This document shows, in pieces, positions 1 through 64,000 of a DNA stretch of 64,000 nucleotides. Every line of letters starts with the position of its first letter. Positions within the stretch are counted from its first letter, which is position 1. Below the pieces are notes generated by a model that was not told the origin of the DNA, ran no database searches, and saw only the letters and a list, made by a program, of their open reading frames with translations. Made by a program: the position numbers and the translations under genes. This DNA is from Agarophyton chilense (taxonomy: Eukaryota; Rhodophyta; Florideophyceae; Gracilariales; Gracilariaceae), in NCBI GenBank assembly GCA_030374765.1, contig JARGXX010000068.1:3286001-3350000 (forward strand). Direction: 5' to 3'.

Positions 1-2
1 GT

Positions 3-1300
3 CCGACTGCTAGGGAGGAAGAAAAAACTCAGATTGAGAAGATGCTGGATGCCGAAGTGATCGAACCTACCCAATCTCCTTGGGATTCACCAGTGGCGTT
101 AGCTTCGAAATCGGATGGAACATGGAGATTCTGGGTCGACTACCGTCGTTTAAATGCCGCTACCATCGAGAACGTATACCCTATTCCAAGGATGGATGAA
201 TGCATAGATTCCCTTGGGGGGGGCAAACATATTTATTACGCTGGATGTGAATTGGGGATATTGGCAAGTTCCTGTGAAAAAGGAAGACCGCGATAAAACC
301 GCGTTTGTTTGTCATCAGGGACTCTACCGACTCAATCGGTTGCCATTTGGCTTGACTAACGCGCCAGCGACGTTACAACGTGCCGTTGATATTTTACTTG
401 CTCACTTCAAATGGAGGACTTGTTTCGTTCATCTCGATGATATAATCGTTTCCTCGAATAACCTCGACGACCACATGAGGCATGTGTCAGAAGTCATGTC
501 AGTACTGCTTAATGCAGGTATCATTTCGAAGCTTAAGAAGTGTAAGTTTTTCACTGATTCAGTGAAATACTTAGGACATATCATTCGCCCCGTAAGGTTA
601 TTGGTGGACAACGTTCGAGTCAGATTCCTCAAGGAGGCACTTCATTCGACGACACAGACAGACTTAAGATCCTTCTTCTGATTGTGTAATGTCTACAGTC
701 GCTTTGTACCAAAGTACGCGGATATATTGGCTCCTCTTAACGAGTTACTACGTAAAGGGCAGCCAGTGAAGATGGAACCTCTTGATGAGGCACAAGCTAC
801 AGCATTTCAAATGCTTGTAAAGGCTGTAACATCTCCGCCCATTCTGGCGTTACCCACCCTGGGACTTCCGTACTCTATCGATACAGATGCGAGTTCCCAG
901 CAGATTGGGTGTGCGTTGTTCCAAAGCACGCCTAGTGGAGACAGAAAGCCGATAGGCTACTGGTTGCGTGCACTGAATTTGCATGAGGGCAATTACTCAG
1001 TATCTGAAAAGGTATGTCTCGCTGTGGTCTGGTCGTTAGCAACACTACGCCCCTATCTGATGGGTAATCCCTTCATAGGGCATACAGACCATTCCGCGAT
1101 CCGATGGCTGATGGAGATTGCGGAGCCTCAATTCGCCTTATGCCTTGGCGTCTCCGCCTTGCGGAATTCGACTTTGACCTCGAGTACAAAAAGGCATCCT
1201 GAACTGCCAGGCTGGTGCTCTCTCCCGGCTGGGAACAAACGCCGAAGCGGCACCAGTGGATGATCTGGAGATACCATGCTTTATGGTGAACCCTACATAG
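3..1300 (+). pseudogene. Element A reverse transcriptase and RNase H (broken)
   Basis: This encodes the polymerase that copies element RNA into DNA and the nuclease that removes the RNA. RT motifs read EPTQSPWDSPV, FWVDYRRLNA, PFGLTNAPATLQR and a variant catalytic box HLDD near 430-445, where Y/F-x-DD is usual. RNase H shows SIDTDASSQQIGCALFQ, the SEKVCLAVVWSL helix and HTDHSAIRWL. Lesions are a frameshift at an 8-G run (216-223), an in-frame TGA at 679-681 where relatives have Gly (LGLCN), and a frameshift at about 1130-1190 that scrambles the RNase H C-terminus. The frame is open from the first bases, so the domain starts upstream of the window. Confidence 0.85.
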
Positions 1301-1402
1301 AGGGAAACCGAGTAAGTTTCGAATGACGTTTGTGATGATCTACTGGCTACCGAACCGTCGGAGCCCCTTTCGGGTTTCTTTATCCCGATAACTCCCGAGG
1401 AG

Positions 1403-2850
1403 ATGATAAGAGAACAACAGATGGACCCGTTTTGTACCCAGATCCGATCTCGGTTAAAGGGAGGACATCAATTACCCTTTGAGGTCAACGAGCAAGGATA
1501 CCTAAATAGGGTGGTGGAATCTAACTCACAGGTGGTGGTACCTCACTCCCTACAACAACGGATTTTACAAATATCTCACTACCTGGAAATAGGTTCCCAC
1601 CCAGGTGGAAGGAAGTTATATCTAACTCTTCGCAGAGATTTCTACTGGACAGGAATGGCATTTGACTGCTATGCAGTTTTCCGAGGATGTACGGGTTGCG
1701 CTAAGAACAGCGTGAAGTTACGAAAGGATTCAAAGAAACTTAATTCGTTTCCGGCACGGGCCCCTTTAGAGTTTGTCGCCATCGACATATTGGGTCCTCT
1801 TCTACATACCGCCCGTGGTAATCGGGTTTTTCTGGTCATTACGGACCGCTTTTCGAAATTAGTTCGTACCGTACCTCTTAAGAGGATCACTGGCACTGCG
1901 GTTGCATAAGTTTTCGTAACCCATTGGGTGTTCGTTTATGGCCCACCGATACAACTCTTCTCGGATAACGGCTTACAAATCGCCGCCAAGTTCTTTCAGA
2001 ACGTGTGCAGAATCCTGGACATAAGGAATTTGTTTGTTTCAACATATCACCCCCACTATAATTGGCAAGTTGAACGTTTTAATAGTACACTATTAAATGC
2101 GCTGAGCTCTTATGTCGCGGGTAACCCAAAAACCTGGGATCTCTTTACGGATGCTGTCACCTACGCGAACAATACGCAGGTTCATCGCATAACGAATATC
2201 TCGCTGTTCGAGTTGGTGCTTTCGAAAATACCGCCTTCAGTGGCGTTGGAACGCCAAGCCACTTTGGGAACGTTCCTTTCCGGAAAAACTATCGGGATAC
2301 CTGGCAAGAGGGTTTGAAATAGCTAATACCGATGGTTTGGAAGTCAATGGAAAAAGCGCAGGCCGCTTATAAGCGCCACTTCCATGCGAAGGTCAGAAAC
2401 CCCTTGCCAAAGGTTTGCGCTGGTGACTACTTTTTCCTGAGAAAGGAGTATTATAATCCTGAACAGGAGCGCCGGCATAAGCTATTGTCGATTGCAGAAG
2501 GTCCCTACCGCCTTATCTCCGCGGATACCACGACTGTAATGTTGGAAATAGGTGAACGCCATGAGCGAATATCGCGAAATCGCGTTGTACTAGCAACGAA
2601 TCCACATACGGAGTTAACAGGGAAACCTCAATCGGAAACGCAATCGCCGGAGGGAAAGTCAAGGACGGATAACAATCAGTCCCACCCAGCGGTCCTCCCA
2701 CACATGAATTGTGGTCCATCGGATCTGCCGTTGGAGTCAGACACTACACCTACTGTCGCTGGGAAACCATGTATTAGTACACGACTGGATTCTCTTTCTA
2801 AAGCTATCCCTGATGCTAGGATATTGACTAACTCTAACCACGTATCTTGA
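1403..2850 (+). pseudogene. Element A integrase (broken)
   Basis: The integrase inserts element DNA into the host genome. The zinc-binding HHCC domain is visible (HYLEIGSHPGG, then CTGCAKN). The core has FVAIDILGPL, LFSDNG and QVERFNS, so the D,D,E residues are all present. An in-frame TAA at 1907-1909 splits the core without changing frame. A frameshift near 2300 separates it from the C-terminal barrel at 2332-2850, which reads KRHFHAKVRNPLP and RHKLLSIAEGPYRL. Relatives B, C and E have the same order. The Pro/Ser/Thr-rich tail after about 2600 is variable linker. Confidence 0.85.
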
Positions 2851-3800
2851 CCGAAGGAGGGGAGAAGGATGGTCAAACATCAAGCACCAGTTCGGCTCCG
2901 GAGACGACGCCGATTGATGGTGACACGCCTCGTTCGATCGGCGGCACTACGGACACTACAATGGCAGTTTCTCCTGGAACGGATAGACAGCGACGAGCTC
3001 ACGCCACACCAGCTAACCTGGAACTTCCAGTTACAACTAACCAAACATCTGGAACAACTGGTGGACTGTACAACGAAGACCCAGAAGAGAAGATGTTTAC
3101 TACTACGGACGCTGAAGACCCTGAAGAGTAGAGATGAACAGAAAGGAAATCTGACGAACAGAGCAACCCACAAAAGTGGAGAGAAGAACAGAATGTACTT
3201 CAAAAACACCTTGAAGGGTGACGAATACGGTGCAGTGAAAAGGAGCACATCCCGTATATTCGCGGACAAACGGTACAGCCCGTGGAAATTTCAATGAGTC
3301 GCACGGTACCGTACTGTACTGCACGCGCAGGAAAACATGACACTGTGTGCACAACGAATCTCAGCCAGTCAAACGCCCGTGCAACGGCACGATTGAAATC
3401 GACCCAATAAGATTCGTTTGCACACGTACACGTGTGGGCGGAACCGCCGCCCCAACACGGCGCATGCCATACGTCGAGCTACACCGTCGGAACGGTCACC
3501 CGAAACGGGAGCCGAGTCAAACTCGTGTTCAACTCGTCATGCCATTGACGTTACCCAGCGAATCTGGGGGGACCTACTCCCAATACGCGTGAATTTCGCA
3601 GACTTTTCAAAAGCTTCCGGAATTTCTCCGCGTACTACGCTAAATCCAAAGTTAAATTCGCTTCTTTACGACGAACTGTAGCCTCCACAATCTGTGGAAA
3701 CTCCCCTGGGAAGCTCGGTTTAACGCTCTATCGAAAAGGAGAATCCCAAGAAGGGGACAGATACAGACGAGAATGCCATGGATGGCGGAAGAAAAAGAAT
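2851..3800 (+). other. Element A linker between integrase and chromodomain, degenerate
   Basis: Elements B and C have a long, low-complexity hydrophilic tail between integrase and chromodomain. Here the same interval contains only short overlapping frames rich in Thr, Arg and Glu with many stops. I see no domain. The interval is probably decayed linker sequence. Confidence 0.5.
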
Positions 3801-3802
3801 CC

Positions 3803-3975
3803 TACATACAAAAGTTCGTGGTTGATCGACTTATGGAATGCTGTTATGACTCTGATTGAGAGATTCTCTAACGCGTACGCTGGTACAGATTCTTCGTCGA
3901 GGAAGACACTTGGGAACCCCTCGAGCCCTTATCCCGCTCGAAAATAACTGCATATCACCGCAGGAGAAGAAGCGC
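3803..3975 (+). pseudogene. Element A chromodomain (two stops)
   Basis: One frame reads KFVVDRLMECCYDSD, a TGA, EIL, a TAA, then RVRWYRFFVEEDTWEPLEPL and SRSKITAYHRRR. This is the three-strand plus C-terminal-helix pattern of a chromodomain: the aromatic pair in RVRWY and the EEDTWEP box are both present. In chromoviruses this domain directs integration to chromatin carrying histone marks. Two nonsense codons make it non-functional. Confidence 0.8.
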
Positions 3976-4299
3976 ACTATCTCCAGGTATGGAGCGCACC
4001 CAAGTGGGTTAATCGCAATCTCGAGATAGGAGATCTCGAAGGAGAAGATGAAATAAAAGAAGAAGAATCCTGGAATGGAGAAGATGAAATGAAGAAGAAG
4101 AAACCACGAGAGCGGAGACCTCGAAGGAGAAGGAAAAGATGATACTGTAGTTACACAGGTATCCAATCAATCATTTTCACAATGAAGGAGGTGAGAGGAA
4201 TCAAAAGGGAACTCAAGTGTTTACTTATGTGCAGGCTAGACTAAACCACCAGCTATCATCGAAAGATGGTCATGAGTCACAAGTTCCCTTGCTATCCCG

Positions 4300-4494
4300 T
4301 GTCGGATTACTCAAGCTCCTGCGGAAAACCCAGCTCCGCTTGGAGTATTAGGAAAGTCACGAGCGGCAGCGCCGAGCAATTCCCCGACATCAGTTGTATC
4401 CGGAACCGGAAGACCCATGGTCTGGATTTGAGCTCGCAAATCAGCGACTTGGGTATTAATAACACCCATGTCAACACTGACCTCCGCTGTAGCG
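4300..4494 (-). pseudogene. Element A antisense ORF, C-terminal fragment
   Basis: Read on the minus strand this gives ADLRAQIQTMGLPVPD followed by TTDVGELLGAAARDF, ending at about 4311. It is the C-terminal piece of the antisense protein whose N-terminal part lies at 14852-16548. Element B separates the two, and 4490-4494 is the left copy of its target duplication. The motif LRxxLxxxGxP recurs at the C-terminus of the antisense frames of B and C, and in degenerate form in D. Confidence 0.6.
4490..4494. repeat. Target-site duplication of element B, left copy (TAGCG)
   Basis: TAGCG lies directly before the TGTAGCATTC start of element B. An identical TAGCG follows ACCACA at 14847-14851. Ty3/gypsy integrases make 5-bp duplications. 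Confidence 0.85.
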
Positions 4495-5283
4495 TGTAGC
4501 ATTCTTAATGCCCCTGAGTTCGACCGTTCGAATATACTACGAAGTCACGATACGGCATTCATAAGCTATTGATTGGGCTATACTCGATTACGAGAAGTTT
4601 TTGAGAAGAACTACTTCATGGAAAGATTGGGACAGGAGAAATTTAATTAGGAAGTACTGTATTTAGTGTACACTGTAAGGTGCCATCACCCAATGTTTTA
4701 TTGGATATTATTTAGATAATTATCTAGTGGCACGCCACGTATATGCCTTACTGTAAAGTACTTGCTTTGCCTCTTGGCGCATTAAAGGGCGCAAGGCCCA
4801 GGTGCGGGTGTCGGAAGGCCAACCAACAACCAACTAACCCAAAAACACCATCTTGCTGAGTCCTAGAAATCCTAAAGTGTTTTACCACAAAGGGGCACCT
4901 CTGGCATCAGTTTTTAACCGTTCTGAGCTACAGCTCTTGTGCCGAGGATACCCTCTACTGTTGCGCATTTACCGCCCTTTTTCTACAGCCTTCTGTGTGT
5001 GTTTTTTTGTTGTTTCTTTGTTGTTTTCTCTACTGTTACCTGTTTATTTGTGGTTTCACAAGGGTTGTCGAGCCAATATCGTGTACATTAAATACCGTCG
5101 CATCTAGACATCCGACTCGTGAATACACGTATTATCCCTATTCTTCAGGCACACCTGGCCGCTTTCGGCACACTCCATTTTTATGTAAGATCCCTCGCTC
5201 GCAAGGCGACACCCGCTCTTCGTGGATATTTATGTGGATACCCACTGCACCGAGACCTCTATAGTCTTCAGTGCAATACCATC
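4495..5283 (+). repeat. Element B 5' LTR
   Basis: It starts TGTAGCATTC after the duplication and ends near AATACCATC, five bases before the primer-binding site. An AT-rich core at 4700-4730 (TATTATTTAGATAATTATCT) resembles a core in the other LTRs. The last 225 bp match 14622-14846, where the expected ACCACA end is intact. The TGTAG start mirrors the expected CTACA/CCACA end. Confidence 0.75.
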
Positions 5284-5288
5284 TAAGT

Positions 5289-5306
5289 TGGTCTCCAGAC
5301 TTAGAA
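5289..5306 (+). promoter_or_regulatory. Element B primer-binding site
   Basis: TGGTCTCCAGACTTAGAA lies just after the 5' LTR. The equivalent sites in C, D and E differ by one or two bases. The TGG start pairs with a tRNA CCA end. The complement ends GGGAGACCA, as in eukaryotic tRNA-Tyr. Confidence 0.75.
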
Positions 5307-5667
5307 ATAAGCAGACCTGTGTGCGAAGTATTGGTCTCTTGGAACGTAAATATCGTGTTTCGCACGTTCGAATGATCCTCGTTGGATTTCCGTGAGTTGT
5401 ACTGAGATCAGTGAACTGAAGCTTGAACCGTCACCACGGAATCTATATTGTAAAAGATATTTGGAACCGGATCTACCCGTTCGCCACGTTCGTCGGTCAA
5501 CCCGAATATTAGTTGGGAATCTTCACTGTTTGTTGGTTCTATTTGCTAGAAGTTTCTATCGTTGTCAATATTGGTTGTATCGATCGCTATATATATCGTC
5601 TTCGTTGAGAAATTGGGTTTGCGTCGTTCCCATTTGTTCTCTGGATTTCTAGTGATAATTTGCCGCC

Positions 5668-7708
5668 GTGCAGACAATAAGCCGGCCGGATTCGGATAGA
5701 AGTGATTCCGTGGCACCCTGCTTAGTCACCTCTACGGAGGCCTGCAACCACCCGTATCTTCAGGAGAAGAAGAAGTCGAAATCCACAGGAAGCGCAGTTG
5801 CACCTTTGGAGGTTCCGACGGCGATTGCTCTCCACGCTACTAGCTCATCTAAACGTAATATCACGGAAGGTGCAGCCTTGCGAGCTGAATTACAGAACCT
5901 CCGGGCGGAATCTGCGACGCAGAAGTTCCGTCTGGAGGAGATGGAATGTCAAGTTAACTCGTTAAAATCTTCATTAGAGACGTTAAGGAGAGATAAAAGG
6001 GCTCTGGAGATTCGAAACCTAGAAACAAATCGAATGGCCGAGACTGTTCGGACAATCCGAGAAGATCTAAATCAATTGCTAGAAGAGAAAGGAAATGCCA
6101 CAGGGGCCTTACCAGCTATACCGGTAATTTTTGAGGAGGTCATCTTACGTGTGAACCCTCGCTGAGAGCGATTGGAGACTGTGGTGAATGCACTGTTGCA
6201 AATTCGGCACCCGGAAGTACAGCAAACGGGTGTCATCGTTGCTGATGCGCGGTCGCGCAAGAAAGATTCGAAGAAGTCGAAGGTACAGAAGTTTTCTTCT
6301 TGGCGCTCTAAATCGAGAAAACTCGCAAGGAGACATGACACCGATGGATACGGAAATGATGCCGATTGTACGAACTCCAATAGTTCCGATACGGACGATC
6401 CCGAGAATGGAAATTCATCCTCTGATGATACCTCGAGCGAGGAGGACACTCGCCGTTCGAGAAAGAAAAGAATGGTTAGCTCACTACTGTCCCGCAAGAA
6501 AAGACCGCCCTACAATAATCTGAAACCACTTTCGTGTACGAACCCGCTTTACAGGAAGATTACGAAATATCCTGTATACCGGCTCAAGGTCCGAAAGGGG
6601 AAGCGAACAGGTCGCGAGACAGCCAAAGTGAGAGATCACATTAAGCTTTTGAAGATTGGCTTCGATGGTTTTACTTTTTCTGGGAAGGATCGCATTCTTA
6701 TATTTGAATTTCTCAATCGCTTTGTAGTCGAAGCCGACCCGATGGGAATGAGTGAAGCTCAAGCATTCGTGGCACTTCCACACTTATTGGTTGGATTTGA
6801 TTTGGATCAATACCGTGCCGTGAGTGGTTCACTTACCATCGATAAAGGCGGAGTCACCTGTTGGGCCGAAACCGTGCAGTACTTGCTGCGTAGTTAGGCA
6901 ACCTCTAATGTGATTCGTGAAGCTATTCTGTATCTCAAAAATGTTACCCAGAAGCCTAGAGAAAAGGAGTTGAAGTACAGTTCAAGACTGAATAATGCAG
7001 CTACATGCTGTGGAAATGTCCATTCTACGGACGAGAAGATGAAACTTTTTGTCAATGGACTCGATCCGACTATCAAGTCATTTGTAGCCCGTCATCAGGG
7101 AGAAGCGCTCGAGAATCAGTTTCCTGGAATTTGTGTACTATGCACAGGCTGAAGGTGAAGCAGTTTGCGCTCGTTGCGGAGGTGGAACACGTCGTCCGGG
7201 GACATACCCCGTTGCTAACAGGAATATAAAACGCCCTATCAAGCGAGGCAAGGTTTTGCATATGGAGTCGCCAGAGGAATCACGCGTTTCGACGTTTACG
7301 CTTCATGATGCCAGCTATAGTAGAGAAGCCGCAGTTAATTATCTGGGTGATCCAGGGGGGTTAGTGCCTACTACGGATTTGCCGTCAACCCATTCCCATG
7401 TGGAAAATGATATATTGGCTATGGAGCCACCCCGTTATCCTTCCCGAAGGAGTTCGATGGTCCTGCCAGCGGATGGGTTTACTTCTCAGAAGCCTGGTAC
7501 GGTGGATACCCGTGGTACAGAACAGCCACTGCTGAGGTTGAACAGGGACGGCCTGATATGTTATCGGTGCTATGGAAGACATTATTTGTCATCGGAGTGC
7601 ACTTTGCCCTTTACACAGGTACATCGAGTTGTCTCGAACTATGAAGCTCTCTCGGAGCCAAAACGAACTCGTGTACCGGGAGAATCATATTGGAAGGCCA
7701 AAGCTTAG
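5668..7708 (+). pseudogene. Element B gag (broken)
   Basis: Gag forms the particle that packages element RNA. The N-terminal third is a predicted coiled coil (about 5880-6100, regular Leu/Ala heptads as in LRAELQNLRAES). An acidic Ser/Asp stretch and a basic RSRKKDSKKSK stretch follow. The capsid-like part has the HSTDEKMKLFVNGLDP stretch shared with element C. A CCHC zinc knuckle, CYRCYGRHYLSSEC, lies near 7560-7600. Stops occur at 6163 (TGA) and 6895 (TAG), and there is a frame change near 7140. Aligned with C's gag, the lesions replace sense codons, so this was once one frame. Confidence 0.8.
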
Positions 7709-7848
7709 GGACTTGCGGATATGGTACGCAAACCTCCTGCGAGAGCTCAGAACTCTGAGCATTCAACCCCGGAAGTACAGAGGAACGCCGATGTGGTAAG
7801 GGAGAAACCCGCGTCATCGGGAAATTAAGTGAGGGAGCCCTCAGGGGG

Positions 7849-8550
7849 TTGGGTGGATTCAAGCCCACCATACCGATCGGGGTAACGACATTGCCCAGCT
7901 CCCGGGAATTCAAAACAAAGGTCCTACTGAGACCAGGAAGATCTTCGAATTTCGAAAACTATGTACAGTTTGGGTGTATGTTAAAACGTCCTTGGAGACG
8001 ATATGTGTGCCCAAGTAGGGGGACGAGTCACGTCATAATTATGGCCCGGAGGAACTACAAGGTCTATGTTGACGTCGGCTCTTCTCCAGCGCTGTTATCG
8101 CGAAGACTCGCTGTATTGGATACGGATGCAGGCCCGAACTTAATCAGGGTGTCTGAATTGCGCGAAGACTAGCAGCCTCGAATGCAACAGGCACAGATAC
8201 CGGATATCCGGGATGGGAACAAGAGACCGGTAAAGTCTATTAGAACAATACAGCTTGTCGTTCGCTTGGGAAATCAACTTTTCATGTCAACGTTTACAGT
8301 GTGTGTCATATTTGCTGCACCAGTTGTGCTGGGTTGTGACTATTGTGACAAGTTTGTCGAATTAACTCGTCAGAAGAATAGGGAAGTAGAGCTGGACAAT
8401 GGCTCTACAGTGCCAATCGTGCGCAGACCTTTGCGGCGATCTGCTTCATTTGCACCATTACCACCGTCATTGGAATACAAAGCCCCACTGAGCAGGACAT
8501 CTGCGAAGATTCGGATTTGTACACTAACGGTGATACCACCAAAAATTTAA
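7849..8550 (+). pseudogene. Element B aspartic protease (broken, altered active site)
   Basis: Retropepsins cut the Gag-Pol polyprotein. The catalytic loop reads LAVLDTDAGPNL near 8105-8140. The invariant Gly of D-T-G is Asp here, while C and D keep DTGAG. Downstream, VLGCDYCDKFVE matches C. Stops fall at 8170 and 8548. The enzyme would be inactive even without the stops. Confidence 0.75.
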
Positions 8551-8562
8551 ACATGGGTATCA

Positions 8563-10440
8563 GTGGTTCCTGAAAAGTACGGACTTATCGTTATTCAGCC
8601 GAACGCGGCACTGTATCACACTAGTGAATTGCTTGTCGCTAACGGCACTGCACAGATGAGCCCGAAGATCTCTTTCAGGATACTGGTGAGCAATGTTGGC
8701 TCTGAAGATCGTCGCTTACACAAGCATCAGCTCTTGGGCATGGCGCTGCCATACCCTCCAGTTGTGATACCGACACACATAATGACGGCAGACGTCTTAG
8801 GAGCAGCGCCCACAGGCGATCAGAAGTCGACAGCGACAGAAGCGGTCGAGAACATGAAGAACATGAAGGAAGAGAATGTCTCTGAAGAAGGGATGGAAGA
8901 AGCCCTCGAGGGCGTGAAGATGGAACACGTTCCTGAGGAGTATAAAGAAAGATTGCGTAGATTGCTGCTGAAGTTTCCACATATGTGGAGTGGACACATT
9001 GCCCAGCTCGCGGCTACAGAACATCATATTGACGTTGTACCGGGTACACGACCCATCGCTCAATTATCGTATCGGGCAGGCCCGCGAACTCGTCACATCG
9101 AGCAAGAACACATGGACTCCATGTTGGAGAAGGGAATCATTGAGCCAGCTCAATCAGCTTGGGCATATCCAGTGGTCCTTGTTCTCAAAGAAGATAGTTC
9201 TTTACGCTTTTGCGTTGACTACAGAAAACTGAATGCAGTAACTGTGATGGATAAGTACATACTACCGCGCATGGATGGATGTATCAATATTCTTGTAGAA
9301 GCCAAAGATTTTAATACGTTTGGATACTGGCAGATACCAGTCGCCCCAAAACCCAAAGATAAGAATACATTTGTGTTTCACGCAGGACTGTATCGCTTTA
9401 AGCGAATGAGAGTTGGTTTTACCAACGCCCTTGCAACTTTTCAGTGTGCTATCGATATAATATTATTATAGTATAAGTGGAAAACATGTCTTGTTTACTT
9501 CGATGACATCATCATTTTCAGGAAGAATATGGAAGACCATTTCGGGAATGTTGAGAGAATCCTCGAGAAGTTACAGCAAGCTGGAATTACCCTGAAGATT
9601 AAGAAGTTTGAATGGTTTACGGACCAAGTGAAATACCTGGGACACAGAATAAAGCCATGGAAATTAGAAATGGAAGAAGTATAGACCGCTGTGATCCGTG
9701 AGTTCAAACCTCCTCGAACGCAGAAGCTATTGAGATTCTTTCCCGGACGTTGTATCGTCTACAGACGATTTGTACCGCGGTACTCGCATATCGCTGCACC
9801 CTTGACTGCTTTATTGAAGAAGGGACAACCCGTTCAATGAAAGGAATATGGGGAAGCCGAAACGGAAGCTATCGCAAAGCTAAAACACGTGCTGAACACA
9901 CCTCCTGTGTTATCTCTTCTGAAAACGGATCTTCCTTACTCGGTCGATACGGACTATAGCGATGATCAGATAGGGTGTGCCCTTTTTCAAACGCACGAAG
10001 ACGGCATATGAAATCCTATTGGATACTGGTCGACAACACTGCACCAGGCAGAAAAAAACTACTCTGTATCTGAAAAGGAATGCCTTGCTACGGTTTGGGC
10101 TCTTACGACTCTCAGACATTATCTACAGGGTGCTAATTTTACGGTCAATACCGATCATTCATGCCTCAGATCGCTCATGTCGATTACCGACTCGTCGGGA
10201 CGCTTAATTCGATGGCGTCTGCGCCTTTCAGAATTTGATTTCACAATCAACTACAAGAAGGAAACTACAAACGTACACGCTGACACGTTATCGCGACTCG
10301 AAACCTTGAGAGAACCCCAATTGAAAACCGATGATGAGGTACCATATTTGGTAACGGACAACTCGAGAACAAAATAAGAAGAACCAGAATATCTAGAAGA
10401 AGAAGATTATCAAATGTAATTACTGGTAGCCCAGATTACG
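8563..10440 (+). pseudogene. Element B reverse transcriptase and RNase H (broken)
   Basis: RT motifs are FCVDYRKLNAV, FTNALATFQ and the catalytic box YFDDIIIF near 9500-9520. RNase H shows SVDTDYSDDQIGCALFQ, SEKECLATVWALTTLR and NTDHSCLRSLM. Nonsense codons occur at 9469 (TAG, just before the catalytic box), 9682 (TAG where C has Gln), 9838 (TGA) and 10008 (TGA), with three TAA between 10375 and 10455. There is a frame disturbance near 9740. Element C has a stop at the equivalent of 9469. Confidence 0.85.
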
Positions 10441-10488
10441 GACACTGATACATAAGATCAACTCGAACGATTACCTCTTGAAGAGCTA

Positions 10489-12481
10489 TTACGTGAACAA
10501 GACACAGATGCCTTCCTCAAGGCTATCCACTCTGGTCCAAACACGGGGGAGGTGTTGCCTTTTCGTTTTGACGATCGAGGAATCTTTGTTCGAACTGTTG
10601 AATCGTGTGAGCAAATCCTGATACCACACGCTCTCAAGAGCAGAGTACTGCATTTGACACATTATTCGCACAGGAGGTGCGAAGCTGTATCTAACCCTCA
10701 GAAGCGACTTTTCTTGGCCAAATTTGGCAGTGTATTGTCATGCCACAGCTAAGATGTGCGTAACGTGCGCGAGGAATAGATTGAAGCTCTGGAAAAAGAA
10801 GAACCCACTGAAGCTGTTCCCAGAAATCGCACCTCTGCAGTATGTCAGTATTGCCATACTTGGGGAATTGATCCGCTCGAAGCGGGGAAACAGATACCTT
10901 TTGGTAATAACTGACCGCTGCTATAAGCTGGTTAAGACTGTTCCGCTGAAACAGATTACTGCTTCCGTGATAGCACGAGCGTTTATCCATCATTGGGTTT
11001 ATTACTAAGGACAACCGGATACTCTGCTCTCAGATAATGGCATGCAATTCGTTGCACGCTTCTTTCAAGATGTATGCACGATAATTGGAGTTAAGAACGT
11101 GTTCACCACTACGTATCATCCGCAATGTAAAGGGCAGGTGGAACGGCACAACCGTACACTACTCACCGCGATTCGGCACTACATCGGAAAACATCCGAAG
11201 GACTGCGATCTGTGTACAGACCCGCTTTGCTACGCGTACAATACGCAAGTGCTTTCGACAACTAAGCTAAAACCCTTCGAATTGGTTATATCTCGACGAC
11301 CAGCGGCTTTGCCAATCAAGGTAAATTCGGAACGAACCGGAGAAGAGTCAATGCCGACGCCGGCTTAGTTTCCCCTACGCTGGAAGAATGTGTTGTGCAT
11401 ACGCACTACACAGGCTGCAAAAGAGATGGAAAAGGCCCAAGCGCGCTACAAGCGTAATTACGACATGTCAATGCGACGGGCACTCCCGGATATCCGAGTC
11501 GGAGGACACGTTTTCGTGAGAGTGGAAAGGAAAGATAGCCGGAAGACTGGAGAGGACAAGAAACGGAAACCACGAAATAAGTTAGCGTCCATCGCTACAA
11601 GACCGCATGAAGTTGTCAAATTCGACGAATATACCGTGGTAATACGGAGAGGTACTGAGGTGGAGCGCATTTCTCGCGACCGAGTAGATGGTGCGCCAGA
11701 TCGAGAAGCTGACGTACAGCGAGAGGAGTCCACACGTGGAGATATTGAGGTGCAGGAGCCACCACAGCCACTAGTTGTGCAAGATCTTGTGGACATACCG
11801 CCGCAGGGCAAATTAATTCCAAAACTGCCACGTGGTGAAAAGAGTTCGGAGATCCGACTTACAGGGCTGAACAACAGTTCCGCGACAAACGGCGCATCCG
11901 CCCATAACATAATCATGGCTCGCACTGTAGCAGTGAGAGGAGACAAGGCGATCCGCACTTTGAGCGCGCAGCGAACTGCAGTCTCTCCCTCAGACCAAGC
12001 GGTGGACGCGAAAGAAATTGAGGATGAAACCTCACGTATCAAAAGTCGTGAAGGCTCTACAGGGAGTCCTGATGACAGAACAGAATCGCCATTTGGCGTA
12101 CAATCAGAAGGAACCGAAGCTGAGATCAGCACGCCAGTTCCGCAAAACGGATTGAAGAGCGTAACTATCCCTGAGGAGTGCAGAAGGTTTCAAGAAAACA
12201 AGAAGTCCACAAGGGACACCGCAGATGTGGAGACGCCACATGGAGATAGTATGAAAGTATCGGCTGACCCATTTGCGGCGGATACCGAGCATTTTGGGCG
12301 ACCCTCAGAACATCCGGGCACCTTAAATCCGGAAGAGAAGAAGCCCAACGGGGCAAGCCTAAGGCGTACAGTGGCAAGTAAAGTCGCGTTTTCCCAGCAA
12401 GGTTCAGAAAATCTGAGAAGGAAGTTGGAAGCACCGGCCAGACCGGAAAGATATAGGGAAACCAGACGACTGGCTTTGTGA
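10489..12481 (+). pseudogene. Element B integrase and basic tail (broken, catalytic Asp lost)
   Basis: The zinc domain is scrambled by a frameshift near 10680 (HYSHRR, later CVTCARN). The core reads VSIAILGEL, where the first catalytic Asp is Ala; C has VSIDILGEL. The other two catalytic residues remain (LLSDNG, GQVERHN). A TAA at 11006-11008 interrupts the core, and a stop at 11366 precedes the C-terminal barrel (11390-11700, KRNYDMSMRRALP). A long hydrophilic linker follows to the stop at 12479-12481. Confidence 0.85.
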
Positions 12482-12490
12482 ACTCCGGAT

Positions 12491-12895
12491 GTGGATGAGA
12501 CGACAGAACGTGATGACACGATTCCAAACGCTATAGCGAACTCTACGGAACCTGTTGACAGGAGTGTCACCCCGACTGAAGATACCGCAACAGAGGAGAT
12601 GGAATACATCATCGAACGCATTCTAGATCATGGATGGCATGCAAGGGACAACAGTTTACTGTTTACAGTGCGATGGTATGGGTATCAACACGAAGAAGAT
12701 ACATGGGGGCCTATACGCAATCTACCACGATCACACATTCTCGCGTACTGCCGATGGGTTGAACTGGATGTCCCAGACAATATTGATGACGCTCTCGTTG
12801 GTTTGGTTGTAGCCGGAGAGCCTGGTCAATTACGACCCCTACAGAAGGTTGAAGTTTCTCCAGGAGGAGGGAGAATGAGGTGGAGGTCCACATGA
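12491..12895 (+). pseudogene. Element B chromodomain ORF
   Basis: The chromodomain spans about 12599-12770: MEYIIERILDHG, FTVRWYGYQHEEDTWGPI, then RSHILAYCRW. The aromatic and EEDTW positions are intact and the domain itself has no stop. It is cut off from the integrase by the TGA at 12479. It would act as the chromatin-targeting tail of the integrase. Confidence 0.85.
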
Positions 12896-13059
12896 ATTGA
12901 GAAGTGAAGCAAGAAGAGCAGAGGCCTCGCAGAAAGAAGAAAAAGCAAAGAAGTTGCAGAAGATCAAAGCGTTTTATTTCGGTTATCTGAAGACTACCGC
13001 TGGTCGGTTTGTTACAGTGCCCTCAGGCAAGAAAGTTAGGGATTCGGGTTATCCGAGTT

Positions 13060-14620
13060 GATACCCATCGAGGAGTGCAAAAGATTCAGCTTCTTCTGTC
13101 GATTTCCTTGAACAAGGAGGGGAGGAATCCCAGCGTCTTCGAGGAACTGCCTCAGATTGCCAAGCCCGGCGTCTTGGGAAGCCACTGTGGGTCAAACAGG
13201 CTCAGGTACAGCGCTCTGAATCGCTACAGGGACCACTGGCGCGATGCCGTCGTTCTCACCCAAAGCCGTATCCTCGAGGATGACCTCTTCTGGCTCTTCG
13301 TCGTAATCGAATTCTTGCATCTCGTCGACGAGTGCGTCTGCCTTCTGAGCAGTTGGATCGGGTATATGACCAGTCGCCTGGGTTGGAGGTATTTCTCGCG
13401 GATTTCCCGCAGAACTTTGGCGTGATCGCCGTCGTTGTGCTGGTTAGTCCAGGGGTTGTACCCGTCAACGTCACCGCCGGGATCGATTCTTCCGGGTGAA
13501 TAGTCACGAGGAAGACTTCTTCTAGCCTGCCTTTCAGAAAAAACTAGGGTCCAGTCAATCTAGTCGATGACATTTATCAGACGCAGAAATTCTTCGTGAT
13601 TGGCAATTGAGCCCAGGACGAGCGACAGATCGAGTTCTCTCGCAAGTTGTCGAGCAATCGGGCTCACATACCGCAAACGATATGTGCCGCATACATCCCA
13701 AAGGATGAACACGGCCATCTTCGCCATGAATTCAGTGTAGACGGCTACCCAGTAACCGTAAGACGGATCATTCACGAGTAAGGAACCTACGTAGGTGATT
13801 GAAGGAGGGAGCTTCACAGAACAGCCATGAGAACTCTCGATCTCATGCCAGTGTTGAGGAATCGGCACGTAGCGCCCGACGCGCGAGTTATACCGAATTC
13901 GGTCCACTTCGAGCATCTGGTATGGAACCAAGTATCCCAGTCGAGATCTGGTACGGCGTTCCCACCGGGGGAATTCCCACTACGGACTATTCCGTTTGCG
14001 GAGATAGCGGAATTCCACGCGTAATTAAAGACTGTCGGAACAGAGGGCCCCGTTGAATATTCCACGAACACTGCGCCACCTTTGGACATCCAAAGGCGCT
14101 AGGTTCTCGACATACAAGTAGACCTCTCCATTTGTTTTGGCACACCAGGTATCGAATAGCCAATCCTCATTGAGAGGCATCGAGCCGATAGTGTGGCATA
14201 ATCGCTGGTACAAAAGAGGGGTGAGTCGTTCGCGCGCCGCTAGCAAGCTCTCGTTTCAGAAGCGACTTATCGCATTGTTTGAGACGGCGCAGTGGCTCAA
14301 AAAATCTGTTGTAAACAACGCATGCCATGGGATACCATCGGGATGGCCACCGGCGACCACATACTGATTCAACAGTGCTTCGTCGCGGACCGCCGCAGGG
14401 AAAACAAAAGGTGCTCACACGTATAAGGCGGAGTGCTGCAGGGGGTCTCTGCCGACGAAGTCAGCGTAATGTGGGAACCTCTGTACGGAGAAGGACGCAG
14501 GTTGCAGAACAGCTGCTGTGGAGGAAGGGTTTGCAGGACCGGGACTGGAAGCCGATTGCGGCAAAGGTACAGTTCGGGAGAGTGGAGCGGAACCTTTAGG
14601 CGGCGCAGAAGTCTGCTGAA
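13060..14620 (-). pseudogene. Element B antisense ORF (broken)
   Basis: Read on minus from about 14620, it matches element C's antisense protein along its length. FPHYADFVGRDPLQH answers YPHPADFYGRDPLDN. DTWCAKTNGEVYLYVENL answers DTWKARTDGEGYSYIETL. SRVGRYVPIPQHW and YTEFMAKMAVFILWD match in the second half. The end at about 13060-13170 reads LRQFLEDAGIPPLLV. Frame changes occur near 14250, 14025 and 13560. I recognise no known domain. It lies between chromodomain and 3' LTR, transcribed against gag-pol. Sequence matching over 500 residues argues for former selection on protein. Confidence 0.7.
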
Positions 14621-14621
14621 A

Positions 14622-14846
14622 GAAGGGTTGTCGAGCCGATCTCTTGTGCATTACGTACCGCCGCATCTGGACATCCGCTTCGTGAATACACGTATTTTCC
14701 CCGTTGTGCAGGCACACCTGGACGCTTTCCGCACACTCCCTTCTCATCTAAGAACCGTCGCTCGCAAGGCTACACCCGCTCTTTGCGGTTATTTATGTGG
14801 ATACCCACTGCAGCGAGACCTCTATGGTCTTCAGTGTAATACCACA
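14622..14846 (+). repeat. Element B 3' LTR remnant
   Basis: About 225 bp match the last 225 bp of the 5' LTR (5059-5283), including the stretch GGATACCCACTGCA. It ends AATACCACA next to the right TAGCG duplication. The first 560 or so bases of the LTR are missing, with the break at AAGGG just beside the antisense ORF start. Confidence 0.75.
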
Positions 14847-14851
14847 TAGCG
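14847..14851. repeat. Target-site duplication of element B, right copy (TAGCG)
   Basis: Identical to 4490-4494. It marks where element A sequence resumes. Confidence 0.85.
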
Positions 14852-16548
14852 GTATCCGCATTAGTCTCCACGGTATCGGGCGCGTTATCATCAGCCATCA
14901 TCGGGTCACCCGGTTCAATGGGAGCGATTTCCTCACCTTCTTTATCCACCATTGGATTACCCGCACTATACGGTTGGATGAAGTCGTTGGAAAAGACAAA
15001 CGTGACGGGATGCCTAGCTGGGACTTCGCGATATAACTCTCGAAGGGCTTCAGAGTGAGCTGCGCTTGTGAGAACACCCTCCCAGGGGTCATAGAAAACG
15101 AAGTCCTCTGTTCGTGGGTTTCGAAGGCCAGGAGACCTGTCGAACGGGGAAGGTCGACCGCTAGCGCGTTGATTCTGCGGAACCTCGTCTCAATTGACGT
15201 CATCGATAATGTCTAGGATGTGAGTCACCTCATCAACGTTAAGTTGGGACCGCAATAGGACGTACATTTCAACCTGTCTCATACAGGATCGCCGTCGCTG
15301 CGGGAGATACCAGATCTGACATTGATCGTAAGCCTCCCAGAGGAGAAACGCGGCAACAAGGACCGTCCATTCTGAGGCGAAGATAGACCAAATCTCGGTG
15401 TGCCAGGAACTAGTCAGGAGCGAGAAAGAATATGTCGCCACAGGCGGAAGCTCCACAAAACACCCCCGAGGAACCTCAAATTGACTTCACCAAGCAGGGA
15501 GAGGGAGGTAGCGTCCTGTAAGGAATCTCGGATGCATCCGTTAAACTTCGACATTCTGATAAGGAATCAGGTACCCTAATTGGGAGCGTGCTCCCCGCTC
15601 GAAGCGGATCATGCGATGAAAACCCTTTTATGGGAACCGCCTCAAGTAGCGAAACACCGCATGGAGGATTTGACCACCCCGGCAGAGGTATCTGGTTGAG
15701 ACGCCTGAAGCGGTACCCTGGGAGGAAGCACCGAATAACTCCAACATGTTTCCTCCATACAGAGCTTCGCTGCAAATACGGAAAAGAGCCACGTCGAGAG
15801 TGCCCTCCGGTTCGACCGGTACCTCGTTGGGGGATCGGTGGTGACGCTGATAAGCGATCGTCACCAAGACGGCGCGCGCATCTTTCATTGCTTCATTCTT
15901 CCTTCGAAGTAGATAGTGAGGGTCCACCGCAATGTACGCTTTCAATTCGAAGGATAATACGGCGACAACGGGAAGGTCCACGGGTAGCATACCATCCTCC
16001 GAATAGGAGTTGATCAACTTGGAGTTGTTACCCGCCTCAGGATGGAACCACGGAGCCCTGGCGTATATGTCCGCATCCTGACCAGGATCCCTCGTAAAGA
16101 GAAGCTCGCGGGAAACCCAACCACTGGGACTGATAGACCCCCAAGGGGAAGGACCGAAAGAGTTCCAGGCGGAGATATTCGACCCAGAAAATTGGTAAAG
16201 CGGCGCAGTATTGGAGCCAGTGAAAGCTTTCGTTCCACTTGGGTTTTTACTTCCCAAGGAATTCGGTGCCCTCGGAATGCGGTTGTGATCGTCAGACGGA
16301 GACATCGCTGGATGGTAGTTGAAAAGGGCTGAGAAGTTCGAATCGCTGAAATCGCTGTCGTCGGATTCAACTTGAGGAATCTCAACTTCGTGAAGACCCG
16401 CTGTCACGGTTTGAGACGCCATCTTAGCGCGCGTTTTGACGGTAACCCGCGTAGCGGTATCCTGCAAGTGAACACGGCGTTCCCGAGCGTTAAGGAGGGG
16501 GAGATGTAGTGCAACGCTTTTGGCAATATTCCGGTGTCGGATACTCAT
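14852..16548 (-). pseudogene. Element A antisense ORF, N-terminal and central part (broken)
   Basis: It starts at about 16548 or 16418 (MASQTVTAG), some 50-180 bp from A's 3' LTR. It runs intact for about 250 residues and then breaks near 15630. Signature stretches shared with element C are TRDPGQDADIYARAPWF, the EAMKDARAV helix and QRHHR. After the break, other frames continue the match: LGYLIPYQNVEV, PRGCFVELPPVATY and AAFLLWEAYDQCQIWYL. The C-terminal end is at 4300-4489 because B inserted inside this frame. Function unknown; no membrane segment or known fold is visible. Confidence 0.7.
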
Positions 16549-16586
16549 AAGTTAATATTGATACTCCTGTGGGGGATGCTCTACTT

Positions 16587-16597
16587 ATGAGAGGAAA
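16587..16597 (+). promoter_or_regulatory. Element A polypurine tract
   Basis: GAGAGGAAAGT lies directly before TGTAGAATT, the probable LTR start. This position and composition are those of a plus-strand primer. Confidence 0.5.
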
Positions 16598-17484
16598 GTT
16601 GTAGAATTTTGGCGCTATGGTAACGTGGTATATTTAGAAGGCAGGGATCCCCGCTATAATTGGTCCCCACATGAGAAGAACATTAATGAGAAATGTAGTA
16701 GTATAATATGTGGCACTAGATTAGTTTATTTAATTAAATAAATTAGACTAGTGGTTACAGTAGAACAGTACTTGGGCCCTGGCGATCTCGCCGTCACCAT
16801 CACCAAGTAACTGGGTACTGTGTGTTCGGCTCTAATTGTGACTGCCTTTGCAGGATTACTACTCCCTTCGGAGGGTATCAGCATTGCCATCGGTTCGTTT
16901 ATCTCACTGGCATCTCTTAAGGAGTGATTCTTACTACACTTTGTGTATTTTCCGGTTTCTTTTATTCCTATATTTTACTGTGTGTTACAGGTTTCTTCTC
17001 CACCCCAGTATTGGGTTGTTTCTTGGTTTCTTGTTATTTCTACTACTTCGTTGGAGTTTCCCCCTTTATTTATCCCTTTATTTTCCCTGTTCCAAGGGTT
17101 ATCGGCATTACTACCGTACACCTCATACTCGTTTCTATCCCCACTTCCGTGGTATATCCTGAAGTCTCCGTGGAGTTACGTCCACATCTGGGAGATACGG
17201 AAGTCTCTACGCTGAGTTCCCCTAAGAAGGGAGCAACGCTTCGAACACCTTCAGTGTCTCTTTCCCTCGCAAGTTATTGCACTCCAATCCGCAGCATTAA
17301 ACTAAAATGGATATATAAGAACTTTATCAAGCATTTATTAATACATTCCTGACTAACAATGAAAGTGTTGTATTCTCTAAGGATTCCTTTATTAATGCGT
17401 TTCCTCTGGAACTGAGAAGCTCTGAACCCGGTATTTGGACCTTCTAGCAAGAAGAAATCAACAATGCGTGAAGTAGCTGATAGG
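16598..17484 (+). repeat. Probable element A 3' LTR
   Basis: It starts TGTAGAATTTTGG after a purine tract, as B (TGTAGCATTC) and C (TGTAGTATTC) do. It contains the AT core TTTATTTAATTAAATAAATT near 16725-16745 and a pyrimidine-rich stretch at 16930-17100, like the B LTR. No CTACA end was found before element D starts at 17485. The LTR is either truncated or its end lies elsewhere. Confidence 0.5.
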
Positions 17485-17938
17485 TGTAACGCAATGACTG
17501 GGGGGTCAGCGTACGGGTCTCGACCGGTGGTAGTGTGGTAGAGCAGGTCTTAAGGTTTCAGTCCTTGACAGCGGCACCCCCAGAGTACTTGGTGCAATGG
17601 GCTGGCGTTTACTGCGTAGTTCTACAGATAGGATCTACGGAAACGATGGCGTGAAGACCAATTGGTGGAACTAATATACCAAAGGGGGTTATTTAGTATC
17701 CTAGCGGAGCCTAACTTACTGTAAGGGAATCGTCACTCGAGCCAAATAAGTAGTACTGGCGAGGCGCAGGGATCTCCCTGGCACTGTAATTCTAGTTTAT
17801 TACACTAATTAAAATAAAATAATAATCGACTTGAGCCCTGCTGAGGTCGGCCCGTCCCCGTGTCACCTGTAAGATACCTCAGGCCCCGGCGGCTTACACG
17901 GCTCAGCCGTTATCGTTGCTCCTTCACATATCTCCCTC
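17485..17938 (-). repeat. Element D 3' LTR
   Basis: The 454 bp match 36981-37427 throughout; shared stretches include TGTAACGCAATGACTGG and GAAGACCAATTGGTGGAAC. The AT core TTAAAATAAAATAATAAT is near 17805-17825. Confidence 0.85.
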
Positions 17939-17951
17939 CTTAGAATTGGAC
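17939..17951 (-). promoter_or_regulatory. Element D polypurine tract
   Basis: On minus this reads AAGGAGGGAGATA directly before the 3' LTR, the expected place for the plus-strand primer. Confidence 0.6.
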
Positions 17952-18219
17952 CGTCACGGCGAAGTCCAGATGGCCTCCTGATTGACCTCGGGGACGCGAG
18001 CACTTCGTTGCTCCTTGTACCACTGGGCGCGACGGGACGTCGCGTCGTCATCGCCTGCGAAGATGCCGGGAAGCGTGAGCTGACCATTTGCGCCGGAGTG
18101 GAAATTAATTTGCCTAAAGACCTAAAATCCCGCGCGCCGTGAGCGCTGGTCATAGGTGCATCTCCGGCGCATTTCTCGGGTCGCCTGTGGAGATGGTCCA
18201 TGGGCTTCTTCTCCTCTGA

Positions 18220-18751
18220 CATTCATTCGGGCCTTTCTTAGTCTGCGTTCTTCCTTTGGCGACCCTCCACACTTCGTCTTCCGTGGTCCAAGCCTGTCAG
18301 CCCGTTCGGGCCTTTCTGGATACCGCGAAATACGGCGCCTGTGGTAGTGTCCGTTCGGAGGATTGGAGGGTATGGCACGACGAGAACATACGCGGCCCTC
18401 GAGGTCGTTTAGTTTCGCTGGAGGACATCATGACCCGTTTCCTAAGGAACCTGGGCATCCATAATATCGTCCGTGGGACCCGGTTCGACGTCGAAGAGGC
18501 CGAGACCATTTTGGATCATGTCCTACAGGTCGTGTAGGGCAAGACTCCCGGGTTCCTTTGGTATGGCCACGATACTGACTCGTTCAAGCCGATTCCGCTA
18601 CACCAGCATGGTCGGGATGACACTCGTGCCTATCCCGCCAAGCCTTTGAGGAATCAACCATCGGACATTCCGAGGCGTCATGTGCCCGACTATTACCCGA
18701 AGGCCATTGCTTTCGATCCCCTGTGCTTCGAGCCTGATGTGAAAGCCACGC
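18220..18751 (+). pseudogene. Element D antisense ORF, first part
   Basis: One frame runs from about 18220 to the insertion point of C. It includes LVSLEDIMTRFLRNLGIH and DVEEAETILDHVLQVV, then an in-frame TAG at 18535-18537, then continues without a break (RRHVPDYYPKAIAFDP). The last codon is completed across the C insertion by 29502-29503, which shows that C landed in a formerly continuous frame. Earlier sequence (17952-18219) has coding-like stretches in other frames. No known domain is visible. Confidence 0.6.
18747..18751. repeat. Target-site duplication of element C, left copy (CACGC)
   Basis: CACGC precedes the C LTR and is repeated exactly at 29497-29501. Confidence 0.92.
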
Positions 18752-19418
18752 TGTAGTATCCGCTCTAACGGAGAGAGCAGACACCTGCGACAGCGTTCAG
18801 GCTGCCGATGTGTCGCTTGTGGCAAAGAAAAAGGTGTGGTAGAGCTACAACACCAGCGAGCTGGAAGTGGGGTGTAAGGCCACTACTCGCCAGCGAAGGT
18901 GAACAGTGCAACTGTAGAACGTTGAGGGAACGTAGGTACGAGACGGCTCGTGAAGTGGTTGGGGGCTGACTATCTATTATAGCTCCTCCGGATCTCCGGT
19001 TAAGGAATCCTAAGCGAGGAACAGAATAGTCATGATGCCCATGTTGTCTCCTTTACTTGGAGTCGGCGCACACCTCTGGTACACTATATACTTTTTGCCA
19101 GGGTGATTGCCCAAATAAATATATAAATAATACCCAGTGGTCAGCCACTTAGCCAAACAACAGTATGGGTATGGTTCCTAATGGACGTCTAGCTACAAAG
19201 GGTAGTAAAACCTGCCACGTGGATCGCCACTACATGCGCCGTTGCAAGCCAGTCCACTCGTGATACCACGTGTTCCACTAATGTACCCTGCCTCCTGGCA
19301 TTCTACGCGTTGTGCCGTTTCATATCACAAGTTGGATGACATCACTCACTTATGAGTTCCAACCGCGACTTCGCGAAAAATCATCATATCGGATTCCCAG
19401 ACATAGTAGAATACTACA
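18752..19418 (-). repeat. Element C 3' LTR
   Basis: On plus it begins TGTAGTATCC and ends GAATACTACA, so the termini are inverted repeats. It matches 28830-29496 at full length. A TATA-like GTATATAGTG (minus) lies near 19083-19092. Confidence 0.92.
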
Positions 19419-19429
19419 TACCCCCCTCG
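19419..19429 (-). promoter_or_regulatory. Element C polypurine tract
   Basis: On minus this reads CGAGGGGGGTA immediately before the 3' LTR. Confidence 0.65.
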
Positions 19430-19442
19430 TTAAGCGCGAACC

Positions 19443-21278
19443 ATGGGGGACGCAAGAAGGGTTTATACACAGTCGGCCCGGTGTTCTGGGTACTCATCGT
19501 CATCAAGAAATCCTCGCCGCCCGACCAACTCTTACAGTTCTCAACAGCATTCTGTTCCTCACCGCTCTTCAGCTCGATCTCTCGCGATGGATCCGAACGC
19601 CGGGTCCAACCCGTTTCAGCCCTCCACCGAAGATGTGCCTTCTGGGGCTCCGTCAAACACTGCTGGTTCTGCGTCGCAGCCTACTGCTCAACTCGGTCCA
19701 TACCGTTCGTTCCTCACCCCGTACACCAGATTCCGGTCGGTACCTTTTCCTCAGCCAACCGTGGCTCCAATGCCGAACGCGGCTTACGTCGCCTCTGCGG
19801 GTGTGATTCGAGCTCCTTCTCGTCGTGCTCAGCGGAGCTACCCGCACCCTGCGGATTTCTATGGACGAGATCCTCTCGACAATGATGAACTTTTCGCGCA
19901 AGCGCCCTGGTTTGATCCAGTTGCTATCCGCGATGACGCGTTGATACAACAGTATGTGCACGGTGGGTACTTCCCTGACGGTATTCCGGAACACGCGATT
20001 TATAGCGACGACTGGGCGAGCCATATTGCTTTGCCAGACAACGCGATTGCGCGATATTCAACGGAAGCCTTGTCCGAAGCCCGTACGAGGTTCACCAAGG
20101 TGATTCACCAGCGTCTTCACCGATTCATCAGTAGGGTTCTCCCCCCGCAGGACTGGGAACTAGATACCTGGAAAGCCCGTACCGACGGTGAAGGTTACTC
20201 ATATATCGAGACACTCGTTGAAGTCGATGTTAGCCGTTGGCGCGGTGTGCGCGGTGTGCGTGATGCAGCTCTCTGATTTCAGCAACCGCTTCTCCGTGCA
20301 GAATTCCGCTTCCTTCGAAAGTGTGACATTCCCTATTGGGATTATCTCCGCTGGGAACGTCGTACTCGATCTTGTTTGGGCTATTTGGTGCCGTTTCAAA
20401 TGATCGAGATTGACCGCATCCGGTGGAACGCGCGCTTCGGGCGCTACATCGGTATTTCGGAACATTGGGCAGCGACCAAAAGTCCTCGTGGTTGCCCTGT
20501 GAAGCTCCCACCGGCGATCTCCTACATCGGGTCCGCGTTGGTTAGATACCCGTTCTGGGGATATCGGACGGTGGTTTATACCGAGTTTATCGCCAAGATG
20601 GCCGTCTTCGTCCTGTGGGATGCTTATGATACCTTTAGAGTTTGGTACATGTCGCCCACAGCGCGAAAGTATGCGAGAGAACTCAATCTTTCCCTTGTCC
20701 TGGGATCCCGTGCGAACCATGCCGACTTCCTCCATCTTGTGGATTTGATCGACAGTATCGATTGGTCGGGAATGCCAGCTGATCAATCCGCTCGCGGCAC
20801 CCGTGCAAGACACTACGACCATTCTCCTGGACGAACAGCAAGTGCTGGAGATTTCGTTTGGTACGAACCCCGGACGCGCCAGTTGATCACCTCCGAGCAG
20901 GCTCGCTTTCTTCAAAAGAACCCGCGTGACATGCCACCGAACCAGCTTACTGGATACGTGTAGGATGCTACTCCATCCGAGAAAGTAGAGGAACCGTATG
21001 AGGAAGCGCCGGGAGCTGAGGCTGAACTCGGTTACGAGGACGAGCCAGAGCTGGCAGGCGTAGCGACTTCCGTCGATCAATCCACAGCGGCGGGAGTTGC
21101 TCAAGAGTACTGTCATGGGTTTACCCAACAACCGAGTGCAGTGCCGGTCGAAGATCCAGGCTTGGATCCGCTGAGGCAGATCCTCTTAGATGCGGGCTTT
21201 CCCGTGGACCAAGTTGAGGGTGATCGCGCACAGCTTCTTGTGAACCTGCGTGCTCGCACGTCTCTTTTATACTCCTAG
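19443..21278 (+). pseudogene. Element C antisense ORF, about 611 codons with two stops
   Basis: One continuous frame starts 25 bp from the 3' LTR and ends with TAG at 21276-21278. It is broken only by TGA at 20274-20276 and TAG at 20961-20963. The N-terminus (to about residue 130) is Ser/Pro/Thr-rich. A conserved core holds RDPLDNDELFAQAPWF, EALSEARTRF with QRLHR, DTWKARTDGEGYSYIETL, LGYLVPFQMIEIDRIRW and YTEFIAKMAVFVLWDAYD. The C-terminus is acidic and ends with LRQILLDAGFPVDQVEG. A and B carry homologues, and D a more distant one. There is no signal peptide, membrane segment or zinc motif. It is encoded against gag-pol, so it needs its own promoter, probably in the adjacent LTR. Confidence 0.75.
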
Positions 21279-21379
21279 AAAAGACTCCTAGTCAACACCC
21301 TTGCGGTGATATCATGATACCAATAAAACTCCGGTGACTTCGTGTCTTCACTTTCCCTTCTTATCTTCTAGTCTTCATC

Positions 21380-21460
21380 TCTTCTCGCTTCTCGAGTTCT
21401 TAACTTCTTCTTCTCGCTTCTCGAGTTCTTCAATCCTTCTTCTCGCTTCTCGAGTTTGTC
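21380..21460. repeat. Three copies of a roughly 29-bp tandem repeat in element C
   Basis: CTTCTCGCTTCTCGAGTTCT occurs three times in a row with short spacers, between the antisense ORF end and the chromodomain. It is pyrimidine-rich on plus. Confidence 0.75.
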
Positions 21461-21570
21461 CAAGGTGATAATCAGTAAATGTCCTTTGCTTGTGTGTCTT
21501 CACGTTTCTTCTTCATGATTTCTTGTTTTCTTCTCGCCTTTCAAGATTTTACTACCTTTGTAGCCCATAC

Positions 21571-22590
21571 TTAGAAATGGGATGTGCCCATGAGCACGAC
21601 TATCGAGAAGTCGATCTCCCTTGGGAGTGGTAATCGCATGCGTCGATGATATCGCAGGAGTTGCGAACGGGGGATATGAGCAATAGGTTCCCACGTATCC
21701 GCTTCCGGAAGAAAACCGTACCAACGGACTCGATACAGTAATTCTCTTGTATCTTCATGCTCGCCATGTTCACATATGCTATCCATAACATATTCCTGGG
21801 CGTTTCCCAATGCTTTCGCTGTTGGCGCGAGACCAGGTTTGAAATGGCTTAGGGCTGACCCAAGCGTCTCTGTGTTAGCAGTCTCCGCGTCGCTAAGCGT
21901 TCGCTCGTCGGCTACCTGTCGTTCTGCCTGCAGGGACAGTGTACTCAATCCTTGAGCACCTTTCTCAGATAAAGAGCTATCCTGTTTTCCAGGTTCCATA
22001 GAAGCGTACTTCTTGCTACTTCTCAATTCCATTCGTGGATGACCTTCCTTCGGTTTTTCCGATTCTGACCGCTGTTGGGTGGATGATGGTGCTTGCACCA
22101 CGACAGGAGGCGATACCTCTTCTTCTTCCTGCCCACGAGGGATGGGAGCCGATATCGGCGGAACAGCGAGTGGCGCTTCAACCGACGGTTCAGCCTGAAG
22201 CGGCAACGGCGCGTGTTCGCGTGCACTCGTTTCCAAGTCCTTGGGGCCAAATTCCAAAACATCTTTCCTGCTTTCAGGTTCCATTTCTGTACTTACGGGT
22301 GTGTGCGTGCCAGGGGGCATATCCCGATATTTCGGAAGCTGTCCGTGATTGGCGTACGCAACCGCCGGCGGTGTGAGATCAGGAGCGTTCTCCTCCGCTC
22401 GAGCCATTGGTGGCGGTTCACTCTCCCCAGAGTCACTTGGGCTTTTGCCTTGACGTTCCGTCGCACTTGCCTCCCTCCTTATTTCTACCAGACACCTGGA
22501 CTTCCAATTGCGGGTCAGGAGCGACTTCAACGCGATCGCGCGATACACGTTCAACGTCCTCACCTGTCTTGATGACCACTGTGTCTTCAT
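21571..22590 (-). pseudogene. Element C integrase tail and chromodomain
   Basis: This open frame encodes a hydrophilic Pro/Glu/Ser-rich linker and then a chromodomain at about 21640-21797: EYVMDSICEHGEHED, LLYRVRWYGFLPEADTWEPI, then RSQLLRYHRRM. The chromodomain has no stop. The frame overlaps the previous integrase frame (22433-22939) but in another phase, so a small indel separates them. In the original enzyme both were probably continuous. Confidence 0.85.
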
Positions 22591-22939
22591 CGATGTCCAC
22601 CACTTTGAAGGGTCCAGCCGCTATTGGCAACAACTTATGACGAGATTCTTCATGTTTGTGCGGTCTTTCAACTCGCACGAAGACGTGACCTCTTACTCGG
22701 ATTGCCGGATTTTCTCTTCGCCTTCTGGCGTCATAGTTTCGCTTATGGCGAGCTTGAGTTTTCGATAACTCTTTAGCGGCTTCTTCCGCTCTGGCCTTCA
22801 GGTCATTCCTCCATTTCAGATGGTACTTAGCCGGGGTCGGCGCGTCCAATTTTGGCTCGTCGTCGAGGGCAACCGGTAAAGCCGGAGGGTTACGTGAGAG
22901 CACGAGGTCGAACGGTGCCGTCTTTGTAGAGGTATGCAC
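22433..22939 (-). pseudogene. Element C integrase C-terminal barrel
   Basis: It continues the integrase directly after a TAA in the YNT-stop-VH position. It contains TAPFDLVLSRNPPALP, ARHKRNYDARRRR, VRGHVFVRVERP and RHKLLPIAAGPFKVV, the GPF/Y-type barrel of Ty3/gypsy integrases. It ends in basic sequence that overlaps the chromodomain frame. Confidence 0.85.
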
Positions 22940-25240
22940 TTACGTATTGTACGCGTAGCACAGAGTATCTGTAAACATGTCCCGTTCTTTCGGGTGGTCC
23001 GTGATGTAGTGTCGTAATGCTGCTATCAGCGTGCGGTTGAAACGCTCCACCTGACCGTTCCATTGCGGATGATAGGTCTTGATAAACACGTTTCGAATGC
23101 CCATAATGCGGCAAACATTCTGAAAGAACTTCGCAACGAATTGCTTCCCATTATCTGATAACAGAACTTCTGGTGGTCCGTATATAAGTACCCAGTGTTT
23201 GATAAACGCCTGTGCGATTACGATTGCGGTTATCCGCTTCAGCGGCACAGTCCGCACTAGCTTCGAGAAGCGGTCAGTGGTTACCAATAGGTAGCGATAA
23301 CCTCGCCTTGAGCGAATCAATTCCCCTAGGATGTCGATACTGACATATTGTAGAGGCGCTTTCGCCTGGAATAACTTCATCGCTTTCCGCTTCCTGTAAA
23401 GCTTCACGCGATTCTTTGCACATGTTGTACACAATCTCACTGTATCATGGCAGGCCATTGCCAAAGTAGGCCAGTAGAAATCTCTTCTTAGAGTCATGAA
23501 CAACTTCGTTCCTCCTGGATGACCACACAATCTGCTGTAGTGTGCCAGATGGAGTTGTCGACTTTTCAAGACGTGTGGAATCACGATTTGATCATGCTTT
23601 TCGACATGTCTTAACAGCATTTTTCGTGAATCGAGTGAAAAGGGGAGCTCCTCCCTCCCGTTAAGACGAGAGCGTATCGACGCACAAAACGTATCGGCGT
23701 GGTGCTCATTGAGGAGCTCAGTGCACGAGATTCGCTCGAGCTGAACTGAAGGGTCAGTGTCTGCTAATGCAAGGAACGGGTCTGCATCCGAATAATCATC
23801 AATGGTCTCTTGTTTCTCTTCTTCAAAAGATGGTGAATGGGTCTCCATGTAGAAGAAAGGTATCTCTTCATCGATTTCGCCTTGGGTTTCGCCCAGTGTT
23901 TTGAGTCGCGATAGCGCGTCAGCTTGGACATTGGCCAATCCCTTCTTATACTTCACTTCGAAATCGAATTCAGAAAAACGTAAGCGCCATCGTGTGAGAC
24001 GACCAGACGGGTCTGTAATGGACAGTAACCATCGTAGAGACAAATGATCCGTGTTGACGGTAAAACGTTCTCCTTGGAGATACGGTCGCAATGTGGTTAG
24101 AGCCCAAACAATTGCAAGGCATTCCTTTTCTGAAACTGAATACTTCTTCTCAGCTGCGTTCAGCGATCTTGACCAGAAACCAATGCGTTTGCGTTCACCA
24201 TCAGGGTGTGTTTGAAAAAGGGCACACCCTACTTGGTACTCGCTAAAGTCGGTATCCACTGAGTATGGTAGGTTGGGGATGGGCAGAGCCAAGACTGGGG
24301 CTGTAATAATCTTTGTCTTCAGCGTGTCGAACGCTTCCACTTCAGCTTGTCTGAATTGTTCCAGCTGTACCGGTTGTCCTTTACGCAGCTTTGCGTTGAG
24401 CGGTGCCGCTATATGCGAGTATGGCGGCACGAATCGTCGGTAGACGTTGCACAAGCCGAGGAAAGAACGCAATTGCTTCTGCGTCGACGGAGGTTGTACT
24501 TCGCGGAGAGCCGCTGTTTGTGCCTCTTTAAGGGCAAGCTGTCCCGTCTTGATCACATGCCCTAAGTTCCGGACGGTGCCAGCCAACCATTCGCATTTCT
24601 TGAACTTCAAGGTGATACCTGCGCTCTGTAGTGCTTCGAGGATCTCCTCGACATGCCGTAAATGGCTTTCCACATCCTGGGAAAAGATGATCACATCGTC
24701 CAAATAGATTAAACAAGTCTTCCACTTGTATCATAAGAGCAAGATGTCCAGAGTACGCTGCAAAGTAGCCGTTGCATTCGTTAAGCCAAAGGGCATCGTT
24801 TTGAAACGGTAGAGACCGGCGTGACACGCAAATGCGGTTTTATCTTGGGTTTCTTCCGCTACAAGTACCTGCCAATAGCCAGAGTTGGCGTCCAACGTGG
24901 TGAACACGTTCGATTCTCCTAAGCTGTCAATACATTCGTCCATTCGAGGCAACGGGTATGTATCTCGAACTGTAACTGCGTTCAGTTTTCGATATTCGAT
25001 ACAGAATCGTAAAGAACCATCAGGTTTTGGAACCAGCACCACTGGTGAGGCCCAAGTAGATTGAGCTGCTTCGATTACTTCTTATTCCAGCATTTTGCTG
25101 ACATTCTCCTCCTCGATTTGGCTAGTTCGCGGTCCCGCTCTGTAGGGTGGTTGGGAGATGGGTCGTGACCCTGGGACCAAATCAATGTGGTGTTCCGTAG
25201 CGGAGATCTCTCCTAGTTTTCCACTCCACATGGATGTATA
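22940..25240 (-). pseudogene. Element C reverse transcriptase, RNase H and integrase core
   Basis: The RT begins at about 25240 and reads FCIEYRKLNAV, PFGLTNATATLQR and the catalytic YLDDVIIF near 24690. A TGA at about 24728 sits ten codons upstream of that box. From there one frame of 587 codons runs through RNase H (SVDTDFSEYQVGCALFQ, SEKECLAIVWALTTLR, NTDHLSLRWLL) and the integrase zinc domain (HYSRLCGHPGG, CTTCAKN). The complete D,D,E core follows: VSIDILGEL, LLSDNGKQF, GQVERFNR. It ends at a TAA that replaces Gln. The catalytic residues are otherwise intact. Confidence 0.9.
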
Positions 25241-25315
25241 CTTCTACAGCATAGACCTGATCTTCGTTCTGTAGTGTTCCGACACATGTGCTAAGTCTAG
25301 CTCATCGACCAGGCT

Positions 25316-26440
25316 TTATGGATTCTTTGCCGTTTGCAATTGATCTCCAGACGAATTTTGCAGTTCTTCGTCTGTGTCACCGACATGGGTTAATCCCAAT
25401 ACTTCTGCTGTAGAAATATGAGTAGGGACCACCACTGTGGGATGAGGCAAAGCTGTTGCAACAACCTGATTATTCGGTATCTGATAATCGTTATCGGTGA
25501 AGTTACTCACTAGTATCCAAAAGAGGCTACCAGGATCAACCTGATTCTTCGGTATCTGATAATCGTTATCGATGAAGTTACTCACTAGTATCCAAAAGAG
25601 GCTACCAGAATCAACCTGAACAATGCCGTTAGCGACTAGCAATCCACGGGATTCGTACATCCGAGTATTCGGTTGAATTACCACGAGTCCGTGTCGTTCT
25701 GTTCTTACTTGAACCCAAGTTTGGGTTTGCGCCTTCAGCATGGCACTCTTCGCTACTCGAATCCTCAGCGGGACATGTCCTCGGGATTTCCCGTATTCCA
25801 TAGATGGTGGAAGTGGAGGTGCTTCAGAGCAACGACGCATTGGCTTGCGAACAATTGGTACCATTGATCCATCATCTAGTTCCAATAGTTTTCTTCGCGG
25901 GCGAATGGCTTCGACAAACTTGTCGCAATAATCACATCCCAGTACCACTGGTGCAGCTAACGTCTTGCAGACGATGAAGTCGACTAGGAATACAAAGCGT
26001 CCCAAATGCACCACGAGTCGAACTGTTCCCTGTGTGTTCACAACATTTTTGTTGGCATCCCGGATGTCCGGTTAAGGACCGTATCGAATACGTTCTAAGT
26101 CAGCAGGAGCGAGCTCCGATTCCCGTAGAAAGTTCGGACCAGCACCTGTGTCCAGGATAGTCAATCGACGAGATAACAGATTCCTGTCAGAGCCGATGTC
26201 TGCATAGACCTTATAGTTTCTTTTAGACACTACCAGGAGGTAACTTTCCCGTTTTGACGGACAAGTATAACGTCTCCAAGGACGATGTAACTGACAGTCC
26301 AACTGTACTCGCTTTCCGTCCGGCGGATTGATTCCGTACGGCGGAAACTTCTGAGTCCTCAAGAGAATCTTGGGCTTCCAAGCGCGGGAGCAGGGAGGCG
26401 AGTTCTCCCTGGTCAGCACTACGGGATCGACTAGTGCCAA
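25316..26440 (-). pseudogene. Element C aspartic protease region
   Basis: The first frame (26440-26072) has the intact retropepsin loop LTILDTGAGPNFL. After a stop near 26070 the second frame (26041-25316) has VLGCDYCDKFVE and flap-region sequence homologous to B. It includes a 25-residue segment repeated twice in tandem (25463-25612) that B has once. The region continues toward RT through short frames at 25240-25316. Confidence 0.8.
25463..25612. repeat. 75-bp in-frame tandem duplication in element C protease-RT linker
   Basis: Two adjacent 75-bp units (25463-25537 and 25538-25612) differ at only a few bases. Each encodes GSLFWILVSNF plus NDYQIP. B has a single equivalent. Confidence 0.88.
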
Positions 26441-26460
26441 CCCCCTAGGGGCTCCCTCAC

Positions 26461-28803
26461 TTAGGTTTCCGGTTGCACCGGCTTATTCGCCTCAAAGGCG
26501 CCTCTTCCTACCGGGGTTCCGGGTTGTAACACGTCAGCATTCCGAGCAATCGGCTTGTCCGTCCGGCGCTTTGGTGTCTGAGAAAACCAACTTTTGGCTT
26601 TCCAATACATGCCCGCCGGTACGCGGCTCCTTTCCTCTTCTGAGAGTGCTTCATAATTCGTCATGATACGACTCAGATCCTTTGCAGGAAGCGTGCATTC
26701 TGCGCTCAAATGGTGTTTTCCATAACATGAATAACAAATCAAACCGTCACGACGGTTGGTCAACATAGGTTGTGAACGGTATGCCGTGCGAGTATCCACC
26801 CATCCGGGTTTCCCGTTCTTAAAATCTCCTTGTGGTGGCACCGTGTAGGGACGGTACATAGGGCGACGGCCCTCCATAGCCATTAGGGCTTCCTCTTCCT
26901 GAGACACCGAGTGTGGGAGATCCACTGTAGGTACAGAAGAGTCCGTATATTCCATTAAATGGACCGCCTTCTCATGCGAGTCACTCCCTTCGGGTACCAA
27001 CGACGAATCTCGTGAGTCAACTGGAGATTACAGAAGTAGCAGTTTGCTGCGCTGATTAACTCTGGCGGAGATCTTCTCCTTTCCCATTGAGGTTCCAAAA
27101 GCCACTGAACAACGGGGGCTACCACGCGCTCTGGCCGCGTCTCCTTCAGCTTTTGCAAACTGAACTAACTCCAAAAAAGAGACTCTTCCATGCTTCTCTC
27201 GATATCGAGCTACCAACGACTTGATGCTTGGGTCCAGCCCGTCAATGTACAAGGTAATCTTATCCTCCGTCGAGTGGACTTTTCCACAGCGGACTGAAGC
27301 TTTGTTAAGCCTTGAGCTGTACTCAGCTTCGCCCTCCTCAGGCTTTTGGGTCACATCCCTTAGGTCCAGGATCGCCTGACATATCGCGTTTGAAGTCGCG
27401 TAACTGCGCAGCAAATACTGCACCGCCTCCGGCCATGAGGTAACGCCGCCTTCACCGGCTGTTAATGATCCGCATACGGAACGATATTGCTCTAAAGCAA
27501 AACCCTTCAGGAAGTGTGGTAAAGACAGAAATGCCTGTGGTTCACTCATCTCTAGAGTGTCTGCTTCGGCAACGAATCGAGTGAGAAAATCGATATCGAG
27601 AATGGTGGTTTTCTCATCAATTGTTAAATCATTAAGGCCGATCTTCAATCGTTTTATGTGATCCTTCACCTTCGCGGTTTCGCGTCCTCAGCGCTTCTTG
27701 CTCTTCACCTTCAGACGGTAGTACCTGTAATTCAGGACCTTCCGATAAAGCGGATTCGTGCAAGGGAGCACCTTCAATTTTCTGTAAGTTGAGCCTTTTT
27801 TTCTTATTAACCACGAAGACGTGTTCTTCTTCCGAGATCGGGACCTTCGATGACCATCATCACTGTCGTCGTCATCTGACGTATCTGAATCATCAGAATC
27901 ATTAGTACTGAAATTGAAGCCCTCTGTACTTGACGATTCATCACTCGAATCCCGTGCGGACTTCCGCTTCTTACGTCGTGACTTCGACTTCTTCGAACGC
28001 GCTTCCTTCAAAGGAGCTCCTTCCTCTTCCAGCACGACTGGTTTAGCAGCAGTCTGCGTATGAACTGCCGCCTCCAGGCGTTCTAAACGAGGGTTAACTC
28101 GAGTGAGGACTTCCTCTACATCCACGGTTAAGCCGGGTAGCGCATCGGGCGTATTCCCGTACCTCTCCAGTAAATGGTTCAAATCCTAACGTAGTGTTTT
28201 CACTGATGCAGAGACCCGCTTCCCATCGGCTTGACGAATAAGTGCTTGATGTGCAATTCATAATTGTTCGACATCAGCGATAAGAGAAGCGATCTGCGAT
28301 TCCAACGCAACCATACGCACACGCGAAGCGCTTGACTCAGACTTGAGACGACGCACTTCCCTGCGCAAATCATCCTCTTCTTGAGGTCCGACGACCTCAG
28401 GGTCAACTACGGCTTCTATGGTGGGCGCGACTGCCGCTGCCACAGGGGCCGGTACATCCGAGAGATGTCGTTCATCATTCACCGAGCGTGAGCGCGACAT
28501 CGCTTGACGATACAGCCGCTCTCCGGCTTCAACAGATGAGGCGAGCCTCGGTTTCGAGGGTGGTCTCGCAGGACCGGGGCTACCAGTACTCGACTGGCTT
28601 CGGGTCTTCGGGATTCTAGACCAATCCTGAGTCCAGGTGCGAACCAAATGGTGTCTTCGACTTCTCGACCACGTGTTCAACCACGATGAATTCCGCAATT
28701 GCCGGAGGTGGTTTGATAAAAAATTACTGTAGTGATTCCACTTCTTTCCAGTATCGATATCGATTCCACGTTCCAGGAACGGATTGTTCAGCGCAGCTGA
28801 CAA
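26461..28803 (-). pseudogene. Element C gag (broken)
   Basis: It starts at about 28803, only 7 bases inside the PBS, with MSAALNNPFLERG. A coiled coil follows (LRREVRRLKSESSASR). Next comes an acidic and basic low-complexity stretch with the KSKSRRKKRKS basic block, then the capsid-like domain (27028-27669, HSTEDKITLYIDGLDP). A CCHC knuckle, CYSCYGKHHLSAEC, lies near 26690-26735. Stops or frame changes at about 28258, 28183, 27690 and 27010 divide it. The equivalent gag of B has different lesions. Confidence 0.82.
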
Positions 28804-28809
28804 CAGTGC

Positions 28810-28827
28810 TTCTAAATCGGGAGACCA
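28810..28827 (-). promoter_or_regulatory. Element C primer-binding site
   Basis: On minus this reads TGGTCTCCCGATTTAGAA, two bases after the 5' LTR end. It is the tRNA-Tyr-like site shared with B, D and E. Confidence 0.8.
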
Positions 28828-28829
28828 CT

Positions 28830-29496
28830 TGCAGTATCCGCTCTAACGGATAGAGCAGACACCTACGACAGCGTTCGGACTGCCGATGGGTCGCTTGCGG
28901 CGAATGAAAAGGGGTGGTAGAGCTACAACACCAGCGAGCTGGAAGTGGGGTGTAAGGCCACTACTCGCCAGCGAGGGTGAACAGTGCAACTGTAAAACGT
29001 TGAGGGAACGTAGGTACAAGACGGCTCGTGAAGTGGTTGGGGGCTGACTATCTATTATAGCTCGTCGGGAGCTCCGGTTAAGGAATCCTAAGCGAGGAAC
29101 AGAATAGTCATGATGCCCATGTTGTCTCCTTTACTTGGAGTCGGCGCTCACCTCTGGTGCACTATATACTGTGTACCAGGGTGAGGGCCCAAATAAATAC
29201 AGAAATAATACCCAGTGGTCAGCCATTTAGCCAAACCACTGTATGGGTATGGTCCCTAATGGACGTCTAGCTACAAAGGGTAGTAAAACCTGCCACGTGG
29301 ATCGCCACTACATGCGCCGTTGCAAGCCAGTCCACTCGTGATACCACGTGTTCCACTAATGTACCCTGCCTCCTGGCATTCTACGCGGTGTGCTGTTTCA
29401 TATCACAAGTTTGATGACATCACTCACTTATGAGTTCCAACCGCGACTTCGCGAAAAATCATCATATCGGATTCCCCGACATAGTAGAATACTACA
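28830..29496 (-). repeat. Element C 5' LTR
   Basis: 667 bp, the same length and order as 18752-19418. On plus it begins TGCAGTATCC (one change in the terminal repeat) and ends GAATACTACA. Confidence 0.92.
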
Positions 29497-29501
29497 CACG
29501 C
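29497..29501. repeat. Target-site duplication of element C, right copy (CACGC)
   Basis: Identical to 18747-18751. Confidence 0.92.
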
Positions 29502-30265
29502 CATTGGTTCCAGCTGGTATGTTTGATGGAGAATCCTTCGGGGAAGATCCCTTCGTCCTGCCCGTGGATGGCGTCAATCATCCGGTCGAGTCCGCTGATT
29601 TGTTGCCTACCGCTTCCCCTCCTCCAGCTCCTCAGGGCGCTGCTCCTCAGGATGAGCTCTCATACGAGCCGCCCGTCGCCCAAGTGGACATATCTCCTGG
29701 CGAGGTTACTGTAGAAGCCGAAAGTCCTCTAGGTGATGTGTTGGCTCAAACGTCCACTGGGGGCGTCGAAATCGCTCTGTCCTCTCCGTTGCCACAATTT
29801 CCCGCTTCGGTCACGGCTGCGGCTTCGGATCTCCGTTATGTTTTCCGTACCGTTGGTATTACGGACTCGATGGACATTGCGACTGTCCTGAGAGAAGTTT
29901 GCTCTTGGGCGCGTCGTTCGGCACGCTACGCCGCGATTGTCCAACAGGGTCAGTGTCTGAAGACCGCCAAGGTCAATATCTTGCTGGAGAATGCCCAAGT
30001 GATGTTCCAGAGGGTTACTGCCGCCTTGGATGCCCAGTATGGACTAAATTTGAGTGACCGGGAGGCTTCCGATGGTGACAATAGTTTCTCAGGAGAATCT
30101 CCGCCGAAGAAGCGTGCTCGCCTCGCTGGGGCCGGTCCTAGTGGTATAATAGGCTCCTCGGGTGACACTAGTCTCGGTTTCGCTTCTGCAAGTTCCAATG
30201 AGGACGACGGAGTTACTCCAGCGCCGCCCCAGTTAGTCTTGTTGGTGTTCGGAGCGCTTTTGTGA
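29502..30265 (+). pseudogene. Element D antisense ORF, second part
   Basis: This is in frame with 18220-18751 once C and one duplication copy are removed. It contains an acidic Pro-rich stretch, then DLRYVFRTVGITDSMD and VLREVCSWARRSARYA, where the LRxxFxxxG pattern recalls the C-terminal motif of the A, B and C antisense proteins. It then has a long helix (NILLENAQVMFQRVTAAL) and a classical basic nuclear-localisation-like motif, PPKKRARL. It ends at a stop at 30265 about 300 bp from the chromodomain. No known domain is visible. Confidence 0.65.
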
Positions 30266-30550
30266 ACCTTGAGGTCATGGCGAGGGCTGTTAAGCCTCTG
30301 CAAGCTAGTCAAATAAAGTAATGCCTGTGCTTTCCCAAAGTAGCTCCTGCATTCCTCAAACTTGCGTGCCCCGGGACGGCGTCCGAACCTTGAGAGCGTC
30401 TCAAGTCTTCTTCAACTGTTGCCTGAGGACTGAATTTGTTCCCTGATGCGGGCGCTACGGCGAACGGTCGTGTCAGGAGGCGTTTCAAGAGACGCTTTGG
30501 GATTATTCGGGCCAAGGGTTGCCCCCTCCTGAAGGCAGCGATCTGTGCTG

Positions 30551-30711
30551 CCGATTTTGCGCCAATAGCGGGCGATAATTTTAGCCGGAATGGTTTGAGG
30601 CTCTTGCCAAGTGTCTTCCTCAGGTGTGTAGCCGAATCAACGGACGCGATATAGCATAGTTCTATTTTTGCCCCGACCGGCGGAGATGATGCGCTCAATC
30701 ACATATTCCGG
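30551..30711 (-). pseudogene. Element D chromodomain (stop in the core)
   Basis: One minus frame reads PEYVIERIISAGRGKN, then MLYRVR, a TGA at 30639-30637 in place of the core Trp, FGYTPEEDTWQEPQTIP, and KIIARYWRK. The TGG-to-TGA change removes both the aromatic cage residue and the rest of the domain. Confidence 0.8.
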
Positions 30712-30890
30712 TTGTTGGTCATTCTCCGGTAGGAGAGTGTGGTCCAGAGTGGCGAATCCATCGGAGTCGGTTCGAAAAGATGGGTCATCATCATTGGCAT
30801 TGACTGTCGGGTCCATGGGGATACTCGGGTCCGCGGGAACTGCCTTAGGGGGTGTGGGGACTTGAGCATCGATCTTAGACCGTAGTGATT

Positions 30891-31370
30891 TTACTGGACC
30901 AGGGGACTGGAATTTTGGTGATTGGGGGAGCTGGGGGCTCGTGTCACCCGATCAATCGATACAGTGTCCTGTAGTCCGTCAATTATTAACGTAATGGTGT
31001 GTTGATTGGCCGTAAGGTCTTTGTATGGTCCCTTAAAGCGAGGTAAGAGCTTTGGCGTAGGGCCGTTGAGTTCATCACTGTCCTTCGGTGGCCGGTCCAG
31101 GCAAACTAATTCTCCTCTCTCCAAGATCGGTGTGTTCCAGACGGCTTTGTCGAAATTGACCTTGTAGCGCCGTTGAGCTTTGGTCAGAACAGCCCTAGCC
31201 GATTTGATAATGCGGTCGATGCGTCGGCACGAGTAGTGCTTCGCCTTGGTAGGATTTATTCCTTCAGTTATGTCCTGGGGTATAATAGACTCCTAAAGGT
31301 CAAGAGCCATCGGCTGTGGCGATCTCGTCAGCGTCAAATCGAAAGGTGTTGTCCCCGTGTAAGCGTGCAC
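30891..31370 (-). pseudogene. Element D integrase C-terminal barrel
   Basis: It follows the TAA at the YNT-stop-VH position. It contains TGTTPFDLTLTR, then KAQRRYKVNFDKAVW, ERGELVCLDRPPKD and LPRFKGPYKDL, the GPY/F-type barrel. The first third is interrupted by a further stop. It ends at 30891. Confidence 0.8.
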
Positions 31371-32200
31371 TTACGTGTTGTAGGCATAAACCAGTGGCTC
31401 AACATAGTCGTCCCAGTTAAATTGGTGCTCTGATACGTTGTGGGCCAATCGATCCAGAAGAGTACGATTGAAGCGTTCGGCTTGGCCATTGGTTTGCGGG
31501 TGGTATGAGGTGGTGGTTATATATTTGATACCTAAGGTAGAACAAACGTGTGAGGAGAAGTTGGATACAAACTGGCTGCCAGTATCTGTAAAGAGGTAGA
31601 GTGGCATGCCATATGGATATACCCTGTGGGACAAGAACGCTGCGGCGACACCCGTAGCTGTAGTCTTCCCGAGGGGTAGGGTTCGGGTAAGTTTGGTAAA
31701 CATATCGGTTCATACCAAGATAAACCGTTCCCCATGAAACGACTTAGGCAAAAATCCAAGTATATCCATTGCGAAAAATTCCATCGGACCTGTGACGAGG
31801 AAGAGCTTCAATTTGGGCAGACGGCTGGCGCGAGACCCTCATATTTGTGCGCACGAAGTATAGTTCCGTGCGGTTTGCCATAGGTCCTGCGCCATTAGTG
31901 GCCAGTAGAAGAACTTCCTTAGGGTCTGATACATTCGTCGGCCTCCAGAATGACTAGCCATGCGAGTGAAAAGGGCGAGGTAAAGAAATCGCGCACTTAA
32001 TGACCTTGGTACTATCTGTTGGAATGCGCCATTCAGTGGAGAGCGGCGACACAATAGTCCGAATCGGTCGTACTCGAATAAGCCTCCTGGGGTTCCTACC
32101 AATTGGACTGTTTCCTTGCAGTACTCGTCTTCGAACTGCGCTTTAGAAGTTCCTCAATAGTTAAAGGGAGAAGCTACTTATCCTCTGGGGCTATCGCGTT
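31371..32200 (-). pseudogene. Element D integrase zinc and catalytic core (broken)
   Basis: The zinc part (31839-32102) reads LFTRMASHSGGRRMY and YTSCAQI; the first His of HHCC is lost. The core (31371-31760) has LDILG near 31757-31743, LFTDTGSQF and GQAERFNRTL, so the D,D,E residues can still be traced across frame changes at about 31710 and 31840. It ends at TAA 31373-31371 where B has a Gln codon. Confidence 0.8.
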
Positions 32201-32269
32201 AACTTGAGATGGTGTCGAATTGGGCGGTACTTTGTCCCAGTCCAATAGGTAGAATTTATTCTACTTTAC

Positions 32270-33640
32270 CTAAACATCATCCACTTTGAACTTACCCATA
32301 AGGTAGTCCGTTTCCGTATAAAGCTGAGGTCCATCATCTGTGAAGGGGGTAGGAATGAGGTCGTCCAATGGCGTGCCATCAGTTCCGTCGGTAATGATTC
32401 GCGAGAGGGCATCTGCTGCCTGGTGCTTGATTCCTGGCCTATAGGTTATATCGTAGTCATATTCAGACAGCCTGAGGCGCCACCGAGCGAGAATACTTGA
32501 TGCATCGGTCATATTGAGTAACGAGCAGAATGAGTCGTGGTCTGTCCTAGTGGTAAACCTAGTTCCCTCGAGGTATGGATGGAGTGTTAATACGGACCAT
32601 ATGATGGCTAGACATTCCTTTTCGGTGGTACTATAGTTTTGCTCCGCGCCGGTGAGCGTTCTGCTCCAGTATCCAATAGGTCGATAGTCCTTCGGTGACT
32701 CCTGTTCCTGTAGCTGTGCACATCCCATTCGGACATCAGAGGCGTCGGTGTCCAGGACAAAGGGCCTCTTGGGTTTTGGTAAAGCCAGTATAGGTGGGTT
32801 TAGCAATTTGTTCTTTAGGGTCTGAAATGCTTCATCCTGGTCGTCGGCAAGGGCCTCAAACTCCGAAGGTGTTCCCTTCTTCAGCATTGCGTTGAGAGGG
32901 GCCGATATTTTAGCAAACAATTGGACGAAGCGTCGGTAAACATTGCACAAGACCGCGAATGATCATAGTTCCGTGGGGGTTCTGGGAGGTTTAGCCTGGC
33001 CGGTCGCATTCGTGGTCCGTGTGGCTACGTTTAGCTTTCCTGTGAGGACGACGTGACCGAGGTAGTCCACCGAGGCCTGGAAGAAGGCGCATTTGCGGAG
33101 CTTCAGTGCCACTCTAGCGTCCTATAAGATTGCTAGTATCGTTTTCACATGACGAAGGTGTTCCTTGACGGTATGCGAGAAGATGATTACGTCGTCTAAA
33201 TAGAGCAGGGCCAATTTGCATTTGTCTCTGGACAGTAGGATGTCCATTATCCTTTGGAAGGTTGCTGGCGCATTCTTTAAGCCAAAGGGCATACGAGTAA
33301 ATCTGAGGAGACCTTCATGGGTGGTGAAGGTTTTCAGCGCTTTCGCATCCTCAACCATAGGAATTAGCCAATATCCGGGATTAGCGTCCACTGTGGTGAA
33401 TACGGCTGCTTCACCTAAGGAATATAGACAGTCACCCATGCGGGGTATCGGGTATGAGTCCCTCTTGGTTACTGCGTTCAGCTTCCTGTAGTCGAGACAG
33501 AAGCTGACGGAGCCATGTTTCTTCGCCGCGAGGACAAGGGGACTTGCCCATTCGGATTGGTTAGGAGGTGCCGGCTCTATGACGTGAGCTTTGCGCATCT
33601 TGTCCATCTACCCTTCAGGCCTGTACGGTATGGGTTCTGG
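32270..33640 (-). pseudogene. Element D reverse transcriptase and RNase H (broken)
   Basis: The RT (33607-33122) has FCLDYRKLNAV, PFGLKNAPATFQR and the intact catalytic YLDDVIIF near 33190. A break of about 170 bp with stops follows, including a TGA just before VLCNVYRRF. The RNase H frame (32950-32270) has VLDTDASDVRMGCAQLQ, TEKECLAIIWSVLTLH, RTDHDSFCSLL and SRIITDG. The RT is diverged from A, B and C, which are closer to one another. Confidence 0.85.
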
Positions 33641-33726
33641 AACTGTGGTCTATCATCATCCCGAAGGTCAATACGGTGTGTAGAGGCTCTGAGTTTCCCC
33701 AATCTACCTGACCACATGGTCTGGTA

Positions 33727-34502
33727 TTACATGAGGAGATCAAGTACCTGGGGCCTATAGGATTCGAATTCAGCGCCGATAGCGACTGTCCCCTCCCAAG
33801 AGTCGACGTCCTCGTCGGGAGTTGGCGTGGAAATGTTATCCAATTGGGCCTTCATGATGGCCACGGGCGCAGGTAGAGTGATTCCAATCACTGTCCCTTT
33901 AGATAACCGTACGGATATATCTCTGAAGTTGCTGATTGTGACCAAGAAGGGCCTGCTGGGGCGGATGTCCCTTACTCCATTGGCCATTAAGGTAAGGTTC
34001 TCCGAACCGTTTTCGGGTGATTCTGAATCGCCACGAAATATAAGGACCGGGAATGGACGGATTCGGTGATTTGGGTCATCGGGGGTATCGTTATGGCCTC
34101 CGACAAGCGACCCTTATTGGATTTCGTGTTTTCGGAGATAATCGCTCTTTTGCGGCTAGCTTCTGGCCCTGGGGCGGAGCCAATTATGGAGATGGAAGGC
34201 GCGCGATAGAATGCGACTTCTTTAAGGTTTCGGTGAATGGCCTTAATGTATCGATCGATAAAAGAGGTCCTTAGGATTGCGTCAGCGCCCAAGTTAGGAC
34301 ATACAAGGAACCACGTGCGGACTTTGAATTGTCCAAATTGTACGTAAAGTGGTACTATCCCTTTAATTTCCATTGGTCTACGTGATGCATATGTAATCCT
34401 TGGGGTCTTCTTTGCCTGAACAAACTTGTGCCATCCAAATGAGAGTAGCTTAGGGTGGACCAAATTTGGACCAGCGCCTGTGTCCAATACGGTTGTGGTC
34501 AC
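33727..34502 (-). pseudogene. Element D aspartic protease region
   Basis: The catalytic loop TVLDTGAGPNLV near 34490-34455 is intact. Flap-side sequence follows (VPLYVQFGQFKV, LRTSFIDRYIKA). A frame ending at 33987 passes into a second open frame (33987-33727) that leads toward RT. It resembles E's protease more than those of B and C. Confidence 0.75.
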
Positions 34503-34531
34503 TCGAGAGTTGTTGGAACGAAGTCTAACGG

Positions 34532-36945
34532 TTACTTGAACTTTGTAATTCTCTTTCCTAAGGATACAGACAGGGTCGTTACTGTGTTCCCATTTTGGTT
34601 CAACCTAAGTGCTCCATCGCTGGTGGTTTTTATTAAGAGATGAGGAGCTTCTTGTCTCATTAACGTCCAGTTGGTTGAGACAGGGGCTTGAAGAGGGAGT
34701 ATTTGCCTCGCGTCGACCCTCGAAGGTTTTTCCGATAGGGTTTCCGTTTCTTCCTGAGGATAAGATTCCTCTTTGGGGTCGTCTGTAAGGTCTAAAATGG
34801 CGTGGACCTGTGGGGAGTTGATCGGATTATCCGGAGGCGTGGAATAGCGTGAGCTTCCAGATGTTCCTGTGGCTCGTTGCTGTGCCCTGTTCAACATTCC
34901 TTCGGATCGCCGCACCCTGTAGTTCTCTTCTTTTAAGGCTAGGAGATGTTTGCCTGCGTTCTCAGGCAGATACTTCGTGCAGTCACAGGTTTGGATCATG
35001 GAAAGGCAGAGGAAGCAAGCCCTTGGTGAGCGACCAAAAACGTTTTTTCTGGGTGGAAAGGGGGAATTATTGGGTGTGGGTGGTTCAGTGGTCGCTGTAC
35101 TTCTCTGGGAGGTATATGATTGGGGCCCAGACGTAAAAGCACTGAAATTAACCGCGAGGAAATATCCCGAGTCGGCATAATTGAGTGATGAATCCATGTC
35201 CGATTCCGTGGAGCTAACCAAATGGGCTTGGTTTGGTTTACGCAATGAAATTGCATGTCCTTTGGATATATCAGCGTTGAGCCTGGAACTCCTGTAGGTT
35301 TTTCCATAACCTTCGGCAGAGGTAGCGAGCCTTCGGAAGGAGTATTGTGGGGGTTTCGTGTGGTAATTACGGACATGTGTCCGAAGGGAAGTGAGTAACC
35401 CCGTGATGAAGTGACGTTTAAGCCGTCTTTCGGAGAATAAGTTTCCACATCGGTAAAACTTCTTTCATAGGTCGTCTGCAAAAGCCGATTCGGTCATGTG
35501 GGAGCTCTGCCTAAAGGAAATCACTTCCTGGTGGGCATCCATTATAAGATCATCCGTGGCGTAAGTTTCCAAGAGGTTATGAAAAACCTGAGGGTATGCC
35601 CTGAGGAGCTCACGTTCTTGAGCATCCACGCGATCAGTTGAGCCCGATATCTTCGAAACCACTCGGTTACGCGCCTGTCCTGTGAGAAAGAATTGGAAAA
35701 GGTACAGAGCGGCCCCCTCGTGGAAACCGTTCTGATAACAGGACGTACGGAATAAACTGAGAAACCTAAAGACAACAATGGGATCGGAACCCAAGAACTG
35801 GTCCATAATGGTTAGTTGCATTCGTTTGGCCCATTCGGCAACTCTACGAGCCACCGAACCAGAATAAATCGGGGACCTGTCGCCCAGCCGGTAATTCCGA
35901 TAGACTAGAACCTTAAGAAAGAGTTCGTTGGTCGTTGTCAGTGGTTTGAGGCCTCGAACGGCATCCTCATACACTTCCAAGTCTGTCGTTTCGGTCGAGG
36001 TCAATTTGGAATCACTGGTGTCCGAATGGTCTCTTCTTTTATTGTTTCTATTCTTCTTTCTCCTGCGGGTACTTCGTTTCTTTCCAGCGAAATAGGGACC
36101 TAAAGGATTGATCTTTCTATCATATCTGACGGAGCCCTGAGGTCGCTGTACCTCAAATTGTCCTTTGGGCAGGGCAATCTGTCTGTCTTCTAGACGCAGA
36201 GACTCTCTTCTGCTCCTCGAGTGGCCTTCCATAGGATTTTCCTGATGGTGTTCCCGGCGAGGGGCGGGTAATACCGGCACTCCTGGGGTTTCGCTAGGGG
36301 GTTGCCATATGGAAGCCGGATGGTTGACTTTTGGAGGGGTCCTGGGGACCGCATTGCCTGACTGGCTTGTGACTGCTCCTTGAAAGGCCTGAAGGAAGGC
36401 CTCTATGAATAGGTCAGACTCCATTACCTTAGGGACGATTCGCATAATGAGGAAATCCGTATGGTCAGCGATCGCCGTAGCGAGTCGCATGTCCACAATG
36501 GAATCCACATGGGCTGAGCAGAGCTCACGGAGACGGGGCCAGAGAAGGTCGGCAAGCCCCGCGGGCATATCCTCCATAATTCCTTTGGTCTGGAAGGATC
36601 TCCTTGGTGTGTTCCTGGCCTAGAGGTGGGCCTGTTGAGGCGTTCTCGTGAACGCGCTGCCACCGTGGGTTCTCGGCGAATTCCTTCAGGGTCGTCCAGA
36701 GGAGTCAGTACTTCTGGCGGCTGGCTTCTTGTGATCCTGCGGTCGCTAACAGTATCAGCCTGTGGTTCAGGCGACATGGTCGGCGTTGCAGTGGCAACTT
36801 GTCCTGCCGTAGGAGTTCTATGGTCTGGTCGGTTGGGTGTGCGTCCTGCATCCACAATGGCGGTTTCTTCTGTATTTCTGATCCATTGGGGAGTTAAACT
36901 GGAAGCTAGAATCCGTGTAATTATTTGTTCCAGTGGTGTGCTCAA
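34532..36945 (-). pseudogene. Element D gag (broken)
   Basis: It starts with ATG at 36945, 15 bases from the PBS, as MSTPLEQIITRIL. A frameshift near 36580 leads to the main frame 36577-35465, which has a basic block (KRSTRRRKKNRN) and the capsid-like part (LTIMDQFLGSDPIVVFRFL, also seen in E as FTGTDPIAVIEFL). A further break near 35465 precedes 35245-34532. There the knuckle is degenerate: CFLCLSMIQTCDC lacks the usual His spacing. The gag is related to E rather than to B and C. Confidence 0.78.
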
Positions 36946-36959
36946 TTATTCCTAGGGGA

Positions 36960-36977
36960 TTCAAAGTCGGGAGACCA
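36960..36977 (-). promoter_or_regulatory. Element D primer-binding site
   Basis: On minus this reads TGGTCTCCCGACTTTGAA, three bases after the 5' LTR. It differs from the B, C and E sites by one to three bases. Confidence 0.8.
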
Positions 36978-36980
36978 AAA

Positions 36981-37427
36981 TGTAACGCAATGACTGGTGG
37001 GTCAACGTACTGGTCTCAACCTGGGGTAGCGTGGTATAGTGGGTCTTAAGGTTCGTATCCTTGACGGTGGCACTCTCAGAGTACCTGGTGCAATGGGCGG
37101 GCGTTTACTGCGTAGTCCTACACGTTGGAGCTACGGAAACGATGGCTTGAAGACCAATTGGTGGAACTAATGTACCAAAGAGGGTAATTTAGTATCCTAA
37201 AGGCGCCTACCCTATTCTAAAGGTGAAGAATCACTCGAACCAAGTAAATATCAATGGAGAGGCGCTCAGATTTCTCTTGCACTGTAAGGCTATTCTATCA
37301 CAACTAAATAAAATAAAATAATTCTCTAAATGCGTCCAGCTGAGGTCGGCCAATCCACGTGGCGTCTGTAAGATAGCTCATGCCCTGGTGGCTTATTGAA
37401 CTCAACTGAAATCGTTGCCCCTTTACA
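36981..37427 (-). repeat. Element D 5' LTR
   Basis: 447 bp, co-linear with 17485-17938. On plus it begins TGTAACGCAATGACTGG and ends CCTTTACA. The AT core AATAAAATAAAATAATT is near 37307-37323. Confidence 0.85.
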
Positions 37428-39454
37428 GACTTTTACACCGCCAGATGTGCCGCCCATGTGCAGATCGGATTCTTGAGCTATTCTTACGCATCCTGCATGA
37501 CACATTGGTGACCGGCCTCACAATGTATTTGAATTGCTTCATTTGCATAAAAAGGTCTACATCCTTGGAAATCTCCACACATCCGCACGTCCGGCGTGAA
37601 GATGTCCCGTTTTTTTAGCGCCAGTCCCATTACTCGTTTGCAGGGAAAGCTGGCACGCCCACAGGCGGGTTTAAGAACACCCAAAAAGAATCGGGTGATA
37701 TTTCCATCGTAAAGTCAAAATATGAACCGGCCATTTCTATACCTCTGTAAACACCTCATCTGAGTAGCGCCAAGCGGTCCTCCAGCGACTTCTCTTACCA
37801 CACCTGTTCTGTGTGTGTGCCGATCCCAGGTGATTCAGTTGTATATTTTTGCCGTAAGGGGGGCTTAATACTTCGCGCATGTAGACAGGGCGTTAAATGA
37901 CGCGTGGTTGTCTGTTCTTCGAGTGAATTTCGCTTAACATCGAGACCGAGGAACCAAGCATGGTCACTGTTTTCCAGACTGACTCGCTTAAATACATCAA
38001 CCGGAGAAGGAGCACTCGTCAATCGTGAATACCGAACTTATTGCACTCTGTTTGCCCTCTTTCTCTTCACGACACTTAGGAGCGCAAAAAGTTTATGGTG
38101 CGTGACGTTGATGTTATCCGCAAGAACGGACATATCGAAGCTGATTCGCAGGGCATTCAGACAAAACTCAGACAGGACCATCGCACAATTGCACCGAACG
38201 ACAATAGACGTCTTCACCGTGACGAGGCCCTAGATCGCCTGCTCAAATTCCACCGGAACGCCACATCGCATCCCCGTTTGTGGTAACTGCCACTCTTTCC
38301 AAACAGCATAGGCTGGAACGACGTGCGTGAGGAATTGGTAAGCCGGCACAGAACTTTCAGTCAGCGTTAGCCTCATTTGACGCGAACCGCGCTCAACCAT
38401 TGCGGAAAAGATTTGCTGCTCACATTACGCTTTACTGTATCATTGTCCGACGCAAGCCATCAGACAAATGTCATAATATGGACCTCTGACACCGGAAGAA
38501 CTGGAAAAGTCTCAACGGTACAAAATTCTACCCAAGCTCACCACTACGAATTGCGACATATGACCGCACGACCACTCCACTCATAGTCTGCAAGTAAGTC
38601 TGCCAAACGGAGGACACATTAAGTTGCTCGCATGGAGCCGAGTTTTTCCATGGCTGCGTCGGCCAATTGCTTTAGTCGCTTTGACTGTTGAAATACCTCA
38701 TATTGACTTCTAAAAAAAGCACGGTTCACCTGGGAGTTAAATTGCGGTAACCAGCCCAGATTAGGTGCGGCACTACTTGCAGCTCTTCGATGTGAGACGT
38801 TTTCCGAAAAGCGTCATGCAGCCAGGCCTAATGAGGCTAATTTGGTACCAAAAGAATTGCTAGGACCACCTTTGTTCTCTATTTGTGGATCGTTCCTGAT
38901 AGTACGTCTACTGGTAGACATAGAGGCTTGACTTCTGAATGGCTTCAATGCGATGCTAGTTTTGCGTAGGCCTGGCGGCGCATTAACCGGGGATGTTCCC
39001 CTACTGGGCGGTAGGTAAATGCGTAGCGTGGTGCTTTCATGCCAGCAACAACGCAATACGTGCACTGCTCCTTGATCTGCAAATGTCCTCCGTAGAATCG
39101 TCGTGAAATTTCATCTGCGAATTTGTTTGCCCCTTATAGAATCCATTCAGAGCGAATAAAGACGCCGAGCTTTTCGAGAACTACCTTTAGCTTCCTCAGC
39201 TTTCCCATCAGGGAACGAGAGGTTGACAAAGATAAATTTGCTTTGTGTTCTATGGTTTGGTTTTCGATTCGCTGAAGCAATTCTCTGTGATGTTTTTCGA
39301 TATTTTTCTTCCCAAGAATTTGGGTGAGTGACATACGTATTTCTTTCAATTTTCTATACCTGGTGGACTCTGAGCGGTCTTCACAGGTCGAACCGATCTG
39401 CGGTTGCCGAATTTAGTTAACGTCTGCGTTGAGATTTTTCTCATTGAGCGATCC
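37428..39454. other. Sequence between element D and a D-family solo LTR; possible decayed gene on minus at 38619-39349
   Basis: The left 1.1 kb has only short scattered frames. On minus, 39349-39134 encodes a Lys/Glu-rich helical segment (KKNIEKHHRELLQRIENQT). Then 39065-38619 reads in one frame through a single TGA near 38816: SMSTSRRTIRNDPQ, then SHRRAASSAAPNLGWLPQF and SKRLKQLADAAMEKLG. The composition looks coding, but I cannot join the pieces or name a family. It may be a decayed gene or one with introns I cannot place. Confidence 0.3.
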
Positions 39455-39899
39455 TGTTAAGAAACAAAGATAGCAGTTGAGCCCTGTAAGCTTCTGGGGC
39501 TTGAGGTATCTTACAGGCGACATGTAGACGGGAAGACTTCAGATGGGCTCATAGAAGTTATTGATATATTTTAATTAGTGTAATAAATTAGCCTAACAGT
39601 TCCAGGAAGATGCCAGCGCATTGCAAGTGTTATTTACTCGGCTCGAGTGACGCTTCTTTCTTAGAGTAAGATAGGCACCGTCAGGACACCAAATTAACCA
39701 CTTTAATACATTATTTTTACTAATTAGTCTTGACGCCATCGTTCCGTAGCTCTAACCTGTAAAAAAAAGAAATGAACGCCAGCTTATTGCAATTATTACT
39801 CTGGGAGTGCCGCCGTCAAGAATAAGAACCTTAGGACCCGCTCTACCACGCTACCCCGGTTTGACACTAGTACGCTGACCTAACAGTCATTTCGTGACA
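39455..39899 (+). repeat. Solo LTR of the element D family
   Basis: 445 bp match the reverse complement of the D LTRs. It begins TGTTAAG, contains GAGCCCTGTAAGCTTCTGGG and the AT core TTTTAATTAGTGTAATAAATT, and ends GTCATTTCGTGACA. It is more diverged than the two D LTRs are from each other. There is no matching 5-bp duplication (GATCC against GTTAT) and no internal element sequence on either side. Confidence 0.75.
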
Positions 39900-41501
39900 G
39901 TTATTCCTTACTTTTCATCTGAAGCTTCCGTTTTTAAGGCCTCCAAAGAAGTAGGAGACTCTATCAGGTGTCCAGTCTGCTGCTATAGGGTTAGTTTTTT
40001 TCAATACCGAGTATTCCGAACGCTTTGGTAGCTCAAGCGAACTATGTCCCGCTCATCTTATTGACGGTTTGAAGAAAGTATGACGAGCAAGAATATAATC
40101 TTGATTCAAGAAAAGCAGACCAAAAAGAGACGCACATTCAGCATAAGTGTGGTAGCTTGTTCTTTGCGACCTATCGGTGGCCGAACCTCACGTCTTACAG
40201 AATACTTTTGGCTATTTTCTGCATTATCTACAGCTTCCGCGGGGCTCTAAAGAACTTAATTGATACGATATCAATGAAGACTCTCAACAGCTTCAAGCGT
40301 GTAGAACCCTACTAACATCTTGTGGATGGATTGCGACGAAATCTAAAGCGGAGAAGAATTTTTTGGACAGGGAACCGTGCTTCATCACATTGCAGCTTGC
40401 CTCTAACACTTTCGTACGGGGGAGGTTCTTTTAAGCAGTCGTCTGGGCAAGTTAGTACCCTGAATCTTTGTTGGCGCAAGCAACGTTCGAACGGAGATGT
40501 TAGCAAGGTAAACTGAAGAAAAGGTCTTTCTAATCCTAAAGGCAGGGGTATACATTATTAGTATCGGCCATAGTATCGTAAGTTAGTTATTCTTGCTTAT
40601 TTGGGTGGAGCCGGAATTGTCCTTAATTTTTATAGAAGTCGTAAGATATTAAGTGATCTTTCTGATGGATTTGAATTACATATTTCGACACTGAATCTAT
40701 TTGTATCCATCTCTTTCTCTAATGCATAGATTTTTCTGACAGTTTGACCAAGCCCCTTCTTTTCTTTCCATTTTCGACATTTTGTCACACCGTAGAGGCT
40801 GATATGATGATATTGTAAGAGAGGTTCTCGAGTCGTAGGTAAGAATCTGCGTATGCAAAATAGCCAGCCAAACAAATTATTTGTTTGGCTTCATGAATGA
40901 CGTCTAAAAGCTCAACCGGGTTAGTCTACATTCATAATGACGTCTTTTACACAAACAGAAAACAAGAGGGTCACGTAAGTACTGTTTTTCAATGGTAGAT
41001 TTTGGAGTTCGCGAAGAATACAGACCCTCAACCATTCTGCGTTCGTCTTCAGGATAAAGGGAAGCTAACATTTTGTTCCGAACCCCGAAAAGAATGACTT
41101 GGAATAAGAAGTTGTTGCCAGTCCCGTGGCATGGCCGCTCTTCAGCTCATATGTCGTTTACTGTGCAAATGAGTAGCAGTTCTAATAATGATTTGTTGGT
41201 TGTATGGTTGGTTGGTATTAAAGAAGTCTATAGTCAATAGTACGAGAGGGGACTTTACTACAGTACTTGCAAAAATCCTTAGTCAATTATATTAGCACAA
41301 AAGGAGATATCCAAAGGCCTGCATGATCTGCGAAAGACATTTCATCAAGCCATCGAGTCTTTCACGGAAAGTGTGTGAGATTCTCCCTTCCAGCCACGCC
41401 AGATGGAGCATCTTCACTATAAAAAGCTCCGACAAGCATTAAAGGAGGTGAAAACTTGAACACAGGTCAGAAGCATTCTCTCCGCACACAGTGCAAGAGG
41501 A
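39900..41501. other. No recognisable gene
   Basis: Only short frames of 64-81 codons occur, on both strands, with no family resemblance. A near-perfect palindrome sits at 40866-40890. The composition is mildly AT-rich, as expected for intergenic DNA here. Confidence 0.5.
40866..40890. repeat. Perfect 12-bp inverted repeat with a 1-base centre
   Basis: AGCCAAACAAAT, then T, then ATTTGTTTGGCT. It would form a hairpin or bind a dimer. There is no gene close enough to assign a role. Confidence 0.7.
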
Positions 41502-41777
41502 TTAGGCTGAGGGGGAAGCAGCACCGAAGAAACCCTGGCCGAAGGCACCAGCGAGGGCGTTTCCGGGGCCAGCGGCACCAAGGACGGTACCGTCCGTGGA
41601 GGAGGCACCGGCGATACCAGAGTCCTTGTCGGCGGCGGCACCAGCGGAGTTGTCGCCCATGGCGGCAAAACCAGCACCACCGGCGAGCTGACCGGCAATC
41701 TCGTGGCGGCTCATACGGACCGGGGCGGCCACGGCGGCGCCGAAGAGAGCAACAAGAGCAATCATCTTGGACATCAT
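41502..41777 (-). CDS. Small Ala/Gly-rich secreted protein, 91 aa
   Basis: The start chosen is the first of a tandem ATG pair (MMSKM). It gives a clean signal peptide, MMSKMIALVALFGAAVAA, with cleavage expected after AVAA or close by. The mature part of about 70 residues is Ala/Gly-rich with small polar loops (GGAGFAAMGDNSAGAAADKD, GFFGAASPSA) and no cysteine. The same frame is open upstream to 41984, but that extension is Pro/Ser low complexity and would bury the signal peptide. GC at third positions is high compared with the surroundings, as in strongly expressed genes. A CATAAAAGAC TATA-like motif lies about 110 bp upstream. I do not recognise the family. Confidence 0.6.
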   Translation of the reverse strand: MMSKMIALVALFGAAVAAPVRMSRHEIAGQLAGGAGFAAMGDNSAGAAADKDSGIAGASSTDGTVLGAAGPGNALAGAFGQGFFGAASPSA

Positions 41778-41984
41778 TTTGGAGAGTTTTGAGAAGGTCT
41801 TGTGCTTGGGGATGCGAGTGCTTGTTTTTTTTCTTGTCGCTAGTGATGGAGAAGAGAGAGCAGGAGTGGGAGGGGGGGGAGGTCTTTTATGCAGATGAAA
41901 CATCGTGTCTAGTCCTTTCATGAGAACGGAACTCTCCAAACTATCAGAGCATGTACCCTCCCTAGGCGTTCTTCGCAAGGCCAT

Positions 41985-43114
41985 ATTTCGATGGCCAAAC
42001 TACTGAAAGTACTGGAAACAATATGTAATGTATCTGAACCAAGAACGGAATGCGTACATTTATCCAATGACGTGGGTTGCAGAAGGGCCAAACTCTAGTT
42101 TCCGAACAACGCCACTGACTTTATTACATGTTCGTGGATGTGATGGGGTTCCAGTATCAGCATTTTCCTTGTCCAGGGTCATTTGGTTGCAGTACGCAGA
42201 GCTATCACAGGCCAAATAGGATGATGTCCTGCCCCGAAGACTTGTGGCGTTTTTTGATTGCAACTGGAGATGGTGGGTACAGTGAGTTTTGTGGACAACG
42301 ACATTCATTCCCCTAGAGATACCTCACGCAATGACAGAGGAACAAGATCGGACACGTTTCATAATCGTAACGTAGCTTTTCACAAGATTCTCTGATGTGC
42401 CTCATCTCCTTCAACTTCATATTTCATAGCAAAGCGTTATAACACCTACAAACAGCTCTGTTCGGCTTTCCCGACCTTTGACGGGTTTTGAGAACGTCCC
42501 CATATTCTGTATCACATTGTGGCGCTGATATTACATTTTCCGCTACCCTCAAAACGGGCGCGAAGTGGGATGGAGTTGCGCAAGACTGAGGAGGGAATGA
42601 TGATGATGCCTTTTTGTACATTTTGCTTTCTAGTCTGCAGTCGGTGTCACTGAATAGACCTCTGAATTATAAGTCCTATCTTAGAAAAACACCTTATTTC
42701 TTATCGTGAAAATTATGCTATCTTGTTGCGTAGAATAGTTTTCCATTAGAAAGGAGAATTAGAATTACTTCCGTGGCGGAGGACAAAATGTAAAAGAAGA
42801 ATACTGTGCATGTTGAGATCAGTTTGTTTACCTTGGCAAATACATAAGAAATCAAATTTATCTGAGTCTTGGACACGGATACTTGGATCTCGATGTGATA
42901 TTAGACAAAATTGTCATTCAACAACACGAACATATATAAAATGAAGAAAGTACATGGGTCACCATTCGATTGCCGTCGTCTTCGATTCGAAGCCCATTGG
43001 TTGAAAGCTATCACAGTGCATACAATAATTCTGATACTGGAGAAAGACTTATGGGCCTTTTGAACACGCTAAATCTGCGATACTTGCTCGAGTCCATGAA
43101 GTTGGAATCAATTT
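41985..43114. other. No recognisable gene
   Basis: This is the intergenic interval between two minus-strand small genes. It has several frames of 60-80 codons on both strands that overlap each other and show no motif, and an AT-rich stretch at 42660-42960. It probably includes the promoter of the 41502-41777 gene at its left end. Confidence 0.45.
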
Positions 43115-43525
43115 TCAGCACAATGGTTGAACAGGAATGAGTGGATGCCACTGTTCCCGCCTTAGTACGGATATGTCACAGGCACAGGTGACCACTTGGG
43201 CAGTGCATGGGACATCCTGCATAAGCTTACAACCTAGCGGCAAATCCACGGCACGTCTCTCATCGGAGATACAGTGATAAACGTTAACGTAGCGCGATGC
43301 AACCTGGCACTTATGAGTAGCTTGTCGCTCATCCGAGGGACAGCGAGAGGCATCCACATAGGAAGGCGCACACACGCGAAACGGGCACCAATGTTGCGAA
43401 TCTTGTGAGACGAGTGGTGCATCGACACATCGCGCGATGCTTGATGTTCGGCGACAGTACTGAAGTTCGGGGAGTGCTGCAGATGCCATCGCTATGATAG
43501 TAAATGGTATGAGAAGTCTCAGCAT
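43115..43525 (-). CDS. Cys-rich secreted protein with internal repeat, 136 aa
   Basis: The N-terminus MLRLLIPFTIIAMASA is a standard signal peptide, cleaved before ALPELQYC. The mature part of 120 residues holds 12 cysteines, consistent with six disulfides. A repeated unit is visible: YVDASRCPSDERQA and, 26 residues later, YVNVYHCISDERRA. A third, weaker copy may start at CRRTSSIARCVDAP. TTTAAAT lies about 100 bp upstream of the start in a TATA-like position. I do not recognise the family; cell-wall or defence-type small secreted proteins have this style, but that is only analogy. The start is the first ATG of the frame. Confidence 0.65.
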   Translation of the reverse strand: MLRLLIPFTIIAMASAALPELQYCRRTSSIARCVDAPLVSQDSQHWCPFRVCAPSYVDASRCPSDERQATHKCQVASRYVNVYHCISDERRAVDLPLGCKLMQDVPCTAQVVTCACDISVLRREQWHPLIPVQPLC

Positions 43526-44984
<1,459 letters not shown>

Positions 44985-45038
44985 TATATAGTTGTTTTTT
45001 GGTTCTCAGGACAAGAGTAGCGCACATTGCTTGCATAG

Positions 45039-45383
45039 TCATCTTCTTACTAATGAGCGCTTCTCTCGCGGAAAGGGCGTCACGTACGGTACCTCCCAAT
45101 CACTGTTTTTGAGTACAACAGCGTGAATAACATCATCATTCGTGAGGGCGCATTCAGCCAGCGTTTGTTCATCTTCGAGAAACTCAGGAGTTGTGCCATC
45201 TTCACAAAATCGACAGAGGCGCAGCTCATCTGGCTGCACCCCCATCATGTACGCAGCGCGTTCGCGAAGGTGAAGCACATTGTCATCTTGCAAGTCCACG
45301 GTAACAAAAAACGTCTCTCTCATTCGTTTGATACGAACATGAGCGGGGAGAGGAGAGGATATTACTTTTCTGGAAGAAAACAT
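45039..45383 (-). CDS. Elongin-B-like ubiquitin-fold protein, 114 aa
   Basis: From ATG at 45383 the product is 114 residues; human Elongin B is 118. The ubiquitin-like fold is suggested by VRIKRMRETFFVTVDLQD (first hairpin), HLRERAAYMMGVQPDELRLC (helix and strand) and EDEQTLAECALTNDDVIHAV. The last corresponds to the Elongin B pattern DGKTLGECGFT. After this comes a short basic tail. Elongin B pairs with Elongin C in cullin-2/5 ubiquitin ligases and transcription elongation complexes. The frame is open upstream to about 45701, so a longer N-terminus or an intron is possible. Another ubiquitin-like family cannot be excluded. Confidence 0.5.
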   Translation of the reverse strand: MFSSRKVISSPLPAHVRIKRMRETFFVTVDLQDDNVLHLRERAAYMMGVQPDELRLCRFCEDGTTPEFLEDEQTLAECALTNDDVIHAVVLKNSDWEVPYVTPFPREKRSLVRR

Positions 45384-45719
45384 GCCCCTGTCGCAGCGAT
45401 CGCGAGTTTTTGCCGTGATGCCTTCGCGACGGATGTGCTTGTAGTCAAACCACTGTTCCCCTTTTTCTAGTACCATGCTTTGTGAGCTTAGCTTACCAGT
45501 GACGCAGGCAGAGTACGTATCAGTTCTCATGACTCTGCCATTCAATACAGGCGTACAGTACCAGCCGGACCAGCATGCCGGCGTACCGCAACGTGTGTCT
45601 AAATTATTGGCTTGAATTGATGATTGCGCATTTGAATCCAGGGCCATTCTATCCATGCGTACCAGACGTACAGTGCGTTTCCAGAATATAACCCTTGACA
45701 AGAACTGCCCCTAAAAGAA

Positions 45720-46617
45720 CATTTCATGTACTGCAGAGCACATTCAACACCAAATAAAACCACGAAGTCCAAAACATTTGTTTCAAAGGAAAAACCTGTA
45801 TGCTATAAATAGCCCAACTATGGCTCGTGGCCCATCTCTCACACGATCTGAAAAGCTGAAAACATGCAATTAATACGTCAGGGTATGATTCCACCAGATA
45901 TAGCCCAAAACCTCAAGTACAGCCCAGAAACAATCAGATAATTCATGAAAAATCCCACAACATACAAAACAAAACAATCAACCGGTCTTCCTACGTCACT
46001 TTCTGTAAATTATCAACGTTCTCTTAAAATAAAAATGTCTTGTTCAAGATCATCTTAAAAAAGTAACAGTCAAAATGTGCTAAAATACTTAAAAAGTAAA
46101 AAAAAGGGTTTTTAAATGAACATTACAAGAACAGCCGCGTTTCCCTCTTTGCTAAAAAAGAATACCAAAAACGGAACGAAACATTTATCTTTTCCCGACA
46201 AAAAACCGTTCAACCTTTACGCTCCAGATTGATACAATTTTATAAAAAAGATGTAATAAAAGAGAAGAATATACATTTGACAAAAAATTCAAGAGAAGCA
46301 TCGGTTATGATTCTGGCTGGAATATCTACAAAAAAGGAACTGATATTGCTTTCGTTTAAGTATTATAAAGACTAAGAAGTATTATAACGTTCTTAAAAGA
46401 TTTTTTTTCTTTTTATCTACTTCATGTACGGAAAGAAATTTGTGTTTTATCACGGGACTTTTTGTTTGCATAATTGTACGTACAACTGATTAAATGTTTT
46501 AAATATGTCGGTTATCGAATAGCCTGCGCGCTATGTTGACCTCAATCCTATCATATAAAATTTCGGAATGTCGGCATGAATAGTTGATAAACAAATAATG
46601 CAAGTTGCTACAGTTTG
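45720..46617. other. AT-rich block without a gene
   Basis: Roughly 900 bp have clearly lower GC than either neighbour, with many A and T runs (TTAAAAAAGTAACAG, AGATTTTTTTTCTTTTT) and no frame of 60 codons. A perfect TATAAATAG is at 45804-45812. The block stops exactly where element E begins. AT-rich but less extreme sequence resumes on the far side of E at 57812. Confidence 0.55.
45804..45812 (+). promoter_or_regulatory. TATA-like motif TATAAATAG
   Basis: The match to the TATA consensus is exact on plus, but no plus-strand gene follows. The opposite strand reads CTATTTATA, which could serve the Elongin-B-like gene if its transcript starts near 45780. Confidence 0.3.
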
Positions 46618-46765
46618 TGTCGTATAGTGGCGGAAGGGCTGACCTTTGAGTTTGTCAATATACTACACTGACCGTGTAGGTGATGGATTCGAGGGATCAT
46701 CAGCCATGCAGCTCCGGGCGAGCTACCATCTAGGTGTTGTCAGGCACGTGCAGTGTTGACATGTA
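46618..46765 (+). repeat. Element E 5' LTR, first segment
   Basis: It matches 57178-57325 (about 11 mismatches in 148 by eye), starting TGTCGTA and ending CATGTA, where the DNA transposon inserted at TA. Confidence 0.9.
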
Positions 46766-46797
46766 CACCAAGTAACTGAAATTAATGTGGGTCACAT
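46766..46797. repeat. DNA transposon left terminal inverted repeat
   Basis: CACCAAGTAACTG and AATGTGGGTCACA. It pairs with 48823-48854. Confidence 0.85.
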
Positions 46798-46940
46798 TAT
46801 TTACGATAAGATATATCATCTCCTAGAAACCACTATTATTGTGGACCACACGTTCACTTGTACCACATTATTTAAGGTGCAAAGGCAAATAATGTGGGTA
46901 TCGTTTCACTCTGTCTCCTGAATCAGTTGCTACATCGCAT

Positions 46941-48698
46941 TTACGCCACTACTTTACCATCAAAGTGATTTCGGTGTTTCGCCACAATTTCTTGAAGCTT
47001 GGGGAAAAGCTGGCACTCCTCCCATATCCCGTTCAAATTCAATGGCAGACCTGTCCTAATCATTTCTTTTCGAGCGTATGTTAACCCATCAACATCTCTT
47101 TGACGATTGACAACACGAACAGCAAGCATTGCTAACCTCAAAAAGCACGCTTTTCCAGGATTCTTCAGTTTTCCTGATGCCCCCGAAGCCCCCTGTGCAA
47201 TCTTGTTCATCTTGTAGTTCTCCATCTCGTATTCCAAGCACTCTGGTTTTTCTGAATGACAAACGAATCGGCAGGCTGCCCAAGATGTGTGGCATTAGGA
47301 GGAAAATGTCTAATCCCAGTATGAATGTTTTCCAGCGCTTCCGCAAGAGGGATTGTGAGATTATGGCGACTGCAATTGTCTACAAACAAAGTTCTTTTTC
47401 GATTGTGCGGTATTCTCGAAATAAGTTTCTGTTCTCCCAACCACTGTGGCATTAGAACTTTGTCCATCCATCCCTTCGGTCCGCTCCGGTACGAAACACA
47501 AGGCAAGTCATCTGGGACACCCTTGATAGGATAACTGCGGTTTTTGTTATGGAATACCATGAACACTGGTTCTATCCTTGCGTTACGTCTTCCACTGATT
47601 CTGACCACCATTGTCATTCCCTCCCCATCAGACACGACATCGGAGTAATTTACCCCCTTTTCCCCACAAAAGCCTAGAGTTCTTCGGTTCTCCATGTTTA
47701 TCACGAAATGTGTTTCGTCTGCATTCTCCACATCGTCTTCATTTAGCTGTCCGCTGCAGAAAGCTCTGCAAAGATTTCCGAGATGAAAAGCATCTTCTTT
47801 ATGAATCATTTCTTCTTTCCGTGGTGATAAAAGATGCTTTCCTGTTTGGGCCCGGCTTACAATTTGATATTTGTCCGTGAAGTTTTGGATCCACCGTCGC
47901 GTAATATATTGTGACAGGGGCCTGTTATCAGAAAGGCTCGAGCAAAAACTTGTGGTAACTCTGATTTTCCGAAGTGGAAATCAACTGCAGTGCAAGGTTT
48001 TGTAGAGTCCTCCAGTTGAATTTGACACCCACCTTCCGATGGCGATCGAATTCTGCGAGCATGTCCAAATGTAGCGCATTGACCCACAATCTCGTTTTCC
48101 GTCCTCTCCCACACAATGCCTTGAGATTTACCCTTTTCAAACCTTGGTATGTTCCTCCAGTTATTGATTTAGTCACACCGGAAGATTGCATAGTCCCATC
48201 TTCGTTAGTGTACTGTGATCTTGAGCGCCAAAGGCGGCTGGCCTTTTGCAGATTGGCTTTCTGGGAGCTGCGAAACAAAAGCTCAAAACTTATCACTTCT
48301 TTTGATATAATGTGTCGTAAACCATTTATGATTGACTCGTTTACCATCCAGGCAACAACTTTGGCACGATCAGCGATGGTTAGCACATTATGGACTCTTC
48401 TATTCACGAATGTGCTGGCTTGTTCAACGGGTGAACTTTTAGGTTGGTTAGGGATGTTAACTGGTGTTTCAATTTGCGCGGAGAGTTGGTTTTGGTCGTC
48501 GTTGACTGCGTTTCGTCGCTGTACACTACGTTGAAATGCTGCGACGATTGGTGATCCACTCGTGGGCACTGACATTTGGGGAGAAAGAGATAAGTGTTGG
48601 GAGGGGTCGATGGGTATATCAGTCACAGGAGAATCAGAACTGGCAATCGTGTGCTTTATTGAACCGTTCGCATGAATTTCGCGCCTTTTTCTGAGCAC
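46941..48698 (-). pseudogene. DDE_1 (pogo/jerky-type) transposase, frameshifted
   Basis: The N-terminal frame (48698-47928) has a basic region and a helix-turn-helix part of CENP-B/Tc5 type (GRGRKTRLWVNALHLDMLAE). The DDE_1 core frame (47809-47207) has the first Asp in ENADETHFVINM, the second in TLFVDNCSRHN and the third in ATHLGQPADSF, where the spacing to PPNATHLGQP is typical. The C-terminal frame (47237-46941) is helical. At least three one-base shifts (near 47940, 47885 and 47240) break it, so the copy is dead unless spliced. It would cut and paste the surrounding element. Confidence 0.85.
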
Positions 48699-48822
48699 TT
48701 GAATTTCTTGTTGAACGTCTCATATGTGGCAACAACGGTTCAGCCCACATTAATTTCGCCACGACCAGGTTTGCTTGCACCTTTAATAACGTTGGCCACA
48801 ATAAATCTGTTACCACACTATT

Positions 48823-48854
48823 TGTGCACCCACATTCAATGCAGTTACTGGGTG
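48823..48854. repeat. DNA transposon right terminal inverted repeat
   Basis: On minus it reads CACCCAGTAACTG and AATGTGGGTGCACA. It is nearly the same as the left end. Confidence 0.85.
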
Positions 48855-48856
48855 TA

Positions 48857-49317
48857 CCTTCTGGTTGAGTAATTGTTAGTAGTTGTAATTGTAATTATAT
48901 TCATTTTAGTACAGTAGTGGAGTGGCCACCTGGCACTGTGGCCAGTGCTGGCCAGGTCTCTGACACTAGGTCAAAGACCGTGCCTTGCTGGCACCTCCCG
49001 GGTGATCTGGAGAGTGCAGCCTACTGCATGCAAGTAACTGCACCTCCCCCATCCTAATCTAATAAAGACAGGCACCACTTGGATCACGACTATACCTTCT
49101 GGTTCATTGTTTCTCAACTACCACACAGGCTTTCCCGCGCGTCGTCGCCTGCCATCGTTTCCCTACACGGTTTAGGCTAGTTGCCCCGCTGTATGCCCCT
49201 GCGGGTTTTCACGGTGCCCTGTTACCATCGAGGTTTATCACGTCTATCTTCTAAGGTTGAGCGTCACCACGCTCCCGAGACAAGACAGTAGCAGACCCCA
49301 GAAGTGATTGTACGACA
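48857..49317 (+). repeat. Element E 5' LTR, second segment
   Basis: It resumes with CCTTCTGGTTGAGT and ends GATTGTACGACA, matching 57326-57811. The 3' LTR has an extra short duplication of the TTGAGCGTCA stretch near 57727-57760. AT core: GTAATTGTAATTATATTC, as in the other LTRs. Confidence 0.9.
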
Positions 49318-49320
49318 TTT

Positions 49321-49338
49321 TGGTCTACCGACTTAGAA
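49321..49338 (+). promoter_or_regulatory. Element E primer-binding site
   Basis: TGGTCTACCGACTTAGAA, three bases after the LTR. One base differs from the consensus of the B, C and D sites. Confidence 0.82.
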
Positions 49339-49463
49339 GGTTTTTTAGGTTTGGTCGTACCTTCACGGTTCACACGAGATTCCGAGAAGGATTAGACGCT
49401 CGTACACCTATTTGGTTTCAGGAAATCCCGCAAAGCAATACAGGATACCACTATTGGTCACAA

Positions 49464-51633
49464 ATGGAACGCCCTAAAAGGAATACGCGTGTTGCGAGCG
49501 CCCCGCCAAACCATGAAGGTTCTAAAGGAGCCCCATCGGCTCAACCGATTCTGGAAAACCCCGAGGAGCTGGCTGCTCCGGCACCCTCGGGACAAAACCG
49601 TAAAGGTACATGGTCCGCCGCCTATGGAAACGGAACCTTAAAGGGAATTACCAATTGAGGTTGCAGCGGAGGAGCTATGGCTTCAGCTCGAAGAGCGAGC
49701 GAACGCGCTCGTCACCCTAGCGGTCGAGGATGCATTAACCTTAACGGAGAAGTCGGATACCCGGATGGTTCCGCCCTCAATGGACGTCGATGCATTCACC
49801 CGTATTGTGGTTGACCGAGCAGCTCAAGAGCTGTCAGAAAGGATACCTGAAATGGTGAAACAGTATATCTTTACAGATGCTAGGGAGCATGTTTACCGCG
49901 CTGTCCAGGACCTTCAGGTTTCCGAGGGATTCGCAAAATCCCGACCTACACAGGTGAACATCGCAAAGCGCATACCACAAGGGTTCGAAATTGGTCATTC
50001 CACCCGTTCCAAACACTTACCTACTGATAGTGAGTACCTACAAGGTCCAAGGCAGAGTCAAGAGGTCCCGGGGAAGGTAGATCCTCAAGATATTTATCTG
50101 CCACCAATTACTGGTTTCGTTCAAAAAGATACCGATGGAGGTGGTCCCAAGGACGATTCGTCTGACTCGTTGGATGAGCGACGAAGAAACCGAAAAGGGA
50201 AGAAGCGGAGGACGAAGAGGGGAAAGAATCGAGAGGATGATTCAGACCCCGACTCGTCAGACTCCAGTTCCGATACGAGTTCATCGTCGGATGATGACCG
50301 TAGAGGTAAGAAGAAGAAGAAACCGAACAGGTCGACGAAGAAGTCGTCGAAGAAGACCCGAAAGGGTAAAAAGCGATAAAATGAGTCGCCTGACTCTGAG
50401 TCGGACACCAAAATGGACTTGGAGGTGCACCAACCGTTGAACGATATGCTCACCAAAACGGTTGACTACAGGACTTATCGGTTGATCAACAAGTCTTCTG
50501 AATACACCCAAGGGGTCGCTCAGAAGAGTACTAAGCACCACAAGAGGCTCAGCTTCCAAATGAGTGACACAACCTTCACAGGTACGGATCCTATTGCAGT
50601 GATTGAGTTTCTATAGAAGTTCAAGATTGCATGTGACCAAAATGGTTTTTCCGAGGGCGCTGCTATGTGGCTATTTCAGTTTTACCTGAAAGGACAAGCA
50701 TACTATTTGCTGCAGGGTAGGCTCCGCGGCAATACCTTATCAATGGATGAGGATGGCACAGAGATGTTGGAGTCATACCCAGAGGTGGTAAATTTCCTTC
50801 TGGAAACAAACGCCACCCATTAGTTTATCCAAGAGGCTTACTCGAAAGTCCTCGTTTACCATCAAAGGTCTGGGCAAACCGAATCGGAGTTTTCGCTCGC
50901 GCTTTGGAATCTGGCAACCCGTTGTAGTAATGTGTTCACTACCTCGAGGTTAAAGACGCTATTTGCCGACAATGTCGACAAGGCGATCCGTTTCCAGGTA
51001 CGCAATTATCTGGCCAATAACCGAAAGGTAGACCACAATGGGCTGGCTCGATACTCCCAGGGCCTTGGAGATAGCGTTCGGCTGGGAAAGAGACCAGCCG
51101 TGCCTCCAACCTCGAAGGATTAATCGAAAAGGTCAGTCTTGGAAATGGAAGACACAACAACCTCAGAGGGTAGCTCGCACATCGAAGTACCTATAGGAAC
51201 CGCTATCCACTTGGTAGCGACCCACGGGCGGTTCTCGAACCCGTCGACAGTCGGAAATTGGTCGTCAACGCGTACACCAAACTCGGTACAATCGCTGCCA
51301 AGTTTGCCCACATCCTACGCCACTGCTCCTACCAACCAGGTTTCGAAGCCCCCCTCAATGGTAACGCGAGACCCTCAAACTGGAGTCCTCGTTTGCTGGG
51401 TTTGTCTCGCGACAGACCATTTGGCAAACAATTGCGCTAACTTACCTCCAGGGATGAGAGACCAGTTGATTCAGGCTCACATGCAGAATCACCAACGCTT
51501 CTATGGGTCTTCAACGCAAGCACCAAATGGGTTCCAACCCCGTACACCGGTACAGATCAATACCATCGAGGAAACACCAAACTTGGACTCAACCCCTCCC
51601 GTACAGGAGGAAAACACCGAATGGTTGGCGTAA
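49464..51633 (+). pseudogene. Element E gag (broken)
   Basis: It starts with ATG at 49464 (MERPKRNTRVASAP), 126 bases after the PBS. A frameshift near 49650-49760 leads to 49765, from which one frame runs to 51633 with stops at 50377, 50614 and 50821 and a TAA at 51121. An acidic Ser/Asp tract and a very basic tract (KKSSKKTRKGKKR) lie at 50150-50380. The capsid-like part has FTGTDPIAVIEFL as in D. The CCHC knuckle is CWVCLATDHLANNC near 51396-51437. The last 13 bases overlap the pol frame in the -1 phase, as expected for frameshift-fused Gag-Pol. Confidence 0.82.
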
Positions 51634-54600
51634 TGGCCGAACCCAACCTGCAATTGGAAGGCCAATCGATACCCAGAACCTTGAAGGTGGAAGAGAACAC
51701 GTCACAACCAGTTCCGGTTTGTCATATGAAGTACAACAACTATAACGTACGTGCTTCAATGTGTTTCTCCGAACGCCTTGCGGTTCCGGTCACCTGCGTG
51801 TTGGATACGGAAGCCGGCCCAAACGTCCTGAACTCTCGCTTCATACCTGAGGCAGTACTTCGGAACTTGAGCCGACCTCCCGACAACAACCCGCTGGTCG
51901 ATGCAAACGAGCGCCCATTAAACCTTCGAGGTATGCTCACCACTGTGGTGCAGCTTGGAAAACTCAAGGAAAGACTGAAATTCTTTCATGTCGACCCTTT
52001 ACCGACAGACTGCCTACTAGGTACGAACTTCATTGACAGACATGTCAAAGCAATCCTTCCTGGTTCCCATACCGTCGCCCTACGTCAGGGGGGACGAATT
52101 TCCATTGTAGATAATACTGAAACCAAACGGGGATGGTTCGTCAAACCGAAGAACACGATATCCACCGAAACGGTCTCCAACAAAGTGCGCATCACCAAAC
52201 AGGGTTTTATCCTGCCAATGCATCAAATATTGGTACCGATGTCGTGTGCGACCCCCGGGCTGGTCATACTACAAAACCATCTGAGGTTAGCACATCGACC
52301 CCTCACCTTGGTGGTCAACGGGATTGTCGACAACATCCCAAATCAACCCTTTAAGGTGTGTCTCAGCAACTTCAGCAGTCATGACGTGAAGTTGCCGAAA
52401 AATACCAATGTTGGCATAGCACTACCGGCACCACAAGGGGTCTTCAACGTAGCTCACACTGATCTCGGCGAGGTCGCCTTCGGTAAGAAAGGGGGTTGCG
52501 CAAACGCGTCCACAACCACAAAGGTATCAATAAATACCAACTTGGAAGCGAAGCTAATTGATATGGCATCGGTGGACAAAGAAGAGGAACCGGACCCTGA
52601 GAGGCAATGGCAGGATACAGTCCAGATCGGTGAAGAAAACGGCCACCTGCGGGGCCGTATTATCGACCTTCTGGAGGAGTTCGAAACCATGTGGTCAGGC
52701 CATCTGGGCCAAATTAAGACCACACAGCATCGCATCGAGCTCCTCCCTGACTCGAACCTGTTTTATCAGCAACCATACCGTGCAGGTCCGAAGGCGAGAG
52801 AGGTAGAACTCAAAGAAGTGGAGCGAATGCTCCAAGAAGGTGTAATTGAACCAGCCAACTCAGATTGGGCTAGTCCCGTGGTTCTGGTTCAGAAGAAAGT
52901 GGATAACCGTATTAGGTTTTTTGTGGACTACAGGAGGCTCAATAGCGTGACCATCAGGGATTCGTACCCGATAACTAGAATGGATGAGTGCATCGACTCC
53001 TTGGGAGATGCGCAGATATTTACCACGTTGGATGCCAATTGTGGTTATTGGCAGGTACCCGTAGATGAAGAAGATCGAGACAAAACGACCTTCACGTGCA
53101 ATGCAGGTTTTTTCGCTTCACACGGATGCCTTTCGGGTTGCGCAATGCTCCAGCCACCTTTGAAAGGGCGCTGGACATCATCCTTTCGAAGGTTAAATGG
53201 ACAACCGTCTTGGTATACATCGATGATGTAATCATCTATTCCAGATCGGTAGAAGAGCATTTTGCACACGTACGCACCGTACTTACCCTCCTAGCTGAGG
53301 CGGGGGTGACGCTAAAGCTACGCAAATGCGTCTTCTTTGCCAGAACGGTTGAATTTCTGGGCCACATCATAGGCTCTGGTACCCTAGGGGTTGCGCCAAG
53401 CAACATTAGAGCCGTACAGGAGGTCAAGGTGCCACGATCCCAGACAGACGTACGATCCTTTATAGGTTTATGTTACGTCTATCGTCGCTTCGTGAAGGTA
53501 CTCGCGAAAATAGCGGCTCCCCTCAACAAAAAGCTCCAGAAAAGTGAACCTGAACGGTTTGAGAATCTATCGAACGACGAAATAGATACCTTTGATGAAT
53601 TGAAACCAGGGCTGTTGTCGCCGCCAATCTTAGCGTTACCGAAAACAGGTCTACCATACACGCTGGATACAGATGCATCCCATGCCCAAATTGGTTGTTG
53701 TCTCATGCAGGAGCAGCACAACGGAGACAAATTACCTATAGGATACTGGAGCCGCGCTATGAATGAGGCGGAGCAGAACTACACGGTAACCGAGAAGGAA
53801 TGTCTAGCAGTAGTGTGGAGCATGTTGATGCTCCGTCCATACCTGTATGGTGATCGCTTTACGTTGAGCACGGACCACGACGCTTTAAGGTGGATCCTCG
53901 GACTGGCAGATGCCTCAGGTAGACTTGCCCGTTGGAGTTTGAGACTGTCGGAGTTTGAATACGACGTACAGTACCGTGCAGGTATCAAGCACAACATAGC
54001 TGACGCTATGTCACGCTTAAACACCTCAGGGTTAGAGACAGAACCGGTGGACGATGATATCCCTTGCTTTTTGGTGTCATCAAACCAAAATGGTACCAGC
54101 GAACACCTAGAAGGATGTTGGGACTTACATGAAGAAGGTGCTTTGCGGAACATCGACATGGCAACGCAGATACTGACCCTTGAGGAAACGAACGTCATGC
54201 CCGTAACCCGAGAGGAATTTCTACGAGAACAGGCCCAGGATGCGTACTGCACAACCCTGGCTGACCAAATTGGTTTCAAAGGATCACCGTTCGATGTGGA
54301 CCACAATGGGTACATCGTGAGAAGGTCAACCTTGGATGGTAGCCTTCAAAAGGTGGTTCCAAAGGCACTGCGCCCGAGAGTCTTGTATCTCGCGCACTAC
54401 ACGCGACTATCGGGACGCCCCGTTGCTACCAGGATGTATTACACCTTGAGGGAACAGTTCTATTGGCGTCATATGGCCCATGATGTCTATACCTTTGTAG
54501 GTCAATGCGAGTCTTATGTTCGTACCCGCGGTGGTATTCGAAAGCATCGAAAGTACCTCAAGCTGTTTCCAGCAACGGGTTCACTGGAGTTTGTGGCGAT

Positions 54601-55732
54601 AGACCTTCTAGGACCACTTCCCAAAACCAAAAATGGGTATCAGCACATTCTAGTGATCACCGATAAGTTCTCGAAGCTCACAAGAGCGATACCTTTAAAG
54701 GAGACGAATTCAACCACGCTGGCGATCGCGTTCCTCAACAATTGGGTCTACCCGTACGGTGCACCACTGTACCTACTTACCGATAATGGTTCAAACTTGG
54801 CGTCGAAGTTCTTCGAAGCAGTCTGTAACCTCTTGGGTATCAAGCACTATTTCACTACTGCCTACCACCCGCAGACGAACGGACAGGTCGAGCGCTTTAA
54901 CCACACTTTGGTATCAAGGTAACGACACTATACGGAAGAGCACCAAACTGGGTGGGATGAGCTGGTGCAACCGCTCACCTACTCCTATAACCTTCAGGTA
55001 CACCGGTCAACGCAGACCACTCCCTTTGATTTGGTTCTTGCGCGACACCCCCCAGGTATTGTAGTGCAGGGAGATCATACCACCAGCACTGCAGCTGGCG
55101 CACTGATCCCTTTCCAGGTCAAGCGGAATACCCTTGTGAGGTTGAGAAGGGCTCTCAAACACGCAGAGAGCCGCCTCACTGCAGCCCAGAAGCGGTACAA
55201 GGCCGACTACGACCGTAGGATAACCAAAGTGGTCTCTGTATTCTCAGGACAATATGTCTACATAGGCAACCCACCTTAAGGTAAAAGACCACGATCGGGT
55301 GATGAAGCAGACGATGAAGTTATTGACAGAGATATCAATTTGAAGCTTCTACCCAAATCAGTGTGACCTTATAAGGTATTCAACGCATCAGACCACACCG
55401 TTGCGGTTGAACAAGATGGAGTACCGAATACGATATCAATTGACCATATTACAGTAGCACCTGAAATGGTTCAACATCGCATTGAGGCAGGCACCTCAGA
55501 CCGAGAGCCCAGAGCTGTAGCTCTGCGCACTCGACCCTCGGAGGACCCCATCCCAATTGAGATGAACGATGACCGTCAACGTGATGATCCGGACTACAAC
55601 CCTCTAACCGGGACGGAAACTGAACCCCAAACGGTAACAGCGGGAGCTCCCGACCCGGCTCTCATGCACGAAGCTCCCAACTCGGAACATATGAACCCTC
55701 GAGGTAGCGTTCCCCCGAAAGATCAGGACTAA
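51621..55732 (+). pseudogene. Element E protease, RT, RNase H and integrase
   Basis: Protease: VTCVLDTEAGPNVL, where the Gly of D-T-G is Glu, which should abolish activity. RT: FFVDYRRLNSV, then one frame shift in a T-run at 53107-53112, PFGLRNAPATFER and catalytic YIDDVIIY. RNase H: LDTDASHAQIGCCLMQ, TEKECLAVVWSMLMLR, STDHDALRWIL. Integrase zinc region: HYTRLSGRP and CESYV, so the second His and last Cys are lost. The core has VAIDLLGPL, LLTDNGSNL and GQVERFN, so D,D,E is intact. TAA at 54920 interrupts the core; the barrel continues to 55279 and a hydrophilic tail to 55732. The RT is close to D's. Confidence 0.9.
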
Positions 55733-55737
55733 ACCTC

Positions 55738-55900
55738 AGAGGAATTTCCCGTTGACCGTTTGGTGTGCCACACGCGAACCTAGAATGGTCTGAAGTACAA
55801 CGTCAGGTGGTACGGCTGGGGCCCAGAAGGGGAAACCCTCGAACCCCCAGCCGCAATACCCCCACACTTCCGAATCAGGTATTGGCTCCGTCGCAAGGAG
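55738..55900 (+). pseudogene. Element E chromodomain (one stop)
   Basis: One frame reads EEFPVDRLVCHTRT, a TAG, NGLKYNVRWYGWGPEGETLE, then PPHFRIRYWLRRK. This is the chromodomain pattern with RWYGW and a diverged E-x-x-x-LE in place of EEDTWEP. Confidence 0.7.
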
Positions 55901-55929
55901 CCGATGCCTGCAGACGGATAACCTTAGAC

Positions 55930-57177
55930 CTTCGTGGTACTCAGGCCTAAGGAAGGGGGAGAAAAGACGTCGTTTTCCGGAGAAGATGGAGGCATATGCG
56001 TGTCAGATTACCTACAAGGGAGGAAACGAAAGAACAACCAAATGTAACAGTAGAGGAGACAAGAAGAGACAACAATTTACTTTAAAAAGGACCTGTCGGT
56101 TTAGGAGCAATGGAATCAAAAGGACCCGTGTTTTTGACCACCCACGGAGGAAAACCTGCAGAAATGCTAGGAGCCCTCGACCTTTAAGGTGCAACAGTTG
56201 CCAGCGTACGGTTGCGAGTGGTCCCAGACCTTTGAGGTATCGTGGAGCGGGACCAATCCGACCTTAAAGGCGTAACTGCAAGGATATCAATGCCCTCGGA
56301 ATCGCCGAATTCTTCAACCTTAATGGTAACCGGCATCTCACTTCTCTCGAGCGCTGGTACTGCTTGTGGGGATGACCCACCCCTTCGAAGTAGCGGTGAC
56401 GAATCCACGATGCAGTGCGAGGTGCATCGACGTGGCACCGAATGGGTTCGGACGCGTGCGTGGAGGCGGGGCGATCCTGTCATCGCCTTGAGGGTAAACC
56501 GGAATGCAAAACCAGAAAAACATCGCGCAATTACCAACGGGGCCGCTCAACACCAATAAGGTCTCACAACCGGAAGCTTCTACCACGGACCCAGGCCAAC
56601 ACCTCAATGATTGTATCGACGCAGGCTCAGGCCACCACCAGCGCTACGAGTCAATCCTTACAAGGTAGACGAAACCTGAAAGGTCGAGAAGCCATGAAAT
56701 CTTTAGGGAAAAGCCGGACAGCACGGTTACGGTCGCGACGCCGCCAATGAAGGGCAGCAATACCTGAAGGTTTGTCGAGCAGTGGGAACGACAAGGCGGG
56801 ACGGCGCGCGCAGGGACCTAGGAGGAATCTGAAGTTTGAGTAACCGGGAAGGGTGAGATACCAACTTGGTTAGACATGGGGCTATGCGGAAGCAGAATCG
56901 CAAGCAAGAAGGGCCACTACCGAAAAGGTGTCCGCGAGCGCGCTAGTTACACTGCATCGCCCTCATGACAGTCCCTACCTGAATGGTTGTCGCTCAATTC
57001 CTGCGCCGACGTCGTCGCGCGCACTCCCCAACCGATACTGGCGCCGAGTTCTGAACCTCAAGGGATCGCGCGTCGCGCACAGACATCACTTTGATGCCAG
57101 CACGGCTGTCGCTCGCTACAACTCTATGGTTTGATGGAACGAGACACGGGACGTGGCTCACGGGTAGGAAGGGGGTC
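55930..57177. other. Element E region between chromodomain and 3' LTR
   Basis: In A-D this position carries the antisense ORF. Here only short frames on both strands occur (for example minus 56537-56184 and 57218-56994), with no match to the APWF, LGYL or LRxxL motifs. A purine tract GGAAGGGGG (57167-57175) precedes the LTR. The ORF is either absent or decayed beyond recognition. Confidence 0.55.
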
Positions 57178-57811
57178 TGTCGTAAAGTGGCGAAAGGGCT
57201 GACCTTTGAGGTTGTCAATATACTAAACTGACCCTGTAGGTGATGGATGCGAGGGATTATCGGCCATGCAGCTCCGGGCGATCTACCATCTAGGTGTTGT
57301 CAGCCACGTGTAGTGTTGACATGTACCTTCTGGTTGAGTGATTGTTAGTAATTGTAATTGTAATTATATTCATTTTAGTACAGTAGTGGAGTAGCCACCT
57401 GGCACTGTAGCCAGTGCTGGCCAGATCTCTGACACTAGGTCAGAGACCGTGCCTTTCTGGCACCTGCCGGGTGATCTGGAGAGTGCAGTTCATTGCATAT
57501 GGAGAACTACACCTCCCTCATCCTAATCTGATAAAGACAGGCACCACTTGGGTCACGACTTTACCTTTTGGTTGATTGTTTCTCAACTACCACACAGGCT
57601 TTCCCGCGCGTCGACGCCTACCATCGTTCACCTACACGGTATAGGCTAGTTGCCCCGCCGTTTGCCCCTGCGGGTTTTCACGGTGCCCTGTTACCATCGA
57701 GGTTTACTACTTCTACCTTTTAAGGTTGAGCGTCAACACGCTCTCTATTTTTGAGCGTCACTACGCTCCCGAGACAAGACATTAGCATACCTCAGAGGTG
57801 ATTGTACGACA
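57178..57811 (+). repeat. Element E 3' LTR
   Basis: 634 bp, starting TGTCGTAAAGTGG and ending GTACGACA. It is uninterrupted, so it shows the pre-insertion state of the transposon target (CATGTACCTT at 57321-57330). Confidence 0.9.
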
Positions 57812-59196
57812 CAAAGTGTCGTGGGTATTATGAATCGAAATATAACTCTGTTGTTACAATCAATCTCAAATGATCAGATCGAGACTATAAGAACCGAGTA
57901 CTTTAATCTGCTCCATCTTTGTCGATTTGATGATCGACTACATGGAATTATCGATTCCTGCTCTGATTTGTATACATAATTTGCTGTAACGTAAGCGTGA
58001 TTCTTCCTTTTATTTACGCGAGTTCTGTGATTGTTTAGTCTGCTACTTTCCAAACACTTTCAAATTGGAATCAGACTTTTCTTTCATTTTCTAGGAGAAG
58101 GATAAATCTCGAACACTTTGACTGACTTTTTTTCTTGAAGTGATATTGCATTGCAAACAATGTGACCTTTTAAATACTTTAGCCGTCTAATTATTCAATA
58201 AACTCTGAGTTCCATCACTTCTCATTTGGAAATGACAAAAACTTTCACATTTTAGCTAAATATGGGACAGCGGAAAAGTTCCATCTTTTAAGTGGTCTGT
58301 GTTCGACTGATGGAAATTCGTATCATGTTTTTGGGTAGATGTCGCGATTGTAATGCAATGTATACGTTTTGTTGGTTCTTTAGGCTTTCTGTTTGCTTTG
58401 GGCTGTTGTATGTGTCGGGTTATGTCAGAATGTTTTTATAAGATTATTTTTATCCGTTTTTTAGAGTGAATTAGAGAGAAAAAAAAGACACAACGGCTTT
58501 AATGATGACTGGTACGATAGCTTTCTCTCGATTCATTTTTCGTACCTCTGGGACATTGGCTGCAAAAGACACTTTATTGAGACTGTTTCTATCTGGACTG
58601 ACGGCCTCTTCGAGATCGTGCTTCAGATTCCAGAACCTGTTCTAAATCTCTCAGCAATTGTTGACTGCAGGTTTAACTATTTTAGATGTACCCGAACTTT
58701 GCAGCCCCACATCCTGCGAGCAGTCTCTAATCGATTCGTATCATTTACGCTTTTTTAATTTTGAGTGCCCCCACCACGCGTATTTGCTAGCAAAAATTAC
58801 ATTTCTGTTCGTTCAATTGCCATCAAGATGATCGAGAAGTAGCAATCTACCCCGTAAGAAACTCTTTCGAAAGAGACAAGCGCCCGTTCCTTATTGGATT
58901 GCGTTTTCCTGATGGTTCCTCAATCTTGAAGAATATCAACCGGATTACTTCGTGGGTAGAAGTGGGCGCGCGAAAACTCTGAGCACAGTATGGCTTTGGC
59001 GCCAATTGCATTGCCGCCATTTTCACGTAGCTGTGTCCCAGAGCACATACAGAATTTCCAACTTCGCTTTCCTCGTTTCCGGACGGTATAAGGTCAACGC
59101 TGGATGGCATCGCACGTCTCCGGAAACTCATGGATCGCGAATGGTGGTATCTACTGACATTTTGCAACACAGCCTGCTTTCTTTGGAGTTTTATGG
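57812..59196. other. AT-rich intergenic interval, no recognisable gene
   Basis: The sequence is AT-rich with no coding-like frame until the end. A minus frame at 58847-59353 overlaps the start of the next gene and lacks any motif, so I treat it as a shadow. The right end should hold the promoter of the 59197 gene. Confidence 0.45.
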
Positions 59197-60762
59197 TTGA
59201 CCACAACCATGTCGAATTATTCAACTCTTTCGCTCTCGACATCCCCATTTCTGCCACAAAAAGCATTTTCGAACCAACACAATGTTTGGAACAAGCTTCT
59301 TCTTCAAGCCGAAAAGCGGGCCCCCCAACTGGAATCTCATCTTTATCTCCCACGGGATCCGGGAGATGATCACTTGCGGGCTTCTTTCGAGGACTTCCTC
59401 ATTAATCATCAACTTCAGATAGACGCTGTTTTCCGAATCCCGATTCAGGAGCCCATACGTCCCAAGCGAAAAGCGGCGAAGAGATGTAGGCCTCGGCAAT
59501 CTACCATTCAAGCCCAGAAGTCCCGAATACCTTCGATATCTCGTGTTCCAGCAGACGACGAAGGCTCCGAAGTTGTCTTCGTTGGAGAAGTTCTCGCGTC
59601 AAGGAAATCTATGGCGCGGTCGGCGATTGAAAGCGATGACTTTGTTCTAACAGGGGAGAAGAAAAGCGGTCCAAGTGAGTTGGGGAGCGACATTCCGCTT
59701 GCTAAGCGTCTACAAAATGACCAATATTTGTATTCCGAGCTAGGAGTGAAGCCATCAGCTCCCTACATCGTAACCCCGCAGCACGCTCCTGAGCGTTCGA
59801 GACGTCGCGTATCGAAATCGACTCCACTATCAACGATGCAGAATCCTCTTTCAAGCCTGGAACCATCCGAATACTCTATGAGTCTATATAGTTGTGACTC
59901 CAGAGTAGTTGCATCTCGTGCAGAGCCAACGCTGAATGCATGTGGCGAAGCCACTCGTGATCCAAGAGTGAAGGATTACTCCTCAGACATTGTCCCAGTG
60001 GTGTGTACCCCACAGAAAGGTGTATCGCCGAAACGAGCGAATCGTGTCCAGATGAGAACAATCTTTCGAAAGTCTTCTAACTCAGATGTGGAGAGCGATG
60101 ACTTTCCCCTCGATTTGATCACCGATGCCTGCAAGGGTAACGACGGAGACAGAGTCGGACGCTCTAGACACGGTTCCACCGAGGGTCTGGAAATATGCAG
60201 TACATCTATCTTTTCATCCTTTGTGCATGACATAGCGAAGTCTGAACTCTCTCGTTCCCATCGTCCAAGGTACGCTTTTCGTAAGACAGTTCAGAGCATT
60301 TCGACTACGCCGGATGACGATGATGAGCAAGATACCTCAGAGTCTGGGATTGTCGCTTTGCCTCTCAACAACGAGGAGACGTCTCCAACGACAAGTATAC
60401 CTTCCCAAATTGAAAATTTCAAAGGAAATGATGTCAAAAGACGTCATGAAGCGGATGCTGGGGAGGCTTCAGGTTGTCGTAATGAGGAAGGGATGTTATC
60501 AACACCGAAACCGCGATACGTTCGAACGGAAAACAGTAGGAAGCGAACGGAAAGAAAGGATTCAACCCGCCTACAACGATCTAGCCGAACCCGAAAGAGC
60601 AAAAGAGCTTCGAAGCTGCCCGATCTGCTGGTGTTAAATTCTGGTCTTAGGAATACGGGTATCCGGGGAAATCGGAAGCGAAAGATGATGAAAGAAGCCA
60701 GAAGAGGAATTAACAAGTCTTATGCGGAGTACCTGTGCCTCCAAAACACGTTGGGGAAGTAG
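59197..60762 (+). CDS. Basic, largely disordered protein of unknown function, 521 aa
   Basis: One open frame has MTTTMSNYS at the start; the second Met (59209) is an equal candidate. Residues 20-75 may be structured and helical (HNVWNKLLLQAEKR, SFEDFLINHQLQ). The rest is Ser/Asp/Glu/Arg-rich and probably unfolded. Basic clusters KRKAAKRCRPR (about residue 90) and RTRKSKRASK plus RGNRKRKMMKEARR (C-terminal 60 residues) look like nuclear localisation signals. SEVVFVGEV and ESDDFVLTGE resemble SUMO-interaction motifs, which is only pattern similarity. There is no signal peptide and no known domain. A nuclear role is inference. No homologue was recognised. Confidence 0.6.
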   Translation: MTTTMSNYSTLSLSTSPFLPQKAFSNQHNVWNKLLLQAEKRAPQLESHLYLPRDPGDDHLRASFEDFLINHQLQIDAVFRIPIQEPIRPKRKAAKRCRPRQSTIQAQKSRIPSISRVPADDEGSEVVFVGEVLASRKSMARSAIESDDFVLTGEKKSGPSELGSDIPLAKRLQNDQYLYSELGVKPSAPYIVTPQHAPERSRRRVSKSTPLSTMQNPLSSLEPSEYSMSLYSCDSRVVASRAEPTLNACGEATRDPRVKDYSSDIVPVVCTPQKGVSPKRANRVQMRTIFRKSSNSDVESDDFPLDLITDACKGNDGDRVGRSRHGSTEGLEICSTSIFSSFVHDIAKSELSRSHRPRYAFRKTVQSISTTPDDDDEQDTSESGIVALPLNNEETSPTTSIPSQIENFKGNDVKRRHEADAGEASGCRNEEGMLSTPKPRYVRTENSRKRTERKDSTRLQRSSRTRKSKRASKLPDLLVLNSGLRNTGIRGNRKRKMMKEARRGINKSYAEYLCLQNTLGK

Positions 60763-61707
60763 ATGACTTGTGTTCGGAAATGGAGACTGACGGTAGCCAT
60801 CGATAAACATCCCTTACGCTTCGAAAAATCGTTGTTCAAGTTCAATGCGGACATTTTTGGCCGCGACGTGCAGCGCCGTCTATGGCCGATGGCCAAGAAT
60901 TCCTTGTTAAGAGAGTAAAACTGCGGTAGGAGAAGTAGAAAAATGGGAATTATGGCAGCTCTTCAGCCACCATCTCCCAACATCAATTATTTCATCAAAC
61001 TTAACTAGCATCATCTCTAACCACCAGAAGACCGCGCAATCATTGCAACTTCTATGTATCAGCCACGCGACCCACGCAATCCCGCCAAAGCGTTATTTGT
61101 TTTTAACTACAGTTGGTACAACGTAGAATCAACTGGACTTAAAGAACTCAGCCTCATCGGAAGACCGTCCGTTCTTATGCAAATGCTAGAGTTGCACTTG
61201 TGCTCCTGCAGCTCAGCAGAGAGCCACCGACATGAATACATTCTATCAGGCATGCCTTAAGGCAAACTTCGCGGTCGGACACACTTGCCGGAGTGTAAGC
61301 CATAAGACGGGAACTGAAGAATATAGACATTCGTTCACGAAACAAGTGACAACCCTGAGTACTACATTGAGGGCCCGGAGCGAATACCGAATTTAAATCG
61401 AGGGGGAAGAGTATGAAAACCGTTGCTCACCACTGTCGCTCACCTCTGCAGATCAATATATGACCAGTGATCCAAAGTGTTCACCCTCAGCCAGGCGGTG
61501 ATCTGGACACTCGCCATCTTCAGTCACCGTAGTCGCATGATTTCGAAGGATGTGAGAAATAGACGCACCATCTTCCCAACAGCCCCTCGTACTATTTCCC
61601 CCTCTTCAACATGAAAAGAGGTCTTTGGTTCATCGTAACGTGAATCAAAAACCAATCCGCTGTTACAGAACGCTTTTCAGGACATTTTCATCCCCCCAAT
61701 TCAAAGA
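60763..61707. other. Intergenic interval, no recognisable gene
   Basis: 945 bp between two plus-strand genes. The longest frame is 68 codons (61054-61260), without features. Likely 3' UTR and promoter sequence. Confidence 0.45.
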
Positions 61708-62256
61708 ATGAATGCAAAATCTCCCGATAAGCGTCCTCGCTCCCCTCTGCTCCTTCTTTCACCATTCGTCCAGCCCAATTTATTCCCTTCACCACTGTTG
61801 CCCTATGATCTATCCCAGTTTGAGACGCAGGATAGTTTTTTGCTAAATCCACCAATACCCGCCGTATGTCCTTCACCCCGTTCTTCGACTCCAGCTTCAT
61901 CGATACCAATCACAGAAGAAACAAGCGCAACTCTCTCGACTCCGTTAACCGAGACAATCGCCATATCACCGCCACGATCAGAGCCGGTATGCGAAGCAAA
62001 ATGGTGCCATATTTGCGCGAGTCAATGCGCATCTGCTACAGAATATGCCATGTGTTCCGATACGGTATGCAAGATAATTGTCTGCCGTGGTTGTTTCTTG
62101 AGATTCTCTTGGGGATGGGGTAAACTGCAACGGTCGACATGGAGATGTGTGCACTGTAGAAGGCTTTGTCCGGCAGTGGCGCACTGCCGGATCAGCGGCA
62201 TCCACTCTATTCGAAAGCGACGACATTCATCAGCCATGTCTAGGTTGAGAGGCTGA
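61708..62256 (+). CDS. CDCA7-type (4CXXC_R1) zinc-finger protein, 182 aa
   Basis: Residues 1-90 are Pro/Ser/Thr-rich and disordered (MNAKSPDKRPRSP). A 12-cysteine cluster follows: WCHIC, then MCSDTVC (C-x4-C), VCRGC, TWRCVHC and RRLC, with a final Cys in AVAHC. This order, C-x2-C, C-x4-C, C-x2-C, W-x-C-x2-C-x3-C, is that of the zf-4CXXC_R1 domain of CDCA7. In animals CDCA7 recruits the HELLS/DDM1 remodeller to methylated or hemimethylated DNA. The tail (SIRKRRHSS) is basic. The product is shorter than animal CDCA7, so it could be another member of the finger family. It converges on the next gene. Confidence 0.6.
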   Translation: MNAKSPDKRPRSPLLLLSPFVQPNLFPSPLLPYDLSQFETQDSFLLNPPIPAVCPSPRSSTPASSIPITEETSATLSTPLTETIAISPPRSEPVCEAKWCHICASQCASATEYAMCSDTVCKIIVCRGCFLRFSWGWGKLQRSTWRCVHCRRLCPAVAHCRISGIHSIRKRRHSSAMSRLRG

Positions 62257-62501
62257 AGACTATAATGCCCATTACCACGTGCATGCCATGTGCTTTCGTC
62301 TGCGTCACAAATAAGGGCTCAACTGACACTGGCTCCCGTTTTAACACACACCATCCCATGCAGGTTCCGCTCAAATGTCATGTTACGGACAAGCAAACAG
62401 CTCATTACCGTAACGATTACGTGTAAAATTACGTTTCGTAATAGGCTGCAGGTACCCTCACCATACGGAATGAACGTAAAAGAAGTAGGCTTTCCTCGTA
62501 A

Positions 62502-64000
62502 TCATTTCATGCCGCAGTCGTTCAAAATCAAATTGGAATCGTCGGCTTCGTCGATAATCTCTTCGGAAACAGTTAAGATTTGTCTCGGGAAGACGTTATT
62601 ATCAATGTTTACACCTTTTAGCAGTTTCCGAAGCGTACCGCTCGCTCCACATGCACGTACGTCCACCATTTCCAGCTGGGGAAGAAATTTGAACAGTTCT
62701 GAAAAGCAAGCGACTGTAGCTTGTGGATCGTCCAGCTCTAGGAAAGCCGTGGGACAACAGCGATTATTCAAGACAAACGAAAGTTTTTTCACTGGACTAA
62801 ACATTTTTTCAGTTTGGGGATTCTTTCGCATGAGTCTTAAACTGTTTACAAGATGCTCCATAAATGAGTTCGGCAACAAATTGTTTGAAACATCGAATAG
62901 CTCAACTCTGAACGCATTCAGTAGAAGTCGAGCCATTGCGAAGGCAGTTGCCTTCGATTGTCGACCAAGAGCATTCTTACTGACATTCACGTTCTTTACT
63001 GACGACAATGATCCAGTCTCACTCAGAGCATCTGCCAGAATTCGAAGAGCATGTCCGGAAAGTCCAGAACATGACAGATTAATTTCCTTGAGGCAATGTA
63101 GATTGGAAGGCGAGACGTATGAACGCAATTTCAAACAGTCGTAAGCGCTGGAAGTTACGGTAGGATTGAAGCTCAGATTCAAATGAACTGGAAAGTCTTC
63201 GCCACATTTTGATAAGGTCTCGAAAACAGTTGAGATGTCGGCGTTGCTGAGAAACATACGAGACAAATTGAGTCCCAGCGGAACTTCTGAGTGTTCATCG
63301 CATGCATCTCGAGCAATTAAAGCCGAAGAAAGTGCTCGCAATGCCCTAACAATTCTCTCTTGCACGCGCGTTGTCGGACTTTGTCGCGCTCCACATATCT
63401 TCTTGTATTCTGTAACTAGATCTGTCACTCCCTTGAATCCAAATGAACGTCGATCTGCCAGAATAGTTCCTCCGTGAGAATGTGAGTGGGAGTGGTTCCC
63501 GCTACAATTCTTAGAGCCAATGCTGGAGCAACGGTCCTTTTGATGACGCTGACGCCTGTTGTCAGAGAAGTGTCGACTAGATTCATCACACACGCGCATT
63601 CTGTGGGGTATCGCAGTTGCCGGTTGAGTAGATAATACCATAACAGACTTCTCTCCTTTTCTGGATGGCACATCGTGAACGAGAGTGTGCGTCTCGGAGG
63701 TGTGGCAGACAGTTTGATATGCTGAACTCATTGCATCGAAATTACCTAGTGCTGGAGCCTTCCCTAAGTCCTCGTTGCGATTATTAAAGATGCTGTAAAT
63801 GTCAACTTCGGTTTGCTTTTCTTCAAAAAGTGGATGTGGCTTAACGCTCGCTCTCGCCTTTTTCATTTCTTCGTAGATGAGTTCTAGGTTGATTTGTGCT
63901 CTTTTGAAGATCCCTTTGTCTGCAGCTTTCTCAGCGAAAAACATACTCTTCTGAAGAGCGTCAATCGCCTTTTGCTTGTTCCCAAAGTCATCCAAGTACA
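62502..64000 (-). CDS. TPR and leucine-rich-repeat protein, TONSOKU-like, C-terminal part
   Basis: The frame is open at the right edge of the window, so the N-terminus is missing; at least 498 residues are visible. The first 50 form a TPR-like helix pair (KQKAIDALQKSMFFAEKAAD, AQINLELIYEEMKKA). A polar linker with a His/Ser-rich patch follows (about residues 90-190). Residues 200-450 are ribonuclease-inhibitor-type LRRs: LNLSFNPTVTS, CLKEINLSCSGLSGHALRIL, SVKNVNVSKNALG, RVELFDVSNNLLPNSF and LEMVDVRACGASG. TPRs followed by C-terminal LRRs are the plan of TONSOKU/TONSL, which reads unmodified H4 on new chromatin and supports fork repair. Other TPR-LRR proteins are possible. It converges on the CDCA7-type gene, with 245 bp between stops. 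Confidence 0.6.
   Translation of the reverse strand, partial: YLDDFGNKQKAIDALQKSMFFAEKAADKGIFKRAQINLELIYEEMKKARASVKPHPLFEEKQTEVDIYSIFNNRNEDLGKAPALGNFDAMSSAYQTVCHTSETHTLVHDVPSRKGEKSVMVLSTQPATAIPHRMRVCDESSRHFSDNRRQRHQKDRCSSIGSKNCSGNHSHSHSHGGTILADRRSFGFKGVTDLVTEYKKICGARQSPTTRVQERIVRALRALSSALIARDACDEHSEVPLGLNLSRMFLSNADISTVFETLSKCGEDFPVHLNLSFNPTVTSSAYDCLKLRSYVSPSNLHCLKEINLSCSGLSGHALRILADALSETGSLSSVKNVNVSKNALGRQSKATAFAMARLLLNAFRVELFDVSNNLLPNSFMEHLVNSLRLMRKNPQTEKMFSPVKKLSFVLNNRCCPTAFLELDDPQATVACFSELFKFLPQLEMVDVRACGASGTLRKLLKGVNIDNNVFPRQILTVSEEIIDEADDSNLILNDCGMK

Follow-up and report, generated by a model that had tools for sequence, protein, structure and literature searches.

Does the strand opposite gag-pol, in the interval between the chromodomain and the 3′ LTR of the Ty3/gypsy elements at this red-algal locus, hold a gene of its own, and if so what might its protein do? 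The window (the whole 64,000-nucleotide stretch of Agarophyton chilense DNA that was analysed) contains five lineages of chromodomain elements, A to E, and an initial sequence-only reading had reported a long antisense frame at this site in each of A–D. Profile searches matched A, B, C and D and showed a gene lying opposite to gag-pol in all four, and it is homologous across all five lineages. Within the window it is broken in A, B and C, split by a nested insertion in D and missing from E. The long frames first reported for A, B and C are thus only pieces of the gene, interrupted by stops (in B at 20274 and 20961).

Element A (5060–14844, + strand; LTR repeat matches at 5060–5281 and 14623–14844) has its chromodomain in the frame 12482–12892, and its stop-broken antisense gene occupies 13051–14600 on the − strand, adjoining the 3′ LTR, with profile matches in seven frames and 47–55% amino acid identity to B. 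The gene of element C (14863–16305, − strand), likewise stop-broken and recognized by profile matches, is 29–32% identical to B, so that the original by-eye alignment of the A, B and C proteins was right. Element C itself is incomplete in the window, with A apparently sitting inside it and the C pol at about 1–5000; a target duplication around A was sought but not found. Element B (18752–29496, − strand; LTRs at about 18752–19424 and 28830–29496, 94.7% identical to each other; PF00385 chromodomain at 21574–22620) carries its antisense gene at 19434–21275 on the + strand, where it is identified by profile matches, has a likely start Met at 19587 and the two in-frame stops given above, and has intact 611-aa relatives (L009, L011 and L014). 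The 5-bp target duplication CACGC on both sides of B (18747–18751 and 29497–29501) places this element inside the antisense gene of element D (17485–37427 including the nested B, − strand; LTR matches at 17485–17928 and 36981–37427). The D gene is accordingly found in two parts on the + strand, one to the left of B at 18304–18750 (D profile E 4e-36 and 4e-40) and a C-terminal tail to its right at 29495–30232 (E 4e-124), and its natural stop is lost in the window copy. The frame at 29360–30262 that had been taken as the antisense frame of D proved to be this tail together with LTR sequence of B; the D gene itself is real. In the window copy of element E (46618–57811, + strand) the antisense-gene profile search gave no match.

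Element E had for this reason been entertained as a lineage without the gene, an interpretation that was rejected once other E copies (L076, L077 and L079–L081) showed it; by eye, 21 of 30 E pol ends, on five contigs, are paired with an antisense gene on the opposite strand. At least two E copies, that in the window and L078, lack it, so the elements might do without the gene or draw on its product in trans. The D gene had similarly been considered unrelated, as a TGA fell within the match in most search rows; further copies showed this TGA to be the natural stop. Profile–profile comparison with hhalign identified D and E as remote homologues of A–C (A/B/C with D 91.9%, A/B/C with E 94.2%, D with E 97.6%). 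Elsewhere in the genome the antisense frame can be read without stops over 577–876 aa, and the gene was found in other species too.

The layout seen in the window is regular in the B family, in which the LTR adjoins the antisense gene at 30 of 30 loci and a downstream chromodomain on the opposite strand is present at 29 of 30. Counts of this layout were lower in the other groups, for which the fetched stretches were short; every chromodomain detected at these loci lay on the strand opposite the antisense gene. The chromodomain follows the integrase and was detected as PF00385 in A and B and with a purpose-made profile in four of seven D copies, six of 15 C-type loci, the window copy of E and L076–L078. 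It should be noted that the elements are classed as chromoviruses by this chromodomain and not by placement in a reverse transcriptase clade; one study reports Ectocarpus chromodomain elements outside the chromovirus RT clade (PMC12477816).

Purifying selection acts on the antisense frame between lineages. Omega was 0.14–0.19 for the closer lineage pairs (F vs B 0.138, F vs A 0.138, B vs A 0.193) and 0.34–0.41 for the most distant pairs, the value for pol being 0.149 (B vs A). In alignments built from DNA alone there was an excess at the third codon position of the antisense frame (p from 6e-33 to 3e-11; T640 vs B 3e-11, T640 vs A 3e-15), which goes beyond chance. The same result bears on the proposal that only the antisense RNA matters, the transcript pairing with gag-pol RNA for control and the reading frame being incidental. 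Antisense RNAs acting in this way in other retroelements are considered in PMC7264820, but what is conserved here is the amino acid rather than the base sequence and the alignment yields a confident protein fold, so that this proposal is strongly disfavoured and we regard it as very unlikely.

The antisense frame might also be open merely as the shadow of a coding sense-strand gene, represented in B copies by a frame of 271 aa. At least 16 of the 30 B loci keep this frame open, and the sense frame that shares its third codon position with the antisense frame has a low omega (0.30–0.37). However, that sense frame contains 27–49 stops in the compared pairs, against 0–4 in the antisense frame, and the remaining sense frames have omega values of 1.1–2.2; the shadow explanation is refuted. 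Recent capture of a host gene that the elements then kept as a functionless passenger would fit the failure to find any known viral or transposon family, given which the gene may have come from a host, but no host relative was recognized among the matches (most of the unnamed ones being untraceable), and a passenger of this kind is disfavoured by the between-lineage omega values and the hhalign links, the gene being under selection in five diverged lineages and present in other species. We consider such a capture highly improbable.

Within families the outcome was different. Private changes among 30 B copies and 11 T640 copies (L055 was excluded as frameshifted) were near neutral, with omega of 0.88 and 0.80, respectively, in a comparison of little power, and copies decay after insertion. 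Neutrality within families with selection between them is expected of a transposon gene that is selected only while the element is active. The unequal rates among copies on which the earlier reading had staked the gene are therefore found between lineages and hardly at all within a family.

Searches of Pfam and of PDB sequences gave no convincing match for the protein, in agreement with the sequence-only reading, and the Pfam families matched by 37 alignment members included neither PF04195 nor a recognized chromatin-binding domain nor an enzyme. AlphaFold gave a confident, mostly helical core (pTM 0.71) for which fold comparison has so far returned no convincing match. The product is predicted to be some 500–700 aa or more in length, with a disordered N terminus, a helical core of about 370 residues and a disordered, mostly acidic linker, to which the A/B/C group would add a short C-terminal helix pair. 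A large ordered helical core that matches no enzyme, in a protein conserved to a similar degree as pol, is what one might see in a structural or particle protein, such as a second Gag-like protein, a nucleocapsid partner or a chaperone, that goes with the particle and is not a nuclear regulator. Elements usually produce their structural proteins in large amounts from the sense RNA, however, and an antisense gene would be an unusual source; fold comparison also gave no match to viral structural proteins, although this is a weak test. A particle role is in our judgement unlikely. Similarly improbable is a cofactor for integration or chromatin targeting that would act together with the chromodomain integrase during insertion: the gene co-occurs with a chromodomain-bearing pol in five lineages, but Pfam recognizes no chromatin-binding domain in the protein.

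Basic motifs give weak hints of a nuclear location. An NLS-like basic pattern lies near the C terminus in both D proteins scanned and in P0015, and three E proteins have, by eye, RGRGRGG with a basic stretch. In A and P0013 the pattern falls inside the ordered region, and the simple pattern is absent from seven of the 12 scanned proteins, B and T640 among them.

We conclude that the unnamed accessory gene postulated from the sequence, conserved across diverged chromodomain elements, is borne out by protein-level selection and by intact frames elsewhere in the genome. Our preferred reading, to which we assign a probability of roughly 45%, is that the chromodomain Ty3/gypsy elements of red algae have here a true accessory gene coding for a protein, and that this product is trans-acting, probably nuclear, and helps the element through host control. 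Transcription would most likely begin in or just inside the 3′ LTR, as the start of the gene abuts this LTR in the B family, and the antisense transcript would head towards gag-pol, tail to tail with it. The protein would then work in trans, probably in the nucleus, and may aid the element against host control at the level of transcription or by anti-silencing. The E copies that lack the gene and the little or no selection signal within families speak against this reading, as do the proteins in which the NLS-like pattern is absent or falls in the ordered region and the lower layout counts outside B. More tentatively, and with appreciable doubt, the proteins may make up a large unnamed family whose fold has so far found no match and which goes far back in the chromodomain retrotransposons of red algae. 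Its gene would be a core gene of these elements, read antisense from the 3′ LTR, and the protein would have arisen separately from the antisense regulators of plant retrotransposons and human retroviruses while matching them in role, countering host silencing or steering integration.

No description of a red-algal gene of this kind was found in the titles and opening abstract lines of the literature searched, subscription papers lying outside the search. Plants are already known to have antisense ORFs close to the 3′ LTR. The red-algal case, apparently of separate origin, offers measured protein-level selection, a confident structural model and intact frames in many parts of the genome. Together with an element, E, that occurs naturally in both forms, carrying the gene or lacking it, these features make the role of an antisense protein in a retrotransposon testable. 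Should genes of this kind have originated repeatedly at this site, antisense accessory proteins could be a solution that LTR elements use generally.

In PMC7264820 and PMC11963269, extra antisense ORFs between pol and the 3′ LTR (aORF-3R) are described for the plant elements Retand, Grande, RIRE2 and PvRetro13 and the fungal element Boty, as present in most copies and of no clear function, a regulatory role being suggested. The red-algal gene resembles the Retand/Grande type in place and orientation. Unlike that of Retand, its protein gave no match to TRP28 (PF04195; a genome search gave no match over the cut-off and one below it, E 0.05) and belongs to another family as far as the comparison reaches, which covers the Retand domain. 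Retand is moreover described as a non-chromovirus (PMC11963269), whereas the red-algal host elements bear chromodomains. The env-like genes of plant LTR elements share the place between pol and the 3′ LTR but run in the sense direction (PMC7264820), as opposed to antisense here. HBZ of HTLV-1, which is nuclear and belongs to a virus with an antisense promoter in its 3′ LTR (PMC7264820 and PMC11963269), offers a likeness in working rather than a claim of homology, as it too is encoded antisense at the 3′ end of its retroelement; the red-algal protein differs from it in its large predicted helical core, and its antisense transcription is inferred.

Nested chromodomain elements of five lineages (A–E) were delimited in the window, on contig C68, from LTR repeats and pol pieces: element A at 5060–14844 (+), C with its pol at about 1–5000 and its remainder to the right of A, B at 18752–29496 (−), D at 17485–37427 (−) with B nested inside it, and E at 46618–57811 (+). 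Profile placement bore out the sequence-only reading that A, B, C and D each carry a gene on the strand opposite gag-pol; profile search did not find this antisense gene in the window's E copy. The long frames read there did not hold, as every window copy of the gene is broken or split, and that of D is the insertion site of element B, with a 5 bp target duplication. Several other features lie in or beside these elements. The 5′ LTR of E is split into two pieces (46618–46766 and 48853–49317) that match the two parts of its 3′ LTR. The roughly 2.1 kb between them (46767–48852) has the appearance of a DNA transposon that landed within the LTR, with one frame matching DDE_1 transposase (47210–47980, E 2e-8). 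In the pol region of B an 83 bp stretch is tandemly duplicated (25462–25619, 96% identical), and a third, inverted D-type LTR copy (39455–39899, 74–76% identical to the other two) could be a solo LTR or mark one end of a further element. Outside the recognised elements, an open frame of 534 aa (59158–60759), perhaps a host gene, matched nothing in Pfam at E-values up to 1. At the edge of the window, a truncated frame of 498 aa (62505–63998) resembles leucine-rich repeats by eye and drew no Pfam hit at E-values up to 0.01.

Stop-free frames of the gene were found elsewhere in the genome (79.8 Mb, 135 contigs). The B query gave 150 scored matches of 1,496 first-look candidates, 18 of which, by eye, run without a stop for 607 aa or more. 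The C query gave 129 of 1,179, most belonging to T640, a second large clade about 40% identical to C, and in 38 of the 129 a stop-free frame reaches 640 aa or more (again by eye). Scored matches numbered at least 150 for each of the A, D and E queries (a stop-free frame of at least 839 aa in five of 150 E rows, by eye) and 99 for P0011, an A. chilense protein 100% identical to the genome over residues 1–406 with one stop within the match; these counts are not additive, because the lists overlap and each holds best-scored matches. Measured stop to stop rather than from a methionine, stop-free frames are 611 aa in B (L009, L011, L014), 640–650 aa in T640 (L052, L057, L058, L060), 584 aa in A (L061), 698, 577 and 598 aa in D (L069, L070 and L071 respectively) and 842, 856 and 876 aa in E (L079, L080 and L081 respectively). 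The start codon in B and T640 is likely an internal methionine at the same alignment position in both.

The layout is most regular in B, where, among the best 30 of 150 scored loci, the LTR adjoins the gene start in all 30 and the chromodomain lies downstream on the opposite strand in 29. A chromodomain was found at 6/15 C-type loci, 5/15 of T640 and kin, 0/4 A and 4/7 D, and an upstream match to one of three window LTRs at 6/15, 2/15, 0/4 and 1/7 respectively, these counts being lower because the stretches fetched are short. For E, the best 150 of 767 and the best 150 of 577 candidates were matched up by eye, which covered 30 pol ends (contigs C1, C3, C13, C71 and C99): 21 have an antisense match 1.4–2.5 kb downstream on the opposite strand, none has one on the same strand and nine have no partner, among the matches listed. 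Long E copies with the gene exist beside short ones without it between chromodomain and LTR (L078 and window 55250–57811).

Alignments built from DNA alone showed an excess of third-position changes in the antisense frame between lineages. A gapless 1,350 nt comparison of locus L072 (F) with L011 (B) gave mismatches of 0.251/0.184/0.542 by codon position (p 6e-33) and an omega of 0.138; omega was 0.138 for F versus A and 0.193 for B versus A, and the most distant pairs gave dN/dS of about 0.41 (T640 versus B, p 3e-11) and 0.34 (T640 versus A, p 3e-15), all these values being rough because synonymous sites are saturated or nearly so. For comparison, the decayed B and A copies in the window gave 0.149 over a stretch of pol. 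Other frames of the F/B/A pairs gave 1.1–2.2, save the sense frame sharing the third position, which gave 0.30–0.37 but contains 27–49 stops. The expectation of constraint among copies stood between lineages but not within families, where private changes were near neutral (0.88, p 0.17, in 30 B copies; 0.80, p 0.12, in 11 T640 copies), as were shared ones (0.72, p 0.045, in B; 0.92, p 0.76, in T640). Together these results indicate that selection maintains the protein for as long as elements are active, with copies decaying once inserted.

That a related protein spans diverged elements was upheld by profile comparison, which linked A/B/C with D (91.9%, E 7e-7), A/B/C with E (94.2%, E 1e-7) and D with E (97.6%, E 4e-12), each E-value applying to one comparison alone and three sequences making up each of the D and E profiles. 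Protein searches returned overlapping sets of 5, 20 and 20 relatives; the nearest named ones, and the only named sources, are A. chilense and Gracilariopsis chorda, the rest carrying no species name. Together with the P0011 match, this places the window in A. chilense or a red alga very close to it. Nothing convincing came out of sequence searches against Pfam, PHROGs and PDB. An AlphaFold2 model from a 37-sequence alignment (mean pLDDT 77, pTM 0.71, pLDDT of at least 90 in 284/547 residues) predicts an ordered core at about 71–445 with a dip near 381–400, a C-terminal helix pair (502–541) and disorder in residues 1–64 and most of 448–502. None of the 14 PDB chains offered by Foldseek was a convincing match, nor was any fold in BFVD (best E 1.2).

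Judging by its position, the gene is probably transcribed from the 3′ LTR in the direction of gag-pol. Conservation acts on amino acids and not on bases, so that the product that matters is most likely the protein, and we choose to regard it as a putative trans-acting helper of the element. The E copies without the gene (that in the window and L078) may rely on protein provided in trans, or the gene may be dispensable. Hints of a nuclear location come from basic, NLS-like stretches close to the end of the D proteins and of the scanned protein P0015, and from the basic, RGG-like N-terminal part of the E proteins (by eye), but seven of the 12 scanned, including B and T640, lack the simple NLS-like pattern.

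A literature search found no description of such a gene in red algae. According to PMC11963269, TRP28 is carried by the plant LTR element Retand; the red-algal gene resembles the known class of antisense ORFs between pol and 3′ LTR in position but, unlike that of Retand, does not fit the TRP28 family, and we therefore regard it as a variant of this class that encodes an unnamed protein family.
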